Origin: Halegenticoccus tardaugens
Lineage (GTDB): Archaea; Halobacteriota; Halobacteria; Halobacteriales; Haloferacaceae
Direction of reading: 5' to 3'
Assembly: GCF_004116405.1 (NCBI RefSeq)
Contig: NZ_SDIC01000004.1
Span: 1-64,000 of the forward strand
DNA: 64,000 nt
Positions 1 through 64,000 of this stretch are shown here, piece by piece (the stretch's first letter is position 1; each line of letters starts with the position of its first letter). The position numbers and the translations under genes were made by a program. A model generated the notes under the pieces. The model was not told the DNA's origin. It made no database searches and saw only the letters and a program-made list of their open reading frames with translations.

Positions 1-383
1 CGGGCTACGACGTGACGTTCGGCCGACGGCTGTTCATGGAGCACGGCGAGACGATCGTCACCGACGACCCCGCGGAGCTCGCCGACCGCGACTACTACAC
101 CCTCGCGTACGCCGAAAAGCGCGACCTCGACGCGTCGTCGGCGACGGCGGCGTTCCTCCGCGACGACGAAGAGATCGACGGGGATCGGGAGGGACGGCCG
201 GACCGCGTCGCGCCGTCTCCGACCGGGGAGGGTGACGGGGGCGCGTGGGCACCCGGCGCGTCCGACGCCGACGACCGCGGTCCGACCTCGGACTCCTCGC
301 CTGCGGCCGCGTCCGCGGGCGGGTTCGCGGCCGAGGAACGCGCCGCGGGCGAGTCCTGCGGCGACCCGGAGGGCGAGCGATGA
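1..383 (+). CDS. cbiL: 3' end of a corrin-ring methyltransferase, probably cobalt-precorrin-2 C20-methyltransferase CbiL
   Basis: The frame is open from base 3 and ends at a TGA at 381-383, so only about the last 126 codons are present. The first ~40 residues (GYDVTFGRRLFMEHGE, then YYTLAYAEK) look like the end of the C-terminal lobe of a tetrapyrrole methyltransferase; CbiL adds a SAM-derived methyl at C20 of cobalt-precorrin-2 in the cytoplasm. The remaining ~80 residues are an acidic, Ala/Gly-rich tail with no visible fold. The stop overlaps the cbiF start as ATGA. The CbiL call rests on this short piece and on gene order ahead of cbiF, so another ring methyltransferase is possible. Confidence 0.6.
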   Translation, partial: GYDVTFGRRLFMEHGETIVTDDPAELADRDYYTLAYAEKRDLDASSATAAFLRDDEEIDGDREGRPDRVAPSPTGEGDGGAWAPGASDADDRGPTSDSSPAAASAGGFAAEERAAGESCGDPEGER

Positions 384-1276
384 CCGACGCCGACGCGGAC
401 CCGCAGGCGGCGATCGACGCGCGGGGCGAGCGGCGGGCGCGCGAGCGCGACCCGCGCGTCGACGAGCTCTCGGCCGGTGATTCCCAGGAGGGCATCCCGT
501 TCGTCGGCGCGGGACCGGGCGATCCCCGCCTGCTGACCGTCGCCGGCAGGGAGCTGCTGGCGGACGCCGACCTCGTCGTCCACGCGGGATCGCTCGTCAA
601 CAGCGAACTCCTGGACGCCTACTGCGCCGACGCCGAGACCGTCACTTCCGTCGGCAAGGACCTGGAGGAGCTGGTGCCGCTGATGCGCGACGCCTACGAG
701 GACGGCCGGTCGGTCGTCCGGCTCCACAGCGGCGACCCGGCGATCTACGGCGCGGCGCTGGAGCAGATGGACGCGCTCGAACACGCGGGCGTCCCGACGT
801 ACCTCGTCCCCGGTGTCACCTCGGCGTTCGCCGCGAGCGCGACGCTCCGGACGCAACTGACGCTCAACGAGGTGGCGAACCACGTCGCCTTCACTCGACC
901 GCGGGGGCGGACGCTGAGCGAGGCGGAGGATCACGTGAGCGAGTTCGTCGGCATGGGCGACGTGACGACCTGCATCTACCTCGGGACGCACGCCGTCGCC
1001 GAGACGATGGACCGCCTCCTCGCGGACGGCCACGACCCGGACACGCCGGTCGCGGCGGTGTACCACGCGTCGTGGCCCGACGAGGACGTGATCGAGGGGA
1101 CGATCGAGACGATCGGCGAGCGCGTCGAGGCGGCCGGCTACCGCGCCTCGGCGATGGTCATCGTCGGCGAGGCGGTCACCGGTGCCGGCTACGAGCGATC
1201 GTACCTGTACGGCGACTGGGCGAACCGCGGCGCGGACCGAACCGACGCGAACGAGACGAGAACGGAGAGTGACTGA
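380..1276 (+). CDS. cbiF: Cobalt-precorrin-4 C11-methyltransferase CbiF
   Basis: The 298-residue protein has the tetrapyrrole methylase signature IPFVGAGPGDPRLLTVAG near residue 39 and the second SAM-loop segment LHSGDPAIYGA near residue 117, followed by the VPGVTSAFAASA motif typical of CbiF/CobM. It methylates C11 of cobalt-precorrin-4 using SAM. The first ~35 residues are a charged haloarchaeal extension. I chose the ATG at 380 because it overlaps the preceding stop (ATGA); a GTG at 245 would add 45 low-complexity residues read from another frame of the upstream gene. The next gene starts 1 nt after the stop, so these genes form one operon. Confidence 0.93.
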   Translation: MTDADADPQAAIDARGERRARERDPRVDELSAGDSQEGIPFVGAGPGDPRLLTVAGRELLADADLVVHAGSLVNSELLDAYCADAETVTSVGKDLEELVPLMRDAYEDGRSVVRLHSGDPAIYGAALEQMDALEHAGVPTYLVPGVTSAFAASATLRTQLTLNEVANHVAFTRPRGRTLSEAEDHVSEFVGMGDVTTCIYLGTHAVAETMDRLLADGHDPDTPVAAVYHASWPDEDVIEGTIETIGERVEAAGYRASAMVIVGEAVTGAGYERSYLYGDWANRGADRTDANETRTESD

Positions 1277-1277
1277 C

Positions 1278-2321
1278 GTGAGCACGGACGACGACGCGAC
1301 GGACGGGACGAGCCGAGCGAACGTAGACGAAGCGAGCGGCCGCGACGGCACCGCCGGAAGCGACGGCTCCGGCGGGGGCGGCGGTCACTGCAGCGCGCCG
1401 GACAGCGACGGCGAGGTGGCCGAGGAGATCGCGGTCGTGAGCTTCGAACGGAAGCTGGACACCGCGGCGGAGATCGTGGCCGGCATCGGCGACCGCTACC
1501 GGGCGATCGACGTGATCGAGTACCACGGCGACGTGTTCGAGGAGCACTGGGGCGAGTACGACTGCTTCGTCGGGCTGATGGCGAGCGGCATCGCGATGCG
1601 GAAGACCGCGCCCCTCCTCGACGACAAGTGGGAGGACCCCGCGATCGTCGTGATCGACGAGGCGCTGACGTGGGCGATCCCGATCACGGGCGGCCACCAC
1701 GGGGCGAACCAGGTCGCGGAGGACCTCGCCACGCTCGGCGCGGTTCCCGCGATGACGACCGCCTCGGAGGCGGCGGGCAAGCAGGGCGTCGAAAAGCGGG
1801 CGAAGGCGCTCTCGGCGCACGTCGTCAACGGCGGGTCGACGGTCGCGACGAACCTCGCGGTGCTGAACGACGAACTCGGACCCGTCGCCCGACTCGACGG
1901 CCCGCGCGCCGTCCTCGTCGGCGACGACGTGACGGTCCTCAAACGGAACGGGGAGCCTGGCGTGGTGATCGGGACGGGCAGCGTCGCCGGCGCGGGGGAG
2001 GCGCAGTTCCTCGACGCGTGGAACGACGCGCTCGCCGCGGCGGCCGCCGACTGGGATGACGTGGAGTTCGTCGCGACGGGGACGCGAAAGGCCGACGAGG
2101 AGGGGCTGCTCGCGGCGGCAGAAGCGCGCGGCGTCGGCGTCGTCGCCTTCGACCGCGAGACACTCCTCGACTTCGAGGGCCCGACGCCGTCGCGCTCGAA
2201 GGAACTCATCGGCTGGCCGGGCGTCGCGGAGGCGAGCGCCCTCGCCGGCGGGCGCGAGCACGAACTCGTCGTCGAGAAGCGCCGCCACGAGAACGCCGTC
2301 ACGGCGGCGGTGGGACGATGA
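1278..2321 (+). CDS. cbiG: Cobalt-precorrin-5A hydrolase CbiG
   Basis: CbiG opens the delta-lactone of cobalt-precorrin-5A, releasing acetaldehyde. The 347-residue protein shows the family core around residues 95-170: GLMASGIAMRKTAPLL, then DPAIVVIDE and the ITGGHHGANQVAEDLA block, with the C-terminal CbiG domain (GTRKADEEGLLAAAEARG) near residue 255. The start is taken as the GTG at 1278, two bases after the cbiF stop. The N-terminal ~50 residues are an acidic Gly-rich linker ending in GGGGGHCSAP, which contains the only His-Cys pair. The stop overlaps the next ATG (ATGA), which suggests translational coupling. Confidence 0.93.
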   Translation: MSTDDDATDGTSRANVDEASGRDGTAGSDGSGGGGGHCSAPDSDGEVAEEIAVVSFERKLDTAAEIVAGIGDRYRAIDVIEYHGDVFEEHWGEYDCFVGLMASGIAMRKTAPLLDDKWEDPAIVVIDEALTWAIPITGGHHGANQVAEDLATLGAVPAMTTASEAAGKQGVEKRAKALSAHVVNGGSTVATNLAVLNDELGPVARLDGPRAVLVGDDVTVLKRNGEPGVVIGTGSVAGAGEAQFLDAWNDALAAAAADWDDVEFVATGTRKADEEGLLAAAEARGVGVVAFDRETLLDFEGPTPSRSKELIGWPGVAEASALAGGREHELVVEKRRHENAVTAAVGR

Positions 2322-3190
2322 GCGCGGACGAGGTATCCGCGGCGAGCGCCACCGCCGATCTCGGCACGCTGTACGTCGTGGGCATCGGTCCCGGTCTGCC
2401 GCACGCGATGACACAGCGAGCGAAGGACGTCGTCCGGACCGCCGACTGCGTCATCGCCTCGAACCTGTACCAGCGCTTCCTCCGCCGCGACGGGACGCTG
2501 CCGCCGAAGGAGGCGGTCGCGGACGGCGGCGTCGCGACGCGCGGGGACGGCGGGACGCAGGAGATCGTTCGCTCGTCGATGGGCCGGCAGGTCGAACTCG
2601 CCCGGGAGGCGTTCGAGCGCGTCCGGGCGGGGCAGGACGTCGCGCACGTCTCCGGCGGCGATCCCAACGTGTACGGCAAGTCCGACCTGCTGTTTCTGAT
2701 GGCGGAGGAGGAAGGGGCGACGGACGTTCCGATCGAGGTCGTCCCCGGCGTCACGGCGGCGCTCGGCGGGGCCGCGAACCTCGGCGCGCCCCTGTCGAAC
2801 GACTTCTGCACCGTCTCGCTGTCGGACAAGTGGCGCGGCTGGGACGAGATCGAAGAGAAGCTTCGCGCCGCGGCGATAAGCGGCTTCGTCGTCGTCCTCT
2901 ACAACTGCTGGCGGGACTACGAGCGCGCGATCGAGGTCCTCCGCGAGGAGCGCGCCGACGACGTCCCGGTCGCCATCTTCAACGACGCGAGCAGGGGCGA
3001 CGCGGGCCGGAATCTCGACGGCGAAACCCACACCCTGACGACGCTCGGCGAGGCGACGGCGCACGACGAGGAGGTCGGCGGCATGGGCACGTCGATCCTC
3101 GTCGGCACCCACGAGACGCGCGTCTGGCGAAACGACCACAGCGAGTACCTCGTCACCCCGCGCGGCGGGCGTGACGTCGACGACTTCTGA
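2318..3190 (+). CDS. cbiH: Cobalt-precorrin-3B C17-methyltransferase, CbiH/CobJ type (copy 1)
   Basis: The 290-residue methyltransferase has the N-terminal motif LYVVGIGPGLPHAMT, the SGGDPNVYGK loop near residue 112, VVPGVTAALGGAANLGAPLSND near residue 145 and the CbiH/CobJ segment VVVLYNCW. The family methylates C17 of cobalt-precorrin-3 with ring contraction. It begins within the cbiG stop (ATGA) and is followed 5 nt later by a second, clearly homologous cbiH. Two adjacent cbiH-like genes probably have split roles; one may serve a different methylation step, such as the one normally done by CbiD, but the sequence alone does not settle this. Confidence 0.9.
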   Translation: MSADEVSAASATADLGTLYVVGIGPGLPHAMTQRAKDVVRTADCVIASNLYQRFLRRDGTLPPKEAVADGGVATRGDGGTQEIVRSSMGRQVELAREAFERVRAGQDVAHVSGGDPNVYGKSDLLFLMAEEEGATDVPIEVVPGVTAALGGAANLGAPLSNDFCTVSLSDKWRGWDEIEEKLRAAAISGFVVVLYNCWRDYERAIEVLREERADDVPVAIFNDASRGDAGRNLDGETHTLTTLGEATAHDEEVGGMGTSILVGTHETRVWRNDHSEYLVTPRGGRDVDDF

Positions 3191-3195
3191 CACCC

Positions 3196-4278
3196 ATGAG
3201 CACCGAAGACACCGCGGAGACGGCGGAATCGAACGCGAACGAAACGACGGGCGAACCGAACGCGGAGCGCGAGACGGAACCGCGCGCCCGCTGCGGCGGG
3301 GCGCGCGACGGTTCGACGGCCGGGTCGAACGCGGCGTCGAAGACGAACTCTGAGTGCGGCGCGGCGGGCGACGAGTCGGCGTCGACGTCGACCTGCGGCG
3401 GGTCGAGTTCCGCGACGGACACGTCGGCCCCGGAGTGCGGCGCGTCGGCGAAGAAGGCGACGACGGCGGAGCGCGTCGGCTCGACGGTCGACGACTTCGA
3501 TGGCGACCCCGGACGGCTGGTCGCGGTCGGCCTCGGACCGGGTCGACCGGACGGGATGACCGCACGCGCACGCGCAGCCCTGCTCTCGGCCGAGCACATC
3601 GTCGGCTACACGACGTACATCGATCTCCTGCCAGACGAGATCACGGAGGCCGCGGCGGCGCTGTACGACACGCCGATGTGCGGCGAGGTCTCCCGGACGG
3701 AGGAGGCGGTCGACCGGGCGCTCGCGGGCAACGACGTCGCCATCGTCGGCAGCGGCGACCCGAACGTGTACGCGCTCGCTGGGCTGGCGCTGGAGATCCT
3801 CGAATCGAAGGGCGCGACGGCGTCGATGGTCGACTTCGAGGTCGTCCCCGGCGTCCCCGCGGCCCAGTCGTGCGGTGCGCGGCTGGGCGCGCCGCTCGTG
3901 AACGACACCGTGAGCGTCAGCCTCTCGGATCACCTGACGCCGATGGCGGAGATCGAATCGCGGCTGCACGCCGTCGCGGGCGAGGGCTTCACCGTCGCCA
4001 TCTACAACCCCTGGAGCAGAAAGCGCAGGGAGAACTTCGAGAAGTGCTGCGAGATCCTGCTCACCCACCGCGATCCCGACACGCCGGTCGGGATCGTCCA
4101 CGGCGCGGGCCGCGAGGACGAGCGAGCCGAGTTGACGACGCTCGGCGAACTGGCGGACCTCGGCGAGACCGACCTGATCGACATGACGACGACCGTCCTC
4201 GTGGGCAACGAGGAGACCTACGTCTGGGACGGGCGGATGGTCACCCCGCGCGGGTACGAGCGCAAGTACGACTACTGA
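3196..4278 (+). CDS. cbiH: Cobalt-precorrin-3B C17-methyltransferase, CbiH type (copy 2) with Cys-rich N-terminal extension
   Basis: The catalytic domain starts near residue 108 (LVAVGLGPGRPDGMTARA) and has the SGDPNVYALAG loop, VVPGVPAAQSCGARLGAPLVND and VAIYNPWS motifs of CbiH. Unlike its neighbour it carries a ~105-residue disordered extension holding four Cys-Gly pairs at residues 33, 54, 67 and 81 in a Ser/Thr/Ala background. This looks like a flexible metal or Fe-S binding arm rather than a random tail. Some bacterial CbiH proteins (for example CbiH60) are known to carry an Fe-S bearing extension, though at the other end. The ATG at 3196 is the first start after the preceding stop. Confidence 0.9.
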   Translation: MSTEDTAETAESNANETTGEPNAERETEPRARCGGARDGSTAGSNAASKTNSECGAAGDESASTSTCGGSSSATDTSAPECGASAKKATTAERVGSTVDDFDGDPGRLVAVGLGPGRPDGMTARARAALLSAEHIVGYTTYIDLLPDEITEAAAALYDTPMCGEVSRTEEAVDRALAGNDVAIVGSGDPNVYALAGLALEILESKGATASMVDFEVVPGVPAAQSCGARLGAPLVNDTVSVSLSDHLTPMAEIESRLHAVAGEGFTVAIYNPWSRKRRENFEKCCEILLTHRDPDTPVGIVHGAGREDERAELTTLGELADLGETDLIDMTTTVLVGNEETYVWDGRMVTPRGYERKYDY

Positions 4279-4279
4279 G

Positions 4280-4606
4280 ATGTACGAGATCGAACTCGAC
4301 AGGGGGGCGTGCGAGGGCATCTTCGCCTGCCTCGTCCGCGATCCGCGGTTCGTCGAGGCGGCGGACGGCCTCGCGGCGATCGAGACGGACGGAGGAGAAG
4401 CGACCGACGGAGAAACGGATGGGGGAGAGTCGAAAAACGGGGAAACGGCCGGCGGGAAGGGTTCGGACGGAGCCGAACCGGAAACGGCCGACGGGGTCGA
4501 CCGACGGATCGTCGCCCGCTTCGACGACGACCGGCTCGACGAGGCCCGCCGGGCGGCCGCCGCCTGTCCAGTCGGTGCGATCGCCGTCGCGGAGGTGGAG
4601 CGATGA
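4280..4606 (+). CDS. Small ferredoxin-like protein with three cluster cysteines
   Basis: This 108-residue acidic protein has the split pattern of a small ferredoxin: GACEGIFACLVRDPRF at residues 9-24 (Cys11, Cys17) and AACPVGAI near the C-terminus. Only three cysteines match the pattern (C-x5-C ... C-P), which favours a [3Fe-4S] over a [4Fe-4S] cluster. A ~45-residue Gly/Asp/Glu/Thr-rich low-complexity insert separates the two halves. It lies 1 nt after cbiH copy 2 and overlaps the next start (ATGA), so it is co-expressed with corrin ring synthesis. A likely job is electron supply for the ring reduction or for cobalt reduction; the partner is not known. Confidence 0.75.
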   Translation: MYEIELDRGACEGIFACLVRDPRFVEAADGLAAIETDGGEATDGETDGGESKNGETAGGKGSDGAEPETADGVDRRIVARFDDDRLDEARRAAAACPVGAIAVAEVER

Positions 4607-5334
4607 GCGGCACCGACGGTCCCGGCGAACCGCGGGACGGCACCCGGAGCCCGCCGGCGGATCTGCTCTCGCGGCACCCCGAGACGGCGTACTTCTGGGG
4701 CCGCGCGATCGGCGACGGCTCGGTCTCGGCGGACGCCGTGCGGATCCGCGCGCGGGACGAGACGGCGGCCCGGCGGCTGTCGGCGATCGCGGGCGGCGCG
4801 CGCGTCGACCACCGGATCCGCGAGCGGTCGTTCGCGCACGACACCGCCGTCACCCGCGTCGAGGACGAGTACCTCGTGCAGGTCATCGCCCCCGCTCTCG
4901 GTGAACGCGTGAGCGCGGCTTTCGGGCTCCCGATCGACGACGACCCCGGTGGCTACCGGCTGGACGCCCTCGCCGCGCACGACCGGCAGTTGCTCCGCGG
5001 GCTGCTGGAGGGCTGCGGGACGGTCTGCTTCAAGGAGTCGACCGGCGGCCTCGGCGTCTCGTTCGTCCACGAACTGCGGTTGCTCCGCAAGGTTCGCGGC
5101 CTGCTCGACGCCCGCCCCGTCTCGATCGAGACGACGGAGCCGGCGGCGGCGTCCGGCGATCGCTACTGGTTCAGCGTCGCCGACGCGGACGCCCCGGCGT
5201 TCGCCGAGTGGGTGTACGAGGGGAGCGAGGAGAGCGGCCTGTTCGCCCCGAGCAGACGGCGGAAGCTCCGCCGAAGCGTCGAGCGGGCGACCGCGGACCG
5301 CGAGGGCGACCCGGCCGCGGAGGCGCGGCGGTGA
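4603..5334 (+). CDS. B12-operon protein resembling a degenerate LAGLIDADG homing endonuclease
   Basis: The 243-residue protein contains two segments shaped like LAGLIDADG helices: FWGRAIGDGS at residues 31-40, with the usual acidic residue as Asp38, and LRGLLEGCGT at 131-140, where the second catalytic acid is replaced by Cys138. Each is followed by beta-rich sequence, and the C-terminus (AEWVYEGSE...PSRRRKLRR) resembles the end of such domains. I know no enzymatic role for this family in cobalamin synthesis; it may be a domesticated DNA- or RNA-binding regulator, or a fold reused for corrin chemistry. It sits inside the operon, overlapping its neighbours by 4 nt on both sides. The LAGLIDADG relationship is my own reading, not a search result. 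Confidence 0.7.
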   Translation: MSGTDGPGEPRDGTRSPPADLLSRHPETAYFWGRAIGDGSVSADAVRIRARDETAARRLSAIAGGARVDHRIRERSFAHDTAVTRVEDEYLVQVIAPALGERVSAAFGLPIDDDPGGYRLDALAAHDRQLLRGLLEGCGTVCFKESTGGLGVSFVHELRLLRKVRGLLDARPVSIETTEPAAASGDRYWFSVADADAPAFAEWVYEGSEESGLFAPSRRRKLRRSVERATADREGDPAAEARR

Positions 5335-6560
5335 GCCGCGCGAACGACACGCCCGACGCCGGCTCGCCCGCGGACGAGGCGGTCCTCCTCGTCGGGCACG
5401 GGTCGCGCCGCGAGCGATCGAACGAACAGGTTCGGTCGCTCGCCGCAGCTCTCGAAGGTCGGCTCGGACTTCCGGTCGACGCGGGCTTTCTCGAACTCGC
5501 GGAACCGTCGATCCCCGACGCGATCGCGGGGCTCGCCCCCGCGGCGTCGACCGTGACGGTCGTCCACCTCTCGCTTTTCGCCGCGAGTCACGTCAAGACG
5601 GACGTTCCGCTGGCGGTGCGGCGGGCGCGCGAGGCGCACCCGGGGCTCTCGCTGTACAACGGGGCGCACCTCGGGATCCACCCGGCGATCGTCGATCTCC
5701 TCGACGACCGCGCGGTGGCAGTCGAGCGCGCGCTCGACGTCGAGCGCGGGGAGGAGTCGGTCGCGGTCGTCCTCTGCGCCCGCGGGTCGAGCGACCCGGA
5801 CGCGAACGGCGACGCACACAAGCTCGCGCGCCTGCTGTACGAGGGGCGCGACTTCGCCGCGGTCGAGACGGCGTTCGTCGGCGTCACGGAGCCGCGTCTC
5901 GACGGGGCGCTCCACCGCGTCGCCAAACGGCGGCCAGACGCGGTCGTCGTCCTCCCGTACATGCTCGGTGACGGCGTGCTGACGGAGCGCGTCCGCGAGA
6001 CGACGGCCGACTTCGACGCGTCGTACCCCTACGCCGCCGCCGCCGCCGGCGACCCGCTCGGGACCGACGAACGCCTGCTCGACGCCCTCGCGGACCGCTG
6101 GCGGGAGGCCCGAACCGGGAGCGTCGAGATGTCGTGCGACACGTGCAAGTACAAGGTCGACCTCGACGGCTTCGAGGACGACCGCGGCGGCGCGCGGGCG
6201 ATGCTGCGCGCGCTGACGCACGAGGGGGCGCACGCCGACCGCACAGACGTGGACGACGAACCGCACGCCCACGACGCCCCGGAGAAGCACGTGGCCGTGT
6301 GCACGAACCGGACCTGCGCCGGGGACGGCTCGCCGGCCGTGCTCGAACGGCTCCGGCAGGCCGCCCGCGACTCCGACGCCTGCGACGCCCGGATCACCCG
6401 CAGTTCGTGTCTCGGCCGGTGCGGCGACGGGCCGATGGTCGCGGTGTACCCCGACGGCGTCTGGTACGGGGGCGTCGACCCCGCGGACGCCGATCGAATC
6501 GTCTCGTCCCACCTCGACCGGGACCGAATCGTGAGCGACATCGTCGACGGGATACTGTAA
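5331..6560 (+). CDS. cbiX: Sirohydrochlorin cobaltochelatase CbiX, long form with 2Fe-2S ferredoxin-like C-terminal domain
   Basis: CbiX inserts Co(II) into sirohydrochlorin, the first committed step of the early-cobalt B12 route. The 409-residue protein has two chelatase lobes: the first begins AVLLVGHGSRRERS with metal-binding His23, the second near residue 143 (VAVVLCARGSSDP). From ~residue 265 it carries Cys motifs (SCDTCKYK), a short His-containing stretch (EGAHADR ... EPHAHD) and a thioredoxin-like [2Fe-2S] domain with CTNRTC and CLGRCGDGPM, as in long CbiX proteins. The start is the GTG at 5331 overlapping the previous stop (GTGA). The fused redox centre may control or report cobalt insertion. 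Confidence 0.92.
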   Translation: MSRANDTPDAGSPADEAVLLVGHGSRRERSNEQVRSLAAALEGRLGLPVDAGFLELAEPSIPDAIAGLAPAASTVTVVHLSLFAASHVKTDVPLAVRRAREAHPGLSLYNGAHLGIHPAIVDLLDDRAVAVERALDVERGEESVAVVLCARGSSDPDANGDAHKLARLLYEGRDFAAVETAFVGVTEPRLDGALHRVAKRRPDAVVVLPYMLGDGVLTERVRETTADFDASYPYAAAAAGDPLGTDERLLDALADRWREARTGSVEMSCDTCKYKVDLDGFEDDRGGARAMLRALTHEGAHADRTDVDDEPHAHDAPEKHVAVCTNRTCAGDGSPAVLERLRQAARDSDACDARITRSSCLGRCGDGPMVAVYPDGVWYGGVDPADADRIVSSHLDRDRIVSDIVDGIL

Positions 6561-6562
6561 CC

Positions 6563-6934
6563 ATGAGCTGTCACGAACTCGAAGCGGTACGACTCGGACT
6601 GATGAACGTCCTCGGCGTCGAGGACAGGAGCGCCCGCGAACACGCGAAATCGGAACTGGAGGGTCACCTCGACGGCCCGATCGAGGGGTTGGCCGAGGCC
6701 GACTCGCTCGCGGCCCTCCGGCGGCACCTCGACGCCGCGCTCGTCGACCTCGAATCGGAAGTCGCCGGGACGGAGCCGACCGATCCGGAGTACGACTACC
6801 TCCGCGGGCGGCTCGTCGCCGTCCGCGACGCGGAACTGGCGCTGGATCGCCTCGCCGACCACGGTGCCGGCGTCCTCGACGGACTGGGCGAGACGCACGG
6901 CGCGCTCCACGAGGTCTTCCCCGCCGATGAGTGA
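6563..6934 (+). CDS. DUF3209 family protein of the cobalamin operon
   Basis: This 123-residue, mostly alpha-helical acidic protein starts SCHELEAVRLGLMNVLG, which I recognise as the DUF3209 signature of haloarchaeal B12 loci. Cys3 and His4 are the only obvious metal-ligand candidates at the N-terminus. There are no membrane segments or signal peptide. It lies 2 nt after cbiX and its end overlaps the start of the next gene by 8 nt. Function is unknown; co-location with CbiX suggests a cobalt chaperone or an accessory to chelation, but this is guesswork from context. Confidence 0.75.
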   Translation: MSCHELEAVRLGLMNVLGVEDRSAREHAKSELEGHLDGPIEGLAEADSLAALRRHLDAALVDLESEVAGTEPTDPEYDYLRGRLVAVRDAELALDRLADHGAGVLDGLGETHGALHEVFPADE

Positions 6935-8360
6935 CATCTCACCGATGCGTGACGCGCTCGACGCTCGAACCGTCGTGCTCGGCGATGTGACGCCGGCTCG
7001 CTCCCGGCACGGCGGCCGGCGATCGAGCGTCCTCCTGACCGAGGACCTCGTCGCCGTCGGCACCGCCGACGGGGCCGTCCGGGCGTTCGACCCGGAATCG
7101 CTCGAACCGCGGTGGTCGGTCCGGCGGGACGAGTTGGGCGAGTCGCAACGCGAACGCGACGGCGGAAGCTCGCGCGAACGCGGCGGCGACGACGAACGCG
7201 GCGGTGACGGGGGCGCGTCGAACCGCGCCGCCGGCGGCGCGATCGTCGCCCTCGCGTCCCTCGACGGCACCCTCGTGGTCGGCGAACGCGGCCCCCGCGG
7301 CCTCGTCAGCGCGCTCGACGCCCGGACGGGCGCGTTGCGCTGGCGCTACGAGACCGCCGCGGACGTGGGAGAGGCGTCCGGCGGCGGCCGGTTCGGACTC
7401 CCGTTCGTCGCCGACGCGCGGTCCGCCGACGGTCGCGCGTTCGTCGCCGCGCGCCGCTACGACCGCTCGGGCGGCGACCGCTCGTTCCGGAGCGTCGTGT
7501 ACGCCTTCGAGCCCGACGGGACGGTCGCGTGGCGGTACGAGAACGACGCCTCGCCGGTGAGCCTCGACGTCGGGGACGGGCGGGTCGCGGTCGCGTACAA
7601 CCGCTGTCCCGGCGAGCACGCGGACGGTCTCGTCGTCCTCGACGCCGACGCCGGCGACGTCCGCGCGCGGTGGGATCCGCCGGGCGACGGCGAGCGCCGG
7701 GTCGGCGACGCGTCGCTGTTCGACGGCGGAGTCGCCGTCGCGAGCCACGCCGATTACCGCGGCTACGCGCTCGATACCGACCGGCTGGAGGCGGCGCGCG
7801 GTCGGGCGGGCGGCCCGGTAGACGACCCGGTCCAGGCGACCGACGGCGAGGGGACCCGATCGACCGACGAGGATTCGATCCGGTGGAGCGTCCCGCTCGG
7901 GATCGAGACGCCGACCGACGGCGAGACGCTGTACGCGTACCCGAACCACGTTCGCGCGGCGGGCGGCAGGATCGCCTTCCTCACCGGCAACACCTACTCG
8001 ACGGCGGGCCGGGAGACCGACCGCCGGCACCCGGACGAGCACGCCCTCTCGGGGTACGATCACGACGGCGAGCGGCGGTGGTCGGTCTCGGTCGGCGGGT
8101 TCGCGACCGAACTCGCGGCCGACGGCGACCGGCTGGCGGTGCCGTGCGCGCAGCACTTCCGGTCCCGCGACCCCGAGGTCCACGGGCTCCGGCTGGCGAC
8201 TCTCGAAGACGGAGCTGGCGAGGCGGTTTCGACGGACGGCGTCGTGACGGCCGCCGCCCTCGCGGACGGCCGCGTCGCGGCCGTCGAAGAACCCGTCGTC
8301 TACCACGACGAGGGCGTCGAACGCGGCGCGTACCGGCTCCTCGTCGCGACGGTCGACTGA
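6927..8360 (+). CDS. PQQ-type beta-propeller protein linked to the cobalamin operon
   Basis: The 477-residue protein is built of repeated beta-propeller blades such as AVGTADGAVRAFDPESL, VSALDARTGALRWRYE, VYAFEPDGTVAWRYE and LSGYDHDGERRWSVS, as in BamB/PQQ-like repeats. No N-terminal signal or anchor is visible, so it is probably cytoplasmic. A Gly/Arg/Asp-rich insert lies near residues 72-95 between early blades. The ATG at 6927 overlaps the end of the DUF3209 gene, so it closes the + strand operon. A role in B12 synthesis is inferred only from position; it could scaffold the pathway enzymes. Confidence 0.7.
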   Translation: MSDISPMRDALDARTVVLGDVTPARSRHGGRRSSVLLTEDLVAVGTADGAVRAFDPESLEPRWSVRRDELGESQRERDGGSSRERGGDDERGGDGGASNRAAGGAIVALASLDGTLVVGERGPRGLVSALDARTGALRWRYETAADVGEASGGGRFGLPFVADARSADGRAFVAARRYDRSGGDRSFRSVVYAFEPDGTVAWRYENDASPVSLDVGDGRVAVAYNRCPGEHADGLVVLDADAGDVRARWDPPGDGERRVGDASLFDGGVAVASHADYRGYALDTDRLEAARGRAGGPVDDPVQATDGEGTRSTDEDSIRWSVPLGIETPTDGETLYAYPNHVRAAGGRIAFLTGNTYSTAGRETDRRHPDEHALSGYDHDGERRWSVSVGGFATELAADGDRLAVPCAQHFRSRDPEVHGLRLATLEDGAGEAVSTDGVVTAAALADGRVAAVEEPVVYHDEGVERGAYRLLVATVD

Positions 8361-8387
8361 CTCGTCGCTTCCACCCTCTCCCCTCAA

Positions 8388-8398
8388 AAAAGCGCGCG
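8388..8398 (-). terminator. Oligo-U tract after cbtA
   Basis: On the - strand the sequence just past the cbtA stop reads CGCGCTTTTTTGAGG, a T6 tract like those that end haloarchaeal transcripts. It lies in the 43-bp gap between two converging genes. No clear stem precedes it. Confidence 0.45.
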
Positions 8399-8403
8399 TC
8401 CCT

Positions 8404-9156
8404 TCACAGCGGCGCGCCGCGGTCGGCGTCGGTGCCTCCGTCGAGGTCCGCCGGTCCCTCGCGGGCGCTCAGCAGGGCGAACCCGCCGGCCAGCGCGGCC
8501 CACAGGCCCAGTTGCCCGACGATCACGACGCCGGCGTACGCGAGTGTGAACGTCGCCGGCGCGGGCGTCGTCGCCCCCACGGGCGGCGCGAGCGCCGCAC
8601 CGACGACGAGCGCCGCGAGCGGACACGCGGCCACGACGGCGGCCACTCCGACGTCTCGGCCGGCGCGCGAGAGCCGACGGTACGTCGCCAGCGAGAGCGC
8701 GCAGGCGAGCGCGCCGGCGACCATCATCCCCGCGTAGACCGCGAGCCGCGCGTCGGTGCCGAGCGCCCACGTCGTCCCCGGCGGCCGCGGAGGCAGCGCG
8801 AGCCACGGCGCGCCCGAGGCGACGACGAAGCCCGCCACGCCCAGCAGAGAGCTCCTCGTCGCCCCTCGGCTCGGAAGCGCCGGCTCGAACAGGTAGTACG
8901 CGACCCCGAACGCGCCGCCGAGGAGCACGCCCCAGAGGAGCCCCCCCGCGACGTCGGGAGCGGCGGCGACGAGGTCGACGGTCGCGCGTCCGGTAGCCGC
9001 GCCCTCGTGCGCGTGGTGCGCGTGACCGTGCTCGTTCGCGGCCTCGTACCCCTCCGCGACCGCGATCAGGGGCCCGGCGACGAACGCGACGAACAGGCCG
9101 TAGCCGGCCCCCGCCGCAGTCCCGGCGGCGAGCCCCCGCCGCAGGTACGCGAACAT
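8404..9156 (-). CDS. cbtA: Cobalt transporter subunit CbtA
   Basis: The 250-residue membrane protein has about five hydrophobic helices (for example near residues 4-28, 65-85, 97-115, 135-155 and 215-235) and a His cluster (HGHAHHAHEG) near residues 38-47 facing one side, matching CbtA, the predicted cobalt permease regulated with B12 genes. Its ATG at 9156 overlaps the cbtB stop by 1 nt (ATGA), so the two are translated together. It supplies cobalt for CbiX and CobN encoded nearby. An ORF running further upstream in this frame to 9354 would cover all of cbtB and is not real. Confidence 0.88.
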   Translation of the reverse strand: MFAYLRRGLAAGTAAGAGYGLFVAFVAGPLIAVAEGYEAANEHGHAHHAHEGAATGRATVDLVAAAPDVAGGLLWGVLLGGAFGVAYYLFEPALPSRGATRSSLLGVAGFVVASGAPWLALPPRPPGTTWALGTDARLAVYAGMMVAGALACALSLATYRRLSRAGRDVGVAAVVAACPLAALVVGAALAPPVGATTPAPATFTLAYAGVVIVGQLGLWAALAGGFALLSAREGPADLDGGTDADRGAPL

Positions 9157-9344
9157 CAGTGGCAGACCACGCCCGCGGCGTGTCTGAAGTCGTGCAGGGA
9201 CTCGTGGGCCATCGGCGCTTGCAGGAACAGCAGCGCGAAGCCGAGGGCGGCCGCGAGCCCGATCACCATCGCCGTCTGGACGGGCGTGAGCGTCGTTCCG
9301 GCGCGTGCGATTCGATCCGTAACCGTGTCTGTGGTGGTCGTCAT
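9156..9344 (-). CDS. cbtB: Cobalt transporter subunit CbtB
   Basis: This 62-residue protein has one membrane helix (residues ~24-42) and a C-terminal His motif, HESLHDFRHAAGVVCH, the hallmark of CbtB, whose histidines are thought to bind cobalt ahead of transport by CbtA. It is the first gene of a two-gene - strand operon. The 65-bp gap upstream is AT-rich compared with the surroundings and holds repeated TTGATT elements on the + strand, so a local promoter is likely. Confidence 0.88.
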   Translation of the reverse strand: MTTTTDTVTDRIARAGTTLTPVQTAMVIGLAAALGFALLFLQAPMAHESLHDFRHAAGVVCH

Positions 9345-9409
9345 CGAAACTCAAGTTGATTAGAAAACAATCTTGATTGTAAAACTATCGGGGACGGCAC
9401 CGGACCCCT
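9345..9409 (-). promoter_or_regulatory. cbtBA promoter region with repeated TTGATT elements
   Basis: In this 65-bp gap the + strand shows TCAAGTTGATTAG (9351-9363) and CAATCTTGATTG (9368-9379). TTGATT therefore occurs at 9356-9361 and 9374-9379, an 18-bp spacing. Similar CAAGTT strings occur in the cbiX2/cbiA intergenic region. This may be an operator for a cobalt or B12 responsive regulator. Confidence 0.4.
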
Positions 9410-11722
9410 CTATCGGGAGGGCGATTCGTCGACCGCGGCGCGTCGCGGATCGCCCTCGGCTCCTCGGCGCGCCCGGTCGACGGCCGCGTCCACGCGCTCC
9501 GTCGACAGCGCGGACAGCGGCACGCGCTCGCCGCCGGTGCGTTCGACGACGTCCGCCACGAGACCCGCGCCGTCGTTGCCGGCGTCCACGACGACGACGT
9601 GCGCCTCCCGTTCGGCGAGCGTCCGGGCGGCGGCGCGCGTCTCGGCCGTCGGGCTGTCACTCGCGTTCGCGCGTCCGTCGGTGACGAGGACGACGACGCC
9701 GGCCGTCGGGGCGGCGCGATCGAGCACCTCGGCGGCGGTTCGGAGGCCGGCCGCCAGCGGCGTCCGGTCGCCGGTCGGCAGCTCCTTCAGGTGGCGGGCC
9801 GCGAGGTCGACGCTGCCGGTCGGCGGGAGCACCACGGCGGCGTCGTCGCCGGCGAAGGCGACCATCGACACCGCGTCGCGACGCTCGTAGGCGTCGCGGA
9901 GGAGGTCGAGGGCGATCCCCTTCGCCGCCCGCATCGCCGGCCGCATGGAGGCGCTCGCGTCCACCGCGAACACGACGAGCGCCTCGGCGGTCCCCTCGCG
10001 GATCGACCGCCGCAGGTCGCGTTCGCCGACGCGATCCGCGCCGCGCGCCGCGGCCGCCCGCACGGACGCCGCGGCGTCGATCGCTCCCGAATCGGACCCC
10101 TCCGCTCGCTCCGTTCGAACGCGCGGTCCGTCGGCGCTCGGGGACGGTGACGCGCGGACCCGTCGACCCGACGCGGCGGATCCGTCGCCCCGATCCGACG
10201 CGTCGCGGGCGATCACGGGCGCGACCCCGTCGCCGACCCCCGCCCGCGACTCCCCCGGAACGATCGGCGTCGCCGGCTCCGCGTCGTCGTCTGAACCCTC
10301 TCGGCCGTCGTCTCTTTCTCCCTCTCCGTCGGCCATCGATTCCTTCCGGTCGGCCGTTTCTCCTTCTCCGCCGGTTCCCACTCCTCCGTCGCCGTCGACG
10401 CCGCCGCCCTCGTCGCGGGCGCCGTCCCCTCCGTCGGACCCGCACCCGTCCGGTCCGTCCGACCCGCCGGTCCCGTCCTTCCGACCGTCGACACCGTCGT
10501 CCCGCCCCGGTTCGTCGCCCCCGCTCCCGTCGCCCCGGCCGTCGCCTTCTCCGTCGTCGCCCTCACCGTCCGCGCTCCCCTCGTGCTCGGCCGCGTTCGC
10601 CCCCTCGTCGCCGCCCGCGTCGTCCCCGTCACCCGTTCCGTCCTCGCCGAAGTGGTCGTCGACGATCGACTCCGCGTCGGGTGCGTCATCGAAGGGCGTC
10701 GAGCGGAGGCGGTGCGGGAGCGCGAACGCCGCCGCCTCGCGGAGGTCCGACTCGACGACGGTCGTCCGGCCGGCGAGCGCGGCGAGCGTCATCGCCGCGC
10801 GCGCCGCGGCGATGTCGGCGCGGTGGCCCTCGACACCGGCGTCGCGGCAGAGCTCGGCGATCTCGCGGCGGAACTCCGGCGCGATCGTCACGTCCGGGCG
10901 GCGCTCGCGGGCCGCCAGCAGTCGGTCGCGCCACTCGGCGGTTCCCCTCGTCTCCTCCCCGTCCGCCCCCGCCGAGTCGAGGCCGAGCGCGCGGTCGATC
11001 ACGGCGACCCGGTCGTCGAGGTCGCGACAGCCGGTCACGGACGCCTGGAGGTCGAAGCGGTCGCGGAGCTGCGGCCGGAGATCGCCCTCCTCCGGGTTCA
11101 TCGTCCCGACGAGGGTGAACGCGGCGGGGTGGGCGACGCTCACCCCGTCGCGCTCGACGCGGTTGACGCCGCCCGCCGCGGCGTCGAGCAGCACGTCGAC
11201 GAGGTGGTCGTCGAGGAGGTTCACCTCGTCGACGTAGAGGATTCCGCGGTTGGCCCGGGCGAGGAGTCCCGGCTCGAAGTTCGCCTCCCCGGCGAGCGCG
11301 TCGGAGACCGAGAGCGTCCCGACCACGCGGTCGCGGGTCGCCCCGAGCGGCAGGGTCACGAGCGGAACCGGCCGCGACTCGATCGGAGGATCGGACCGCC
11401 CGCGGCAGTCGACGCACTGGCCTCCCGGGTCGTCCGGCGGGCAGCCGAACGGACAGTCGGCGATCGCCCGCTGCTCGGGGAGGAGGTCGACCAGCCCCCA
11501 GACCGCCGTCGACTTCGCCGTTCCCTTCTCGCCGCGGACGAGCAGCCCCGACAGCCCGTCGTCCGCGACGACCGCCAGCAGCGCCCGCTTGAACGCCTCC
11601 TGTCCGACGATGTCGCCGAACGACACCGGCACCGCCGAGTCGCTTTGCTCCCCAGCGTGCCCTCGGCTCGCTTCGCTCGCCGAGGACGCCGACAGGTTTT
11701 TGCCGTCCCGTAAATCAACCAT
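9410..11722 (-). CDS. Fused ChlI/ChlD-type ATPase subunit of the CobN cobaltochelatase
   Basis: The 770-residue protein joins an AAA+ motor and a von Willebrand A domain. The AAA+ part has Walker A GEKGTAKST near residue 65, a four-Cys insert (CPFGC...CVDC) near residues 89-105, Walker B ILYVDEVNLL and the GTMNPEEGDLRPQL sensor. A ~250-residue acidic Gly/Asp linker follows, then the VWA domain with MIDAS motif DASAS near residue 575. It energises CobN in ATP-dependent Co insertion into hydrogenobyrinate diamide, replacing separate CobS and CobT. I prefer the ATG at 11722, which has a TTTAAC box ~26 nt upstream; a GTG at 11737 is the alternative. It diverges from cobN. Confidence 0.88.
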   Translation of the reverse strand: MVDLRDGKNLSASSASEASRGHAGEQSDSAVPVSFGDIVGQEAFKRALLAVVADDGLSGLLVRGEKGTAKSTAVWGLVDLLPEQRAIADCPFGCPPDDPGGQCVDCRGRSDPPIESRPVPLVTLPLGATRDRVVGTLSVSDALAGEANFEPGLLARANRGILYVDEVNLLDDHLVDVLLDAAAGGVNRVERDGVSVAHPAAFTLVGTMNPEEGDLRPQLRDRFDLQASVTGCRDLDDRVAVIDRALGLDSAGADGEETRGTAEWRDRLLAARERRPDVTIAPEFRREIAELCRDAGVEGHRADIAAARAAMTLAALAGRTTVVESDLREAAAFALPHRLRSTPFDDAPDAESIVDDHFGEDGTGDGDDAGGDEGANAAEHEGSADGEGDDGEGDGRGDGSGGDEPGRDDGVDGRKDGTGGSDGPDGCGSDGGDGARDEGGGVDGDGGVGTGGEGETADRKESMADGEGERDDGREGSDDDAEPATPIVPGESRAGVGDGVAPVIARDASDRGDGSAASGRRVRASPSPSADGPRVRTERAEGSDSGAIDAAASVRAAAARGADRVGERDLRRSIREGTAEALVVFAVDASASMRPAMRAAKGIALDLLRDAYERRDAVSMVAFAGDDAAVVLPPTGSVDLAARHLKELPTGDRTPLAAGLRTAAEVLDRAAPTAGVVVLVTDGRANASDSPTAETRAAARTLAEREAHVVVVDAGNDGAGLVADVVERTGGERVPLSALSTERVDAAVDRARRGAEGDPRRAAVDESPSR

Positions 11723-11742
11723 ACTTGCACTAATCACAATAG

Positions 11743-11752
11743 AGGTTTAACA
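11743..11752 (-). promoter_or_regulatory. TATA-like box for the chelatase motor gene
   Basis: On the - strand this reads GTTAAACC, centred about 26 nt from the ATG at 11722, which suggests a leaderless transcript and supports that start. The whole divergent gap to cobN is only 35 bp, so the two promoters overlap. Confidence 0.5.
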
Positions 11753-11757
11753 ACGTT

Positions 11758-14700
11758 ATGCCACTCATCGGACTGTACACCGCGACCGAGAACGAACTGG
11801 GGGCGGTGCAGGCGGCCGCGTCGGCGGTGGAGACGGACCTGACCGTCAGATCGTCGTCCGACCTGGACGACCCGACCGACGCCGAGGCGTTCGTGGACGA
11901 ACTCGTCGACGCCGACGCCGTCGTCCTCTGGCTCCACGGCGGCGAGGACAGCATGCCCGGATACGACCGCGCCGTGGCGCGCCTGCGCGAGGCGGGCGTC
12001 CCGCTGGTCGTGAAGTCGACCGGCGACGCCTTCGCGTTCGAGGACACGAGCGTCCCCGACGACGACCGCGACCGGGTGTACGAGTACTTAGAGCGCGGCG
12101 GCAGGACCAACGTCGCCAACTGCGTGCGCTTCCTTTCGAGCCGGTACGCCGACGGTGCGGCGCGCGCCGAGGGAGGCGACGCGTCCCCCGACTACGACGA
12201 CCCGGTCGCGCTCCCGACCGAGGGCGTCTACCACCCGGACCACCCCGGCGCGAGCGCCGAGGAGCTTCGTGCGGCGCACGATCCGGACGCCCCGACGGTC
12301 GGGATCTGGTTCTACGAGTCCCACTGGACCCACGAGAACGTCCGGTACGTCGACGCGATGGTACGGGCCGTCGAGGCGCGGGGCGCGAACGCGCTGCCGG
12401 CGTTCTGCAACCCCGTCACCGACGACGGCGAGGGGAAGGACGCCGAGTGGACCGCCGAGAACCTCTTTTCGATCGACGGCGAGCCGGTCGTCGACGCCGT
12501 CGTCTCGTCGTTCATGTTCTCGCTGTCGATGGCGGAGCGCGGCCGGGACGCGAGCGACGAGGGCGAGCGCGCCGGGGAGGTGTTCCTAGACCGGCTGGGC
12601 GTCCCCGTGCTCCAGGCGATCACGACGATGCGGTCGCGCTCGCGGTACGAGGCGAGCGACGCCGGCGTGATGGGGTTCGAGCTGGCGCTGTCGGTCGCGC
12701 TCCCGGAGTTCGACGGAAACGTCATCACGCACCCCGTGAGCGGCAAGGAGCGCACCGAGGACGCGGCCGGGATCGGCAGCGTGCCGAAGGCGCACTTCCC
12801 GATCGAAGACCGCGTCGACCACGTCGCCGGGCTGGCGGTGAACTGGGCGCGTCTCCGGCACCTGCCGAACGAGGACGCGCGCGTCGCGGTCGTCCTCCAC
12901 AACTACCCGCCGAGCGACGACGGCATCGGGACGGCGTTCGGGCTGGACAGCCCGGCGAGCGCCGCGAACCTCCTCGACGAACTGGCCGCGCGCGGCTACG
13001 ATCTGGGCGGCGAGCGCCCGGAGAGCGGGCAAGCGCTCGTCGAGCGGCTGACCGCCCAGCTCACCCTCGACGACCGCTGGGTCGCCCCCGAGGACGTGCG
13101 CGAGTTGAGCGTCGACGTCGTTCCCCCGGATCGATACCGCGAGTGGTTCGCGGCCGCGGACGAGCGGTTCCGCGAGCGCGTGCTCGACGAGTGGGGCGAG
13201 CCGCCGGAGCGACCCTTCGCCGTTCCGGGCGTCGAGTTCGGGAACGTCCTCGTCACGGTGCAGCCGCCGCGCGGGTTCGGGATGGACCCCTCGAAGGTGT
13301 ACCACGACTCCGACCTCCAGCCGCCGCACGACTACGTCGCCTTTTACGCGTGGCTCCGGAAGGCGTTCGAGGCCGACGCCGTCGTCCACCTCGGCACCCA
13401 CGGTAGCCTCGAGTGGCTCCCCGGAAAGACCGTCGGGTTGAACGGCGAGAGCGCCCCCGACGCGCTCGTCGACGACCTCCCGAACGTCTACCCGTACATC
13501 GTCAACAACCCCGGCGAGGGGACGCAGGCGAAGCGGCGCTCGTACGCCGCGATCGTCGACTACCTCACCCCGCCGATGCGCGACGCGGGGACGTACGACG
13601 AGCTGGCGGAACTCGAAGAGCTGGCGAGCCGCTACCGCGCGGCCGGCGAGACGGCCGCGAGCGGCGACGGCGGCGCGGAACTCGAACGGCTCCTCCGGGA
13701 GACGGTCGAGGAGCTGGACCTCGGGGTCGAACTGGGGGTCCGGGGGGACGAGGCGGCGAACGCCGTCGAGGTCGACGAGGATGAGGCGGTGCTCACCGCC
13801 GAAGTCGACGAGGATGAGGCGGTGTCCACCGCCGAAGTCGAAACGGACGAACTCGTCGAGCGCATCCACGAGTACCTCACCGACGTGAAGACCACGCAGA
13901 TCCGGATGGGGCTGCACACGATGGGCGAACCGCCCGAGGGCGAGCGCCTCGTCGAGTACCTCGTCGCGCTCACCCGCCTCGAAAACGCGGGCGCGCCGAG
14001 CCTCCGGGCGTCCGTCGCGGGCGCGCTCGGCGTCGACTACGGGCGGATGCTGGAGGAGCCCGGCGCGTACGACGAGGCGCTCTCGATGACCTACGCGGAG
14101 GCGGCGGACGAGGTGTACGGGACGTGTCTCGACCTCGTCCGGACGCTCGCCGAGCGCGACTTTGACGTGCCCGAGTCGGAGGCGGAGGCCGGACCGGACG
14201 ACGAGGTGAACCTGAACCTGCTCGTCGTCGACGTCGACCCGCTCGGCGACGCCCGGGCGAAGCGCGGCGCGCACGACGACCTCCGCGGGGCGCTCCGGTT
14301 CGTCTGCGAGGAGGTCGCCCCGCGCGTCCGGGGCGCGAGCGCGGAGACCCCGCGGACGGCCGACGCGCTCTCGGGCGCGTACGTCCCGCCGGGCGGCAGC
14401 GGCGCGCCGACCCGCGGCGGCGTCGACCTGCTCCCGACGGCGCGGAACTTCTACACGCTCGACCCCCGGAAGGTGCCCGCGCGGAGCGCCTGGCGCGTCG
14501 GCCGCGAGGTCGCGGAGGGGATCGCGACGCGGCATTACGACGAGCGCGGGGAATACCCCGAGGAGGTCGGCGTCGTCGCGTGGGGGACGCCGACGGTGCG
14601 CACGCGCGGAGAGACGATCGCGCAGGTGCTCGCGCTCTTGGGCGTCGAGCCGGTCTGGACGGACGCCGGCCGGGTCGACGACGTCGAACCGATCCCGCTC

Positions 14701-15747
14701 TCCGACCTCGGTCGCCCCCGGATCGACGTGACGACGCGCGTCTCCGGGCTGTTCCGGGACGCGTTCCCGGCCGCCGCGAGCGTCGTCCACGACGCCGTCG
14801 AAGCGGTCGTCGACCTCGACGAGCCGCACGAGATGAACTACGTGAAAAAGCACGTCGAGGAGGAGGAGGCGCGGCTCGAAGCCGAGGGGGCAGAGCCGGC
14901 CGAGGCGGCGACGGCCGCCCGTCACCGCGTGTTCACGACCAAGCCGGGGGGCTACGGCGCGGGGACGAACAAGGCGGTCGACGAGGGCAACTGGGACGAC
15001 CGGTCCGACCTCGCGGCCGTCTACGTCCGGTGGGGCGGGTACGCGATGGGCAAGCGCGGGACCGTCACGGACGCCCACGACGCGTTCGAGCGCCGCCTCG
15101 GGAGCGTCGAGGCGACCGCGAAGATCGAGGACACGATGGAGCAGGACGAGTTCGACTCCTCGGACTGGTACGCCTTCCACGGCGGGTTCATCTCCGCGGT
15201 CGGCGAGATCGCCGGCGAGGAGCCGGCCTCCTACGTCGGCGACTCCTCGGACCCGGACGACGTGACGGTGTACACGAACGAGGAGAAGGTGCGCAAGGCG
15301 ATGCGCGCCCGCGTGCTCAACCCGGACTGGCTCGACAGCATGGAAGAGCACGGCTACAAGGGCGCGGGCGACCTCTCGACGACGGTCGACGTGGCGCTCG
15401 GGTGGGACGCGACGACTGGCGTCGTGAGCGACCGCCTGTGGGCGGACGTCGCCGAGAAGTACGCCTTCGACGAGGAGCGCGCCGAGTGGATGCGCGACGT
15501 CAACCCGTGGGCGCTCGCGTCGATCACCGGGACGCTGCTGGAGGCCGTCGAGCGCGACCTCTGGGACGCGGACGACGCGACCCGCGACCGCCTGCGCGAC
15601 CTGCACCTCGGGGTCGACGGCGACCTCGAAGCCCGCGCCGGTGCGCGACCGACGGCCGCGGACGCGGACGATGGCGCGGACGCGACCGTCGACGCGAACG
15701 ACGCCGACGCCGACGGCGTCCCGGGGGTGTCGAGCGATGACGACTGA
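11758..15747 (+). CDS. cobN: Cobaltochelatase large subunit CobN
   Basis: The 1329-residue protein has the CobN/magnesium chelatase H signatures: LGTHGSLEWLPGKTVGLNGE near residue 550, IVNNPGEGTQAKRRSYAA near 580, GAGTNKAVDEGNW near 1065 and SDWYAFHGGFISA near 1140. It binds the corrin and carries out cobalt insertion, driven by the ChlI/ChlD-type protein encoded divergently. An acidic linker near residues 660-705 contains two tandem 33-nt copies. The C-terminal ~50 residues are a disordered Asp/Ala tail, and the stop overlaps cbiC by 11 nt. Presence of CobN beside CbiX means both late and early cobalt insertion enzymes are encoded here. Confidence 0.95.
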   Translation: MPLIGLYTATENELGAVQAAASAVETDLTVRSSSDLDDPTDAEAFVDELVDADAVVLWLHGGEDSMPGYDRAVARLREAGVPLVVKSTGDAFAFEDTSVPDDDRDRVYEYLERGGRTNVANCVRFLSSRYADGAARAEGGDASPDYDDPVALPTEGVYHPDHPGASAEELRAAHDPDAPTVGIWFYESHWTHENVRYVDAMVRAVEARGANALPAFCNPVTDDGEGKDAEWTAENLFSIDGEPVVDAVVSSFMFSLSMAERGRDASDEGERAGEVFLDRLGVPVLQAITTMRSRSRYEASDAGVMGFELALSVALPEFDGNVITHPVSGKERTEDAAGIGSVPKAHFPIEDRVDHVAGLAVNWARLRHLPNEDARVAVVLHNYPPSDDGIGTAFGLDSPASAANLLDELAARGYDLGGERPESGQALVERLTAQLTLDDRWVAPEDVRELSVDVVPPDRYREWFAAADERFRERVLDEWGEPPERPFAVPGVEFGNVLVTVQPPRGFGMDPSKVYHDSDLQPPHDYVAFYAWLRKAFEADAVVHLGTHGSLEWLPGKTVGLNGESAPDALVDDLPNVYPYIVNNPGEGTQAKRRSYAAIVDYLTPPMRDAGTYDELAELEELASRYRAAGETAASGDGGAELERLLRETVEELDLGVELGVRGDEAANAVEVDEDEAVLTAEVDEDEAVSTAEVETDELVERIHEYLTDVKTTQIRMGLHTMGEPPEGERLVEYLVALTRLENAGAPSLRASVAGALGVDYGRMLEEPGAYDEALSMTYAEAADEVYGTCLDLVRTLAERDFDVPESEAEAGPDDEVNLNLLVVDVDPLGDARAKRGAHDDLRGALRFVCEEVAPRVRGASAETPRTADALSGAYVPPGGSGAPTRGGVDLLPTARNFYTLDPRKVPARSAWRVGREVAEGIATRHYDERGEYPEEVGVVAWGTPTVRTRGETIAQVLALLGVEPVWTDAGRVDDVEPIPLSDLGRPRIDVTTRVSGLFRDAFPAAASVVHDAVEAVVDLDEPHEMNYVKKHVEEEEARLEAEGAEPAEAATAARHRVFTTKPGGYGAGTNKAVDEGNWDDRSDLAAVYVRWGGYAMGKRGTVTDAHDAFERRLGSVEATAKIEDTMEQDEFDSSDWYAFHGGFISAVGEIAGEEPASYVGDSSDPDDVTVYTNEEKVRKAMRARVLNPDWLDSMEEHGYKGAGDLSTTVDVALGWDATTGVVSDRLWADVAEKYAFDEERAEWMRDVNPWALASITGTLLEAVERDLWDADDATRDRLRDLHLGVDGDLEARAGARPTAADADDGADATVDANDADADGVPGVSSDDD
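13768..13833 (+). repeat. Two tandem 33-nt copies inside cobN
   Basis: 13768-13800 and 13801-13833 are 33-nt units differing at only three positions and encoding EVDEDEAVLTA and EVDEDEAVSTA; a third partial unit (EVETDE) follows. They lengthen the acidic linker in frame and look like a recent slippage duplication. Confidence 0.9.
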
Positions 15748-16456
15748 GCCCTCGAAGGAGGGGTACGCGGACCTCGGCGCGACGACGCGGGAGGCGACCG
15801 AGATCGCGGAGACGAGCATGGACATCGTCAGGCGATTCGTCCCCCACGAGACGCTCTCGGACCGCATCCGCGGGAAGGCGGTTCACGCGACCGGCGACAT
15901 CGAGTTCCAGCACCTCGTGCGGTTCGAAAACGACCCCGTCCGCGCTGGCGCGCGCGCGGTGCTCGACGGCGCGCCGATCGTGACCGACATCACGATGGTG
16001 AAAGCCGGGATCACCGGTCGCGGCCACGACTGCGAGGTCCGCAAGGCGATCGGGGCGGGCGCGGAACTCGCCGCGGAGACGGGGATGACGCGGACCGCGG
16101 CGGCGGTGCTCGAACTCGACCGCCGCGGCGTCTACGACGACGCGATCGCGGTCGTCGGCAACGCGCCCACCGCCGCGCTCGCGCTCGCCGACTGCGTCGA
16201 ACAGGGCACCCGCCCCGCCGTCGTTGTGGCGACGCCCGTCGGGTTCGTCAAGGCCGAGGAGAGCCGCGAGCGCGTTCGGGAGGCGACACGCGCGACCGGG
16301 GTGCCGGCGATCACGACCGTCGGACGGCGCGGCGGCAGCGGCCTCGCCGCCGGGCTGACGAACGAACTGATCCACGTCGCGAGCGACGTCCGCGCCGGCG
16401 ACGCGACGCTCGATCCGACCGACGGGCGGACCGCGGGCGGGGGGCGCGAGGGATGA
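15737..16456 (+). CDS. cbiC: Cobalt-precorrin-8 methylmutase CbiC
   Basis: The 239-residue protein moves the C11 methyl to C12, giving cobyrinic acid. Family features are the N-terminal IAETSMDIVRRF, RRFVPHETLSDRIRGKAVHATGD with the catalytic-region His, PIVTDITMVKAGI near residue 75, and GNAPTAALAL and ATPVGFVKAEES further on. The ATG at 15737 overlaps the cobN end by 11 nt; a longer frame back to 15641 would overlap cobN more and is not needed. The end overlaps cbiE as ATGA, giving the operon cobN-cbiC-cbiE. Confidence 0.94.
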   Translation: MTTEPSKEGYADLGATTREATEIAETSMDIVRRFVPHETLSDRIRGKAVHATGDIEFQHLVRFENDPVRAGARAVLDGAPIVTDITMVKAGITGRGHDCEVRKAIGAGAELAAETGMTRTAAAVLELDRRGVYDDAIAVVGNAPTAALALADCVEQGTRPAVVVATPVGFVKAEESRERVREATRATGVPAITTVGRRGGSGLAAGLTNELIHVASDVRAGDATLDPTDGRTAGGGREG

Positions 16457-17280
16457 ACGAATCCCGAAGCGAGGTGTACGACGACCCGGCGGTTCGCGCC
16501 GCGTCGTCGCCGGAGGCGGTCGATCCCGCGGACGCGGCCGACCCGTCGGGATCGGCCGAGCCGGTGTACGCCGTCGGCATCGGTCCCGGGAATCCCGCGT
16601 ACCTCACCCGCCGCGCCGTCCGCGCGCTTCGGGAGGCGGACGTCGTCGTCGGCTTCGAGACGGTCGTCTCGTTCGTCGAACGCGAGACGGACGCGGACCT
16701 CCTCGCGTGCGGCTACCGGGACGAGGACGAAGCGCTCTCAGCGTTCGGCGAGCGCGTCGCCGCGGGGGAAACCGGGACCGCGGTGCTCATGGGCGACCCG
16801 AACCACTCCGGCTACCAGTTCCTCGGGAAGGTCGAGGACGCGGTCGACCGCCCGGTCCGGGTGATCCCCGGCATCTCGTCGCTGCAGGTGGCCGCGAGCC
16901 GCGCCCGGACGCCGATGGAGGAGGCGACGTTCGTCACGCTGCACAAGCGCGGCGACGTGTCGGCCGACCTTGACCGCCTCGCGCGCGACGCCGGCGAGCG
17001 CCACCTGCTCGTGCTCCCCCGGCCGTTCGACCTGATGCCGGAGGACGTGGCCGCCCGCCTGCTCGACGCCGGGGCCGACCCGTCGCTCCCGGCGCTCGTG
17101 TTCGAACGGCTGACGCACGAGGACGAGCGGACGACGCGGACGACGCTCGGCGGCCTCGCGGGCGGTGCGGCTGGCGCGGCCGGGATCGACGACGCAGACA
17201 GCGTTGACGCCGCCGTCGACGGCGACGAGAGCCGTTTTTCGGACCTGTCGGTGCTGGCGGTGCGTCGAGCGCCCCGGTAG
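16453..17280 (+). CDS. cbiE: Cobalt-precorrin-7 C5-methyltransferase CbiE
   Basis: The 275-residue tetrapyrrole methylase has VYAVGIGPGNPAYLTRRAV near residue 37, MGDPNHSGYQFLGKV near residue 112 and the CbiE-type VIPGISSLQVAASRART block, followed by VLPRPFDLMPEDVA. CbiE methylates C5; the decarboxylating C15 methylation is done by CbiT, which is not in this window. The N-terminal 35 residues and an Ala/Gly/Asp stretch near residue 235 are low-complexity. It is the last gene of the + strand run; a converging gene ends 53 bp downstream. Confidence 0.9.
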   Translation: MNESRSEVYDDPAVRAASSPEAVDPADAADPSGSAEPVYAVGIGPGNPAYLTRRAVRALREADVVVGFETVVSFVERETDADLLACGYRDEDEALSAFGERVAAGETGTAVLMGDPNHSGYQFLGKVEDAVDRPVRVIPGISSLQVAASRARTPMEEATFVTLHKRGDVSADLDRLARDAGERHLLVLPRPFDLMPEDVAARLLDAGADPSLPALVFERLTHEDERTTRTTLGGLAGGAAGAAGIDDADSVDAAVDGDESRFSDLSVLAVRRAPR

Positions 17281-17333
17281 CGGGGCGAGGAGAGGACAGA
17301 CGCGGAAGGGGGTGAACGAGAACCGGAGCGCGT

Positions 17334-18113
17334 TCAGACGTACCGCTCGGGATCGCCGCGGCCGTCCGTCGCCAGCCGGCGGGCGCGCTCCGTTAGCCCG
17401 GCGGCGGATGACTCGCCGACGAGCCGCTGCGTCCCGACTTCCGCCTCGATGGCGTCCGTGAGGCGGGGGTGGTCGCCGAGCGGTTCGGCGTAGGCGACGC
17501 CGCCGCGGTCGAGTTCGAGTTTTTCGGGGATCTCCCGGTCCGTCGCGGCGCTGCGGGCGAGAAAGAGCGGCACCGCGACCGCGCTCTCGGCGGCGTAGCC
17601 GTAGCGCGCGCACTCGACGGCCGGGTTTTCGAGGAGGTAGCTCGCGACGACCTCGTCGTAGTCGGTCTCCTCGCGGAGGCGGGCCGCGTGGTACTCGGCC
17701 GCCCGTCGCTGGTGATCCTCGGCCCCGTTCCCGAAGGCGACGAGCACGAGCGCGCGCTCGCCGGTTCTCGCCTCCTCGGCCCGATCAGCGATGACGGCCG
17801 TCGAAGCCGGGCTCCGACCGATCGGCTCGCAGTAGCGGACGTCGCCGGAGAGCGTCGACAGCGCCGCAGGGACGCCTTCGGTCGTCTCTCGGGTGTGCGC
17901 GAACGCCATCGGAACCGCGTACACGACCCCGGCGTTCACCCCGGCGAGGTGGGCCGGCAGTTCGCGCCCCGGCTCCCGTTCGTACAGCGCGACGTGCACC
18001 GCGTCCACGATCCCGCGGCGTTCGAGCCGTCGGGCGTGCGTCTCCAGCACCTCGCGCGCGTGTGGCGTCTCCCGGCCGATGAGTACGAGTGCGTCCTCCG
18101 TCATGGTCTCCAT
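17334..18113 (-). CDS. CbiX-like protein lacking the canonical first metal-binding His
   Basis: The 259-residue protein has the two-lobe architecture of CbiX (second lobe from ~residue 120, LVLVAFGNGAEDHQ, then VAVPLFLARS and AEPLGDHPRLTDAI). However, the VGHGSR motif of active chelatases reads LIGRETPH here, so the metal-binding His is replaced by Arg14. It is probably not a plain sirohydrochlorin chelatase; it may be a cobalt carrier or act on another tetrapyrrole. The start is ambiguous between the ATG at 18113 and one at 18104, since AT-rich TATA-like strings lie 20-30 nt upstream of both. It diverges from cbiA. Confidence 0.75.
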   Translation of the reverse strand: METMTEDALVLIGRETPHAREVLETHARRLERRGIVDAVHVALYEREPGRELPAHLAGVNAGVVYAVPMAFAHTRETTEGVPAALSTLSGDVRYCEPIGRSPASTAVIADRAEEARTGERALVLVAFGNGAEDHQRRAAEYHAARLREETDYDEVVASYLLENPAVECARYGYAAESAVAVPLFLARSAATDREIPEKLELDRGGVAYAEPLGDHPRLTDAIEAEVGTQRLVGESSAAGLTERARRLATDGRGDPERYV

Positions 18114-18293
18114 CGATCAAGTTAACTTTACTTAACCCAAATCGACTTGGTGGTGGCCATGCTGCATGAAGGTTTATAACTTACGGCGGTCGTCGGACGG
18201 GACCGTGGCGTTTACGAGCGACCGCGTCGACGGTCGGCCCGTGACACCGGGGAACGGACGCGAGGGGACGTGGAACGATCGCGAGGAGCGTCG
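18114..18293. promoter_or_regulatory. Divergent cbiX2/cbiA promoter region
   Basis: The gap contains ATCAAGTTAACTTTACTTAA (18117-18136), whose CAAGTTAACTT resembles the cbtB upstream element, and a clear TATA box GGTTTATAAC at 18171-18180 facing cbiA. That box predicts a start site near 18202, giving cbiA a leader of about 90 nt. Confidence 0.5.
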
Positions 18294-19595
18294 ATGAGGG
18301 GGTTCGTGCTCGCCGGAACCGCCTCTGGCGTGGGGAAGACCGTGGCGACGCTGGCGGTCTGTCGCGCCTTCCAGCGCGAGGGGCGCGTCGTCCAACCGGC
18401 GAAGGCCGGCCCGGACTTCATCGACCCGAGCCACCACACCGCGGCGACGTGGCGAGCCTCTCGGACGCTCGATCCGTGGCTACAGGGGGAGGCGGGTCTC
18501 CTCCGGAACTACTACCGCGGCTCCGGCGACGTCTGCGTCGTCGAGGGGATGATGGGCCTGTACGACGGCACGACGAGCACCGCCGCCGTCGCCGAGGCGC
18601 TTTCGCTCCCCGTCGTGCTCGTCGTCGACGCAAAGGCGGGGATGGAGAGCGTCGCCGCGACCGCGCTCGGTTTCCGGGAGTACGCCGCGCGGGCGGACCG
18701 CGACGTCGACGTGGTCGGCGTCGTCGCCCAGCGCGCCCACGGCGGCCGCCACGAGCGGGGGATCCGCGAGGCGCTCCCCGACGGGCTGGACTACTTCGGC
18801 CGGATCCCGCCGCGCGACGACCTCGAGATCCCCGACCGCCACCTCGGCCTCCTGATGGGCGACGAGTCGCCGCTGTCCGCCGATGCGCTCGACGCGGCCG
18901 CGGACTGCCTCGACGCCGCGGCGCTCTTCGACGCCGCGCGCGCGCCGCCGAAACCGGACGACGCGGAGGATCCCGCGGAGTCGACCGGCGCGACCGTCGC
19001 GGTCGCGGACGACGCGGCGTTCCGGTTCGTCTACCCGGGGACGCGCGAGCGCCTCCGAGAGCGGGCCGAGGTGGTCGCGTTCGCCCCGACGCTCGGCGAC
19101 GACCTCCCCGACTGCGACGGCGTCTACCTCCCCGGGGGCTACCCGGAACTGCACGCCGACGCGCTCGCGAAGAGTCCCGCGCTCGACGTGCTCGCGGATC
19201 GCGCCGCCGACGGGCTTCCCGTCCTCGGCGAGTGCGGCGGGCTGATGGCCCTCGCCGAGTCGCTCACGACGGTCGAGGGCGAGACGCACGGCATGGCCGG
19301 CGTCCTCCCCGCCGAGGTGCGGATGCACGAGCGGTATCAGGCGCTCGACCACGTCGAACTCCGCGCGCGGTCGGAGGGGACCCTCACCGCCCGGGCCGGG
19401 GAGGCGATCCGCGGCCACGAGTTCCACTACTCCGGCGCGGACGTCGCCGACGACGCGCGGTTCGCGTTCGACGTAGCGCGCGGCAGCGGTATCGACGGCG
19501 AGCACGACGGACTGACCGAGTATCGAACCCTCGGAACGTACGCGCACGTCCACGCGGAGAGCGGGGCGTTCGACCGGTTCGTCGAATCGCTCTGA
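18294..19595 (+). CDS. cbiA: Cobyrinate a,c-diamide synthase CbiA
   Basis: CbiA amidates the a and c carboxylates of cobyrinic acid using glutamine and ATP. The 433-residue protein begins MRGFVLAGTASGVGKTVATL, a P-loop of the BioD/CbiA type, and has a C-terminal glutamine amidotransferase domain with the GECGGLMALAES nucleophile Cys, HEFHYS and GTYAHVHAE motifs. An acidic linker (PPKPDDAEDPAEST) separates the domains near residue 222. The ATG at 18294 puts the P-loop at the usual distance; an in-frame GTG at 18270 is possible. The adenosyltransferase gene follows after 27 nt. Confidence 0.94.
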   Translation: MRGFVLAGTASGVGKTVATLAVCRAFQREGRVVQPAKAGPDFIDPSHHTAATWRASRTLDPWLQGEAGLLRNYYRGSGDVCVVEGMMGLYDGTTSTAAVAEALSLPVVLVVDAKAGMESVAATALGFREYAARADRDVDVVGVVAQRAHGGRHERGIREALPDGLDYFGRIPPRDDLEIPDRHLGLLMGDESPLSADALDAAADCLDAAALFDAARAPPKPDDAEDPAESTGATVAVADDAAFRFVYPGTRERLRERAEVVAFAPTLGDDLPDCDGVYLPGGYPELHADALAKSPALDVLADRAADGLPVLGECGGLMALAESLTTVEGETHGMAGVLPAEVRMHERYQALDHVELRARSEGTLTARAGEAIRGHEFHYSGADVADDARFAFDVARGSGIDGEHDGLTEYRTLGTYAHVHAESGAFDRFVESL

Positions 19596-19622
19596 ACTCA
19601 CGAAACCACGAATCCGAGACAG

Positions 19623-20321
19623 ATGACCGACGACACGGACGCTCCGAACCGAGACGAACGGCTGACGAACACCCCGGGCAGGGGGGTCACCCCCGAGGCC
19701 CGCCCCATCGAACCGAGCGCGCCCGAGGAGTTCGGCCTCGTGCAGGCGTGGTGGGGCGGCGGCAAGGGCAAGACCACGGCCGCGATGGGCATGGGCTTTC
19801 GCGCGGCGGGCCACGGCTACCGCGTCCACATGCTCCAGTTCATGAAGGGCGGCGCGTCCAGCGTCGAGGCCGTCCGCGGCGAGTACAACGCCGTCGCCGC
19901 GATGCCCGGCTTCTCCTACGAGAACACCGGCCACTACGGCTGGCACGGCTTCCGCGACGGGAGCGACGACGACGACCACGCCGCGAAGGCGAAGGGGGCG
20001 CTCGCCCGGGCGGCGGAACTCCTCGACGCGGCCGCCGATGCGGACCTCGCCGCCCCCCTCGACCTCGCCGGCCCGCCCGAGGAGGGCGTGCACATGCTCG
20101 TCCTCGACGAGGTGCTGTACGCCGCGAACTCGGACTTGATCGCCCCCGACGACGTGCTGGACCTGATCGACGCGAAACCGGAGCGGCTGGAACTGGTGCT
20201 CACGGGCAGTCACGAGGAGCCGGACTACCTGCTCGACCGCGCAGACCTCGTCACCGAGGTTCGAAAGGTGAAACACCCCATCGACGCCGGCCAGCGGGCG
20301 CGGAAGGGGACCGAGTACTGA
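19623..20321 (+). CDS. cobA: Cob(I)yrinic acid a,c-diamide adenosyltransferase, CobA/CobO type
   Basis: The 232-residue protein transfers the 5'-deoxyadenosyl group of ATP to reduced corrinoid. It has the CobA/CobO P-loop GGGKGKTTAAMGMGFRAAGHG near residue 45, the LQFMKGG segment, the TGHYGWHGF region and the conserved VLDEVLYAANSDLI near residue 160. The N-terminal ~35 residues are a charged extension. It follows cbiA and acts on its product or on later corrinoids, so the pair is a logical operon. Confidence 0.93.
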   Translation: MTDDTDAPNRDERLTNTPGRGVTPEARPIEPSAPEEFGLVQAWWGGGKGKTTAAMGMGFRAAGHGYRVHMLQFMKGGASSVEAVRGEYNAVAAMPGFSYENTGHYGWHGFRDGSDDDDHAAKAKGALARAAELLDAAADADLAAPLDLAGPPEEGVHMLVLDEVLYAANSDLIAPDDVLDLIDAKPERLELVLTGSHEEPDYLLDRADLVTEVRKVKHPIDAGQRARKGTEY

Positions 20322-20367
20322 GCCGCGAGAGGGGACCTCGTCGGCGGACGTCGACGAACGCGATCGC

Positions 20368-21543
20368 TCACTCGGCCGCCGCGGGCCCTCGCACGCCCGG
20401 CGACTCGGCCGCGAGGTGGGTGAGGCCGATCACGCCGACGAGCGCGACGGCGAGGATCGCCGGCGTCCACATCGCGACCGCGATGTTTCGCGCCTCGGCG
20501 ACCGCGCCCATCGCCGTCGGGACGACCGCGAGACCGAGGTAGGTCGCGCCGGTGGTCAGCGCGTTCACCGGGCCGCTGTACGCCGGTTCGACGTCGATGC
20601 CGTACGACGAGAGCGTCGGGAAGAGCCCGGAGACGAGGACGCCCGCCGCGATCGTGGCCGCGAGCATCGGGTAGCCGGTCGTCCCGCCGAACGCGACCGC
20701 GAGCGTCGGCACCGAGACGAGCGCGACCGCCCCGGCCAGCGCGAGGTAGGGGACGCGCTCGATGAGCCACGTGCAGAGCAGGCGGCCGGGGACGTACGCG
20801 AGGAGGAAGGCGGAGAGCGCCGCGTTCGCAAGCGTCCGGTCGAAGAACGTCCCCGCGTAGTACGGCAGCCACGTGAAGATCGCCCCCTCGATGCCGCCGG
20901 TGAGCGCCATCGCCGCGACGGCCCCGAGGATCGCCGGCCGGCCGAGCAGTCGCCGGAGATCGGCGGTCGACAGCGCCCGTTCCGCTCCGACGTCGTCCGG
21001 AACCTCCAGCCGCGCGACGAGCGCCGCGACCGGGAGGAACCAGACCGCGAGCAGCAGGTAGGTCGCCCGCCAGTCGGTGACGCGGACCGCGCCGGTCGCG
21101 ACGAGCGGGCCGGCGACGGCGCCGAGCGCCCACGCGACCGAGTAGAGCGCGAACACCCGGCCGCGACGGGTGGGGTAGAGGTGGCTCAGCACCGCGCGGT
21201 CGACCCCGCGGAAGACGCCGCCCGCGGTCCCCTGCCCGAACAGCGCGAAAAGCAGGAGCCAGTAGCCGGGCGCGCCCGCGAGCGCCAGCAGGCAGGCGAC
21301 GGTTCCGGCGATCGCGACCAGCATCGTCCGTCGGGCGTCGAGCCGTCCGGCGAGGAAGCCGACGGCGAGCACGGCGAGGACGAACCCGACCGTCCCGGCG
21401 GGGGCGACGAGGCCGAGCACCCCCTCGGAGACGCCGAACGTCGACTCGAAGCTGGCGAGCAGCGCGCCGCGGCTCTGGAGGGCGATCGCGTCGCCGAAGA
21501 CGAACAGGAAGACCGCGAACAGCCACGGGCGACGGCGGTCCAT
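20368..21543 (-). CDS. Major facilitator superfamily transporter
   Basis: The 391-residue protein has about 12 membrane helices in two six-helix bundles with the linker near residues 185-205 (VPDDVGAERALSTADLRRLLG). Loop 2-3 shows a degenerate MFS motif, GFLAGRLDARRTM. The ATG at 21543 gives a normal MFS N-terminus (RRRPWLFAVFLFVFGDAIAL); the frame stays open far upstream opposite cbiP only because of high GC. The substrate is not evident. It lies between B12 genes on the opposite strand, so corrinoid export or import is conceivable but unsupported. Confidence 0.85.
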   Translation of the reverse strand: MDRRRPWLFAVFLFVFGDAIALQSRGALLASFESTFGVSEGVLGLVAPAGTVGFVLAVLAVGFLAGRLDARRTMLVAIAGTVACLLALAGAPGYWLLLFALFGQGTAGGVFRGVDRAVLSHLYPTRRGRVFALYSVAWALGAVAGPLVATGAVRVTDWRATYLLLAVWFLPVAALVARLEVPDDVGAERALSTADLRRLLGRPAILGAVAAMALTGGIEGAIFTWLPYYAGTFFDRTLANAALSAFLLAYVPGRLLCTWLIERVPYLALAGAVALVSVPTLAVAFGGTTGYPMLAATIAAGVLVSGLFPTLSSYGIDVEPAYSGPVNALTTGATYLGLAVVPTAMGAVAEARNIAVAMWTPAILAVALVGVIGLTHLAAESPGVRGPAAAE

Positions 21544-21708
21544 GGCCGCGGTTCCGGTCGCGGGGACTAAGCCGCTCGCGTCGCGGTGGGTTTCGCCGGG
21601 GGCGACGCGGACGGCGATCCGAGGCGAGCGCCGTCGGCCGAGCCACGCGCCCGACGGTCGCAGGCGAACCACAGATTGATGCGGCGGGCGCGCCGAGTCG
21701 CGGAAGCG

Positions 21709-23265
21709 ATGCCCGACGCCCGAACGATACTCGTCGCCGGAACCGCGAGCCACGTCGGCAAGAGCACGGTCGCCGCGGGGCTGTGTCGCCTCCTCGCGGA
21801 CCGCGGCGTCGCGGTCGCGCCCTTCAAGGCCCAGAACATGAGCAACAACGCCCGCGCCGTCCCCCGCGCGTCGGCCGTCGCGGGGAAACAGTCGGAATCC
21901 GCGGCGGCCGACGACGCGTTCGGCGAGATCGGCGTCTCGCAGTACGCGCAGGCGCGGGCGGCGCGGGTCGGGCCGACGACGGACGCGAACCCCGTCCTGC
22001 TCAAGCCGCGCGGCGACGGCGAGTCCCAGCTCGTGATCGACGGCCGGGCGGTCGGCAACGTCGAGGCCGGGCGCTACTACGACGATCACTGGGCGGACGC
22101 GCGGGGGGCGGCGCTCGCGGCGCACCGCCGCCTCGCGGCCGCGTACGACGTGATCGTCGCCGAGGGTGCGGGGTCGATCGCCGAGATCAACCTCCACCAC
22201 CGCGATCTGGCGAACGTCGAGACGGCGCGCGCCGCCGACGCCGAGATCCTCCTCGTCGCCGACATCGAGCGCGGCGGCGTCTTCGCGAGCCTCGTCGGGA
22301 CGCTCGAACTGCTGCCCGAGGATCTCCGCGCGCGCGTCGTCGGCGCGGCCATCACCAAGTTCCGCGGCGACGTCTCGCTGCTCGACCCCGGACTCGACGC
22401 GTTCGAGGACCGGACGGGCGTCCCGGTCCTCGGCGTCCTGCCCTACGACGACCCCGGACTCCCGGAGGAGGACAGCGTCTCGCTGCCGGTCGAGGGCCGA
22501 CGAACCCTCGTCGGCGACGACGACGTCCCCGGCGACCGATCGGTGACGGTCGCCGTCCCGCGCCTGCCGCGGATCTCGAACTTCACGGACCTCGAACCGC
22601 TCGCGGCCGACCCCGGCGTCAGGATCGCCTACGTCCCCCCCTCGGACGACCTCGTCGACGCCGACGCGGTCGTCCTCCCCGGGACGAAGAACACGGTGGA
22701 CGACCTCTTGGCGCTCCGCGCGGCCGGCTTCGGCCGCGCGCTCGCCGACTTCCGGGGGCCGATCGTCGGGCTCTGCGGCGGCTACCAGCTGCTCGGCGAG
22801 CGGATTACCAACGCCGCCGTCGAGGGGACGGGCGACGCCGACGCCGTCGAGGCGCTCGGCCTCCTCCCCGTCGTGACGCGTTTTTCGCGCGAAAAGCGCG
22901 TCGAAGCGGTGGAATTTGATCTCCGCGACGTCGCTTCCGATCACCCCCTCGCCGGCGCGTCCGGGCGCGTCTCGGGCTACGAGATCCACATGGGCGAGAC
23001 GCGGGCGATCGGCCCCGTCGCGCTGCCGTTCGCGCGCCCGGGTGCCGATCCGACGGCGGCGCTGGGGGCCGCCGAGGGTCGCGCCGTCGGGACGTACCTC
23101 CACGGACTGTTCGAGAACCGAATCGCCCGCGAGGCGTTCGTCGACGCCGTCTTCGCAGCCGCGGGACGCGAGCGTCCGGGCGTCGAACCGGAGCGGGCGT
23201 CGCCGTACGACCGCGCGGCGGCGCTCGTCGAGGACCACCTCGACCTCCGACCGCTGGGGCTGTAG
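21709..23265 (+). CDS. cbiP: Adenosylcobyric acid synthase CbiP
   Basis: The 518-residue protein amidates the b, d, e and g side chains of adenosylcobyrinate diamide. It begins [20 protein letters not shown] (P-loop), followed by the CbiP hallmark [11 protein letters not shown] and [14 protein letters not shown]. The amidotransferase half has [12 protein letters not shown], Cys in [11 protein letters not shown] near residue 352, YEIHMGE and [10 protein letters not shown]. The start at 21709 is chosen because the domain begins at once; earlier in-frame starts at 21586 and 21679 add an Arg-rich stretch. It completes the ring-amidation steps with cbiA. Confidence 0.94.
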
Positions 23266-23301
23266 CGCGTCGGCTCGCCTTCGGACGGGACCTCGATCCA
23301 A

Positions 23302-23310
23302 AGATATAAC
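23302..23310 (+). promoter_or_regulatory. TATA box of the minD operon
   Basis: AGATATAAC lies about 28 nt before the ATG at 23336, predicting a leaderless transcript and deciding that start. Confidence 0.6.
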
Positions 23311-23335
23311 AGCGAAAAGAGGTCAACCTCCGAAC

Positions 23336-24109
23336 ATGGTGGAGGCGTTCGCGGTCGCGAGCGGCAAGGGGGGGACCGGCAAGACGACGAGCACGCTCGC
23401 GCTCGGCATGGCGCTCTCCGCGTCCCACGACGTGACGGTCGTCGACGCCGACACGGGGATGGCGAACCTCCTCTTTCACGCCGGACTGGACGACGTGGAG
23501 GTGACGCTGCACGATCTGCTCGTCGAGGGGACGGGGACGGACGTCTCCGACGCCGTCTACGAGCGGTTCGGGATGCGCGTGGTGCCCTGCGGAACGAGCC
23601 TCGCGGCGTTCGAGGCGGCCGACCCCGCGAGGCTCCGGGACGTCGTCGCGGAGCTGGCCGCCGACGCGGACGTCATCCTGCTCGACTCGCCGGCCGCCCT
23701 CGGCTCGAAGAGCGCCGTCCTCCCGATCGTGCTCGCCGACCGCGTCGTGATCGTCCTCCAGCCGACGATCCCCTCGCTCAGCGACGGTCTGAAGGTGCAA
23801 GAGTACGCCCGCTCGTACGGCACCGAGACGGCCGGCGTCCTGTTCAACCGGGTGCGCGAGGACGTCGGCATCGACCGGGTGGCGGAGCAGGCGGAGCGCT
23901 ACTTCGGCGGCGAGACGCTGGCGACGGTGCCCGAGAGCGACGCCGCTCGGGCGGCCCGACGGGCGGGGGAGCCGCTCCTCGCGCACGCCCCCGACGCGGC
24001 CGCAGCGGCGGCGTACCGCGAGGCGGCCGCCCGAATCGACGTACGACCCGGCGACGAGGAGGCCGTCGCCGCGCGGTTCAGAAGCGCGGTCGTTCCCGAC
24101 ACGCCATGA
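23336..24109 (+). CDS. minD: MinD/ParA-family ATPase
   Basis: The 257-residue protein starts VEAFAVASGKGGTGKTTSTL with the deviant Walker A lysine typical of MinD/ParA, then VVDADTGMANL (switch I) and VILLDSPAALGSKS (switch II). MinD proteins dimerise on ATP and position other complexes at membrane or pole; haloarchaea carry several paralogs that place chemotaxis arrays, archaella or shape proteins rather than the division ring. No amphipathic C-terminal targeting helix is obvious. It overlaps the next gene as ATGA, which suggests that gene encodes a dedicated partner. Confidence 0.85.
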   Translation: MVEAFAVASGKGGTGKTTSTLALGMALSASHDVTVVDADTGMANLLFHAGLDDVEVTLHDLLVEGTGTDVSDAVYERFGMRVVPCGTSLAAFEAADPARLRDVVAELAADADVILLDSPAALGSKSAVLPIVLADRVVIVLQPTIPSLSDGLKVQEYARSYGTETAGVLFNRVREDVGIDRVAEQAERYFGGETLATVPESDAARAARRAGEPLLAHAPDAAAAAAYREAAARIDVRPGDEEAVAARFRSAVVPDTP

Positions 24110-24687
24110 ACCTCCCTCGCGGCGACCTCGTCCGGTCGCGCGTCGTCGCCGACCCCGCCGACGCGCTCGAACTCGCCCTCGATCGGACGCTCTCCGGCTA
24201 CGTCGTGTTCGAACCCCAGGGGACGCTGCTGCTCGACGGGGAGACGCGGGGAGTGATCACGTTCGACGCCGGGGTCCCGGTGCTGGCGTACAACACGACG
24301 ACCGACCGCGGCGGCCCGGACGCGCTCGCGGATCTCGCCGTTCCCGGCCCCTACCGCGCCGACCTGTACGAACTTCCGGAGCGCGCGCTCGCCGAGGCGC
24401 ACGACACGCCGGAGCTTCGGGTGCCGCCCGGCATGCCCGCCGAGGAGCTCGCGGACGCGGCCGACCTCGCGGCGCGGACGCGCGCGGTCGCCCCGGACGA
24501 TCGCGCCGACGACGAGGACGGCCACGCGAGCGCCGTCGAGGCGTTCCTCGCGGACGAGGCGAAGATCGACGCCATCCGCGAACGGGCGCGGGAGGAGGCG
24601 CAAACGCGGGCCGAGGAGTGGGGATTCGCCGACGAACTCCGCGAGCCGTCCCGCGGTCGCGGGGAGGGAGACGGCGCGGCGTGGTAG
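24106..24687 (+). CDS. Unknown protein coupled to the MinD ATPase
   Basis: The 193-residue acidic protein has a folded N-terminal half (residues 1-85, alternating strands such as SGYVVFEPQGTLLLDGETRG and VITFDAGVPVLAYN) and a C-terminal helical region rich in Glu/Arg/Ala (AFLADEAKIDAIRERAREEA) that could form a coiled coil. There is no signal or membrane segment. Its start lies inside the minD stop codon, so the two proteins are made together. From memory, a similar MinD plus small-partner pair exists in Haloferax; I have not verified homology. It could be an activator or cargo adaptor of the ATPase. Confidence 0.75.
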   Translation: MNLPRGDLVRSRVVADPADALELALDRTLSGYVVFEPQGTLLLDGETRGVITFDAGVPVLAYNTTTDRGGPDALADLAVPGPYRADLYELPERALAEAHDTPELRVPPGMPAEELADAADLAARTRAVAPDDRADDEDGHASAVEAFLADEAKIDAIRERAREEAQTRAEEWGFADELREPSRGRGEGDGAAW

Positions 24688-24730
24688 CTCGGCGACAGCA
24701 TACAAAACCCACCCCCGCGTTGGGTTCGTC

Positions 24731-25981
24731 ATGGTCTCGCGCCTTCCGTTCGACGTCGATCGCTCGCGACTCGGCTGGTGGCTCGTGGCGGTCGCGCTGG
24801 GCGCGGCGTTCGCGTTCGTGCTGTACTCGTTCGTCGGGACGTTCGTGCTGGCGCTTTTCATCTACTACGGGGCGCGGCCGATGCACCGGCGGCTCCAGCG
24901 CCGGATCGACTCGCCCGGGGCGACGGCGACGCTCACGCTGCTTCTCATCGTGTTGCCGACGCTCGCGCTCCTCGGCTACGCGGTCGGCGTCGCGTTCCAG
25001 GAGTTTACCGCCACCGTCGGCCCCGACCTGACGGGCACCGTCGTCGACCGCCTGCCGTTCGATCCCGAGTCCGTGACGGCGCTGACGAGCGAGCCGCGCC
25101 GGGCGCTCGCCGAGGCGGACACTCTCCGGGAGTTGCAGGGCGAGATCACGGCCGGGTTGCAGACCCTCGGCGCGGTGACGAACGGGCTGTTCCACCTGAC
25201 GGTCGCGCTCGGCCTCGCCTTCTTCCTGTTCCGCGACGGCGACCGGCTCGCGGCGTGGTTCCGGGCGGACGTGAGCGACCGCGACGGCGTCGCCTACGCG
25301 TACCTGAGCGCCGTCGACGCCGACCTCGAAGCCGTCTACTTCGGCAACGTGCTGACGGTGCTCCTCGTCACGGTGCTGTCGCTCGTCGTCTACAACGCCT
25401 TCGCGTTCGTCTCTCCCCCCGGCGTGGGCATCCCGGCCCCGACGCTGCTCGCCGTGCTCACGGGCGTCGCCACGTTCATCCCGCTCGTCGTCGGGAAGGT
25501 CGTGTACGTCCCCGTGGCGCTGTTTCTCGCGTGGCGCGCCGTCTCGACCGCGCCGAACCGCCTCTGGTTCCCCGTCGTCTTCCTCGCCGTCGCGTTCCTG
25601 CTGCTCGACATCCTCCCGCAAACCTTCCTCCGCCCCTACATCGCGGGTCGAACGCTCCACACGGGGCTGGTGCTTTTCGCGTACATCCTCGGGGCCGCGC
25701 TCTTCGGGTGGTACGGGCTGTTCCTCGGCCCGCTGCTGCTCGTCCTGCTCGTGCAGTTCGTCAACCTCGTGTTCCCCGAACTCCTCCACGGCCTCCCGAT
25801 CACGCCGCGGCCGTCGAGGGCGACCTCGCTCGGGTCCGATCCGAAGGTCGATCTTCCGGCCGCCGAGGGAGGGTCGGACGGCTCCCGGGGAGGGGCGGAC
25901 GTCTCCGACGGCGATCGGACCGAGACGGCCGGCGGGTCGGAGCGTCAGCCCGATTCCGCGGACGACGCCTCGGACGGGTGA
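24731..25981 (+). CDS. PerM/AI-2E family membrane transporter
   Basis: The 416-residue protein shows the family pattern: two hydrophobic helices near residues 15-45 with a short YYGARPMHRRL loop, one near 58-80, an amphipathic soluble stretch near residues 85-140, then four to five C-terminal helices including the GALFGWYGLFLGPLLLVLLVQ segment near residue 320. The family includes AI-2 exporter-like and Na+/H+ antiporter-like proteins, so the substrate is open. The last ~60 residues are an acidic cytoplasmic tail. It sits 43 nt after the minD partner gene; a short ACCCA/TGGGT inverted repeat lies in that gap. Confidence 0.85.
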   Translation: MVSRLPFDVDRSRLGWWLVAVALGAAFAFVLYSFVGTFVLALFIYYGARPMHRRLQRRIDSPGATATLTLLLIVLPTLALLGYAVGVAFQEFTATVGPDLTGTVVDRLPFDPESVTALTSEPRRALAEADTLRELQGEITAGLQTLGAVTNGLFHLTVALGLAFFLFRDGDRLAAWFRADVSDRDGVAYAYLSAVDADLEAVYFGNVLTVLLVTVLSLVVYNAFAFVSPPGVGIPAPTLLAVLTGVATFIPLVVGKVVYVPVALFLAWRAVSTAPNRLWFPVVFLAVAFLLLDILPQTFLRPYIAGRTLHTGLVLFAYILGAALFGWYGLFLGPLLLVLLVQFVNLVFPELLHGLPITPRPSRATSLGSDPKVDLPAAEGGSDGSRGGADVSDGDRTETAGGSERQPDSADDASDG

Positions 25982-26019
25982 GCGTCGGAACGGCGGGTCG
26001 GCGCGTCGGCGCTCCGCAA

Positions 26020-27183
26020 TCACCACCAGCGGTTCTCGTCGAGCCGGGAGAGCGCCTCCTCGATCGTCGGCTCGTTCCGCGAGAAGGTGAAGCGAACCCA
26101 GTCCGCCTCGCCGTCCGCGTAGAAGCTGCTCCCTGGGACGGTCGCGACGCCGGCCTCGCGGACCAGCCGGAGGGCGAACTCGGTGTCGTCCTCGTCCGTC
26201 CCGTACCGAGCCATCATGTAGTAACTGCCGTCCGGTTTGACCGGGTCGAGGCCCGCGTCGAGAAGCCCTTCGTGCGTGCGGTCGCGTCGCGCCTCGTACG
26301 TCTCGCGCAGGCCGTCGTAGTAGTCGTCGGGGAGCGAGAGGGCCGTCACCCCCGCCCGCTGGAAGGGGGTGGGCGCGCAGATGCTCGTGTAGTCGTGGAA
26401 CTTCCGGAGCTCCGCCGAGAGTCGCTCCGGCGCGAGCACGAAGCCGACGCGCCAGCCGGTGACGCTGTACGTCTTCGACATCCCGGTGCAGACGACCGTC
26501 CGGGACGCGAGGTCGCCGACTTCGACCGGGCTTCGGTACGCATCGTCGTAGACGATGTGCTCGTAGATCTCGTCGGTCACCACGATCAGGTCCTCGTCGG
26601 CGGCGACGTCGGCGATGACGTCGAGTTCGGCCGGCGAGAACACCTTCCCGGTCGGGTTCTGGGGGGTGTTGAGGAGCAGGATCGACGCCCCGCCCGCGGC
26701 GTCCGCGAGCGCGTCGGCGTCGACCTCCATTCCCGCCGTGATGTCGAGGGGAATCGGTCGCCCGCCGGCGAAGCGGATCGCCGGGATGTAGCTCTCGTAG
26801 GTCGGCTCGAAGTAGACGACGCCATCCCCCTCGTCGCAGAGCGCGAGCAGCGTGGACATGATCCCCTCGCTCGTCCCGCAGGTGATCGTCACCTCCGAGT
26901 CGGCGTCGTATCGCACGCCCTTCCAGTCCTCGTAGCGCTCCGAAACCGCCGCTCTGAGTTCGGGGAGCCCCCACGTGATCGTGTACTGGCTGTCCGCCGC
27001 GATCGCCTCCGTCGCGGCCGCCTTCACCGCGGGCGGCGTCTCGTCCTCGTCGGGGATCCCCTGCGAGAGGTTGATCGCGTCGTTGGCGATCGCCTCGCGC
27101 GTCATCCGTCGGATCACGGACTCGGAGACGCCCCGCGTCCGCCGGCTGCCGATCGCCCGATCGAGGGTTCGTTTTCCCTCCAT
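26020..27183 (-). CDS. PLP-dependent class I/II aminotransferase
   Basis: The 387-residue protein has the fold-type I features: TCGTSEGIMSTLLAL (cofactor loop), NTPQNPTGKVFSPAEL near residue 212, VVTDEIYEHIVY, and the Schiff-base lysine in TGMSKTYSVTGWRVGF near residue 240, with the substrate-carboxylate Arg in WVRFTFSRNE near the C-terminus. It transfers amino groups between an amino acid and a 2-oxo acid; the exact substrate is undetermined (aspartate/kynurenine/methionine types are similar). The gene lies next to an agmatinase-type gene transcribed divergently, hinting at amino acid or guanidino compound catabolism. Confidence 0.87.
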   Translation of the reverse strand: MEGKRTLDRAIGSRRTRGVSESVIRRMTREAIANDAINLSQGIPDEDETPPAVKAAATEAIAADSQYTITWGLPELRAAVSERYEDWKGVRYDADSEVTITCGTSEGIMSTLLALCDEGDGVVYFEPTYESYIPAIRFAGGRPIPLDITAGMEVDADALADAAGGASILLLNTPQNPTGKVFSPAELDVIADVAADEDLIVVTDEIYEHIVYDDAYRSPVEVGDLASRTVVCTGMSKTYSVTGWRVGFVLAPERLSAELRKFHDYTSICAPTPFQRAGVTALSLPDDYYDGLRETYEARRDRTHEGLLDAGLDPVKPDGSYYMMARYGTDEDDTEFALRLVREAGVATVPGSSFYADGEADWVRFTFSRNEPTIEEALSRLDENRWW

Positions 27184-27187
27184 CGGT

Positions 27188-27364
27188 CTACCGCCCGCCC
27201 GACGCTGGCTCCGCCGCGGCCGCGGCGTCGTTCGTCTCGGCTGCCGCCTCGATCGCCTCCTCCGACGCCTCGCTCGCTCTCCCCGACGCGTCGTTCACCT
27301 CGACCGTCGTCCAACCCGTCCGAGGCGCGTGCGAACCTTTAACCCGTCCTTCGCTCAAGACCAT
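27188..27364 (-). CDS. Possible small acidic protein upstream of the aminotransferase
   Basis: An ATG at 27364 opens a 58-codon frame (starting MVLSEGRVKGSHAPRTGW) that ends 4 nt before the aminotransferase start. The C-terminal 30 residues are Ala/Glu-rich and disordered, with GC-rich third positions like its neighbours. The tight spacing supports translation in the same transcript, but a TATA-like string inside it (near 27340) argues that this may instead be leader DNA. No homology is recognised. Confidence 0.3.
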   Translation of the reverse strand: MVLSEGRVKGSHAPRTGWTTVEVNDASGRASEASEEAIEAAAETNDAAAAAEPASGGR

Positions 27365-27384
27365 GGTGGCAAGTAGATTCCACC
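27365..27384. promoter_or_regulatory. Inverted repeat GGTGGCAAGTAGATTCCACC
   Basis: The arms GGTGG/CCACC flank a 10-nt centre. The sequence closely matches GGTGGCAATAGATTGCCATGG at the symporter start (28589-28609), so both may be copies of one operator controlling this ureohydrolase-symporter unit. Confidence 0.45.
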
Positions 27385-27522
27385 TATCAAATACCTTGTT
27401 ATGTTCCCTCACAGCACGCACCCGGCTGAGAAGCGAGAGTCCACCGATCGACGTCGCGTCGGCGCGATCCCGATCCGGAAGCGCAGAACCGTCCCGGCGC
27501 CGATTCGCACGGGGGCGATCCG

Positions 27523-28536
27523 ATGAGCGACCGAGCGCCGCGCTCCCGCGCCGTCGCGTTCCGCGAGAGCCACGCGGGCGCGGACGTGGAGATGGCGTAC
27601 GCCGGGTTGAAGACGTTCCTGAAGGGGGAACCGCGCCCGGTCGAGGACGCGGACGACGCCGACGTCGCCGTCCTCGGCGCGCCGTACGACGGCGCGGTGA
27701 GCAACCGACCCGGCGCGCGGTACGGCCCGGGGGCGATCCGGGAGGCCAGCGGCTGGTGGGCCTACCTCTCCGGCTACAAGGGCGGACTCACCAACATGAA
27801 CACCGGCGCGCAGGTCGACTACGCCGACCTGTCGATCGTCGACTGCGGCGACGTGCCGGTGTTCCCGATGGACCACGAGCTGACCGCCGAGAGCATCACC
27901 GCCCACGTCGCGACCGCCGCGGAGCGGGCCTTCCCGGTGTTGCTCGGCGGCGACCACTACTGCACGTACCCGTCGTTTCTCGGCTTCGCCGAGGGGTGCG
28001 GCGCGGAGACGGTCGGCCTCGTCCAGATCGACGCGCACACGGACACGTCCTCCGAGAGCACGGTCCTCGGCGACCACTACCACGGATCGAGCACGCACCT
28101 CATCGCCCGTTCGCCGTACTCGGACTACGAGCACGTGAGCCAGGTCGGCATCCGCGGCTACGAGAGCCCGGACTTCTTCGAGTTCGCCGAGGAGACCGGT
28201 CTCAACCTCTTTACGATGCGCGACGTGGACGAGCGCGGCGTCGACGCGGTCGTGACGGACGCGATCGCGGCGGCGGCCGCCGACGCCGACGCGGTGTACG
28301 TGACGTTCGACGTCGACTCGATCGATCCGAGCGTCGCCCCCGGCACCGGCACGCCCGAACCGGCCGGCCTGAGCGCCCACCAGGCGCTGCGGACGATGGA
28401 GATCCTCGGCGCGCACGACGCCGTCGGCGCGGCCGACCTGATGGAGGTCGCCCCGCGGTACGACCCCACGGAGGGAACCCAGCGGCTCGCCGCCTACCTC
28501 CTCGTCACGCTGCTCGAACGCCGATTCGCCGAGTAG
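27523..28536 (+). CDS. Ureohydrolase of the agmatinase/arginase family
   Basis: The 337-residue protein carries the metal-binding set of ureohydrolases: LLGGDHYCTYPS near residue 145, VQIDAHTDTSSES near residue 168 and VTFDVDSIDPSVAPGTGTPE near residue 262. These bind two Mn(II) ions and hydrolyse a guanidino group to urea, with agmatine, arginine, guanidinobutyrate or similar as substrate. The length and the N-terminal AYAGLKTFLKGEPR region fit agmatinase-like archaeal enzymes rather than classical arginase. The downstream sodium symporter, 69 nt away, may import its substrate. Confidence 0.88.
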   Translation: MSDRAPRSRAVAFRESHAGADVEMAYAGLKTFLKGEPRPVEDADDADVAVLGAPYDGAVSNRPGARYGPGAIREASGWWAYLSGYKGGLTNMNTGAQVDYADLSIVDCGDVPVFPMDHELTAESITAHVATAAERAFPVLLGGDHYCTYPSFLGFAEGCGAETVGLVQIDAHTDTSSESTVLGDHYHGSSTHLIARSPYSDYEHVSQVGIRGYESPDFFEFAEETGLNLFTMRDVDERGVDAVVTDAIAAAAADADAVYVTFDVDSIDPSVAPGTGTPEPAGLSAHQALRTMEILGAHDAVGAADLMEVAPRYDPTEGTQRLAAYLLVTLLERRFAE

Positions 28537-28573
28537 CGGCCCGGTTCCGTCGCGAGCCGGTTCATACGCCAAC

Positions 28574-28605
28574 GCTTAAGTAACGGAGGGTGGCAATAGA
28601 TTGCC
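28574..28605 (+). promoter_or_regulatory. Symporter promoter with perfect 14-bp palindrome
   Basis: A TATA-like GCTTAAGTA (28574-28582) lies ~28 nt before the ATG at 28606. Between them, GGCAAT-AG-ATTGCC (28592-28605) is a perfect inverted repeat ending at the start codon, placed where a bound protein would block the transcription start. Confidence 0.55.
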
Positions 28606-30039
28606 ATGGTAAGCTCACCCATCGACGCGGGCGTCGTGGTCGTGTACATGCTCGCGATGGTCGGACTGGGGTACTGGGGGTACTCGAAGTCGGAGAGCTT
28701 GGACGATTACCTCGTCGCCGGGCGGAACGTCCCGATGTGGATGTTCGTGCCGGTCATGTCGGCGGTCATCCTCGGCGGCGCGGCGACCGTCGGCGGCGGC
28801 GGGCTCGGCTACGAGAGCGGCATCTCGGGGGCGTGGCTCGTCATCTCGCTCGGCCTCGGAACGGTCGTCCTCGGCGTCCTCATCTCGACGAACCTCGCGA
28901 ACCTCCGGGCGTATTCGCTCGGCGAGGTGCTGGAGCGCCGGTTCGACCGCTACTCGGGCACCATTGGGGCGCTCATCGCCGGGGTCTACGCGCTCACCAT
29001 CGCCACCACGCAGACCATCGCCGTCGGAAAGGTGTTGAGCGTCCTGTTCGACTTCAATGGGACGACGATGATCGTCGCCGCGGGCGTGATCATCATCGGC
29101 TACACGGCGCTCGGCGGGATGGTGACGGTGACGCTCACCGACTTCGTCCAGTGGTGCATCATGACCGTCGGGATCTTCCTGCTCGCCATCCCGCTCGGAT
29201 TACAGTCGATCGGCGGATTCTCCACCCTCTCGGCCGAACTCGACCCGTCGTTCTTCGACCCGACCGCGATCGGACTGGACGCGATCTGGGGCTTCGTCCT
29301 CCTGTACGTCCTCGGGATCATGATCGGTCAGGACATCTGGCAACGGGTGTTCACGGCGGAATCGCCCGAGGTGGCCCGCACCGGCACGATCGTCGCCGGC
29401 GGCTACGCCATCGTCTACGGCCTCGCGACGGCGTTCCTCGGGATGATCGCGCTCGTCCTCCTGCCCGACCTCGGCGATCCCGAACTCGCCCTCCCCCTCC
29501 TCGTCCTCGACGTGATCCCCGTCGGCCTCTCGGGGCTCGTCCTCGCAGGCTTCATCTCGGCGATGATGTCGACCGCGGACTCGGCGCTCCTCGCCTCCAG
29601 CACGCTCTTTACGAACGACGTGTACAAGCGCTTCGTCGACCCCGACGCGAGCGACCGGCGGTACACGGCCGTCTCGCGCGCGTTCATCGTCGTCCTCGGC
29701 GTCGTCATGGTGTACGCCGCGGTCGCGATCGGCGACGTCGTCACCGCGCTCACCCTCGCGTACGACCTCCTCACCGGCTGTATCTTCGTCCCAGTGTTCG
29801 GCGCGTTCTTCTGGCGCGGCGCGACGTGGCAGGGCGCGCTGACGTCGATCCTCGGCAGCGCCGCCGCGGTCGTCGCCGCGCTCGCCCACTTCGGCTTCGC
29901 GTCGAACTACCCGATCTACGTCGGGCTCGCGACTAGCTTCGTCCTGTTCGTCGGCGTGAGCGTCGTCACCGGCCCGCCCGCGCGGGACAAACTCGACCGG
30001 TGGCTCGGCGGCGTCGACTCCTCGTCGACGCTCGACTGA
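28606..30039 (+). CDS. Sodium:solute symporter (SSS family)
   Basis: The 477-residue protein has about 13 membrane helices. Family features are GYWGYSKSESLDDYLVAGRNVP in the first loop (residues 23-44), the FISAMMSTADSALLASSTL motif near residue 315 typical of SSS transporters, and WQRVFTAESPEVA near residue 246. It would use the Na+ gradient to import an organic solute. Position after the ureohydrolase suggests a guanidino or amino compound, which is inference. The start is set by the TATA box at 28574-28582. Confidence 0.92.
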   Translation: MVSSPIDAGVVVVYMLAMVGLGYWGYSKSESLDDYLVAGRNVPMWMFVPVMSAVILGGAATVGGGGLGYESGISGAWLVISLGLGTVVLGVLISTNLANLRAYSLGEVLERRFDRYSGTIGALIAGVYALTIATTQTIAVGKVLSVLFDFNGTTMIVAAGVIIIGYTALGGMVTVTLTDFVQWCIMTVGIFLLAIPLGLQSIGGFSTLSAELDPSFFDPTAIGLDAIWGFVLLYVLGIMIGQDIWQRVFTAESPEVARTGTIVAGGYAIVYGLATAFLGMIALVLLPDLGDPELALPLLVLDVIPVGLSGLVLAGFISAMMSTADSALLASSTLFTNDVYKRFVDPDASDRRYTAVSRAFIVVLGVVMVYAAVAIGDVVTALTLAYDLLTGCIFVPVFGAFFWRGATWQGALTSILGSAAAVVAALAHFGFASNYPIYVGLATSFVLFVGVSVVTGPPARDKLDRWLGGVDSSSTLD

Positions 30040-30097
30040 CGGGTGCCCGAAGTCCTCCGCCCGTGCCTCTATGTTCCCGCCCGCGCGATCGTAGCGG

Positions 30098-30820
30098 GTG
30101 ACCGTCCTCTCGCTCCTCCGACTGCGCTCGCCCGCGGACTTCGCCGAGTGGTACCGGATCGGCGCGGCGTACGTCCTCGACGTGTCCGACGAGATGGGCT
30201 TCGACACCGGATCGTTCGCGGCCGACGCGCGGGAGGCGACCGCCGCGCTCCGCGCCGGCGACGCCGACCTCCGGCCCGCGCTGGCCCGCTCCGTCGCTGC
30301 CGACCTCCTCGCCGACGCCGTCTTCTCCGAGCCGTTCTGCGAGTGGATGCCGCTGTGGTACGAACTCTCGCTCCTCGCGTTCAACAGGGCCGCGGAGGCC
30401 CGGCTCCGGCGCGTCGCCCGGGCGGTCGCGCGACCGCTCGATCACGCGACCGCACCGCGGTTCAGCAGACCGCGCGACGTCCTCGTCGGGGGTCGCCCCG
30501 CGACCGCACACGTTTCGGGGTTCGCGGAGCGGTTCGTCCTCGCCGACGCGGTGTTGCACCTCGAGTGGTACGTCCACGTCGCCCGCGAGTCGGGGATCGA
30601 CGTGCCGGCCGACCTCGTCGCGCGGTGCCGCGCGGAGAGCGTCGCGTACTACGCCGGCCGCCGGCCGGACCTCTCCCCCGACGTTCGGCGGTTCCAACGT
30701 GCGCTGTTCGCGGACGACGCGTGGGTCCGCCGGATCGACGAGGCGTACGGGCTCGACAGCGCGCTGTTCGGGGTCTGGGAGCGGATCCTCGCGCGGGCGC
30801 GACGAGACCTCGACGGGTGA
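30098..30820 (+). CDS. Hypothetical protein
   Basis: A GTG at 30098 opens a 240-residue frame rich in Ala, Arg and Asp, with mixed helical character and a conserved-looking aromatic patch (FSEPFCEWMPLWYELSLLAF near residue 77). No signal, membrane segment or known motif is recognised. It follows the symporter by 58 nt in the same direction and ends 21 nt before the converging C-P lyase operon, so it may belong to the symporter transcript. Coding is supported by third-position GC; the function is unknown. Confidence 0.6.
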   Translation: MTVLSLLRLRSPADFAEWYRIGAAYVLDVSDEMGFDTGSFAADAREATAALRAGDADLRPALARSVAADLLADAVFSEPFCEWMPLWYELSLLAFNRAAEARLRRVARAVARPLDHATAPRFSRPRDVLVGGRPATAHVSGFAERFVLADAVLHLEWYVHVARESGIDVPADLVARCRAESVAYYAGRRPDLSPDVRRFQRALFADDAWVRRIDEAYGLDSALFGVWERILARARRDLDG

Positions 30821-30841
30821 GCGCGTTTCCCCGGTTCCCCA

Positions 30842-31606
30842 TCAACGCCCGAGGACGCACGTTTCCACGTCCCGAACCGTTTTCATCTCCAGCACGTTGT
30901 ACGGCGCGCCGACCGCATCGCAGACGGCCTCGTAGCCCGAAAACGGCAGGTGCTGGTCCGCGGTGCCGTCGTTGTCGTGGAGGTGGACGACCTCGATCCG
31001 GTCGCCGAACCGCTCCGCGAACGCGCGCCAATCGTGACCGTTCACCTTCGCGTGGCCCACGTCGAGCGTCACGCGCAGGGCGTCCGGGCCGGCGTCGACC
31101 GCGTCGAGCGTCGCCGCGAGGTCGTCCGGACTCGTCGTGTGCCGTTCCTTCTCGTCCGAACGGGGCTGGTTTTCGAGACAGAGCGGCACGCCCACGTCGG
31201 CCGCGTGCGCGGCGCACTCCGCGAGCGATCGACGGGCGTTCTCGCGCGCTTTTCGTCGGACGTAGTCGGGGTACCGACGGGGAACCGACCCCCCGTGGAC
31301 GACGACGGCACCCGCGCCCGCCGCCGCGGCGTCGTCGAGCGTCCGCACGACCTGCTCGACGCTCGCGGCCCGGGAGGCGTCGTTGAAGCTCCCGAGGTTC
31401 CAGTCGCGAAACGGCGCGTGGTAGGTGACGGTGACGCCGAACGTTTCGGCGAGCTCGCCCACCCGCGCCGGCGACGGCGTCTCGGGGTGCCCGTGGAGGT
31501 ACTCGCGCTTGAGTTCGACGTGGTCGAGCCCGAGATCCGTGACGTAGTCGAGGAACGGTTCGATCCGCACGTCGAACCGGACGTCCACCGCCGCGCCGAC
31601 CGTCAT
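30842..31606 (-). CDS. Xylose isomerase-like TIM-barrel protein of the C-P lyase operon
   Basis: The 254-residue protein is an AP-endonuclease-2/sugar isomerase type TIM barrel. Likely metal ligands lie at barrel strand ends: GAVVVHGGS (His), PLCLENQP (Glu), TLDVGHAKVNGHDW (Asp, His), EVVHLHDNDG (His) and NVLEMKT (Glu). Such enzymes isomerise sugars or hydrolyse phosphodiesters. Its ATG overlaps the phnM stop (ATGA), so it is the last gene of the operon, where bacteria often have phnN or phnP. It may process the cyclic ribose phosphate released by the lyase; that role is inferred. Confidence 0.8.
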   Translation of the reverse strand: MTVGAAVDVRFDVRIEPFLDYVTDLGLDHVELKREYLHGHPETPSPARVGELAETFGVTVTYHAPFRDWNLGSFNDASRAASVEQVVRTLDDAAAAGAGAVVVHGGSVPRRYPDYVRRKARENARRSLAECAAHAADVGVPLCLENQPRSDEKERHTTSPDDLAATLDAVDAGPDALRVTLDVGHAKVNGHDWRAFAERFGDRIEVVHLHDNDGTADQHLPFSGYEAVCDAVGAPYNVLEMKTVRDVETCVLGR

Positions 31607-32823
31607 CGGTCGCCCTCCGTTCGAGGGGCTTCGGGCCCGCGGTCGACGGTCCCGCACCCGCCGACCGCGCGGTACACCTCGCGTCCGGCCACGACGGCGC
31701 GTTCGACGACGGGCGTCGGCTCGGGATCGACCACGACGAGGTCCGCGCGTGCCCCCGGTTCGATCTGCCCCCGATCCGTCAGCCCGACCGCCTGCGCCGG
31801 GTTCTTCGTCACCCGCGCAACGCGCGTCGGGAGCGGTTCGCCCGTCTCGACGAACGGCGCGGCGAGCAGCGACGGCGGGTGGTAGTCCGCACAGAGCGCG
31901 TCGACGACCCCCTCGGCGATGGCCTCGGCCGTGCTGAGGTTACCCCAGTTGCTGCCGCCGCGGACGAGGTTGGGCGCGCCCATCGCCGTCGTCAGTCCGA
32001 GTTCGTGCGCCCGGCGCGCGGCCTCGATGGTGACCGGGTACTCGCTGATCCCGACTCCGCGGCCGTCGAGCCGTTCGACCTCGACCGGCGTCTCGTCGTC
32101 GTGGGAGGCGACCGCCACGCCGGCCTCCCGGGCGGCGGCGACGATCCGCGCGATCCGGTCGGAGAGCGCTCCGTCGCTCAGGGCCGCCCGCTCGTCGAGG
32201 ATCTCCGCGGCCGCCTCGCGGCTCAGCCCGGCGTGATCGACGTACCACCGCAGGAACCGATCGCGATCGCGGAACTGCCCCTTCCCGGGAACGTGGCACA
32301 TCAGCGAGACGAGGTCGGCCGCCCGCCGTTCGAGGATGCGCTCGACGGCGACGACGCTCTCGCGCTCCGTCAGTTCGCACCGGGCGTGGACGAAGTGGTC
32401 GCCGAGAAGCGAACCGGTCGAGGCGATCGCGTCGACCAGCTCCGTCGCGAGGTCAGTCGAACGGTCCTTCTCCGGGGAGTCCTCGAAGGCGACGGCGTGG
32501 AACTTCGTCGTCACCCCCGCGGCGACGTTCGCCCGGTCGGCCGCGGCGAGCGCCATCGGCGTTCCGACTCGCGCGCCGCTCCGCGGGTAGAGGTGCGACT
32601 CGACGTCGTCGCCGTGTAAGTCGACGAGGCCGGGGAGCAGGAACTTGCCGTCGGCGTCGAGCCGCGAGCGGACGCTCGCGGGGGGCGATCCCTCCGCGAC
32701 CGCGGCGATTCGCTCCCCTTCGATCAGGACGTGTCCCTCGACGACCGCCTCCGGCGCGACGATCCGCGCGTTTTCGACGCAGAGGACGTCGGTCCGGGCG
32801 TCCGGCGTCCGCGCTTCGCTCAC
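31603..32823 (-). CDS. phnM: Alpha-D-ribose 1-methylphosphonate 5-triphosphate diphosphatase PhnM
   Basis: PhnM removes pyrophosphate from the 5-triphosphate intermediate of C-P lyase. The 406-residue amidohydrolase-fold protein has LLPGLVDLHGDDVESHLYPR near residue 55, VSLMCHVPGKGQFRD near 145, SHDDETPVEVERL near 225 and MGAPNLVRGGSNWGN near 268, all typical of PhnM. The start is the GTG at 32823 overlapping the phnL stop (GTGA). The order phnL-phnM-TIM barrel at the operon end is shared translationally through overlaps. Confidence 0.93.
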   Translation of the reverse strand: MSEARTPDARTDVLCVENARIVAPEAVVEGHVLIEGERIAAVAEGSPPASVRSRLDADGKFLLPGLVDLHGDDVESHLYPRSGARVGTPMALAAADRANVAAGVTTKFHAVAFEDSPEKDRSTDLATELVDAIASTGSLLGDHFVHARCELTERESVVAVERILERRAADLVSLMCHVPGKGQFRDRDRFLRWYVDHAGLSREAAAEILDERAALSDGALSDRIARIVAAAREAGVAVASHDDETPVEVERLDGRGVGISEYPVTIEAARRAHELGLTTAMGAPNLVRGGSNWGNLSTAEAIAEGVVDALCADYHPPSLLAAPFVETGEPLPTRVARVTKNPAQAVGLTDRGQIEPGARADLVVVDPEPTPVVERAVVAGREVYRAVGGCGTVDRGPEAPRTEGDR

Positions 32824-33551
32824 GCGACCACCTCCTCGCGGTACTCCTCGACCGGGACGACGCGATCCACCCGCGCATCGCGAAGTTCGGCCACGCGGTC
32901 CGCGATCCGCGCGACGACCGCGCGGTCGTGGAAGACGCCGACGATCGCGGTCCCCTCGTCGAGGTACGAGTCGAGGAGGTCGAGCGCGGCCGCCCGCGTC
33001 TCGGGATCGAGCGCGCTCGTCGGCTCGTCGAGCAGGAGCAGCCGCGGGCGGGGGCCGACGGCGCGGGCGAGGTTCACCCGCTGGCGCTCGCCGCCGCTGA
33101 ACGTCGCCGGGTAGGCCTCGAACAGCTCTTCCGGGAGTCGAAGCCGCCGGAGCAGGTCGTGCGCGCGCTCGCGGGCCGCCTCGCGCGGCGCTCCTCCCTC
33201 GCGCAGCGGGCGGGCGACCACGTCGACGGCCGGCACCCGGGGGATCTCGTGGAGGAACTGCGAGGCGTAGCCGATCTCTCCGCCGCGGAGGGCGAGCACC
33301 TCCCGCTCGGAGCAGGTCGCGAGGTCGACCGATCCGCCGTCGTGCGCGAATCGGACCGACCCCGCGGTCGGGTCGTACGTCCGGTAGATGCACTTGAGGA
33401 GCGACGACTTGCCGCTCCCGCTCTCGCCGACGACCGCGAGGAACTCGCCCTCGCGGATGTCGAGGTCGACGCCGTCGAGGCCGACGACGCGCGTACCGCC
33501 GGCCGCGTGGAGTTCGAACCGCTTCGTGAGGTTTCGTACTGACAGGAGCAT
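32820..33551 (-). CDS. phnL: PhnL, ABC-type ATPase subunit of the C-P lyase complex
   Basis: The 243-residue protein has Walker A VGESGSGKSS, the PhnL-type Q-loop region ASQFLHEIPRVPAVDVVA, signature FSGGERQRVNLARA and Walker B LLLLDEPTSALD. It lacks membrane partners nearby and, as in bacteria, should form the nucleotide-binding layer on the PhnGHIJ core together with PhnK. It lies 1 nt after phnK and overlaps phnM by 4 nt. Its length equals that of bacterial PhnL. Confidence 0.92.
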   Translation of the reverse strand: MLLSVRNLTKRFELHAAGGTRVVGLDGVDLDIREGEFLAVVGESGSGKSSLLKCIYRTYDPTAGSVRFAHDGGSVDLATCSEREVLALRGGEIGYASQFLHEIPRVPAVDVVARPLREGGAPREAARERAHDLLRRLRLPEELFEAYPATFSGGERQRVNLARAVGPRPRLLLLDEPTSALDPETRAAALDLLDSYLDEGTAIVGVFHDRAVVARIADRVAELRDARVDRVVPVEEYREEVVA

Positions 33552-33552
33552 T

Positions 33553-34374
33553 TCAGATCACCGAGTTGATGAGCGTCTGGGTGTACTCGTGGTGCGGGTC
33601 CTCCAGGATGCGGTCGGTCAGCCCCGACTCGACGACGCGGCCGTGTCGCATGACGAGCGTCCGGTCCGCGAGCAGGCGGATGACGCCGAGGTCGTGCGAG
33701 ACGACGATCGTCGCGATCCCCTTCTCGCGCTGGATGCGCCTGAACGCGTCCAGCACGCGCGCCTGCACGCTCACGTCGAGGCCGGTCGTCGGCTCGTCGA
33801 GGATGACGAGCGCAGGGTCGTTGGCGATCGCCTTCGCGATCTGCACCCGGCGCTGCATGCCGCCGCTGTAGGTGCGCGTCGGGTCGTCCATCCGGTCGAC
33901 CGGGATCTCCGTCTCCGCGAACAGCTCGCGGACCCGCTCGCGTATCTCGCCGTAGTCGCGCCAGCCGGCGGCGAGCAGCTTCTCCGCGACGTTACCGCCG
34001 CCGGAGAAGTCGAGGTTCAGCCCGTCGCGGACGCGCTGGTGGACCATCCCGACGTGGCGGTTCCGGAGCGCGAAGCGCTCCTCGTAGTTCGCCTCCAGTA
34101 CGTTGCCGTCGTAACCGACGTGCTCGACCACACCGAAGGTCGCCGCGAGGTCGAGCGCGAGGATCTCCGCGAGGCTCGATTTACCGGATCCGCTCTCGCC
34201 GACGACGCCGAGCACCTCGCCCTCGTGGACCGCGAGGTCGACTTCGGCGCAGCCGACGACGCTGCCGCAGACCGGACACCGGTTGTCACCCGCGCGGTCG
34301 CCGGTTCGATCGACGCACGACGGGCAGCCCTCGCCGTAGATCCGCCCGACGCCGCGCGCGCCGAGGACCGTCAC
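33553..34374 (-). CDS. phnK: PhnK, C-P lyase ABC-type ATPase with an N-terminal zinc-ribbon insert
   Basis: The 273-residue ATPase has Walker A GESGSGKSS near residue 60, signature TYSGGMQRRVQIAKA and Walker B LVILDEPTTGLDVSVQARVL. In bacteria, PhnK binds PhnJ and helps open the core for catalysis. Between the first beta strand and the P-loop it carries an extra stretch with C17-x2-C20 ... C33-x2-C36 and C42 (GEGCPSC, NRCPVCGSVVGC), which reads as a small zinc ribbon that ordinary PhnK does not have. The GTG start at 34374 overlaps the phnJ stop (GTGA). Confidence 0.9.
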   Translation of the reverse strand: MTVLGARGVGRIYGEGCPSCVDRTGDRAGDNRCPVCGSVVGCAEVDLAVHEGEVLGVVGESGSGKSSLAEILALDLAATFGVVEHVGYDGNVLEANYEERFALRNRHVGMVHQRVRDGLNLDFSGGGNVAEKLLAAGWRDYGEIRERVRELFAETEIPVDRMDDPTRTYSGGMQRRVQIAKAIANDPALVILDEPTTGLDVSVQARVLDAFRRIQREKGIATIVVSHDLGVIRLLADRTLVMRHGRVVESGLTDRILEDPHHEYTQTLINSVI

Positions 34375-35357
34375 GTCGGCCCACCCCCGTCCGTCGTCCC
34401 CGGCCCCCACGCGACCCCGGACCGGTCGAGGTGGTGATCCTTCGGCAGGTCGGGGTCGCGGGACCGTTTCTCGCAGAAGCTCTCGTCGTTGCAGACGAAC
34501 CGCCGCTCGCCCGCGTCCGTCTCGATCTCGGTGAGGTACGTGTCCGCGCTCCCGCATTCGGCGCAGCCGTCCGCCGGGAACCGCTCGACCCGGAACGGCC
34601 TGTCCTCGAACGCGAGCGGTTCGACGGCCGTGTGCGGCGGAACCGCGTAGATTCGCGCCTCCCGCCCCGCGGCGAACAGGAACAGCGTGTCCGCGTCGTC
34701 GAGCTTCGGCACGTCCCACCGCGGCACGGGCGAGGGGTCCATCAGGTAGCGACCGTTCACCATCACGGGGTAGCGCGCCGCGATGTCGATCTCGCCCCAC
34801 TCGACGACGTTCTCGTACAGCGCGACCCACATCTTGCTGTAGTCGCCGTGGGCGTGCCGCCGCCGGTTGCGGTCGTCGCTGCCGTCGACCCGCCGGAGGG
34901 CGTCGGTGACGGGCACCTGCAGGACGAGCACCTGCTCGTCCGTCACGACCTCCTCGGGGATGCGGTGGCGGGTCTGGATCACCGTGGCCGCCGTCGTGTC
35001 GGTCGTCGTCTCGACCCTCGCCGTGGTCCGAGCCAGCCGGCGGATGTTCGCGGCGTTCACGCTCTCGTCGCTGCCCTGATCGATCACCTTGAAGACGTCG
35101 TCGGGGCCGAGAAGCGAGAGCGACGCCTGAATGCCGCCCGTCCCCCAGCCGCGCGCGAGCGGCATCTCGCGCGAGGCGAACGGCACCTGGTGGCCGGGGA
35201 TCGCGATCGCCTTGAGTATCGCGCGGCGAACCTCGCGCTTCGTGTGCTCGTCGAGGTACGCCTCGTTGTACCCGTCGAGCCCCTCGGATTCGAAGGCGGC
35301 GAGCGCGTCGTCGACCGACGCCGCGTCCAGCCGCCCGTCGGGGCCGACCTCAGTCAT
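34371..35357 (-). CDS. phnJ: C-P lyase radical SAM catalytic subunit PhnJ
   Basis: PhnJ cleaves the carbon-phosphorus bond of ribose-1-phosphonate 5-phosphate by radical SAM chemistry. In this 328-residue protein Cys265, Cys268, Cys289 and Cys295 (GCAECGS ... FVCNDESFCEKR) reproduce the spacing of the E. coli cluster and catalytic cysteines (241, 244, 266, 272) to within one residue. The GTGGIQASLSLLGPDDVFKV and DQGSDESVNA segments near residues 72-100 are also diagnostic. The C-terminal 30 residues are a short Gly-rich tail. It overlaps phnI by 8 nt and phnK by 4. Confidence 0.95.
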   Translation of the reverse strand: MTEVGPDGRLDAASVDDALAAFESEGLDGYNEAYLDEHTKREVRRAILKAIAIPGHQVPFASREMPLARGWGTGGIQASLSLLGPDDVFKVIDQGSDESVNAANIRRLARTTARVETTTDTTAATVIQTRHRIPEEVVTDEQVLVLQVPVTDALRRVDGSDDRNRRRHAHGDYSKMWVALYENVVEWGEIDIAARYPVMVNGRYLMDPSPVPRWDVPKLDDADTLFLFAAGREARIYAVPPHTAVEPLAFEDRPFRVERFPADGCAECGSADTYLTEIETDAGERRFVCNDESFCEKRSRDPDLPKDHHLDRSGVAWGPGTTDGGGPT

Positions 35358-36510
35358 CCGCGCTCGCCTCCGCCGGTGCGCCGCCGGCGTCCGCTCCCCG
35401 CTCCCGCTTTCGCTCCCTGATCGAGCGGATGCGGTCGAGGATGCTGCCGAAGGTCACGTAGTGGGGGAGCTTCAGGTGCTCGACGAAGCCGAACGAGTCG
35501 ACCCCGTCGATCACGTCGAGCACGAACTCGGCGTCCTCGGCGGGTTCGTCGCCGCCGAGCTGGATCGAGGCGTCGAGCATCGTCATCCCGATCGCCTTCC
35601 GCTCGTTGCGGCCGAAGACGAGCCCGTACCCGAAGGCGAACCGCGGCTCGTCGCGCGTCTCGTACGCCGGAACGACGCCCTCGCACTCCGTTACCTCGAC
35701 GCTCGCCACCTCGACCGGGTCGCCGGTGTACGGGTGCTCGATCCGGACCGGCAGCTCGCCGGTTCGGACCTCCGCGAGCGTCGGGTGCACCCGTCCGTAG
35801 CCCCGGAGCGCGCTGTAGCCGAGCGCCGTGACCGCGCCCGTCTCGCCCCGCGCGAGTTCCTGTAACACCGCGGACCGCGGGGCCGGAAAGAGCACCGGCT
35901 CCCGCGTCGAGTCGAAGGGCTCGGCGGCGCTCGCCCCGTCGTCCGCCGCGTTTCGTTCGCCGTCCGTCGCGTTCGACTCTCCGTCCGTCGCGTCCGGCCC
36001 TCCGATCAACCCCTCCTCGCGGAGGAGGTCCATCACGTTGCGGAGCGCCCGCGGCTCCTCCTCGTCGACGTCCCAGTCTGCGGTCGGGTCCACCGGCTCG
36101 TCGTCCTCGGCGAGGTCGAAGTCGAGCAGCCGCTGGGTGTAGTCCTTCGTCGCGCCGAGGATCTGTCCGCCGGGGACGTCCTTGAACGCGGGCGACACCC
36201 GCCGGGTGGCGAACATCTCGGCCGGTTCGACGGGGACCGCGCTCCCCCACCGCTCCAGCGTCGACCGGTACGCCCGCAGCAGGAACGTCGCCTCCGCGGC
36301 GTCGCCCTGCGCCTGCTTCACCGCGAGCGCGGCGAGCCGCGGGGCGAACAGGCCGGCCTCGCCCATCACCTGCGCGGTGAGCCGACCGAGCTGCCCGCCG
36401 ATCTGGTCGGGATCGACGTCGGCCGTCCCCGCTTCGATCCGGCGCTTTTCGAACAGTTCCTCGGCGCGTCGGATCACCTCCTCGCCGGCTTTGACCGCAA
36501 CGTAGCCCAT
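35350..36510 (-). CDS. phnI: C-P lyase subunit PhnI
   Basis: PhnI with PhnG, PhnH and PhnL attaches phosphonate to ribose from a purine nucleotide, displacing the base. The 386-residue protein begins GYVAVKAGEEVIRRAEELFE and contains LTAQVMGEAGLFAPRLAALAVKQAQGD near residue 50, FVEHLKLPHYVTFGS near residue 348 and GYGLVFGRNERKAIGM near residue 290, all PhnI-like. A halophile-specific acidic insert near residues 165-195 (DGESNATDGERNAADDG) arises from short imperfect DNA repeats around 35937-36000. It starts 1 nt after phnH ends. Confidence 0.94.
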   Translation of the reverse strand: MGYVAVKAGEEVIRRAEELFEKRRIEAGTADVDPDQIGGQLGRLTAQVMGEAGLFAPRLAALAVKQAQGDAAEATFLLRAYRSTLERWGSAVPVEPAEMFATRRVSPAFKDVPGGQILGATKDYTQRLLDFDLAEDDEPVDPTADWDVDEEEPRALRNVMDLLREEGLIGGPDATDGESNATDGERNAADDGASAAEPFDSTREPVLFPAPRSAVLQELARGETGAVTALGYSALRGYGRVHPTLAEVRTGELPVRIEHPYTGDPVEVASVEVTECEGVVPAYETRDEPRFAFGYGLVFGRNERKAIGMTMLDASIQLGGDEPAEDAEFVLDVIDGVDSFGFVEHLKLPHYVTFGSILDRIRSIRERKRERGADAGGAPAEASADD

Positions 36511-37116
36511 CTACGCCACCTCCAGCGAGACGGAGCGCGGCAGCGCCGCGACGCGATCGCCCGCGGCGAACACGACGTCGACCCCCCGCGGGTAGTCCGA
36601 CTGCGCGTCGGCGACGGCCCGGAGCTCCGCCCTCGGGAGCCCGCCGACGGCGAGCGTCCGTTCGTCGGGAACGCCCGGGCCGGTGACGGTCACCCGCGTC
36701 GAGTCGGCGGATCGGATGGGCGGGGCGTCGCGTGCGTCCCTGCCGCTTCCACGGTTTTCGTCATCAACGGTCCGCACCGCGTCGACGCGGTAAATCACGG
36801 TCGCGCCGACCGAGGGTTCCTTTCGGGTGCCGCGGTTCGCGTCGCGGACGCGGCCGTCGGTCGACTCGGGCGCGTGGACGACGCGCGCCGCCTCGAACGG
36901 CGCGTCCGCGAGGCGTCCCTCGCCGGCGAGCGCCTCGCGCACGTCGGCGTCGGGCGTAAAGCACGTCACCTCGTGGTCGACGAGCGTCGCCAGGACCGCC
37001 CGGTCGGCGGGCGCGACCGGCACCCGCCGAACCGTCCCCGGTCGACTCGTCGCGTCGACGAGCGCCCGGAACGTCTCGCGCGCGTCGCGGACGGGGTCCA
37101 TCCCGAGCGCTCTCAT
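36511..37116 (-). CDS. phnH: C-P lyase subunit PhnH
   Basis: The 201-residue protein starts MRALGMDPVRDARETFRALV followed by DATSRPGTVRRV, the standard PhnH N-terminus, and ends with the conserved YPRGVDVVFAAGDRVAALPRS. PhnH is the PLP-transferase-like but cofactor-free subunit of the PhnGHI core. An Arg/Asp-rich insert occupies residues ~115-140. The ATG at 37116 overlaps the phnG stop (ATGA); the frame upstream of that is read-through only. It is slightly longer than bacterial PhnH. Confidence 0.92.
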   Translation of the reverse strand: MRALGMDPVRDARETFRALVDATSRPGTVRRVPVAPADRAVLATLVDHEVTCFTPDADVREALAGEGRLADAPFEAARVVHAPESTDGRVRDANRGTRKEPSVGATVIYRVDAVRTVDDENRGSGRDARDAPPIRSADSTRVTVTGPGVPDERTLAVGGLPRAELRAVADAQSDYPRGVDVVFAAGDRVAALPRSVSLEVA

Positions 37117-37568
37117 CCGTCCTCCTCCATCGTCTCGAACTCGACGGTCGTAGCGCGGCTCTCGGCCCACCGCCGTCGGCGACGGCGCTCCCTGGCGGCG
37201 GCGGCGGCCCGGAGCTCCGCCGCGATCCGGTCGGTCAAGTCGTGACCGGCGGCGACGGCGGCGTCGACGATCGCGCCGGAGAGGGCCGCGCGCTCCTCCT
37301 TTCCGGGGATCATCGCGAAGCCCCTCGCGCCGTCGAGTTCGACCTCGGCGGCCGTGACCAGCACCTCGCCGAGGTTGAACGGCCGCTTCTCGACGGGCTC
37401 CGTCACCCGCTGCATCACGAGTTGCGCCGACGGCTCCCGGAGCACGCGGAGCTCGGGTCCGTCGGCGAGGACGGCGTCCGCGAGCTCGGCGAGCGTTTCC
37501 CCCTCGCAAGCGGCGATCAGTTCGAACCGATCCGACCGATCGCGCGCGCCGTGTGTTGCGGTTTGCAC
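37113..37568 (-). CDS. phnG: C-P lyase subunit PhnG, first gene of the operon
   Basis: The 151-residue protein has the PhnG pattern LRVLREPSAQLVMQRVTEPVEKRPFNLGEVLVTAAEVELDG around residues 41-80 and AMIPGKEERAALSGAIVDAAV near residue 85. It forms the core hexamer with PhnH, PhnI and PhnJ. I use the GTG at 37568 because a TATA-like CGCTTATC lies ~28 nt upstream (37593-37600), which fits a leaderless message. A basic stretch of Arg residues (RERRRRRRW) near residue 128 is unusual in an acidic proteome and could contact nucleotide or RNA. Confidence 0.9.
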   Translation of the reverse strand: MQTATHGARDRSDRFELIAACEGETLAELADAVLADGPELRVLREPSAQLVMQRVTEPVEKRPFNLGEVLVTAAEVELDGARGFAMIPGKEERAALSGAIVDAAVAAGHDLTDRIAAELRAAAAARERRRRRRWAESRATTVEFETMEEDG

Positions 37569-37590
37569 GGCCGCACCGTCGGGAAACGGG

Positions 37591-37611
37591 GAGATAAGCG
37601 CTGTCTGGGTA
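37591..37611 (-). promoter_or_regulatory. phnG promoter: TACCCAGACA element followed by TATA-like box
   Basis: On the - strand, TACCCAGACA (37611-37602) is followed directly by GCGCTTATCTC (37601-37591), a TATA-like box ~28 nt from the phnG start. The same 10-mer is placed identically before the phnD box. Confidence 0.65.
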
Positions 37612-37792
37612 CTCTCCAGCCCTGCGCGCGACGGCGGGGCGGATCACCTCTTGGACGAGTCGCCTCCGGCCCACTCCGGACTCCCCCGACCGGACCGTGA
37701 CTGACCCGGTCCGAAATCGACGCGTCCGGACGGAACCGGTCGAACGACTCGAACGGAGGTCTCCGCAGGGTGGTGCGCGTCCGCCCGTAGTC

Positions 37793-37812
37793 TACCCAGA
37801 CAAGGGTTAATC
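37793..37812 (+). promoter_or_regulatory. phnD promoter: TACCCAGACA element followed by TATA-like box
   Basis: TACCCAGACA (37793-37802) precedes AGGGTTAATC (37803-37812), which lies ~30 nt from the phnD ATG. This is a second copy of the element in the phnG promoter and sits where it would overlap TFB/BRE contacts. Confidence 0.65.
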
Positions 37813-37837
37813 GGGGTTCCTCCCTGGCGGCACCTGT

Positions 37838-38884
37838 ATGTCTCACCCCACAGAGGCCATCTCGACCACCGACGGACCGACGACGGGAACCGACGCCGAC
37901 CGCAGCTCCGCCGGCGATGCGACACGTATCGGCCGCCGGCGGTACCTCGTCGGCGCGGGCGCGGCGGCGGTCGCGACGCTTTCGGGCTGCACCGAGTCGC
38001 TCGGGATGACCGGCGGTGGCGGCGAGACCGTCACGGTCCTCCTCACCCCGGACAACCCCTCGGAGGTACAGAAGGACTACGAGCCGATGATGAACTACCT
38101 GAACGAGGAGGTCGACGGCGCGGAGTTCGAAGCCCGCGTCCCGACCGACTACTCGGCCATCCTCCCGGCGCTGAAGAGCGAGAAGGCCGAGATCGGGATG
38201 GACGACATCACGATGATCTCCGCGCCGGAGGAACTCGACGTCCTCGGGACGACCGTCGCCGGCGGGACGGCGTTTTACTTCTCGATGATGCTCACCCGGG
38301 ACGACACCGGCGTCGAGGAGCCGGCCGACATGGAGGGAAAGACGATGGCGTTCGCCGACCCGCTGTCGACCAGCGGCTCGCTCTACGCCGTGTACGAACT
38401 CAAGCGGGCTGGCCTCGACATCGGCGAAGCGCCGGGAAGCGACGAGGGCGCCGACTTCGACGGGAACTGGTCGGACCACCAGAACGCCGTCGAACAGGTG
38501 CTGAACGAGGAGGCCGACGCGTGTTGCACCTGGGGCGGCAACGGGATGCGTTTCGTCCCCGAGGACCAGCTGACGGACGAGGTGAAGGAGAAGTCCGCGT
38601 TCGTCGACGAGGCCGGTTCGGAGGACGAACAGCTCACCGTCGTCACGTTCTCCGAACCGATCCCCAACCAACCGGTGTACGCGCGCGCGAGCTGGGACTC
38701 GCCGATCAAAGACGAGATGCGAGACCGCCTGCTCGCGCTCGAATCGGGCGACCTGGACGAGTACACGCCGGACGACTACGACGGCGAGATCCCGTTCGAA
38801 CGCCTGAAGGACACCACCGAGGAGGACTACCAGCCGGTGATCGACGTCGTCGACGAACTCGGGATCGACCTCACCCAGGAGTAG
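37838..38884 (+). CDS. phnD: Phosphonate-binding lipoprotein PhnD
   Basis: The 348-residue protein is the substrate-binding part of a phosphonate ABC importer. It has a Tat signal (GRRRYLVGAGAAAVATL) ending in the lipobox SGC near residue 51, so it is folded before export and anchored outside. The mature part begins VTVLLTPDNPSEVQKDYEPM and has PhnD features: GMDDITMISAPEE, FADPLSTSGSLYAVYEL and ACCTWGGNGM (a variant of the usual DVG/AVxW region). The first ~30 residues are acidic and precede the RR motif. It is the first gene of phnDCE, driven by the promoter at 37793-37812. Confidence 0.93.
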   Translation: MSHPTEAISTTDGPTTGTDADRSSAGDATRIGRRRYLVGAGAAAVATLSGCTESLGMTGGGGETVTVLLTPDNPSEVQKDYEPMMNYLNEEVDGAEFEARVPTDYSAILPALKSEKAEIGMDDITMISAPEELDVLGTTVAGGTAFYFSMMLTRDDTGVEEPADMEGKTMAFADPLSTSGSLYAVYELKRAGLDIGEAPGSDEGADFDGNWSDHQNAVEQVLNEEADACCTWGGNGMRFVPEDQLTDEVKEKSAFVDEAGSEDEQLTVVTFSEPIPNQPVYARASWDSPIKDEMRDRLLALESGDLDEYTPDDYDGEIPFERLKDTTEEDYQPVIDVVDELGIDLTQE

Positions 38885-38892
38885 CTCTCCCC

Positions 38893-39720
38893 ATGAGCAC
38901 GCTGACCGTGAGGAACCTGACGAAGCGCTACGGCGACGTCACGGCGCTGCGGGACGTCTCGTTCGAGATCGACGACGACGAGTTCGCGGTGCTCCTCGGC
39001 GAGTCGGGGGCGGGGAAGTCGACGCTGCTGCGCTGCGTGAACGGCCTCACGGAGCCGACGGAGGGGGAAATCCGCCTCGACGGGGAGCCGCTCTCGAAGT
39101 CCCGCTCGGACGTGGCGATGATCTTCCAGCGGCACAACCTCATCGAGCCGATGACCGCCTACTCGAACGCGCTCACCGGCGCGCTCCACCGGACGTCGCT
39201 GGCCGAGAGCGTCCTGCAGCGGCACGACGAGGCCGACGAACTCGCGGCGCTCTCGGCGCTCGACACCGTCGGCCTCCTCGCCGCGGCGCACCAGCCCGTC
39301 GCGAACATGAGCGGCGGCCAGCGGCAACGCGTCGGCATCGCCCGGGCGCTCGTCCAGGATCCCGGCCTGCTCCTCGCGGACGAGCCCGTCGCCAGCCTCG
39401 ACCCGTCGAGCGCCGAAACCGTGATGACGTACCTGAAGCGGGCCTCGCGCGAGCACGGCATCGCGACGCTCGCGAGCCTCCACCAGGTGAACATCGCCCG
39501 CTACTTCGGCGATCGCTTCCTCGGACTGCGGGACGGGCGGCTGGTCTTCGACGGGCGGTGCGACGAGCTGACGTACGACGTGATCGACGAGCTGTACGGC
39601 GAGGTAGAGACGGTCGGCCTCGGCGTCCCCGGCAGCGAAACCCGGGTTCGGATCGACGGCGATCCAGTCCTCGAAGCCGACGGGAGCGTCGGAACGGCGT
39701 CCGGTCGGGGTGGGCTATGA
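38893..39720 (+). CDS. phnC: Phosphonate ABC transporter ATPase PhnC
   Basis: The 275-residue ATPase has Walker A LLGESGAGKSTLLRCVNGL, the Q-loop FQRHNLIEPMTAYSNALTGAL that is typical of PhnC, signature MSGGQRQRVGIARAL and Walker B LLLADEPVASLDP. It powers uptake through PhnE. The ATG at 38893 follows phnD by 8 nt, and the stop overlaps phnE (ATGA). The last ~35 residues are an extra hydrophilic tail. Confidence 0.94.
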   Translation: MSTLTVRNLTKRYGDVTALRDVSFEIDDDEFAVLLGESGAGKSTLLRCVNGLTEPTEGEIRLDGEPLSKSRSDVAMIFQRHNLIEPMTAYSNALTGALHRTSLAESVLQRHDEADELAALSALDTVGLLAAAHQPVANMSGGQRQRVGIARALVQDPGLLLADEPVASLDPSSAETVMTYLKRASREHGIATLASLHQVNIARYFGDRFLGLRDGRLVFDGRCDELTYDVIDELYGEVETVGLGVPGSETRVRIDGDPVLEADGSVGTASGRGGL

Positions 39721-40724
39721 GCCCCGACGGTGTTGCTGACGAGCGAAGCGAGTCGTCGGCTCGTCGGAAAGCGGAACGGACCGACGGCGGTTCGACCGGC
39801 GTCGGCGCGCCGATCGAACGCAAGCGAGCCGATCTGCGACGCCGACGGCGGAAGCGACGGATCAGGGGAGGCGTCGTCGCCCTGGTCCTGCTCGCGCTCT
39901 TTTCGATCTCGTACGTCGCCGTCGGCTTCTCCGTCGTCGAACTCGTCCTCTCGTGGCCGGAGTTCCGCGAGGCGCTCCGCGAGTACTTCCCGCCGGGGAC
40001 CCTGTTCGGCGTCGTGCCGTTCGTCGACCTCGGGCGGTACTGGGAGTTCATCGTCGAGGAGGAACTGCTGCGGCTCTCCATCGTGACCGTCTCGATGGGA
40101 CTCCTCGGGACGATGCTCGGCGCGCCCGGGGCGCTGCTCCTCGGCGTCCTCGGGAGCGAGCGCGTCACGCCGTTCCCGTTCAACTTCGTCTTCCGGTCGG
40201 TCATGAGCGTCATCCGCGCCATCCCGGCGCTGGTCTGGGCGCTCATCTTCATCCCGCTCGGTGGCGTCACGCCGTTCACCGGAACGCTCGCCATCGCCGT
40301 CGACACGATGGGCTACCTCGGCCGGCTGTTCACGGACGAGCTGGAGGAGATCGAGACGGGCCCGATCGAGGGGATCCAGAGTACGGGTGCGAGCGGCGAG
40401 CAGACGGTCGTCTTCGGGATGTTGAGCCAGGTCGTCAGACAGTACATCGCGTGGACGATGTACGTCTTCGAGATCAACGTCCGCATCGCCATCTCGCTCG
40501 GGATCATCGGCGCGGGCGGACTCGGGCTCGTCCTCGACATTCAGCGACGGACGTTCCAGTACACGAATATGATGGCCGCGATCCTCGTCTCGGTCGTGCT
40601 CATCCTGCTCATCGAGTTCGTGAGTCAGCGAATCAGGGCGTCTCTGCGTGGCGAAGAGTCGCAGGGGTTCGTCGACCACCTCCGCGGCTTCCCCGACCGG
40701 ATGACCGAGGCGATGGGTCGCTGA
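39717..40724 (+). CDS. phnE: Phosphonate ABC transporter permease PhnE
   Basis: The 335-residue permease has about six membrane helices and the permease EAA-type loop (GIQSTGASGEQTVVFGMLSQV near residue 220). The segment SVIRAIPALVWALIFIPLGG near residue 160 and ISLGIIGAGGLGLVLD near 258 are typical of PhnE. A ~50-residue charged cytoplasmic N-terminus precedes the first helix. It ends the phnDCE transport operon, with a T5 tract shortly after the stop. Confidence 0.93.
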   Translation: MSPDGVADERSESSARRKAERTDGGSTGVGAPIERKRADLRRRRRKRRIRGGVVALVLLALFSISYVAVGFSVVELVLSWPEFREALREYFPPGTLFGVVPFVDLGRYWEFIVEEELLRLSIVTVSMGLLGTMLGAPGALLLGVLGSERVTPFPFNFVFRSVMSVIRAIPALVWALIFIPLGGVTPFTGTLAIAVDTMGYLGRLFTDELEEIETGPIEGIQSTGASGEQTVVFGMLSQVVRQYIAWTMYVFEINVRIAISLGIIGAGGLGLVLDIQRRTFQYTNMMAAILVSVVLILLIEFVSQRIRASLRGEESQGFVDHLRGFPDRMTEAMGR

Positions 40725-40734
40725 CGGCGGTTGG

Positions 40735-40745
40735 CGCTTTTTGTC
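40735..40745 (+). terminator. Oligo-U tract after phnE
   Basis: GGCGCTTTTTGTC lies 10 bp past the phnE stop, in the 57-bp gap before the converging PhoU-type gene. No strong stem is seen. Confidence 0.4.
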
Positions 40746-40781
40746 GGCCGATCTCTCATCGTGTCCGTGCCGGACGACCCG

Positions 40782-41660
40782 TCAGATCTCGACGTGACCC
40801 GGGTCCACGCCCGCGTGGATCCGAACGGCGAGTTCGGCCGCGTTCGCCCAGTAGTGGATCACGCGTTCGAGCGCGCGGGTCACGGTCACGAGGTAGCCGT
40901 AGGTGTCGGGATCGTACGCCGTCGCGAGCTCGAACAGCTCCGAGAGGTCGCGGTGGACGCGCTTTTCCTCCGCGTGCAGCTCCTCGATGCGCGCGAGGTC
41001 GCACTCGAAGAGCACGGCGCAGAAGTGTCGGTGGATTCGCTCGCCGGCTTCGAAGACGTCGCGGACGCGGTCGTGGACCGTCCCGGTCGGCGTCTCCTCC
41101 GTCACCTCGATCGCGTCCGACACGAAGCAGGCCCTGTCGCCGACGATCTCGAGGTTTTTGGCGATCGAGGCCAGGTCCGCCGCGACGCGGTTGCCCGGCC
41201 AGTCGACCGTCATCGTGAGCGACTTGAGTTCGCCGAGCACCGTCGAGTACCGCTCGTTCGACAGCGGTTCGAGCGCGTCCGCGGTCCCCTCCGGTGGGTC
41301 GCCCTCGAAGGTCGCGAGCGCCGCCCGGTACTGCTCGAACGTCACCTCGTCCAGCCGACGCAGCAGCGCCAACAGCTCGCTTCGGCCCGGCGCGCCGGCG
41401 CGCTCGGCGCGTCGCCACAGCTCAGACACCGACCGGGCGCGGTCGTACACCCGCTCGTCGTCGACGACGTACGCCTTCGTAACGATCCCCTCCGACTTCA
41501 GCTCCTGAAGCAGTTCGGAGAGGTAGTGTTGTGAGATACCGAGCCGATCCGCGGCCTCGGCTTTCGTCTCCGGGGCCGACCGGTCGATCGTCTCGATGAC
41601 GCGCGCGAGGGTGATCGTCCGCCCGTCCGGGTGGGCGTCCGTCGGTGCGTGCCAGATCAT
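40782..41660 (-). CDS. Regulator with N-terminal winged helix and C-terminal PhoU-like domain
   Basis: The 292-residue protein has a helix-turn-helix near residues 17-65 (KAEAADRLGISQHYLSELLQELKSEGIV) and, from residue ~120, two three-helix PhoU-like repeats (LASIAKNLEIVGDRACFVSDAIE; VTRALERVIHYWANAAELAVRI). PhoU proteins sense phosphate transport status; the HTH suggests direct transcription control. It faces phnE and diverges from a second PhoU-type gene, so it may regulate the phn genes. I chose ATG 41660; the frame extends to 41720 without better support. Confidence 0.83.
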   Translation of the reverse strand: MIWHAPTDAHPDGRTITLARVIETIDRSAPETKAEAADRLGISQHYLSELLQELKSEGIVTKAYVVDDERVYDRARSVSELWRRAERAGAPGRSELLALLRRLDEVTFEQYRAALATFEGDPPEGTADALEPLSNERYSTVLGELKSLTMTVDWPGNRVAADLASIAKNLEIVGDRACFVSDAIEVTEETPTGTVHDRVRDVFEAGERIHRHFCAVLFECDLARIEELHAEEKRVHRDLSELFELATAYDPDTYGYLVTVTRALERVIHYWANAAELAVRIHAGVDPGHVEI

Positions 41661-41833
41661 GCCCCGCCCTGCGCGCTCGGTCGGGATATGGCTACTCCAC
41701 GGACAGTCCGTACCGGTCAATAGTTTCGGCGTTCGGTCGGGCGCGCTCGATTCTGCCGGATCGATCGCCTCGGCGGCGAGCGGTCGGGTCGCCTCCGATC
41801 CCGTATATAGGAGTACGGTCGGCTCATATCAAC

Positions 41834-41841
41834 GGTTAAGC
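41834..41841 (+). promoter_or_regulatory. TATA-like box of the phoU gene
   Basis: GGTTAAGC is centred ~31 nt before the ATG at 41869. A second AT-rich string, CCGTATATAGGAG (41803-41815), lies further upstream and may serve the divergent regulator or an alternative start. Confidence 0.45.
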
Positions 41842-41868
41842 TCCGACCCCGACCTGCGTGTGACAACT

Positions 41869-42897
41869 ATGGAGACGCGCAAGGTGCAGCTGTCGGGGGG
41901 CACTACGTACACCGTCTCGCTCCCGAAACACTGGGCGCAGGAGCAGGGCATCGAGTCCGGGTCCCTGCTGTACCTCCACCCAGAGGGCGACGGCTCGCTT
42001 CTCATCGAATCCGACGACCGGCGGGACGCGGAGCGCCGTACCGTCCGGCTCGACGTTCGAGACCACGACGTCGACGCGCTCTGCGAGACGGTCGTCGCGA
42101 TGTACGTGGTCGGCTACGATCGCATCACGCTGGTCGACGCGACGGGGCACTCTCCGGAGCGCCGACGGACGGTTCGAGAACTCACCGCCCGGTTCAGCGG
42201 CTTCGAGGTGCTCGAAGCCACGGAGACGAAGCTCGTCCTGGAGAACCTCATCACCGCCGACAACGTCTCCATCCGAAAGAGCGCACTCAGACTCCGACTC
42301 ATCATGCTCGCGATGCACCGTGACGCCGTCCGCGCGGTCGTCGACGACGACCCCGCGCTCGCTCGGCAGGTCGCCCAACGCGACGAGGAGGCCGACAAAC
42401 TCTTCGCGATGATCACCCGTCACTACCGGCGCGCGCTCGTCGACCTCCGGGAGGTCGACCGTCTCGGCGACGACCGCGCCGAACTGTTCGAGTACTACGC
42501 CGTCGCCCGGCAGTTCGAACGCATCGCGGACCACGCGGAGAAGATCGCCACCCTCGCACGGGAACGCTCCGAGGCCCCTTCGGACGACCTCGCCGGGACG
42601 TTCTCGGCGACGGCCGACCGCGCGCGGCGGATCGTCGAGTCCGCGGCCGACGTCGTCCTCTCCGGCGCGAACATCTCGCACGCCTACGACGCGCTCACCG
42701 AGGTCGACGCGCTGGTCGACGATCTCGACGCCCACCACCGCGACCTCTACGACCACGAGTCCGCCCCGCGGGCGCACTTCTTCGGGCTGCTGCTCGACAG
42801 CGTCCAGCGGACGGCGGAGTACGGCGGCAACATCGCCGAACTCGCGATCCAGCGGTCGGTTCGGCGCGACGGCGACCTCGACGCGAACCGACCGTAG
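41869..42897 (+). CDS. phoU: Phosphate regulator with AbrB/SpoVT and PhoU domains
   Basis: The 342-residue protein starts METRKVQLSGGTTYTVSLPKHWA, a swapped-hairpin AbrB/SpoVT DNA-binding domain, followed from residue ~125 by PhoU helices (LRLIMLAMHRDAVRAVVDDD; YYAVARQFERIADHAEKIATLA; LLLDSVQRTAEYGGNIAELA). This layout is common in haloarchaea for control of phosphate uptake. The ATG at 41869 starts the AbrB domain directly; the longer frame is discarded. It lies beside the C-P lyase and phosphonate transporter genes, which fits phosphate-starvation control. Confidence 0.88.
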   Translation: METRKVQLSGGTTYTVSLPKHWAQEQGIESGSLLYLHPEGDGSLLIESDDRRDAERRTVRLDVRDHDVDALCETVVAMYVVGYDRITLVDATGHSPERRRTVRELTARFSGFEVLEATETKLVLENLITADNVSIRKSALRLRLIMLAMHRDAVRAVVDDDPALARQVAQRDEEADKLFAMITRHYRRALVDLREVDRLGDDRAELFEYYAVARQFERIADHAEKIATLARERSEAPSDDLAGTFSATADRARRIVESAADVVLSGANISHAYDALTEVDALVDDLDAHHRDLYDHESAPRAHFFGLLLDSVQRTAEYGGNIAELAIQRSVRRDGDLDANRP

Positions 42898-42974
42898 CCC
42901 GCCTCGTCCACGTCGGTGCCGACGACGGTGGGGCGTCTGCTCGACCGCCCGCCGCCGCCGAGGGGGTCGTCCGC

Positions 42975-43223
42975 TCAGCCGCCCCCGCGCGAGAGCTCGG
43001 TCCCGTCGCGGGGGCAGTGGGTGAACTCCGGGTTCGACGTGCTGTACCCGCAGGCGGGGCACCGCTTGACCGGCCGCGGCGACGCCCGCGACCGGAACAG
43101 AAAGGGGACGAACGGGACGAAGAGAAACAGCGCCAGCGTGTCGAAGTACGCCCACGCGAGGTAGCTGACGAGCAGGCTCAGCGCGACCCCGACGAGCGCC
43201 GTGGCGAGCCTCGATCCGACCAT
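42975..43223 (-). CDS. Small membrane protein with C-terminal zinc ribbon
   Basis: The 82-residue protein has two hydrophobic helices (residues ~4-22 and ~25-42) and a cytoplasmic C-terminal zinc ribbon CPACGYSTSNPEFTHCPRDGTEL with CxxC ... CxxD/G spacing. The ATG at 43223 places the first helix at the N-terminus; the frame extends further but is Arg/Gly-rich. The function is unknown; such proteins are common in haloarchaea and may modulate a membrane complex. It converges with the phoU gene, 77 bp apart. Confidence 0.72.
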   Translation of the reverse strand: MVGSRLATALVGVALSLLVSYLAWAYFDTLALFLFVPFVPFLFRSRASPRPVKRCPACGYSTSNPEFTHCPRDGTELSRGGG

Positions 43224-43390
43224 GCCGCCCCTCCGACGCCCGGCAGGATACGACTGACGGCCGCCGCGGATCGAAGCCGACGGCGTTCCATCCACCCGAA
43301 AGCACTTATCGGTTCCTCGAACACTCTCCGTCGATCACAGATGACCGGTCTCGAACCCGTCACGAACCACTACCGACCCCTCGCCCTCCC

Positions 43391-43891
43391 ATGACCGCGA
43401 CGCGACGCGCGTTCGTCGCCCGGCTCGTCGCCGCTGGCGGTGTCGCCGCACTGGCCGGCTGCTCGGCCCTCTCCGGGCGGGACGACGGACCGAAGCCCCA
43501 GGATCCCGGTCCGACCGAAACGACCGCGGAGCCGACCGCACGCGAGCTCTCCCTCGACGGTTCGCTGCGGAACGACCTCGGCGACGACGCGGCCGCGGTC
43601 GTCGAGCACTCGGCCGTCGTCGACGACGGGACACTCTTCGTCCGGGCGGTCGTGGAGGTCGCGGACGCGGAGGGGGTGCCCGGTCCGCTCCTCGTCAGGG
43701 CGACCCTCCGTCACCGACGCGACGTGGGCGGCGGGTCGGACATCGACCTCCTCGACGAGTACGAGTCCGGCGAGCGGTACGAACTGGAGATGCGCTTTCC
43801 CGACGCGGACCCGGACCGGATCCACGGGTACGAACTCGCGCTCGAACCGTCCCCGGGGACGCCGCAGAACGCGGTTTCGCGCCCGGTCTGA
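43391..43891 (+). CDS. Tat-type lipoprotein of unknown function
   Basis: The 166-residue protein has a twin-arginine signal (TRRAFVARLVAAGGVAAL) and lipobox AGC with Cys24, so it should be lipid-anchored outside the cell. A Pro/Thr/Glu linker (residues ~33-52) leads to a small all-beta domain of ~100 residues (AVVDDGTLFVRAVVEVADAE ... LVRATLRHRR) resembling an Ig-like or FxLYD-type module. No enzymatic motif is seen. A CACTTATCGG string near 43303 may be its TATA box. Confidence 0.72.
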   Translation: MTATRRAFVARLVAAGGVAALAGCSALSGRDDGPKPQDPGPTETTAEPTARELSLDGSLRNDLGDDAAAVVEHSAVVDDGTLFVRAVVEVADAEGVPGPLLVRATLRHRRDVGGGSDIDLLDEYESGERYELEMRFPDADPDRIHGYELALEPSPGTPQNAVSRPV

Positions 43892-44045
43892 TCGCGAATC
43901 GTGCGATCTGCTCGCTCGATCCGAGGCGTCGCGTCGGCGGGTCGCACCGCGCCGCCTCGACGCCGACCGGCCGGGTCCCCTATGAATCTCTGTCGGTTCC
44001 CACCCGGCCACAGTCGTTTTGCCGCGCTCGTCTGTTCACAGTACC

Positions 44046-44885
44046 ATGCCCACGAGCGGTCGTCTCGCGGTCGTCGCGGTCGCGGTCTGCCTCCTCCTCG
44101 CCGGCTGTGCGGGCCTCGACTCGTCGCCGAGCGGCAGACCGACGCCGGTCCCCGACGGCGCGACGGCGCAGGGGGGACCGTCGACGACGGACGCGACCGA
44201 TCCCGCAGAGACGGCCGCGCCGACGGAGACACCGTCGGAGTCGGAGACGACGGCTTCCGAGACGACGGAGCCTCCCTCGACGCCGTCGCCCCCGACCGAC
44301 GCCCCGACGACGGAAACGCCGCCGGAGGAGACGACGTCCCAGCCGCCGACCGAGACGGCCGCGCCGACCGAGACGCCGCGATCGACGGCGACTGAGACGC
44401 CCGATCCGACCCGAACGCCGACGCGGACGCCGACTCGGACGACGACCGACGATCCGTCGTCGCCGGAGGGACCGGACTCGACGCCGACGCCCGATTCGAC
44501 CCGAACGCCGCGGTCGACGGAGACGCCGACGACCGGGACTCCGACGACCGGGACTCCGACGACCGGGACGCCGGACGGAACGCGGACGCCCGACTCGACG
44601 CGAACGCAGACGTCGCCGACGCCCGACTCGCCGTCGACGTCGGACGAAACGCGATCGTCGGACGAGACGCGGACGCCGGACGGCGCGTCGACGACCGCGA
44701 ACGACGGGTCCGACGGGTCGAGTGGGACGCTCGACGACGCGGATAGTACGTCCGAGGACGCGGACGGAACGTCCGACGGCGCCGGCGACGGATCGGACGC
44801 AATGTCGACGCCGGCGGTCGGAACCTCGGAGAACGAGACGACGGAGACGACGGAGACGACCGGAACGCCGACGGACGCGGCGTAA
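44046..44885 (+). CDS. Thr/Pro/Ser-rich lipoprotein without a folded domain
   Basis: The 279-residue protein has a signal (RLAVVAVAVCLLLAGC) with lipobox Cys21 and is then almost wholly Thr, Pro, Ser, Glu, Asp and Gly, with runs such as TRTPTRTPTRTTT and TPTTGTPTTGTPTTGTP. It reads as a mucin-like stalk anchored in the membrane, likely O- or N-glycosylated. Coding is supported by the precise signal peptide, but the repetitive body could expand and contract. Its role could be surface spacing or shielding. It does not obviously belong to an operon. Confidence 0.7.
   Translation: MPTSGRLAVVAVAVCLLLAGCAGLDSSPSGRPTPVPDGATAQGGPSTTDATDPAETAAPTETPSESETTASETTEPPSTPSPPTDAPTTETPPEETTSQPPTETAAPTETPRSTATETPDPTRTPTRTPTRTTTDDPSSPEGPDSTPTPDSTRTPRSTETPTTGTPTTGTPTTGTPDGTRTPDSTRTQTSPTPDSPSTSDETRSSDETRTPDGASTTANDGSDGSSGTLDDADSTSEDADGTSDGAGDGSDAMSTPAVGTSENETTETTETTGTPTDAA
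44526..44570 (+). repeat. Three tandem 15-nt units in the Thr/Pro-rich lipoprotein gene
   Basis: CCGACGACCGGGACT occurs at 44526-44540 and 44541-44555, and with one change at 44556-44570, encoding TPTTG-type units. This is a candidate site for length variation. Confidence 0.9.
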
Positions 44886-44953
44886 AACGGAGAGCGACGG
44901 CTGAAACGAGCCGTTCCACCGCTCGGAGCGGGCGCGACCGCGAGGGAGGTCGG

Positions 44954-45202
44954 CTACGCGGCGTCGATCCTGACGAGCGCCTGCCCCGCCTCGATGGCTT
45001 CCTCGTTCCCGACGAGGATCTCGCGGACGACGCCGGGGGCGTCGGCCGTGATCTCGTGGAAGTTCTTCATCACCCCGATCAGGCCGACGACGTCGCCGGC
45101 CTCCACGCGATCTCCCTCCTCGACGAACGACGCGTCGTCCGGATTCGGACGCCGGTAGAACACCCCGGGCATCGGGGCCGTGATGGTGGTTTCTTCTGAC
45201 AT
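44954..45202 (-). CDS. Biotin carboxyl carrier protein (stand-alone biotinyl domain)
   Basis: This 82-residue protein is just a biotinyl/lipoyl beta-barrel: APMPGVFYRRPNPDDASFVEEGDRVEAGD, then the attachment loop GVMKNFHEI with Lys46 and ADAPGVVREI. The usual AMKM is VMKN here, as in carriers linked to 5-oxoprolinase/urea-carboxylase-like genes. It would carry CO2 on biotin from the biotin carboxylase at 47349-48710 to the carboxyltransferase subunits at 45330-47200. A TATA-like CCTAAATAG is present ~60 nt upstream on the - strand; the 127-bp gap suggests its own promoter. Confidence 0.85.
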   Translation of the reverse strand: MSEETTITAPMPGVFYRRPNPDDASFVEEGDRVEAGDVVGLIGVMKNFHEITADAPGVVREILVGNEEAIEAGQALVRIDAA

Positions 45203-45329
45203 GTGGCGTGAGTGGCGGCGCGCTCGGGTCGCCGCCGGACACCGCGTCGTACTCTATCCTACTATTTAGGCTTTGGTCGTCGCGTGTTCGATCGATCACC
45301 GACCGATCGAACGAATCCGGATCCCGGGA

Positions 45330-46298
45330 TCACCCGAGCGACGACCTGATCGCGTCGAGCGCCTCCCGCCGTTCGGCGCGAGCGTCGAGCGCCTCGTCGA
45401 CCGTCACCGCGTCGAAGTAGACGGACTGGTGGGTTGGCCGCTGCGCGAGGAGGCCCCTGTCGGCGCTGACGACGGTTCCGACCGTCGCGTAGCCGCCGCC
45501 GGTCACCGCGTCGCGCATGAGGACGATCGGCTGCTGGGGCACCTGGATCGAGCCGACCGGGTAGCCGAGGTCGACGACGTTCGAGGGGTCCGTGCCCGCG
45601 CCGAACGGCTGCTCGCGCGGGACGAAATCGAGGTCCGGTCCCTCCAGTCGGTACCCCACGCGGTCGGCCTCGGGCGTCACGGTCCACTCCGCATCGCAGA
45701 GTTCGGCCTTGCTCTCCTCCGTCAGCCGGTAGTCGCAGAGCCCGAGCACGATCCGGATGCGCGATTCCGACGCGTAGTCCGGGACGCGCTCGGGATCGAC
45801 GGCCGAGCCGACGAGCGCCTCGCTCTCGCCTTTCGGCTCGCCGACGGCGAGTTCGTCGCCCGCTTCGAGCGCGCGACCCTCGTACCCGCCGAGGCCGATC
45901 AGCGTGTACGTCGACCGGCTCCCCATGAGCGGGTCGACGTCGATCCCGCCGGCGACCGCGAGGTACGTCCGCGCGCCGTTCGTGGCGAACTGCGTGGCGA
46001 GCACGTCGCCGGCCTCGACCGCGTGGGTCTCCCACGTGGCCACCGGCTCGTCGTTGATCGTCGGCGACATCTCCGCGCCGGCGAGCGCGATCACGGCGTC
46101 GTCGCCGAATTCGAGGGTGCAGCCCTGGTACGTCATCTCCAGCGCGGCGCGGTCGGCGTCGTTGCCGACGAGGTAGTTCGCGGCCGCGTGGGCGTACCCG
46201 TCCATGGCCCCCGACGGGGGCATGCCGATGTGGTAGTGCCCGAAGCGGCCCGTGTCCTGCACCGTCGTGAGCACGCCGGGTTCGCGGACGGTGATCAC
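45330..46298 (-). CDS. pxpC: Carboxyltransferase/5-oxoprolinase subunit C family protein (AHS2 domain)
   Basis: The 322-residue protein has the AHS2/KipA pattern: REPGVLTTVQDTGRFGHYH, then MPPSGAMDGYAHAAANYLVGN, EMTYQGCTLEFG and ALAGAEMSPTINDEPV. In 5-oxoprolinase this is PxpC; in urea carboxylase the same domain is half of the carboxyltransferase. The GTG start at 46298 overlaps the stop of the AHS1 gene (GTGA), so both subunits are made together. With a biotin carrier and biotin carboxylase nearby, a biotin-dependent carboxyltransferase is as likely as a lactamase. Confidence 0.87.
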   Translation of the reverse strand: MITVREPGVLTTVQDTGRFGHYHIGMPPSGAMDGYAHAAANYLVGNDADRAALEMTYQGCTLEFGDDAVIALAGAEMSPTINDEPVATWETHAVEAGDVLATQFATNGARTYLAVAGGIDVDPLMGSRSTYTLIGLGGYEGRALEAGDELAVGEPKGESEALVGSAVDPERVPDYASESRIRIVLGLCDYRLTEESKAELCDAEWTVTPEADRVGYRLEGPDLDFVPREQPFGAGTDPSNVVDLGYPVGSIQVPQQPIVLMRDAVTGGGYATVGTVVSADRGLLAQRPTHQSVYFDAVTVDEALDARAERREALDAIRSSLG

Positions 46299-47200
46299 GC
46301 GTACAACGCCTCCGTGAGCCGTTCGTTGTACCCCGCCGGGTCCTCGAAGAACGCCTCGGGAGAGAACGCGACCTCCGACGTCCGGTACTCGTACGTCCCC
46401 GCCTCGATCTCCTCGCGGATCGCGTCGTACTCCTCGCGGTCGATCCGCCGGAACTTCAGGATGTCCCCGGGTTCGGGGAACACCATCGACTCCCGGAAGT
46501 CGGGCAACTCCTGCTCCACGTCGAGCACTTCGAGCGGCGTCCGCCCGTAGAGCTGGTAGCCCCCCGCGCCCTGAACCGGGTAGACGGCGGTGAACGCGCC
46601 GCCGAAGCCGACCGCCCGCGACGGGGTGTCGGTCCGCGGCTGGACGTACTTCGGCACCTCGATCTGCCGGTCGCGCGGGACCATCTGGAAACACCACGGG
46701 AGACCGGGGACGAACCCGACCATCGTGACCATGTGCGGCGCGCCGGCGTGCGCCGCGACGAACTCCTCGACGCCGTCGAAGCCGTTGATCCGCGCGGAGT
46801 ATTCGAGGTCGGTCGCGTCGGGGTCCTGGTGGTTTTCGCGAAAGCGCATCAGCGTCTCGTGCGTCCACGGGTCCTCGTAGAGGACCGGGAAGTCGACGAT
46901 CCGCGTGTCCCACTCGTACTCGGTCAGGTCCGTCTCCGCGGCGATCGACTGCAGCTCCTCGACCAGCTCCCGCGGGTCGATCTCGTCCGGATCGACGTGG
47001 AGCATGTAGGAGGCGTTCGCCGGGCAGATCTCGACGATCCCCGGGAGGTCGCGCGCTTCGATCTGCTGGGTGATCGCCATCGCCTGGAAGTTGGCGTCGA
47101 AGCTCATGGCCTCGTCCAGCTCGACGAAGACGTAGTCGTCCCCGCCGAACTCGTACCGTGGCTCCGGCAACGATATCCGTTCGATGCTTCCCTCGGTCAT
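46295..47200 (-). CDS. pxpB: Carboxyltransferase/5-oxoprolinase subunit B family protein (AHS1 domain, long form)
   Basis: The 301-residue protein is longer than typical PxpB (~220). Its middle segments ([92 protein letters not shown]) resemble the AHS1 part of urea carboxylase as I remember it, including its C-terminal extension ([14 protein letters not shown]). That suggests a carboxyltransferase rather than a plain oxoprolinase subunit. It is first in the - strand operon and diverges from the biotin carboxylase gene. Confidence 0.85.
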
Positions 47201-47312
47201 GTCGTGTGATCACGGTTCTCACGACGCTACGTATAGTTGCCGGTGGTCGATCCGGTTCGGTCGAATTCCCGCGAACGGGTGGGATCGAGTCCAACGACGG
47301 GAGGAATTCCTA

Positions 47313-47321
47313 ACGTATATG
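47313..47321 (+). promoter_or_regulatory. TATA box that fixes the biotin carboxylase start
   Basis: ACGTATATG is centred ~31 nt before the GTG at 47349. The ATG at 47319 lies inside this box, so a leaderless message starting at the GTG is the better reading. Confidence 0.5.
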
Positions 47322-47348
47322 CCACGGGTTACCCAACCACTCGATATC

Positions 47349-48710
47349 GTGTTCGAGAGCGTACTCGTCGCAAACAGGGGCGAAATCGCCGTCCGGATCG
47401 TCCAGGCCTGCCGCGAACTCGGGGTCGAGGCGGTCGCCGTGTACAGCGACGCGGACGAGGAGGCAAAGCACGTCCGGCACGCCGACCGCGCGTACAACGT
47501 CGGCTCGCCGGTTCCCTCGAAGAGCTACCTCGATCAGGACCGCCTGCTGGAGGTCGTCGCGGAGGCGGGCGTCGACGCCGTTCACCCCGGCTACGGCTTC
47601 CTGGCGGAGAACGCCGGGTTCGCCCGGCGGATCGAGGGGAGCGACGCCGTCTGGGTCGGTCCCCCGAGCGACGTGATGGAGTCGCTGGGCGAGAAGACGA
47701 AGGCCCGTGCGATCATGCGGGGGGCGGGCGTCCCGATCGTCCCCGGCACCACGGAGCCGGTCGAATCGCCCGACGCGGTCAGGTCATTCGCGGACGAGCA
47801 CGGCTACCCGGTGGCGATCAAGGCCGACGGCGGCGGGGGCGGGAAGGGGCTCGCCGTCGTCGAGAGGGCCGCGGCGGTCGACGAGCGGTTCGAGAGCGCC
47901 CGCCGCGAGGGCGAGGCGTACTTCGATAACCCGAACGTGTACGTGGAGAAGTACCTCGAAGCCCCGCGACACGTCGAGGTGCAGGTGCTCGCCGACGAGC
48001 ACGGCACCGTCCGCCACTTCGGCGAGCGAGACTGCTCCGTCCAGCGCCGACAGCAGAAGCTCATCGAGGAAGCGCCGAGCCCGGCGCTCGACGACGACGA
48101 GCGCGAGGCGCTCTGTGAGTCCGCTCGCCGCGGCGTCGCGGAGGCGGGGTACGAAAACGCCGGGACCGTCGAGTTCCTCTACCAGGACGGCGAGTTCTAC
48201 TTCCTCGAGGTGAACACCCGGATCCAGGTCGAACACCCGGTGACGGAGGCGCGCACCGGCTTCGATCTCGTGAAGTGGCAGCTCCGGGTGGCCGCCGGCA
48301 AGGAGATCGACTTCGGCCAGTCGGACGTTCGGCCCGTCGGCGCGGCCATCGAGTTCCGCATCAACGCCGAGGACCCGGCGAACGACTTCACGCCGCGGCC
48401 CGGGACGGTCGACGTGTACCGTCCGCCGCGCGGAATCGGCGTCCGCGTCGACGACGGCATCGATCAGGGCGACGAGGTCGGCCCCTTCTACGACTCGATG
48501 GTGGGGAAGGTCGTCGTCGCGGGGCAGACCCGGACCGAGGCCGTCGCCCGGTCGAAGCGCGCCCTTCGCGAGTGCGAGATCGACGGCATCCCGACCACGA
48601 TCCCGTTCCACGAGCGGGTCCTCTCGGACGAACGCTTCCTCGCCGGCGAGCACACGACCCGGTTCGTGGAGGACTCGCTCGACCTGACGTTCGACGAGTC
48701 CGAGGACTGA
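47349..48710 (+). CDS. accC: Biotin carboxylase subunit
   Basis: The 453-residue ATP-grasp enzyme carboxylates biotin on the carrier protein. It starts [20 protein letters not shown], the classic biotin carboxylase N-terminus, with [14 protein letters not shown] near residue 78, the Gly-rich lid [13 protein letters not shown] near 160 and [14 protein letters not shown] near 288. The GTG at 47349 is preferred because a TATA box lies ~31 nt upstream; the ATG at 47319 would sit within that box. It faces away from the AHS1/AHS2 genes across a shared promoter region. It is shorter than full acyl-CoA carboxylase alpha chains because it lacks the carrier domain. Confidence 0.93.
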
Positions 48711-48792
48711 GCCGTCCGTCGCCCGCTCGCCCCTCGTTCAGCGCTCATCCCTCCTCCAACGCCCACTCTCCCGTTCAACGCTCACCCGCCGT

Positions 48793-49287
48793 TCACTCGT
48801 CCTGCCGCGCGTGGAGTTCCAACAGCGAGTCGAGCGAGTACGTCCGCAGGGGGTTCGGCTCCTCCTTGATCGTCGTGATCACGTACCGCGAACTCGTCCG
48901 TTCGACCTCGTCTATGGTCTCGAACGCCTCGATGAGCGACTCGACCCCCCGATGGTCGGCGAGTCGGGAGACGAGGATGAAATCGGTGTCCCCCATCGTG
49001 AAGAACACGTCGCAGACGCCCTCGATCTCGCTGAGCTTCGAGCCGACGATCTCGTGGTACCCCTCCTCGTACTCGGCCATCACCTCCGTGACGACCGTGA
49101 TCCCGAGGCCGAACTTCTCGGCGTCGAGTTCGTACAGGTCGTTTTCGAGAACGCCGGCGTCCTGGAGTTTGGTCAGCCGGTAGTGCACGGTGGACTTCGG
49201 GATCCCCGTCTCCGCTTCGATCCGCTTCGGGCTCGGATCGCCGAGTTCGTACATCGCCTTGAGGATCTCGATGTCGCGTTCGTCCAT
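48793..49287 (-). CDS. Lrp/AsnC family transcription regulator
   Basis: The 164-residue protein has an N-terminal HTH (LGDPSPKRIEAETGIPKSTVHYRLTKL, residues 16-42) and a C-terminal RAM/ligand domain (CDVFFTMGDTDFILVSRLADH near residue 92). Lrp-type proteins sense amino acids or related small molecules. It lies between the biotin carboxylase and the LamB/YcsF gene, so it may be the local regulator of this cluster. A TATA-like CGTTTTAT on the - strand (49318-49311) is ~28 nt from its ATG, giving a leaderless message. Confidence 0.9.
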   Translation of the reverse strand: MDERDIEILKAMYELGDPSPKRIEAETGIPKSTVHYRLTKLQDAGVLENDLYELDAEKFGLGITVVTEVMAEYEEGYHEIVGSKLSEIEGVCDVFFTMGDTDFILVSRLADHRGVESLIEAFETIDEVERTSSRYVITTIKEEPNPLRTYSLDSLLELHARQDE

Positions 49288-49310
49288 ACCGCCTCGTTTC
49301 GGCGGGGGGA

Positions 49311-49318
49311 ATAAAACG
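49311..49318 (-). promoter_or_regulatory. TATA-like box of the Lrp gene
   Basis: CGTTTTAT on the - strand lies ~28 nt from the ATG at 49287. The gap to the upstream LamB/YcsF stop is 54 bp, so the regulator has its own promoter. Confidence 0.5.
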
Positions 49319-49341
49319 ATTGATCGTCCGGCCGCGACCGC

Positions 49342-50103
49342 CTACGCGATCTCGGAAAGCGGCGCGAGGTCGACGCCGTGTTCGGCGCGCGCCTCGTGGA
49401 TCGCCTCGAGCAGTTCGACCGCGTTCGGCCCGTCGCCGTGGATGCAGACGCTCTCGGCCGGAACCTCGATCGTCTCGCCGTTCGCCGCCTCGACCGTCCC
49501 CTCGGTGGCGATGCTGACGAATCGCTCTGCGACCCGTTCGGGATCCTTCGGCTCCATCTGCTGCTCGACGATGAGGCTCCGGTCGGGGTTGTACCGGAGA
49601 TCGACGTACCCCTCGAACACGGCGCGGAGGTCGTCGAACTCCCGCGCGACCTCGTAGATGTGCATGTCCGTCGCGAGGTAGATCAGGTCGGGGTCGACCG
49701 CGAGGATCCCCTCCATGACCGCCCGCGCGTGCTCCGGGCTCTCCGACAGCATCGAGTACATCGCCCCGTGCGGCTTCACGTGTTGCACCCTCGCACCCTG
49801 CGCCTCCGCGAACGCCGAGAGCGCGCCGAGCTGGTAGATCACGTAGTCTCTCACCTCCTCGGGCGAGGCGTCCATCTTCCGCCGCCCGAACCCCATCTTG
49901 TCCGGCAATCCGGGGTGTACGCCGATACCCACGTCGTGTTCGACCGCGAGCGCGACCGTCTCGCGCATCACGTGCGGGTCGCCGGCGTGGTACCCGCCGG
50001 CGACGTTCGCCGAGGTGACGTACGGCATGACCGCCGCGTCGCGGCCCATCGTCCAGTTGCCGAAGCTCTCGCCCATGTCGCAGTTCACGTCCACCGTGAC
50101 CAT
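49342..50103 (-). CDS. pxpA: LamB/YcsF family protein, 5-oxoprolinase subunit A
   Basis: The 253-residue protein has the family motifs VDVNCDMGESFGNWTMG at the start, VTSANVAGGYHAGDP near residue 32, GVHPGLPDKMGFGRRKM near 60, VQHVKPHGAMYSML near 105 and CIHGDGPNAVELL near 222. In bacteria PxpA works with PxpB and PxpC to hydrolyse 5-oxoproline to glutamate with ATP. Here it sits apart from the B and C genes, past the biotin carboxylase and Lrp genes, on the same strand as B and C. The ATG at 50103 is chosen because the domain begins at once. Confidence 0.92.
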   Translation of the reverse strand: MVTVDVNCDMGESFGNWTMGRDAAVMPYVTSANVAGGYHAGDPHVMRETVALAVEHDVGIGVHPGLPDKMGFGRRKMDASPEEVRDYVIYQLGALSAFAEAQGARVQHVKPHGAMYSMLSESPEHARAVMEGILAVDPDLIYLATDMHIYEVAREFDDLRAVFEGYVDLRYNPDRSLIVEQQMEPKDPERVAERFVSIATEGTVEAANGETIEVPAESVCIHGDGPNAVELLEAIHEARAEHGVDLAPLSEIA

Positions 50104-50196
50104 GCTAGAGAGTGGTGCGCGTTCGACGCAAATAGGTTGCGCAGGATCGACCGGCCGCACCCGAAGGTGCGCGGCCCGACCGCGGGACGACCGCGA

Positions 50197-51441
50197 TCAG
50201 GCCGACTCGCTCGCCTCGTCCGCGAGCCGACGGACGGTCTCCGCGAACACCCCGACGCCGGCGACGACGTCGGTCCACTCGGTGAACTCGCGCTCGTTGT
50301 GCGTCTTCCCGCCGACGCTCGGGACGAAGACGAGACCCGCTTCCGTGAGGGTCGCGAGCGACGAGGCGTCGTGGCCCGCCCCGCCGCGGAGCCGACGGAC
50401 GGTTCGACCGCGCTCCGCCGCGGCCGCCGCCGCGACGTCGCAGACCCGCGGGGAGAACTCGGTGTGCGGGATCCGCCACAGTTCGGAGAGTTCGTACGTC
50501 GTCCCCTCGCGGTCGCACGCCGCCTCCAGTTCGGCCTCGACGCGCTCGACGCCTCTGGCGACGGCCGCGTCGTCGTACGACCGCAGGTCGACGGTGAACG
50601 TCGCCGCCGAGGGGATGACGTTGATCGACCCCGGCTCGACGGTCAGCTCCCCGACGGTCGTGACCGCGTCGTCGGCGAGGCGGGCGGAGAGCCGCCGAAC
50701 CGCCCCCACCACGTCCGCGGCGGCGACGAGCGCGTCCGCTCTCGTGTGCATCGGCGACGGCCCCGCGTGGTCGGCCTCGCCGCGGATCGTCGCCGAGAGC
50801 CACGACATCCCCTTGATCCCTTCGACGACGCCGATGTCGACCCCCTCGTTCTCCAGAACCGGTCCCTGCTCGACGTGCAGCTCCAGGTACGCGTGCAGGT
50901 CGCCGTCCGGGCCGACCGGGGCGTCGCCGCGGTAACCGATCGATTCGAGCGCCTCCTCGACGGTCGTTCCGTCCCCGTCCTCGACCGCGAGCGCGTCCTC
51001 GGCGTCGGCGAGGCCGGCGTACGCCTCGCTGCCCATGAGCGCCGGCTTGAACCGCGCGCCCTCCTCGTTCGTCCAGTCGACGATCTCGATCGGCCGGTCC
51101 GTCTCGACGCTCGCGTCCTCCAGTGCGCGCAGCGTTTCGAGCGCCGCGAGCACGCCCAGCTGGCCGTCGTACCGGCCGCCGTAGGGCTGCGAATCGAGGT
51201 GCGAGCCGATCAGCACGGGGTCCGCGCCGGAGTCCCTTCCTTCCCGCCGCCCGAAGACGTTTCCGAGCCCGTCCACGCGCACGTCGAGGCCGAGGGCTTC
51301 GAGGTCGGCCACGAAGGCGTCCCTGACTTCGCCGTCCGCCGCCGACAGCGCGAGCCGGTGTAACCCGCCGTTTTCCGTCGCTCCGATCGCCGCGTACCGG
51401 TCGAACGCCTCCCGGAGGCGCTCCGGATCGATCTCGATCAT
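50197..51441 (-). CDS. M20-family amidohydrolase (allantoate/N-carbamoyl-L-amino acid hydrolase type)
   Basis: The 414-residue metallopeptidase-like enzyme has IGSHLDSQPYGGRYDGQLGVL near residue 78 (His, Asp ligands), WTNEEGARFKPALMGS near 122 (Glu-Glu), LELHVEQGPVLE near 187, a dimerisation domain with GEADHAGPSPM near 220, and GAGHDASSLA near 353. Such enzymes cleave N-carbamoyl or ureido groups to ammonia and CO2. Next to a urea-carboxylase-like cluster it fits a pathway for lactam, hydantoin or ureido compounds. A TATA-like GATATAAGT (51475-51467) lies ~30 nt from its start. Confidence 0.9.
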   Translation of the reverse strand: MIEIDPERLREAFDRYAAIGATENGGLHRLALSAADGEVRDAFVADLEALGLDVRVDGLGNVFGRREGRDSGADPVLIGSHLDSQPYGGRYDGQLGVLAALETLRALEDASVETDRPIEIVDWTNEEGARFKPALMGSEAYAGLADAEDALAVEDGDGTTVEEALESIGYRGDAPVGPDGDLHAYLELHVEQGPVLENEGVDIGVVEGIKGMSWLSATIRGEADHAGPSPMHTRADALVAAADVVGAVRRLSARLADDAVTTVGELTVEPGSINVIPSAATFTVDLRSYDDAAVARGVERVEAELEAACDREGTTYELSELWRIPHTEFSPRVCDVAAAAAAERGRTVRRLRGGAGHDASSLATLTEAGLVFVPSVGGKTHNEREFTEWTDVVAGVGVFAETVRRLADEASESA

Positions 51442-51466
51442 CGATCCGTGCGGACGGGGCGGCCCG

Positions 51467-51475
51467 ACTTATATC
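51467..51475 (-). promoter_or_regulatory. TATA-like box of the M20 amidohydrolase gene
   Basis: GATATAAGT on the - strand is centred ~30 nt from the ATG at 51441, as expected for a leaderless transcript. Confidence 0.5.
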
Positions 51476-51533
51476 CGCTCGGGCGGCCGAACCGGCGCGA
51501 AAGGTTAATGCGGACGCTGTCTGTTCGATCGGC

Positions 51534-51626
51534 ATGGCAACCTGTAGCACCACCGTATCGCTCCGTCGCGTTCGACGGCGCGCACGGGAACCGAATCGGG
51601 AGCGCCGACGCGGCGGAGGGCGGTGA
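51534..51626 (+). CDS. Possible 30-codon leader ORF coupled to the deacetylase gene
   Basis: GGTTAAT (51503-51509) lies ~28 nt before an ATG at 51534. The ORF (MATCSTTVSLRRVRRRARE..., Arg-rich) ends with a TGA inside the GTG start of the next gene (GTGA at 51623-51626). Position and coupling suggest translation, but the composition is poor and no homology is known. Confidence 0.3.
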   Translation: MATCSTTVSLRRVRRRAREPNRERRRGGGR

Positions 51627-52783
51627 GCGCCGAGATGGCCGCCGACCGAGCGCTGGACGTGTACTGGCACGAGGAGACGCTCCGGCACGAAGCGCCCGCG
51701 GGGGCGTTCAAGCTGGCGTCGACGCCGATCGCCGGCGACGAACCGCACCCCGACCGGCCCGAACGGATCGAGAACATCGTGCGGACGGTCGAACACGCTT
51801 TCGACGACCGCTCGCGGTTCGTCCCCGTCGAACCCGCCCCGCGCGACCGAATCGAGCGCGTCCACGACCCGTCGTACGTCTCGTGGCTGGAGGAGTTCTG
51901 CGCAAAGGGCGGCGGCAGGATCGAGGACACCACCACGGGCGCGAACCGTGCGACGTTCGAGGCCGCCCGGTACGCCGCCGGCACCGCCCTCGCCGCCGCG
52001 CGGGCCGCGCTCGACGTCGACGGGGCCGACGGCGAGGAGGCGATCCCCTACGCGCTCGCGCGGCCGAGCGGCCACCACGCGCAGTCGGATCGCGCCGACG
52101 GGTTCTGCTTTTTCAACAACGTGGCGATCGCCGCCGCGGCGGCGCTCGAAGAAGGGGCGGTCGACCGGGTGGCGATCGTCGACTGGGACGTCCACCACTG
52201 CAACGGCACCCAGGAGATATTCGACGACCGCGACGACGCGCTCGTGGTGAGCCTCCACCACGACCACGGCTCGTGGCACCCGACGTACCACCCGCAGGAA
52301 GGGTCGCTCGACGAGGTGGGATCGGGCGCGGGAGCCGGGTACACGGTCAACGTCCCGCTCGCGATCGGCACCGGCGATCGGGGCTACGAGTACGCCTTCG
52401 AACGGCTCGTCGAGCCGATCGTCCGGGCGTACGACCCGGATCTGCTGCTCGTGAGCGCCGGACAGGACGCGGGCGTCGTCGATCCGAACGGGCGAAACCT
52501 CGTGACTCGACCCGGATTCCGACGGCTCGGGGAGCGAACGAGGGCGCTCGCCGACGACGCGGCGGACGGCCGCTTCGCCCTCGTCCAGGAGGGCGGGTAC
52601 CAGCCGTCCCACCTCTCCTTCGCGACGCTCGGCGTGCTGGAAGGGGTTCTCGGAACGACCGTCGACCTCGACCGGTACGGAACGGGCGACCCGTTCGACT
52701 GGCTCGACGAACCCGTCGAGCACGCGAAAACGTGGATCGACGCCGCGGCGGAGGCCCACGCCGAACGCTGGCCGGTCGAGTGA
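51623..52783 (+). CDS. Histone deacetylase/acetylpolyamine amidohydrolase family protein
   Basis: The 386-residue arginase-deacetylase fold enzyme has the catalytic pair H151-H152 in RPSGHHAQSD and Zn ligands D189 and H191 (DWDVHHCNGTQ) and D282 (SAGQDAG). It removes acyl groups from lysine or polyamines. The N-terminal PDRPERIENIVRTVEHAF is typical of class II-like bacterial and archaeal members, several of which act on acetylpolyamines. The start is the GTG at 51623, with an ATG at 51635 as alternative. It may belong with nearby amine and amide catabolic genes. Confidence 0.9.
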   Translation: MSAEMAADRALDVYWHEETLRHEAPAGAFKLASTPIAGDEPHPDRPERIENIVRTVEHAFDDRSRFVPVEPAPRDRIERVHDPSYVSWLEEFCAKGGGRIEDTTTGANRATFEAARYAAGTALAAARAALDVDGADGEEAIPYALARPSGHHAQSDRADGFCFFNNVAIAAAAALEEGAVDRVAIVDWDVHHCNGTQEIFDDRDDALVVSLHHDHGSWHPTYHPQEGSLDEVGSGAGAGYTVNVPLAIGTGDRGYEYAFERLVEPIVRAYDPDLLLVSAGQDAGVVDPNGRNLVTRPGFRRLGERTRALADDAADGRFALVQEGGYQPSHLSFATLGVLEGVLGTTVDLDRYGTGDPFDWLDEPVEHAKTWIDAAAEAHAERWPVE

Positions 52784-52871
52784 CGCGCTCCGCGGGATCG
52801 ATGGGGTAGCGAGGGGTCGCGAGCTAACCGGATCGTCGCAACTTTTCAGCACGACGTGCCCCTTCGCCCAC

Positions 52872-52929
52872 GTATCTTGGATACTATCTCACAACTTCGG
52901 ACTCTATTGAACGCATGACAAACTATATG
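52872..52929 (+). promoter_or_regulatory. Class III aminotransferase promoter with upstream inverted repeat
   Basis: ACTATATG (52922-52929) lies ~28 nt before the ATG at 52954. Upstream, GTATC-TTG-GATAC (52872-52884) is a perfect 5-bp inverted repeat that could bind a dimeric regulator such as the Lrp protein. Confidence 0.5.
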
Positions 52930-52953
52930 ATCCCTCACGGGAGTAGCTAAGCC

Positions 52954-54330
52954 ATGTCCGGAAGTCCACCGATAGCGGACCTCCACTTCGAGGACGCGCC
53001 CCGCGTGGAGACGCCGATCCCCGGGCCGAACTCCCAGAAGCTGCTCCGCCGCCAGCGCGAGATCGACAGCGGTGCGGTCGCGTACCCGCGGAGCGTGCCG
53101 ATCGCCCTCGACGAGGCGAAGGGTGCCACCATCCGGGACGTCGACGGCAACTGCTTTCTCGACTTCTTCGCCGGGATCGGCGTGCTCAACGTCGGCCACT
53201 CCAACCCGTACGTGCTGGAGGCGGTCACGGAGCAGACCGAGCGGCTCGTCCACACGATCGACTTCCCGACCGAGGCGCGGATCGAGTTCATCGAGAAGCT
53301 CGACGAGATCGCGCCGGGCGGTCTCGGGGGGCGAAACCGCGTCGTGTTCGGCGGGCCGAGCGGCAGCGACGCCATCGAGGCGTCGATCAAACTCGCGAAG
53401 TACAACACCGACGGTCGCGGGCTGATCGCGTTCAAGGGCTCGTACCACGGCGCGACGTCGGGCGCGCTCAGCCTCACGAGCGGGAAGAAGTACAAGGAGG
53501 CGTACACGCCGCTGCTCCCCGACGTCGTCCACGCCCCCTACCCGTACCCGCTGTGGGACGACGGCGACGCCTGCGGGCGCATCCTCGACGAGGTTCGCGC
53601 CACCGTCGAGGACCCCTACGGCGGCCTGACGAACCCCGCCGGCATCTGGGTCGAGCCGATCCAGGGCGAGGGGGGCGTCGTCGTCCCGCCGGAGGGGTTC
53701 CTCCCGGGACTGAAGGAGATCGCCGAGGACAACGGCATCCCGCTGATCGTCGACGAGATTCAGGCCGGCTTCGGCCGCACGGGCAAGTGGTTCGCCTCGG
53801 AGTGGTTCGACGTGACGCCCGACGCCATTCCGATGGCGAAGGGGGCCGGCGGGGCCGGGTTGCCGCTCGGCGCGCTCATGTACCACGAGGACCTCGACAC
53901 GTGGGGGCCCGGCGGCCACATCGGCACGTTCAGGGGGAACGTCCCCGCGATGCGCGGCGGCGTCCGCGCGATCGAGTACGTCCAGGAGCACGACCTCCTC
54001 GACCACGCGGTCGACCTCGGCGAGTACATCCGGGGGCGACTCCGCGAGGCTGCGGAGGCGTCGCCGTCCCTCGCGGAGGTCCGCGGGATGGGCCTCTTCA
54101 TCGGCGCGGAGTTCGTCGACGACGAAGGCCGACCCGACGAGGCCGCCGTGAACGAGATCCGCGAGTACTGCTACAACCGCGGCGTGCTCGTGTGGAGCGC
54201 CGGGCGCTACGGGAACGTCCTCAGGCTTCTCCCGCCGCTCGTCATGACCCGCGAACAGGCCGAGACCGGCCTCGACGTGGTCGTCGACGCGATCGAGGCC
54301 CACGCGGGAGAGGCGGCCGGGCGGTCGTAG
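52954..54330 (+). CDS. PLP-dependent class III aminotransferase or amino acid racemase
   Basis: The 458-residue protein has the class III layout: [19 protein letters not shown] near residue 70, [18 protein letters not shown] near 130, [17 protein letters not shown] near 158, [19 protein letters not shown] near 231, [16 protein letters not shown] near 266, and the Schiff-base Lys in [15 protein letters not shown] near 293. Homologs transaminate omega-amines such as 4-aminobutyrate or ornithine; archaeal relatives include broad-specificity amino acid racemases. Its start is set by the TATA box at 52922-52929. It may feed products of the neighbouring amidohydrolases into central metabolism. Confidence 0.9.
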
Positions 54331-54433
54331 GAGCGACGACGCGACCGAACGACCGCGGCCGCCGATGGATCCGTCGGCGACGACGTCGTCGCACTTCCGA
54401 TGCGTCCGTGGCGCTCTCGCGGCGCTCCAGACG

Positions 54434-54466
54434 TATATCTAGTGATATATCTGTCCGGATATCCGG
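54434..54466. repeat. Two adjacent perfect palindromes in an AT-rich patch
   Basis: TATATC-TAGT-GATATA (54434-54449) and CCGGATATCCGG (54455-54466) lie 5 bp apart between the aminotransferase and the TnpB unit. They could be a terminator, an operator or a landing site beside the element. Confidence 0.75.
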
Positions 54467-54528
54467 GCGGGGACGGACTAGGAGTCCAGAAACTCCTCAC
54501 AGCGTTCGATCATTCGATCGGTGAACTA

Positions 54529-54572
54529 CCCCACCCTACCGCTCGCCTGACGGCTCGCGCTTGAGGGTGGGG
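54529..54572 (-). ncRNA. Right-end hairpin overlapping the 3' end of tnpB; likely omega-RNA scaffold
   Basis: A 9-bp perfect stem (CCCCACCCT / AGGGTGGGG) closes a 26-nt loop. The tnpB stop codon (54536-54538) lies inside the hairpin. In related elements the guide RNA of TnpB is processed from just this 3' end and right-end segment. Its full length and guide boundary cannot be set by eye. Confidence 0.5.
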
Positions 54573-55759
54573 CTTCCTGTTTCCACGACGCGCTTTGCAT
54601 CCACAACGGAAGACACAGGGAGCGCAGTCTCCACAGGCGTTGATTCGGAGCGTCCCGCTCCTAACCGCTTCTTGATACCGCGAGAAAGAATGTTCCACGC
54701 GGCATTCGCGTCTCTATCCACCTCGAACCCACACACCGGACAGGAGTGTTCGCGCACCCACAGCGGCTTCTCCGTCGAAACACCGCAGGACGCACACTCT
54801 TTGGTCGTTCCACGCGGATTCACGGCAACGAAGTGCGTTCCTTCCCGTTCGCACTTGTATTCGAGCATCCGAAGGAACGTTCCCCACGCCGCGCCTGCGC
54901 GGTTCCGAGAGTTACCCGGTAGTTCGACCAACCCCTTCGCGTCCAAGTCCTCAACCGCTACGAAGTCGTACTCCCGAGCGTAGTAGTTCGAGAGCTTGTG
55001 AAGGAAGTCGCAGCGCTTGTTCTTCAACTCCGCGTGGCGTTCGGCCACGACGCGGCGCTGTTCCTCCCAATTCGCAGACCCGTGTTCTTTCCGCGAGAGG
55101 TCGCGCTGTGCGCGTTCCAACCGCTCGCGCTCGTCGGACAGGTCGAAGGATTCGACGGCGGTTCCGTCGGTGTCGTGGGCGTACTTGAGAATCCCCACGT
55201 CGACACCGACGCACTTCTCGGGATTCTCGGGTTTCTCCGGCGGGTCGTCGGGTGTTTCGACACCGAGGATAGCGTACCACTTCCCGGTGGGTTCCTGTTT
55301 GACGGTGACAGTCTTGATTTCGGTGTCGTCGGGCAACTCACGGTGGAGAGTGAGCGGGATTTCTCCGAGTTTCGAGAGCCACAGCCGCGTCCGACCGCTC
55401 GTGTTCTTGAGCTTGAAGCCGGATTGACTGTAGGTGAAACTGCGGTACTCGCCCGGTGCTTTCCACTTGAGGGTGCCGACGCGGTAGCCGTTCTCTTTGC
55501 GACCGCGAAGCGTCGAGAGATTGTCGTACAACCGCTGAACGACTTTCTGAAGAACCTTCGAGTGAACGCCTTTCAGGTCGTTCCACCACTTCTTGAGGCT
55601 CGGCAGGAGCTTCTGCTCGCTGTATGCCGACGTGTCGTCGGTGCGGTTGAGTCGGTGGAGGAAGTGGTTGTAGACCTGTCTACAGGTATCGACAGTCCAC
55701 GCTAACTGTTCTTCGAGAACGTCGGACGGTCGGAGTCGATACCTGTAGTTGTAGTTCAT
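54536..55759 (-). CDS. tnpB: RNA-guided nuclease TnpB
   Basis: The 407-residue protein has an intact RuvC triad: Asp187 in CVGVDVGILKYA, Glu270 in DFVAVEDLDAKGL and Asp350 in GFEVDRDANAAWNIL. The zinc finger has Cys322, Cys325, Cys340 and Cys343. TnpB cuts DNA guided by an RNA from its own 3' end and keeps the element in place after excision. All catalytic residues are present, so it is probably active. The ATG at 55759 directly abuts the stop of the upstream mini-gene. The C-terminal ~40 residues are variable and overlap the predicted guide RNA. Confidence 0.92.
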   Translation of the reverse strand: MNYNYRYRLRPSDVLEEQLAWTVDTCRQVYNHFLHRLNRTDDTSAYSEQKLLPSLKKWWNDLKGVHSKVLQKVVQRLYDNLSTLRGRKENGYRVGTLKWKAPGEYRSFTYSQSGFKLKNTSGRTRLWLSKLGEIPLTLHRELPDDTEIKTVTVKQEPTGKWYAILGVETPDDPPEKPENPEKCVGVDVGILKYAHDTDGTAVESFDLSDERERLERAQRDLSRKEHGSANWEEQRRVVAERHAELKNKRCDFLHKLSNYYAREYDFVAVEDLDAKGLVELPGNSRNRAGAAWGTFLRMLEYKCEREGTHFVAVNPRGTTKECASCGVSTEKPLWVREHSCPVCGFEVDRDANAAWNILSRGIKKRLGAGRSESTPVETALPVSSVVDAKRVVETGSPTLKREPSGER

Positions 55760-55882
55760 CTACGAGCGTTCTTCGATGAGTTCGTCCAACTTGTCTTGGA
55801 CGAATCGGGAGAGGTTCAGGTGGTTCTCCTGAATCCACTCCTCTTGGTCGTCCCGGACGGTGATGTTCTTGCGCGTTGCCAC
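55760..55882 (-). CDS. 40-residue ribbon-helix-helix protein next to tnpB
   Basis: The frame from the GTG at 55882 encodes VATRKNITVRDDQEEWIQEN followed by HLNLSRFVQDKLDELIEERS, a clear ribbon-helix-helix: one beta strand (KNITV) and two helices. Its TAG stop touches the tnpB ATG (TAGATG), so the two are co-translated. A CTTTATGG box (55913-55906) lies ~28 nt upstream and fixes the GTG start. RHH proteins usually repress their own promoter; here it likely controls tnpB expression. It is too short for most gene finders. Confidence 0.75.
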   Translation of the reverse strand: MATRKNITVRDDQEEWIQENHLNLSRFVQDKLDELIEERS

Positions 55883-55981
55883 ACAAGTATGATACACACG
55901 ATACTCCATAAAGATGCCGATAGAAACGGTTGGCCTGTGGGCCGAGCGTCGAACGTGTGTGAGAACCGGGCGGCGCTGTAT

Positions 55982-56024
55982 CCCCTCCCTACTCACTCGC
56001 TTCGCTCGTTCGTTGAGGAAGGGG
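55982..56024 (-). repeat. Left-end hairpin of the TnpB unit
   Basis: Imperfect stem CCCCTCCCT / AGGAAGGGG around a 25-nt loop; its outline copies the right-end hairpin in the same orientation, which supports its being the element's other terminus. Confidence 0.6.
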
Positions 56025-56039
56025 CCTTAGCGCCTCAAT

Positions 56040-56336
56040 TCAGGTAAAATCGACCGTGACGTCTCCCTGTGGACTCGCCACCGCTCGATGTTTAATCGTC
56101 CCGACCACCCAGGGCGAGCAGTACGACGTCTTGTCGGGATTCCGCCCGACTACCCAGGCGTCACCGACTTCGTGGTTCGCCGGCAGGTCGCTCGTCGTGA
56201 GTGCCGCACAGATGTATTCCTCGCCCGCGTACGGCAGCGTCTCTGCGGCGAGGACCAGCCAGAGTCGAGGATTCGAACTCCGCCTGAACGGGTCGGGTGC
56301 CCAGAAAAAATCACCTTTCCGATAGGAATCACTCAT
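56040..56336 (-). CDS. Probable MazF/PemK-like toxin of a toxin-antitoxin pair
   Basis: The 98-residue protein begins SYRKGDFFWAPDPFRRSSNP and continues RLWLVLAAETLPYAGEEYIC, ALTTSD and GDAWVVG, which looks like the small beta-barrel of MazF/PemK RNases (KGDIVW...RPxLVL pattern). Such toxins cleave mRNA. It overlaps the upstream HTH gene by 8 nt, the normal toxin-after-antitoxin order. The family call is by pattern only; a different small beta-barrel protein is possible. It lies right beside the TnpB unit in the lower-GC patch. Confidence 0.6.
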   Translation of the reverse strand: MSDSYRKGDFFWAPDPFRRSSNPRLWLVLAAETLPYAGEEYICAALTTSDLPANHEVGDAWVVGRNPDKTSYCSPWVVGTIKHRAVASPQGDVTVDFT

Positions 56337-56691
56337 GCGTTCTGCGCGGGTCGACCGCGTGTTCCTGCCACTCGTCGTAGTCGAACGGCCTCTCTTCGTG
56401 GTTCGCGGCGACGGCGGCCGTGTGAGCGGCCGCTGCGTCGAGGCTTCGAACGTGATCGCTGACCCGCCAGTATGTCCCCTTGTGATCCACCTGGCCCGCC
56501 TCCCGCAGTCTCACCAGGGTCGGTCCGACGGATCCTCGGTTGACGCCGGTTGCGTCCGCGATCTCGATCTGCGTAAACGCCTGATCGGCGTTCTCTTCGA
56601 GAAACGAGAGTATTTCGTGTGCGTTCGTCCCCGGCTTTGGACCGTCTTCGTCGCCGTCGATTCGGTCGAATCGATCCGCACTAATGGGCAT
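56329..56691 (-). CDS. Winged-helix protein, probable antitoxin/autoregulator
   Basis: The 120-residue protein has a MarR-like winged helix at residues ~22-75 (NAHEILSFLEENADQAFTQ; IADATGVNRGSVGPTLVRL; HKGTYWRVSD) and a C-terminal acidic tail with PFDYDEWQEHAVDPRR that could wrap the partner toxin. Its stop overlaps the start of the MazF-like gene. The promoter carries two TGTACTA direct repeats that fit autoregulation. The pairing as a toxin-antitoxin module is inferred from size, order and overlap. Confidence 0.65.
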   Translation of the reverse strand: MPISADRFDRIDGDEDGPKPGTNAHEILSFLEENADQAFTQIEIADATGVNRGSVGPTLVRLREAGQVDHKGTYWRVSDHVRSLDAAAAHTAAVAANHEERPFDYDEWQEHAVDPRRTHE

Positions 56692-56720
56692 GTGTACTAT
56701 TTTGTATCGAATGTACTAAT
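56690..56720 (-). promoter_or_regulatory. Promoter/operator of the probable toxin-antitoxin pair
   Basis: On the + strand TGTACTAT (56693-56700) and TGTACTAA (56712-56719) repeat with 19-bp spacing, just upstream of the antitoxin ATG on the - strand, bracketing a TATA-like GATACAAAAT. They are likely binding sites for the winged-helix protein. Confidence 0.5.
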
Positions 56721-57378
56721 AATTGCGGTCCGGTCGCGCCTCGTCGATTCGCGCTCTGAACCGCTCCGCCGTCTCCGTGAGCCGGTCGAAGTCCCCCGCG
56801 GCGATCGCCTCGCGGTCCACGAGCGAACTGCCGACGCCGACGGCGACCGCGCCGGCGTCGACGTACGCCGCGACGTTCTCCAGCCCGACGCCGCCCGTGG
56901 GCATCGTCGGGACGTGGCCGAGCGGCCCGCCCAGCGCCCGCACGTGGGCCGGGCCGCCGCTCGACGCCGGGAAGACCTTCACGAGGTCCGCGCCGGCCGC
57001 GTACGCGTTCGCCGCCTCGGTCGGCGTGAAGACGCCGGGAGCGACGAGTTTCCCGTACCGGTTGCAGACTTCGACGACCGCCGGGTCGAAACTCGGCGTG
57101 ATGACGAACTCCGCGCCGGCGAGCATCGCGGCGCGCGCCGTCTCCGCGTCCAGCACGGTCCCGACGCCGATCGAGACCCCGTCGCCGACGGCGTCGTCGA
57201 CCGCTCGGAGCATCCCCAGCACGCCGTCCGTGTCAGCCGTGATCTCGATCGCCCGCACGCCGCCGGCCGCGAGGGCGGAGACGGCGTCGACCGCGTCGTC
57301 GGCGTCGATCCCGCGGACGATGGCGACGACGCCGCTCTCCGTGATCCGGTCGAGGACCGGTTCGCTCGATTGTGACAT
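56716..57378 (-). CDS. 2-dehydro-3-deoxy-6-phosphogluconate/galactonate aldolase (KDPG/KDPGal aldolase)
   Basis: The 220-residue class I aldolase has the catalytic pattern of the Eda family: RAIEIT with Glu45, the GVGTVLDAETARAAMLAGAEFVI region, VITPSFDPAV, PGVFTPTEAANAYAAGAD and the Schiff-base Lys134 in LVKVFPASSGGP. It splits a 2-keto-3-deoxy-6-phospho sugar acid into pyruvate and glyceraldehyde 3-phosphate. Next to a beta-galactosidase and sugar transporter it probably acts on the galactose branch (DeLey-Doudoroff). The ATG at 57378 starts the domain directly. Its own promoter lies in the repeat-bearing gap upstream. Confidence 0.88.
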   Translation of the reverse strand: MSQSSEPVLDRITESGVVAIVRGIDADDAVDAVSALAAGGVRAIEITADTDGVLGMLRAVDDAVGDGVSIGVGTVLDAETARAAMLAGAEFVITPSFDPAVVEVCNRYGKLVAPGVFTPTEAANAYAAGADLVKVFPASSGGPAHVRALGGPLGHVPTMPTGGVGLENVAAYVDAGAVAVGVGSSLVDREAIAAGDFDRLTETAERFRARIDEARPDRNY

Positions 57379-57434
57379 TGATTGACGCCCGGATCCTCGC
57401 GGTCGGGCGGCTAAAGCGTTCCGCACGAATCCGA

Positions 57435-57534
57435 CGGAACGTGGCTGCACTCGACGGAGAGCGGCCGCACTCGAGGGGAAGTGACCGCACTCGACGGGGA
57501 GTGGCCGTGCCCGACGGAAACCGCGGTGCGGGAT
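57435..57534. repeat. Five imperfect 20-bp tandem repeats upstream of the aldolase gene
   Basis: Units run 57435-57454, 57455-57474, 57475-57494, 57495-57514 and a weaker 57515-57534, with consensus CGGAGAGTGGCCGCACTCGA. They lie between the aldolase TATA-like box (GCTTTAGCC, 57418-57410 on the - strand) and the ugpC-type gene. A 20-bp period is about two helical turns, so repeated regulator binding on one face is plausible. Confidence 0.8.
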
Positions 57535-57541
57535 CGAAACG

Positions 57542-58657
<1,116 letters not shown>

Positions 58658-58660
58658 GGG

Positions 58661-59506
58661 TTACTCCTTGAGCGAGCCGGCGAGGATGCCGCTGACGAAC
58701 TGTTTCTGCAGGAGGAGAAACAGCGCGAAGATGGGGACGATAGAGAGCGTCGCCGCGACCATGATCTGGTCGTAGTAGACGCGCTGGAACCCCACGAGCT
58801 GTGCGAACGCCACCGGGATGGTGTACATCGCCTCGTCCTGCAGGACCACGAGCGGGTACAGAAAGAGGTCCCACTGGAACAGAAAGAGGATGATCGCGAG
58901 CGCCGCCAGCGACGACTTCATCGTCGGCAGCGCGATGCGGTAGAACAGCTGAAACTCCGTCGCCCCGTCCATCCGGGCCGATTCGAGCAGCGCGTCGGGG
59001 ATCTTCTTCATGTTCTGTCGCATGAGGAAGATGCCGATCGGGTTCGCCGCCCACGGCAGGATGATCGCCTGGTACGAGTTCGTCCACCCGAACCGGACCA
59101 TGAGGAGGAAAAGCGGGATGACGAGGAGCTGGATCGGAAGCACGAGCGTCGCGAGGATGCCGTAGAAGATCGGCTCCTTGAACCGAAAGTCGTACTTCGC
59201 GAACGCGAAGCCGGCCATCGAACAGAGAAGCACCGAGAGCACCGTGTAGACGACGGCGACGAGGACGCTGTTTCCGACGCTTCGGAGGAAGTTCAACCGC
59301 CCCTGGAGCGCGTCGAGGTTGGCGAGGAACTCCAACCCGGGGACGAACCGCGGCGGGTACTGCAGGAATTCGGGCTGCGGGAGCGACGCGGCGACGAACA
59401 TCCAGTAGATGGGAACCAAGGTGAGCGCCACCATCACGAGGAGGAACGTGTAGGCGAGGAACTGCCAGACGGCCTCCCGGCGGGTCTCCTCACGCATCGT
59501 CGTCAC
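58661..59506 (-). CDS. Sugar ABC transporter permease (UgpE/MalG type)
   Basis: The 281-residue permease has six membrane helices and the EAA loop KIPDALLESARMDGATEFQLFYRIALP near residue 168, which docks to the ATPase. The large periplasmic-side loop near residues 40-75 (FVPGLEFLANLDALQGRLNFLRSV) is typical of MalG/UgpE. It overlaps the other permease gene by 17 nt, so they are translated together. Confidence 0.93.
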   Translation of the reverse strand: MTTMREETRREAVWQFLAYTFLLVMVALTLVPIYWMFVAASLPQPEFLQYPPRFVPGLEFLANLDALQGRLNFLRSVGNSVLVAVVYTVLSVLLCSMAGFAFAKYDFRFKEPIFYGILATLVLPIQLLVIPLFLLMVRFGWTNSYQAIILPWAANPIGIFLMRQNMKKIPDALLESARMDGATEFQLFYRIALPTMKSSLAALAIILFLFQWDLFLYPLVVLQDEAMYTIPVAFAQLVGFQRVYYDQIMVAATLSIVPIFALFLLLQKQFVSGILAGSLKE

Positions 59507-60500
59507 CCCCGACCTTGATCTGCACGATCGACAGGGCGGCGACGATCACGACCAGCGCGTAGGTGAGCGCGCTCGCGTAGCCGAGGTTGAAGTTCACGAA
59601 CGCCTCCTCGTAGACGTACTGGACGATCGTAAGCGTCGCGTTCGACGGGCCGCCGCCGGTGATGATGTACGGCTCCGCGAACAGCTTGAACGTCCCGATG
59701 GTCGAGAGGACGACCACGAACAGCAGGACGGGGCGGAGCTGCGGCAGCGTCACGTACCGGAACTTCTGCCAGCGGGTCGCCCCGTCGATCTCCGCGGCCT
59801 CGTACAGTTGCCGCGGGATGTTTTGCAGCCCCGCGAGGAGGATGATCATGTTGTACCCGGTCCACCGCCACGTGACCGCTCCGACGATGGTCATCTTCGC
59901 CCAGAACGGGTCCGTGAGCCACGGAATCGGCCCGAGGCCGATCCGGCCGAGCGCGAAGTTGACGACGCCGAGTTGCTCGTTGAGGAGGAGCAAAAAGACC
60001 GTCGAGTACGCGACGAGGTTCGCCGACACCGGGAGCGCGAGCGTCGTCCGCAGGACGCCCTTGAACCGGACGAACGAGGCGTTGAGCGCGAGCGCGAGCG
60101 CCAGCGCGAGGCCGATCATGATCGGCACCTGCACGGCGAGGATGAACACCGTGTTGAACAGCGCCTGGTGGAACAGGCTGTCCATGAAGAGGCGCGCGTA
60201 GTTCGAGAGGCCGACGAACTCCAGCGCCGCGAGCCGCTGAACTTCGACCACGGTGAACCCGAGATCGACCCAGACGAGCGTCCCCTCCCCGATCCCCCGG
60301 TACTCGAAGAACGAGAGGTAGAGCGTGTAGACGACCGGGAACGCGAGGAAGACGCCGAACAGGACGAAGAAGGGTGCGAGAAACAGGTACGGAACGCCCG
60401 GTACCGTCGGCAGCGCGTCGCGCGCGTCCTGTCGGGCGTACCGGAGCCGGTCCCGTAGCGTTGCGTCGTACCGCCGTGACCCTGATTGATCCGTCGCCAT
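59490..60500 (-). CDS. Sugar ABC transporter permease (UgpA/MalF type)
   Basis: The 336-residue permease has a charged N-terminus (~35 residues), about six membrane helices and the EAA loop IPRQLYEAAEIDGATRWQKFRYVTLP near residue 220. The long loop after the first helix (YRGIGEGTLVWVDLGFTVVE) fits MalF/UgpA. The ATG at 60500 lies 2 nt after the binding-protein stop. The frame open further upstream covers the binding-protein gene and is not coding. Confidence 0.93.
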   Translation of the reverse strand: MATDQSGSRRYDATLRDRLRYARQDARDALPTVPGVPYLFLAPFFVLFGVFLAFPVVYTLYLSFFEYRGIGEGTLVWVDLGFTVVEVQRLAALEFVGLSNYARLFMDSLFHQALFNTVFILAVQVPIMIGLALALALALNASFVRFKGVLRTTLALPVSANLVAYSTVFLLLLNEQLGVVNFALGRIGLGPIPWLTDPFWAKMTIVGAVTWRWTGYNMIILLAGLQNIPRQLYEAAEIDGATRWQKFRYVTLPQLRPVLLFVVVLSTIGTFKLFAEPYIITGGGPSNATLTIVQYVYEEAFVNFNLGYASALTYALVVIVAALSIVQIKVGGDDDA

Positions 60501-60502
60501 GG

Positions 60503-61843
60503 TTACGCGAGGTCCGCGCCGATTCTCGACGCGACCTGTTCTGCGGCCCTCGTGACCGCCTCCTCCGGCCCGTACTTCCCGTCGAGCATCCGCTGGAGGT
60601 GCGTCCCGATGGCCTCCGTCACCTCGGGGGTGTCCTCGGTGAACCGGTAGCCGGGGATGTTCGACGCGAGGTCCGCGAAGAGCCGTCGGACCCGCTGGCC
60701 CCCGAAGAACTCGACCTCGTCGTCGTAGAGGTCCGCGTCGTACGCGGATTTCAGGGCCGGGAAGATGCCGTAGTTCTCGTACATCCGGTTCTGCATCTCG
60801 GGCGTCGTCAGGGCGAACGTCGTGAAGTCCCACGCCCGGGCGGTCCGCGCCGCGTCGATCTGCTTCGGGATCCCGAGGTTGGATCCGCCCCAGTTCGTCG
60901 CCCGGTTGCCGCCCGGTTCGAAGGCCGGCGGCGCGTAGACGCCCCACTCGCCGGCCGTCTCGGGCAGGGAATCGCGCAGCGTCCCTTCCATCCACGCGCC
61001 CGCGGGGAGGGAGGCGATCGTCCCCTCGCCGTAGGCGCTGAACCACGACGACGACCACGATTCGACGTTCGAGACGATGCCCGCCTCCTTCTGGGCCAGC
61101 ATGTTCCGCGCCACGCGGACGCTCTCCTCGGTGTGGACGTTCACCTCCCCGTCGGGCGTGAACGGCTGCCCGCCGAGTTGCCGGAACTGGTACCGCCAGA
61201 CGCCGGCGAGGTCGTCCGGCGGGAGGTTGTCCATGAACACGCCCTCCGGGAGCTTCTTCCCGGCTTCGATGTACCGCTTCCACGTGTCGATCCCGGACGG
61301 GTCGATGCCGTGCTCCTCGTAGACGTCGCGGCGGTAGAACACGCCGACGGGACCGATGTCCCACGGCACGGCGTAGACGCCTCCCTCGCCGTCCGAGAGC
61401 GCCTCCCACTTCCCGGAGACGAACTCCGGCCTGAGCCCGCCGGCCTCGATCCGGTCGGAGACGTCGCGCAGCGACCGGATGCCGACGAACGTTTGCGCCT
61501 CCACGCTCTCCAGGATGACGAAGTCGGGCGCGCCCGACCCGGACAGGAGCGTCGATTTGAACTTGTCGACCAGCGCGTCGTGGCCCATCTCCCGGATCGT
61601 CACGTCGACGGCTCCGTCGGCTCGCTTTTCGTACGGCCCGTCGACCAGATCGAGCGACTTCGCCGCGACGTCCCACGCCCAGCCGGTGACGGCGTCGGCC
61701 ATCGCTTCGCCGCCGCCCGCGGGCGCTTCGTTCCTCCCGGGCGGTTCGCCCGTCCCGACGCACCCGGCCGACCCGGCAGCCCCGAGGAGACCGACGCCCA
61801 CGAGGAGCCGTCGTCTACCGATCGCGCTCGGTTCGTGTGCCAT
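60503..61843 (-). CDS. Sugar-binding lipoprotein of the ABC transporter (Tat-exported)
   Basis: The 446-residue extracellular solute-binding protein has a Tat signal (GRRRLLVGVGLLGAAGSAG) with lipobox Cys28, a short Gly/Pro linker, and family 1 binding-protein features: DFVILESVEAQTFVG, WDIGPVGVFYRRDVYEEHGI near residue 170, GTIASLPAGAWMEG, NWGGSNLGIPKQI near 311 and FTTFALTTPEMQNRMYE. It captures a sugar, probably a beta-galactoside or an oligosaccharide given the GH42 gene next door. A strong AT-rich TATA region precedes its ATG by ~30 nt. Confidence 0.92.
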   Translation of the reverse strand: MAHEPSAIGRRRLLVGVGLLGAAGSAGCVGTGEPPGRNEAPAGGGEAMADAVTGWAWDVAAKSLDLVDGPYEKRADGAVDVTIREMGHDALVDKFKSTLLSGSGAPDFVILESVEAQTFVGIRSLRDVSDRIEAGGLRPEFVSGKWEALSDGEGGVYAVPWDIGPVGVFYRRDVYEEHGIDPSGIDTWKRYIEAGKKLPEGVFMDNLPPDDLAGVWRYQFRQLGGQPFTPDGEVNVHTEESVRVARNMLAQKEAGIVSNVESWSSSWFSAYGEGTIASLPAGAWMEGTLRDSLPETAGEWGVYAPPAFEPGGNRATNWGGSNLGIPKQIDAARTARAWDFTTFALTTPEMQNRMYENYGIFPALKSAYDADLYDDEVEFFGGQRVRRLFADLASNIPGYRFTEDTPEVTEAIGTHLQRMLDGKYGPEEAVTRAAEQVASRIGADLA

Positions 61844-61865
61844 GTGCTGTCAACTGTACTCTCTC

Positions 61866-61884
61866 GGAAGATAATTATAATAAT
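61866..61884 (-). promoter_or_regulatory. Promoter of the sugar transport operon
   Basis: A long A/T run (AGATAATTATAATAATTT on the + strand, 61869-61886) is centred ~30 nt from the ATG at 61843. It is the most AT-rich stretch for many kilobases and is a strong TATA region for the four transporter genes. Confidence 0.6.
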
Positions 61885-61932
61885 TTCGGCGATTGCGGTT
61901 TCGATTCTTCTGGCGAAGGAATATGGCGTCGA

Positions 61933-63996
61933 TCAGTCGATCGACGCGGAGACGTCGCCGAGGGTCGCCTCCACGACGCCGACGTCGAACGCGCCGACGG
62001 CGGAGTCGCCGACGACCCACGTCGCGCCGTCGGGGACCGCGACCTCGACGGGCGACGACGTGAAGTTGGTGATCCACACGAGCCCGTCGCGTTCGGCCGC
62101 GCGGACGCCGCGGGGGAACCGCCCCGCGCGCTCGACCTCGGCGCGCGCGAGCAGGTCGTCGGCGAGCGCCGCGGCCAGCCCCCCGCCGGGCCACGTCCCG
62201 ACGTACGTCGCGGCCCCGTCGCCGCGTTCGTTCCGCGTGATCGCCGGCCGTCCGGACGCGACGCCGTTCTCGTACGCGCCGAGGACGACGGCTCCGTCGT
62301 CGCCGTCCGCCCTTCGATCCTCGTCGCCATCGACCGTCCCGGCGTCGCCGTCGGCCTCTCTCCCGGCGGGAGCGAGCCACTCCGCCCACGCGCGCGCCGG
62401 GTACGACTCGCCCCGGTAGCGCACGGTCGGCGCGAGCGAGTCGGGGAGGCTCTCGTGGCGGTCGACCGTCGCGCCGACGAGGGGCGCGAGCGGGCCGGGA
62501 GCGGGCTCGCTCCGGAGCTTGTTCCACGGGTCCTTGAACCCGGACCGCATCGTGAGGAGGAGTTCGCCGCCCGACTCGACGTACCGGCGCAGCCGAGCCG
62601 CGAGGTCGTCGTCGACGATGTGCAGCGCCGGCGCGACCGCCGCGGCGTAGCCGCCGAGGTCGGCGCTCGGATGGACGACGTCCACCTGAACGCCCCGCTC
62701 GCGGAGCGCCCGGTAGTAGGTCCGCGCGTGCGCCCAGTAGTCGAAGTCCGGGGAGTGCGGCTGGGCGGAGAGCGCCCACCAGTTCTCGTAGTCGTGGAGG
62801 AGCGCGACGGGCGCGTCGACCGGCGCGAGGGACGGCAGCTCCGCCGCGACTCGGCGAACCTCCTCGTACCCCCTGTCGGCCGATCCGTCGGCTTTCCTGA
62901 GTCCCGCGTGGTACTGCTCCTGTCCCTCCAGACACCGCCGCCAGCGGAAGTAGAGGATCGCGTCCGCGCCGTGCGCCGTCGCGTGGTGCGCCCACAGCCT
63001 CACCGCGCCCTCGGCCGGCTGGGGCGCGTAGGGCGGCCAGTTGACGTCGCCGGGTTGTTGTTCCATCACCCAGAACGGCGCGGCCTTCGTCCCGCGATAG
63101 AGGTCGTGGTTCATGCCGATCTGATCCGGGTCGCCCGCGCGGAGTTCGTCCGGCGTCGCGTCCGCCGCGCGCCGATCCTGGGGGAAGCCGGTCGGGTACG
63201 AGTCCCACGACACGAGGTCGAGGTCGTCGCTCACCGCGTGGGCGTCCAGCGTCTCGAAGTCGCCCATGAAGTTGTGCGCGACGAACCAGTCGTCATTCGC
63301 CTCCCGGACGAGCCGCGCTTGCAACCGGTTGTACGTCACCGCGCTGTCGCTCGCGAATCGGTAGTAGTCGAGGAGGTGCGCGGGGTGGTGGTCCGTCGGT
63401 GTCGGCCGCGGCGGGTCGACCGCCCCGAAGTCGGGGTACCGCTGGCTCCAGAACGTCGTTCCCCACCGCTCGTTCAGGTCGTCGATCCCGTCGTATCGGT
63501 CGCGGAGCCACCCCCGAAAGGCGGCCGCGCAGTCGTCGCAGTAACACCGGATCGTCCCGTGGCAGCCGAACTCGTTGTCGATCTGCCAGCCGACGACGTG
63601 CGGGCTGTCGGCGTACCGGTCGACCATCCGCGAGACGAGCCGCTCCGTCTCCTCGCGGTACCGCGCCGAGTTGAAACAGTAGTGGCGGCGGCTCCCGAAC
63701 CCGCGGGGCGTCCCGTCGAAATCCGCCTGCAGGATTTCGGGATGCTCGTCGACGAGCCACTTCGGCGGCGTCGCCGTCGGCGTACAGAGGACGACCTTCA
63801 CGCCCCGTTCTCCGAGGATTCCGACGGCGGCGTCGAGCCACTCGAAGTCGAACTCCCCTGGCCGCGGCTCCACCACCGCCCAGGAGAACTCCGCCATCCG
63901 AACGTACTCGATGCCGGCCTCGACCATCCGATCCGCGTCGGTCTCCCAGCGCTCTCGGGGCCAGTGTTCCGGAAAGTAGCAGACGCCGACTGTCAT
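61933..63996 (-). CDS. Glycoside hydrolase family 42 beta-galactosidase
   Basis: The 687-residue enzyme has the GH42 acid/base Glu142 in GWQIDNEFGCHG and nucleophile Glu312 in FWVMEQQPG. Cys107, Cys151, Cys153 and Cys156 match the zinc-binding cysteines of trimeric GH42 enzymes almost position for position. The N-terminus VGVCYFPEHWPRERWETDADRM is also typical. It lacks a signal peptide, so it is cytoplasmic and cleaves imported beta-galactosides. An acidic insert sits near residues 555-575. It lies 89 bp upstream of the binding-protein gene in the same direction and begins 4 bp from the window end. Confidence 0.95.
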   Translation of the reverse strand: MTVGVCYFPEHWPRERWETDADRMVEAGIEYVRMAEFSWAVVEPRPGEFDFEWLDAAVGILGERGVKVVLCTPTATPPKWLVDEHPEILQADFDGTPRGFGSRRHYCFNSARYREETERLVSRMVDRYADSPHVVGWQIDNEFGCHGTIRCYCDDCAAAFRGWLRDRYDGIDDLNERWGTTFWSQRYPDFGAVDPPRPTPTDHHPAHLLDYYRFASDSAVTYNRLQARLVREANDDWFVAHNFMGDFETLDAHAVSDDLDLVSWDSYPTGFPQDRRAADATPDELRAGDPDQIGMNHDLYRGTKAAPFWVMEQQPGDVNWPPYAPQPAEGAVRLWAHHATAHGADAILYFRWRRCLEGQEQYHAGLRKADGSADRGYEEVRRVAAELPSLAPVDAPVALLHDYENWWALSAQPHSPDFDYWAHARTYYRALRERGVQVDVVHPSADLGGYAAAVAPALHIVDDDLAARLRRYVESGGELLLTMRSGFKDPWNKLRSEPAPGPLAPLVGATVDRHESLPDSLAPTVRYRGESYPARAWAEWLAPAGREADGDAGTVDGDEDRRADGDDGAVVLGAYENGVASGRPAITRNERGDGAATYVGTWPGGGLAAALADDLLARAEVERAGRFPRGVRAAERDGLVWITNFTSSPVEVAVPDGATWVVGDSAVGAFDVGVVEATLGDVSASID

Positions 63997-64000
63997 GTCC

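Follow-up and report, generated by a model that had tools for sequence, protein, structure and literature searches.

A candidate five-component, biotin-dependent lactam hydrolase in haloarchaea and Proteobacteria

Introduction

Five- and six-membered lactams are very resistant to hydrolysis, and gamma-butyrolactam is the nylon-4 monomer. Bicarbonate-dependent lactam opening is known from OplAB and CapAB, biotin-free enzymes that open stable lactams with ATP and bicarbonate; gamma-butyrolactam is opened by OplAB at trace level only, and in 2023 an effective enzyme for this compound was not known to the authors of that work (PMC11033972). A LamB homologue related to YcsF is a 2-pyrrolidinone-use gene in the fungal lamA/lamB locus of Aspergillus (PMC3412718), and the classical Pseudomonas component A consists of two polypeptides of 64 and 51 kDa (PMC8453981).

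Urea and guanidine carboxylases (TIGR02712; Kluyveromyces lactis 3VA7) carry biotin carboxylase (BC), AHS2-AHS1 carboxyltransferase and biotin carboxyl carrier (BCCP) parts in a single polypeptide, with Asn at the specificity position in urea carboxylases and Asp in guanidine-type enzymes (PMC12186494). PxpABC (E. coli PxpB/PxpC/PxpA; B. subtilis YcsF-KipI-KipA) pairs LamB/PxpA with AHS1-AHS2, has been described without biotin parts and is assumed to phosphorylate 5-oxoproline (PMC13274462).

Here, we analyse a 64,000-nucleotide stretch of Halegenticoccus tardaugens DNA (the window), in which an earlier note had described a split biotin-dependent carboxylase next to LamB/YcsF and an M20 amidohydrolase. 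The best explanation, to which we assign a probability of roughly 60%, is a five-component, biotin-dependent lactam hydrolase. Neither the literature nor the annotations that we searched assign a function to this five-gene set.

Results

Genes of the locus

Profile searches recovered all the genes named in the earlier note in their places and agreed with their names. They are listed here together with the AHS1/BC intergenic region and a class III aminotransferase gene farther along:

44954..45202, minus strand: BCCP, stand-alone biotin carboxyl carrier, 82 aa (Biotin_lipoyl, PRK07051)
45330..46298, minus strand: AHS2/PxpC-like carboxyltransferase subdomains A-B, 322 aa (CT_A_B)
46295..47200, minus strand: AHS1/PxpB-like carboxyltransferase subdomains C-D, long form, 301 aa (CT_C_D)
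47201..47318, no strand: divergent AHS1/BC intergenic region, 118 bp (sequence)
47319..48710, plus strand: BC, biotin carboxylase (Biotin_carb_N, CPSase_L_D2, Biotin_carb_C)
48793..49287, minus strand: Lrp/AsnC-type regulator (Pfam AsnC_trans_reg/HTH)
49342..50106, minus strand: LamB/YcsF (PxpA) ring-opening amidohydrolase (Pfam LamB_YcsF)
50197..51441, minus strand: M20 N-carbamoyl-amino-acid/allantoate-type hydrolase (TIGR01879 hydantase)
52954..54330, plus strand: class III aminotransferase (Pfam Aminotran_3, 9.6e-92)

The carrier matches Pfam Biotin_lipoyl (E = 3e-17) and scores above the cut-off of NCBIfam PRK07051. Its sequence G-V-M-K46-N-F makes Lys46 the predicted biotinyl residue; the MK pair is invariant in all 34 haloarchaeal copies, and the signature across module copies reads VMK(N/S/Q/T)(F/Y). 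BC, which starts at either ATG 47319 or GTG 47349, is complete, with all three domains present and the catalytic block intact. Because BC and AHS1-AHS2 are read in opposite directions, away from each other, the four carboxylase parts do not form a single operon; the 118-bp region between them is presumably a shared promoter region, and BCCP has a 127-bp upstream gap of its own. AHS2 begins with a GTG that overlaps the AHS1 stop. LamB (1.5e-88 against LamB_YcsF) bears the motifs DVNCDMGE, HPG, KPHGA and HGD and passes the PxpA family model NF003814 (304 bits, cut-off 226), and M20 scores 408 bits against TIGR01879 (cut-off 204). The Lrp-type protein is probably a local regulator; 11 of the 37 module loci, the window among them, have an orthologue.

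A separate carboxyltransferase clade with Gln at the specificity position

The four carboxylase parts are, as had been proposed, those of urea carboxylase, here on four separate polypeptides. Both transferase subunits match their Pfam families (AHS1 to CT_C_D, 142 bits, 2.6e-41; AHS2 to CT_A_B, 295 bits, 8.9e-88), and both fall under the NCBIfam cut-offs for their PxpABC counterparts (PxpB on AHS1, 88.7 against 145.6; PxpC on AHS2, 217.8 against 500). The suggestion that AHS1 is a long form resembling urea carboxylase holds up: the urea_carbox HMM gives it 113.6 bits, above its PxpB score, and the two urea carboxylase-like segments missing from PxpBC are present. With urea and guanidine carboxylases the module shares the long AHS1 and an AGxxPSN-type loop in AHS2, at 27–36% identity; with PxpABC it shares LamB/PxpA, the AHS1-AHS2 pair and the specificity Gln, but it differs in having a BC and a BCCP of its own, a longer AHS1 and an additional loop in AHS2.

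In our tree, AHS1 and AHS2 of the module form a clade of their own, bearing the urea carboxylase-type loops that PxpBC lacks. We dropped a tree-based claim that they lie nearer to urea carboxylase than to PxpBC, because the tree is unrooted and consists of three deeply separated, long-branched groups; the affinity to urea carboxylase is seen only in the shared segments and HMM scores. An AlphaFold2 model of AHS2 (pLDDT 77) has E. coli YbgK (5dud) and K. lactis urea amidolyase/carboxylase as its top PDB matches, YbgK matching the fold best. The AHS1 model was poor (mean pLDDT 58) and was left unused.

AHS2 of the window carries the loop REQPFGAGTDPSN and Gln252, and Gln occupies this position in 79 of 79 module AHS2 sequences and 9 of 9 PxpC. 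We located the specificity position from the alignment rather than from a structure: no other column has N in both of the 2 urea-type sequences and D in all 3 guanidine-type ones. Neither Asn nor Asp occurs there in any member, which argues against the urea or guanidine substrate raised in the earlier note. A urea or guanidine carboxylase in split form, passing its product to an amidohydrolase, would have these same four domains and the urea carboxylase-type segments. Allophanate hydrolase, carboxyguanidine deiminase and urea transporters are, however, all missing from the conserved neighbours, unlike at true uca loci, and the partner is LamB instead. We rejected this reading on specificity residue and gene context and regard it as highly improbable.

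A five-gene module in two domains

Of 294 haloarchaeal genomes, 35 have AHS2, and 34 of these 35 have LamB as well, a co-occurrence far beyond chance (Fisher p = 6.5e-39). Haloferax volcanii, taken as a control genome, gave no match for AHS2 or LamB. AHS1, AHS2, BCCP, BC and LamB are linked and co-occur almost completely in haloarchaea, in shuffled orders and orientations, bearing out the expected association of BC and BCCP with AHS1/AHS2; even where the genes are dispersed (G138 and G249), BC and LamB share a contig with AHS1-AHS2. These five genes form a module. It is not the distinct archaeal system that had been suspected, as the operon LamB-BCCP-BC-AHS1-AHS2 is widespread in Proteobacteria, at hundreds of loci. 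The bacterial operons (Burkholderia, Azospirillum, Rhizobium, Variovorax, Pseudomonas) have the same five families in a sister clade, with 47–58% AHS1 identity, but differ in a LysR regulator, an ABC transporter or permease, and a BC of another lineage.

M20, which the earlier note had as a core step, is accessory and no conserved part of the module. It occurs at 1 of 35 other sampled module loci plus Haladaptatus, lies near LamB only at L050 and L078 besides the window, and was rejected as a core enzyme because it was found near just three module loci, window counted. Hydantoin or dihydropyrimidine breakdown with M20 as the second step is accordingly very unlikely: M20 does lie directly upstream of LamB in the window and L050, and the Haladaptatus locus also has a dihydropyrimidinase-like gene, an NCS1 permease and an aminotransferase, but M20 is missing at nearly all module loci of both domains, and for ring opening of this kind there are already hydantoinases, which need no ATP.

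Biotin partners, dedicated and absent

The genome has just one further BC, which forms a fusion protein with a BCCP and lies beside its own carboxyltransferase. The module contains no PF01039 carboxyltransferase; the PF01039 genes of the genome are on other contigs, one of them adjoining the fused BC-BCCP. Because the acyl-CoA carboxylase thus has its own fused BC-BCCP, we rejected the possibility, named in the earlier note, that BC and BCCP serve only that enzyme. In the BC tree, haloarchaeal module BCs are sister to the haloarchaeal acyl-CoA carboxylase BC and bacterial module BCs are placed elsewhere, a topology from which we infer separate recruitment in Archaea and Bacteria.

Twenty Pseudomonas-type loci have the LamB-AHS1-AHS2 trio without BC or BCCP, and neither dedicated gene was found anywhere in the 14 genomes searched from the two Pseudomonas clades concerned. 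Dedicated biotin parts are therefore not strictly needed, and the two lineages have lost them with the transferase intact, retaining all 159 near-invariant transferase positions. These Pseudomonas either borrow AccB/AccC, with which the 159 kept positions are consistent, or do without biotin. The premise that PxpABC needs no biotin parts was too simple, as several PxpBC-type clusters have BC and BCCP and these Pseudomonas members of the module family lack them.

The BC-less loci, like the biotin-free description of PxpABC (PMC13274462), favour a reading in which AHS1-AHS2-LamB phosphorylates its substrate directly and BC/BCCP serve acyl-CoA carboxylation. We consider this improbable, since BC/BCCP accompany AHS1/AHS2 in scattered genomes across rearranged gene orders, the BC partner was gained more than once, and the acyl-CoA carboxylase has its own fused BC-BCCP; transfer of a carboxyl group from biotin, coupled to LamB, is the element of our explanation that we hold with most confidence.

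Neighbours and substrate

Near the bacterial operon we found gabT at 6 loci (TIGR00700) and SSADH at 3 (TIGR01780), all above cut-off, an adjacency limited to a few lineages. Class III aminotransferases occur in 13 of 31 haloarchaeal module genomes (1.2 expected) and a molybdenum hydroxylase at 10 of 31 haloarchaeal module loci (0.4 expected); the window's genome has one copy of the latter, on another contig. The window aminotransferase, 66–69% identical to copies at L036, L044, L052 and L055, is a candidate downstream step for the released amino acid, although it falls below the NCBIfam GABA-transaminase cut-off (294 against 507 bits).

This neighbourhood suggests omega-lactams, and the part played by a LamB homologue in 2-pyrrolidinone use by Aspergillus points the same way. 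That the substrate is a lactam we regard as likely, and 2-pyrrolidinone in particular as a tentative first choice. By the same mechanism the module could instead act as a biotin-assisted 5-oxoprolinase, releasing glutamate: relatives of LamB and AHS2 are named 5-oxoprolinase subunits, the specificity Gln is common to PxpC, and among more distant biotin-carrying clusters one with fused PxpBC and BC-BCCP adjoins a pyroglutamyl peptidase (L172) and others adjoin NRAMP-family transporters. This is rather unlikely, as the module transferases are a separate loop-bearing clade, the neighbours include GABA transaminase and SSADH but not pyroglutamyl peptidase, and Pcp was not found in the window's genome.

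Discussion

In the lactam hydrolase that we propose, BC would first load a carboxyl group onto the biotin of carrier residue Lys46, at the expense of ATP and bicarbonate, as the intact motifs suggest. The AHS1-AHS2 heterodimer, as a split urea carboxylase-type carboxyltransferase, would then pass the carboxyl group to the lactam amide nitrogen or lactim oxygen, and LamB/PxpA would hydrolyse the activated ring to an N-carboxy amino acid. As the latter would shed CO2 spontaneously, bicarbonate would be regenerated, and on balance a lactam, ATP and water would yield an amino acid, ADP and Pi. With 2-pyrrolidinone as the likeliest omega-lactam, the product would be GABA, to be taken up by a class III aminotransferase; in haloarchaea, speculatively, a linked molybdenum hydroxylase could supply the lactam by acting on 1-pyrroline or another cyclic imine.

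Such an enzyme would open stable lactams with ATP and bicarbonate as OplAB and CapAB do, but through unrelated protein families. Fused BC-BCCP (61–62 kDa) and fused PxpBC (56–57 kDa) recall the two polypeptides of Pseudomonas component A, only a rough size coincidence.

The widest version of this proposal is a long shot: a lactam carboxylase-hydrolase, as an uncharacterised class of biotin enzymes, might serve haloarchaea and many Proteobacteria in opening lactams of the 2-pyrrolidinone type; the wider PxpABC family might also be driven by bicarbonate and biotin, with AccB-AccC standing in for any dedicated parts that are absent; and the haloarchaeal route might run from a cyclic imine through the molybdenum hydroxylase to a lactam, an omega-amino acid and central metabolism. 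If the lactam reading is true, biotin-dependent carboxylases would gain a substrate class, a function could be given to hundreds of loci whose present annotations read 'acetyl-CoA carboxylase' and '5-oxoprolinase', and the question would arise whether prokaryotic 5-oxoprolinase, too, depends on bicarbonate and biotin.

Gene organization of the module

Sequence comparisons make a biotin-dependent lactam hydrolase the likeliest identity of the five-gene module of carboxyltransferase subunits AHS1 (PxpB-like) and AHS2 (PxpC-like), biotin carrier (BCCP), biotin carboxylase (BC) and LamB/PxpA. The window, contig 9 in a 4.89-Mb haloarchaeal assembly, carries the split-carboxylase genes with LamB and an M20 hydrolase, as the earlier note had observed:

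Genes of the module and its surroundings
44954-45202 (-), BCCP
45330-46298 (-), AHS2
46295-47200 (-), AHS1
47319 or 47349 (alternative starts) to 48710 (+), BC
48793-49287 (-), Lrp-type regulator
49342-50106 (-), LamB/PxpA
50197-51441 (-), M20 hydrolase
51623-52783 (+), histone-deacetylase-family hydrolase, between M20 and aminotransferase
52954-54330 (+), class III aminotransferase
54536-55759 (-), IS200/IS605-type TnpB, adjoining the aminotransferase gene

AHS1 and AHS2 overlap by GTGA, a 118-bp gap separates AHS1 from the oppositely oriented BC, and both BC and LamB retain intact catalytic motifs. The position of TnpB hints at local mobility. The histone-deacetylase-family hydrolase could be an acetylpolyamine amidohydrolase, which, if right, would fit a putrescine/1-pyrroline route to a lactam. 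The window also holds a phosphonate-use cluster (35350-37674 (-), 38521-39720 (+) and 41596-42897 (+)) with the C-P lyase genes PhnI and PhnH, an ABC ATPase and a PhoU-domain protein.

The module in haloarchaea

Profile searches of 294 haloarchaeal genomes found AHS2 (PF02626) in 35, from 20 genera, and LamB (PF03746) in 38, 34 of them common to both sets (Fisher p = 6.5e-39). BC and BCCP do co-occur with AHS1/AHS2 in this group: together with LamB they recur near the 35 AHS2 loci, in gene orders and orientations that vary so widely that inheritance of an operon does not alone explain the linkage. BC and LamB are distant from AHS1-AHS2, yet on the same contig, in the two genomes G138 and G249, and the only genome with AHS2 but neither LamB nor a second BC (G124) carries an AHS2 broken by two internal stops. 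The MK pair is kept in 34/34 haloarchaeal carriers recovered. Four genomes (G017, G072, G174 and G087) have LamB without AHS1/AHS2.

Bacterial relatives and the carboxyltransferase family

A tblastn search of plasmids with AHS1 returned Proteobacterial relatives at 47-58% identity over roughly 95% of AHS1 and, after a clear gap, urea carboxylases (27-33%) followed by PxpB and fused PxpBC-type proteins (23-30%). All seven plasmid loci inspected have the operon LamB-BCCP-BC-AHS1-AHS2. A GTDB genome scan found at least 577 related loci; among the best 80, the five genes are complete in 57, cut by a contig end in 3 and reduced to LamB-AHS1-AHS2 in 20.

A tree built from 93 concatenated AHS1+AHS2 sequences places the haloarchaeal clade (SH-aLRT 98) as sister group of the bacterial long form (98). 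Jointly they stand apart (100) from urea carboxylases, on the one hand, and PxpBC with fused forms, on the other, with branches too long to decide which of these is nearer. Urea carboxylase has counterparts of two module segments, a 13-residue one in AHS1 and REQPFGAGTDPSN in AHS2, whereas PxpBC lacks both. The single alignment column with Asn for urea-type but Asp for guanidine-type enzymes (a rule taken from PMC12186494; types assigned here from neighbouring urea transporter genes or UAAP1/UAAP2) holds Gln in the module and in PxpC (Gln252 in 79/79 module AHS2 proteins; 9/9 PxpC). For the predicted AHS2 model (pLDDT 77), E. coli YbgK is the top match and K. lactis urea amidolyase/carboxylase comes next. 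The module, which is widespread, is a variant lying between urea carboxylase and PxpABC. The earlier interpretation is partly supported: it holds for the co-occurrence of BC and BCCP with AHS1/AHS2 and for the urea-carboxylase-type segments of AHS1, and a distinct archaeal system is not supported, since Proteobacteria have the same operon.

A 2011 biotin carboxylase survey described adjacent genes matching both urea carboxylase transferase halves in some bacteria and Thermococcales, without functional data (PMC3199775). In the literature searched we found no paper giving the five-gene set a function, though prior mention is possible. P. aeruginosa PA0492-PA0496, which we take to have the module layout, offers a lead.

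Origin of the biotin carboxylase

BC and BCCP might have served only an acyl-CoA carboxylase encoded elsewhere. The one further BC in the H. tardaugens genome is fused to BCCP (604-aa frame) and adjoins a PF01039 carboxyltransferase; that enzyme's own fused BC-BCCP argues against the module having borrowed its biotin parts from there. At least two BC genes occur in 34/35 AHS2 genomes versus 39/259 others (the 39 counted by hand).

In a BC tree, the module BCs of haloarchaea make up a single clade (98) whose sister group is the acyl-CoA carboxylase BCs of haloarchaea (joint 99); those of the bacterial modules group by themselves (100) on a separate branch, and BCs from fused PxpBC clusters are a third clade (100). 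These placements indicate that the module recruited BC more than once. The module carriers are alike across both domains (45-53%), all with the signature VMKxF, or close variants of it, instead of AMKMM. A true catalytic partnership would be expected to produce such repeated pairing of one carboxyltransferase with different BCs.

Neighbouring genes and substrate

The haloarchaeal module is linked to class III aminotransferases of two distinct subfamilies in 13/31 genomes (8/18 genera; 1.2 genomes expected from chance placement) and to CoxLMS-type molybdenum hydroxylases in 10/31 (7 genera; 0.4 expected). The hydroxylase genes directly adjoin the module at L032, L037, L040, L044, L046, L053, L055, L056, L059 and L060. 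Bacterial module operons are followed by transporters, and near them lie class III aminotransferases above the GABA-transaminase cut-off (6 loci, several genera) and succinate-semialdehyde dehydrogenases above their own (3 loci: L074, L109 and L114). This pattern fits lactams opening to omega-amino acids, in the simplest case 2-pyrrolidinone to GABA; B. subtilis YcsF has been related to the Aspergillus 2-pyrrolidinone gene lamB (PMC3412718). A Haladaptatus cluster beside the module (L078, 1-6107), with an aminotransferase, a dihydropyrimidinase/hydantoinase-like gene, an LLM F420-type oxidoreductase, M20 and an NCS1 permease, looks like pyrimidine or hydantoin breakdown.

A possible alternative substrate is 5-oxoproline: one distant biotin-carrying cluster (fused PxpBC with BC-BCCP, L172) lies beside a pyroglutamyl peptidase. 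Other such clusters adjoin NRAMP-family transporters, and a genome-wide search of H. tardaugens found no pyroglutamyl peptidase. Because these distant clusters carry BC-BCCP, biotin parts reach beyond the module's AHS1/AHS2 family. Other PxpBC families, with short PxpB or fused PxpB-PxpC, have BC and BCCP at L166, L168, L169, L172, L173 and L174; at several of these loci an NRAMP-family transporter and a 'putative hydro-lyase' are also present.

As a lactam hydrolase, the module would place a carboxyl group on the lactam nitrogen or lactim oxygen, the latter a carboxylation site that has been considered for OplAB, an unrelated enzyme that depends on bicarbonate (PMC11033972), weakening the amide so that LamB could open the ring. 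The resulting carbamate would then fall apart, making bicarbonate catalytic, with ATP paying.

Loci without dedicated biotin components

The 20 LamB-AHS1-AHS2-only loci among the best 80 of at least 577 are all Pseudomonas, one bearing the name Pantoea; two Pseudomonas clades keep the carboxyltransferase and LamB (L128, L129, L131, L132, L134, L137, L138, L155 and others). They are the strongest argument that biotin may be dispensable for the AHS1-AHS2-LamB enzyme. No module-type BC or BCCP was found anywhere in the 14/14 BC-less genomes searched, where the best BC and BCCP matches adjoin each other in the manner of accB-accC. BC/BCCP were lost at least twice on the carboxyltransferase tree, and 159/159 near-invariant AHS1 and AHS2 positions are unchanged in the BC-less clades. 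We read this as AccB/AccC replacing the lost dedicated components in Pseudomonas, and whether AccBC can do so is a question for which these clades are a natural test case.
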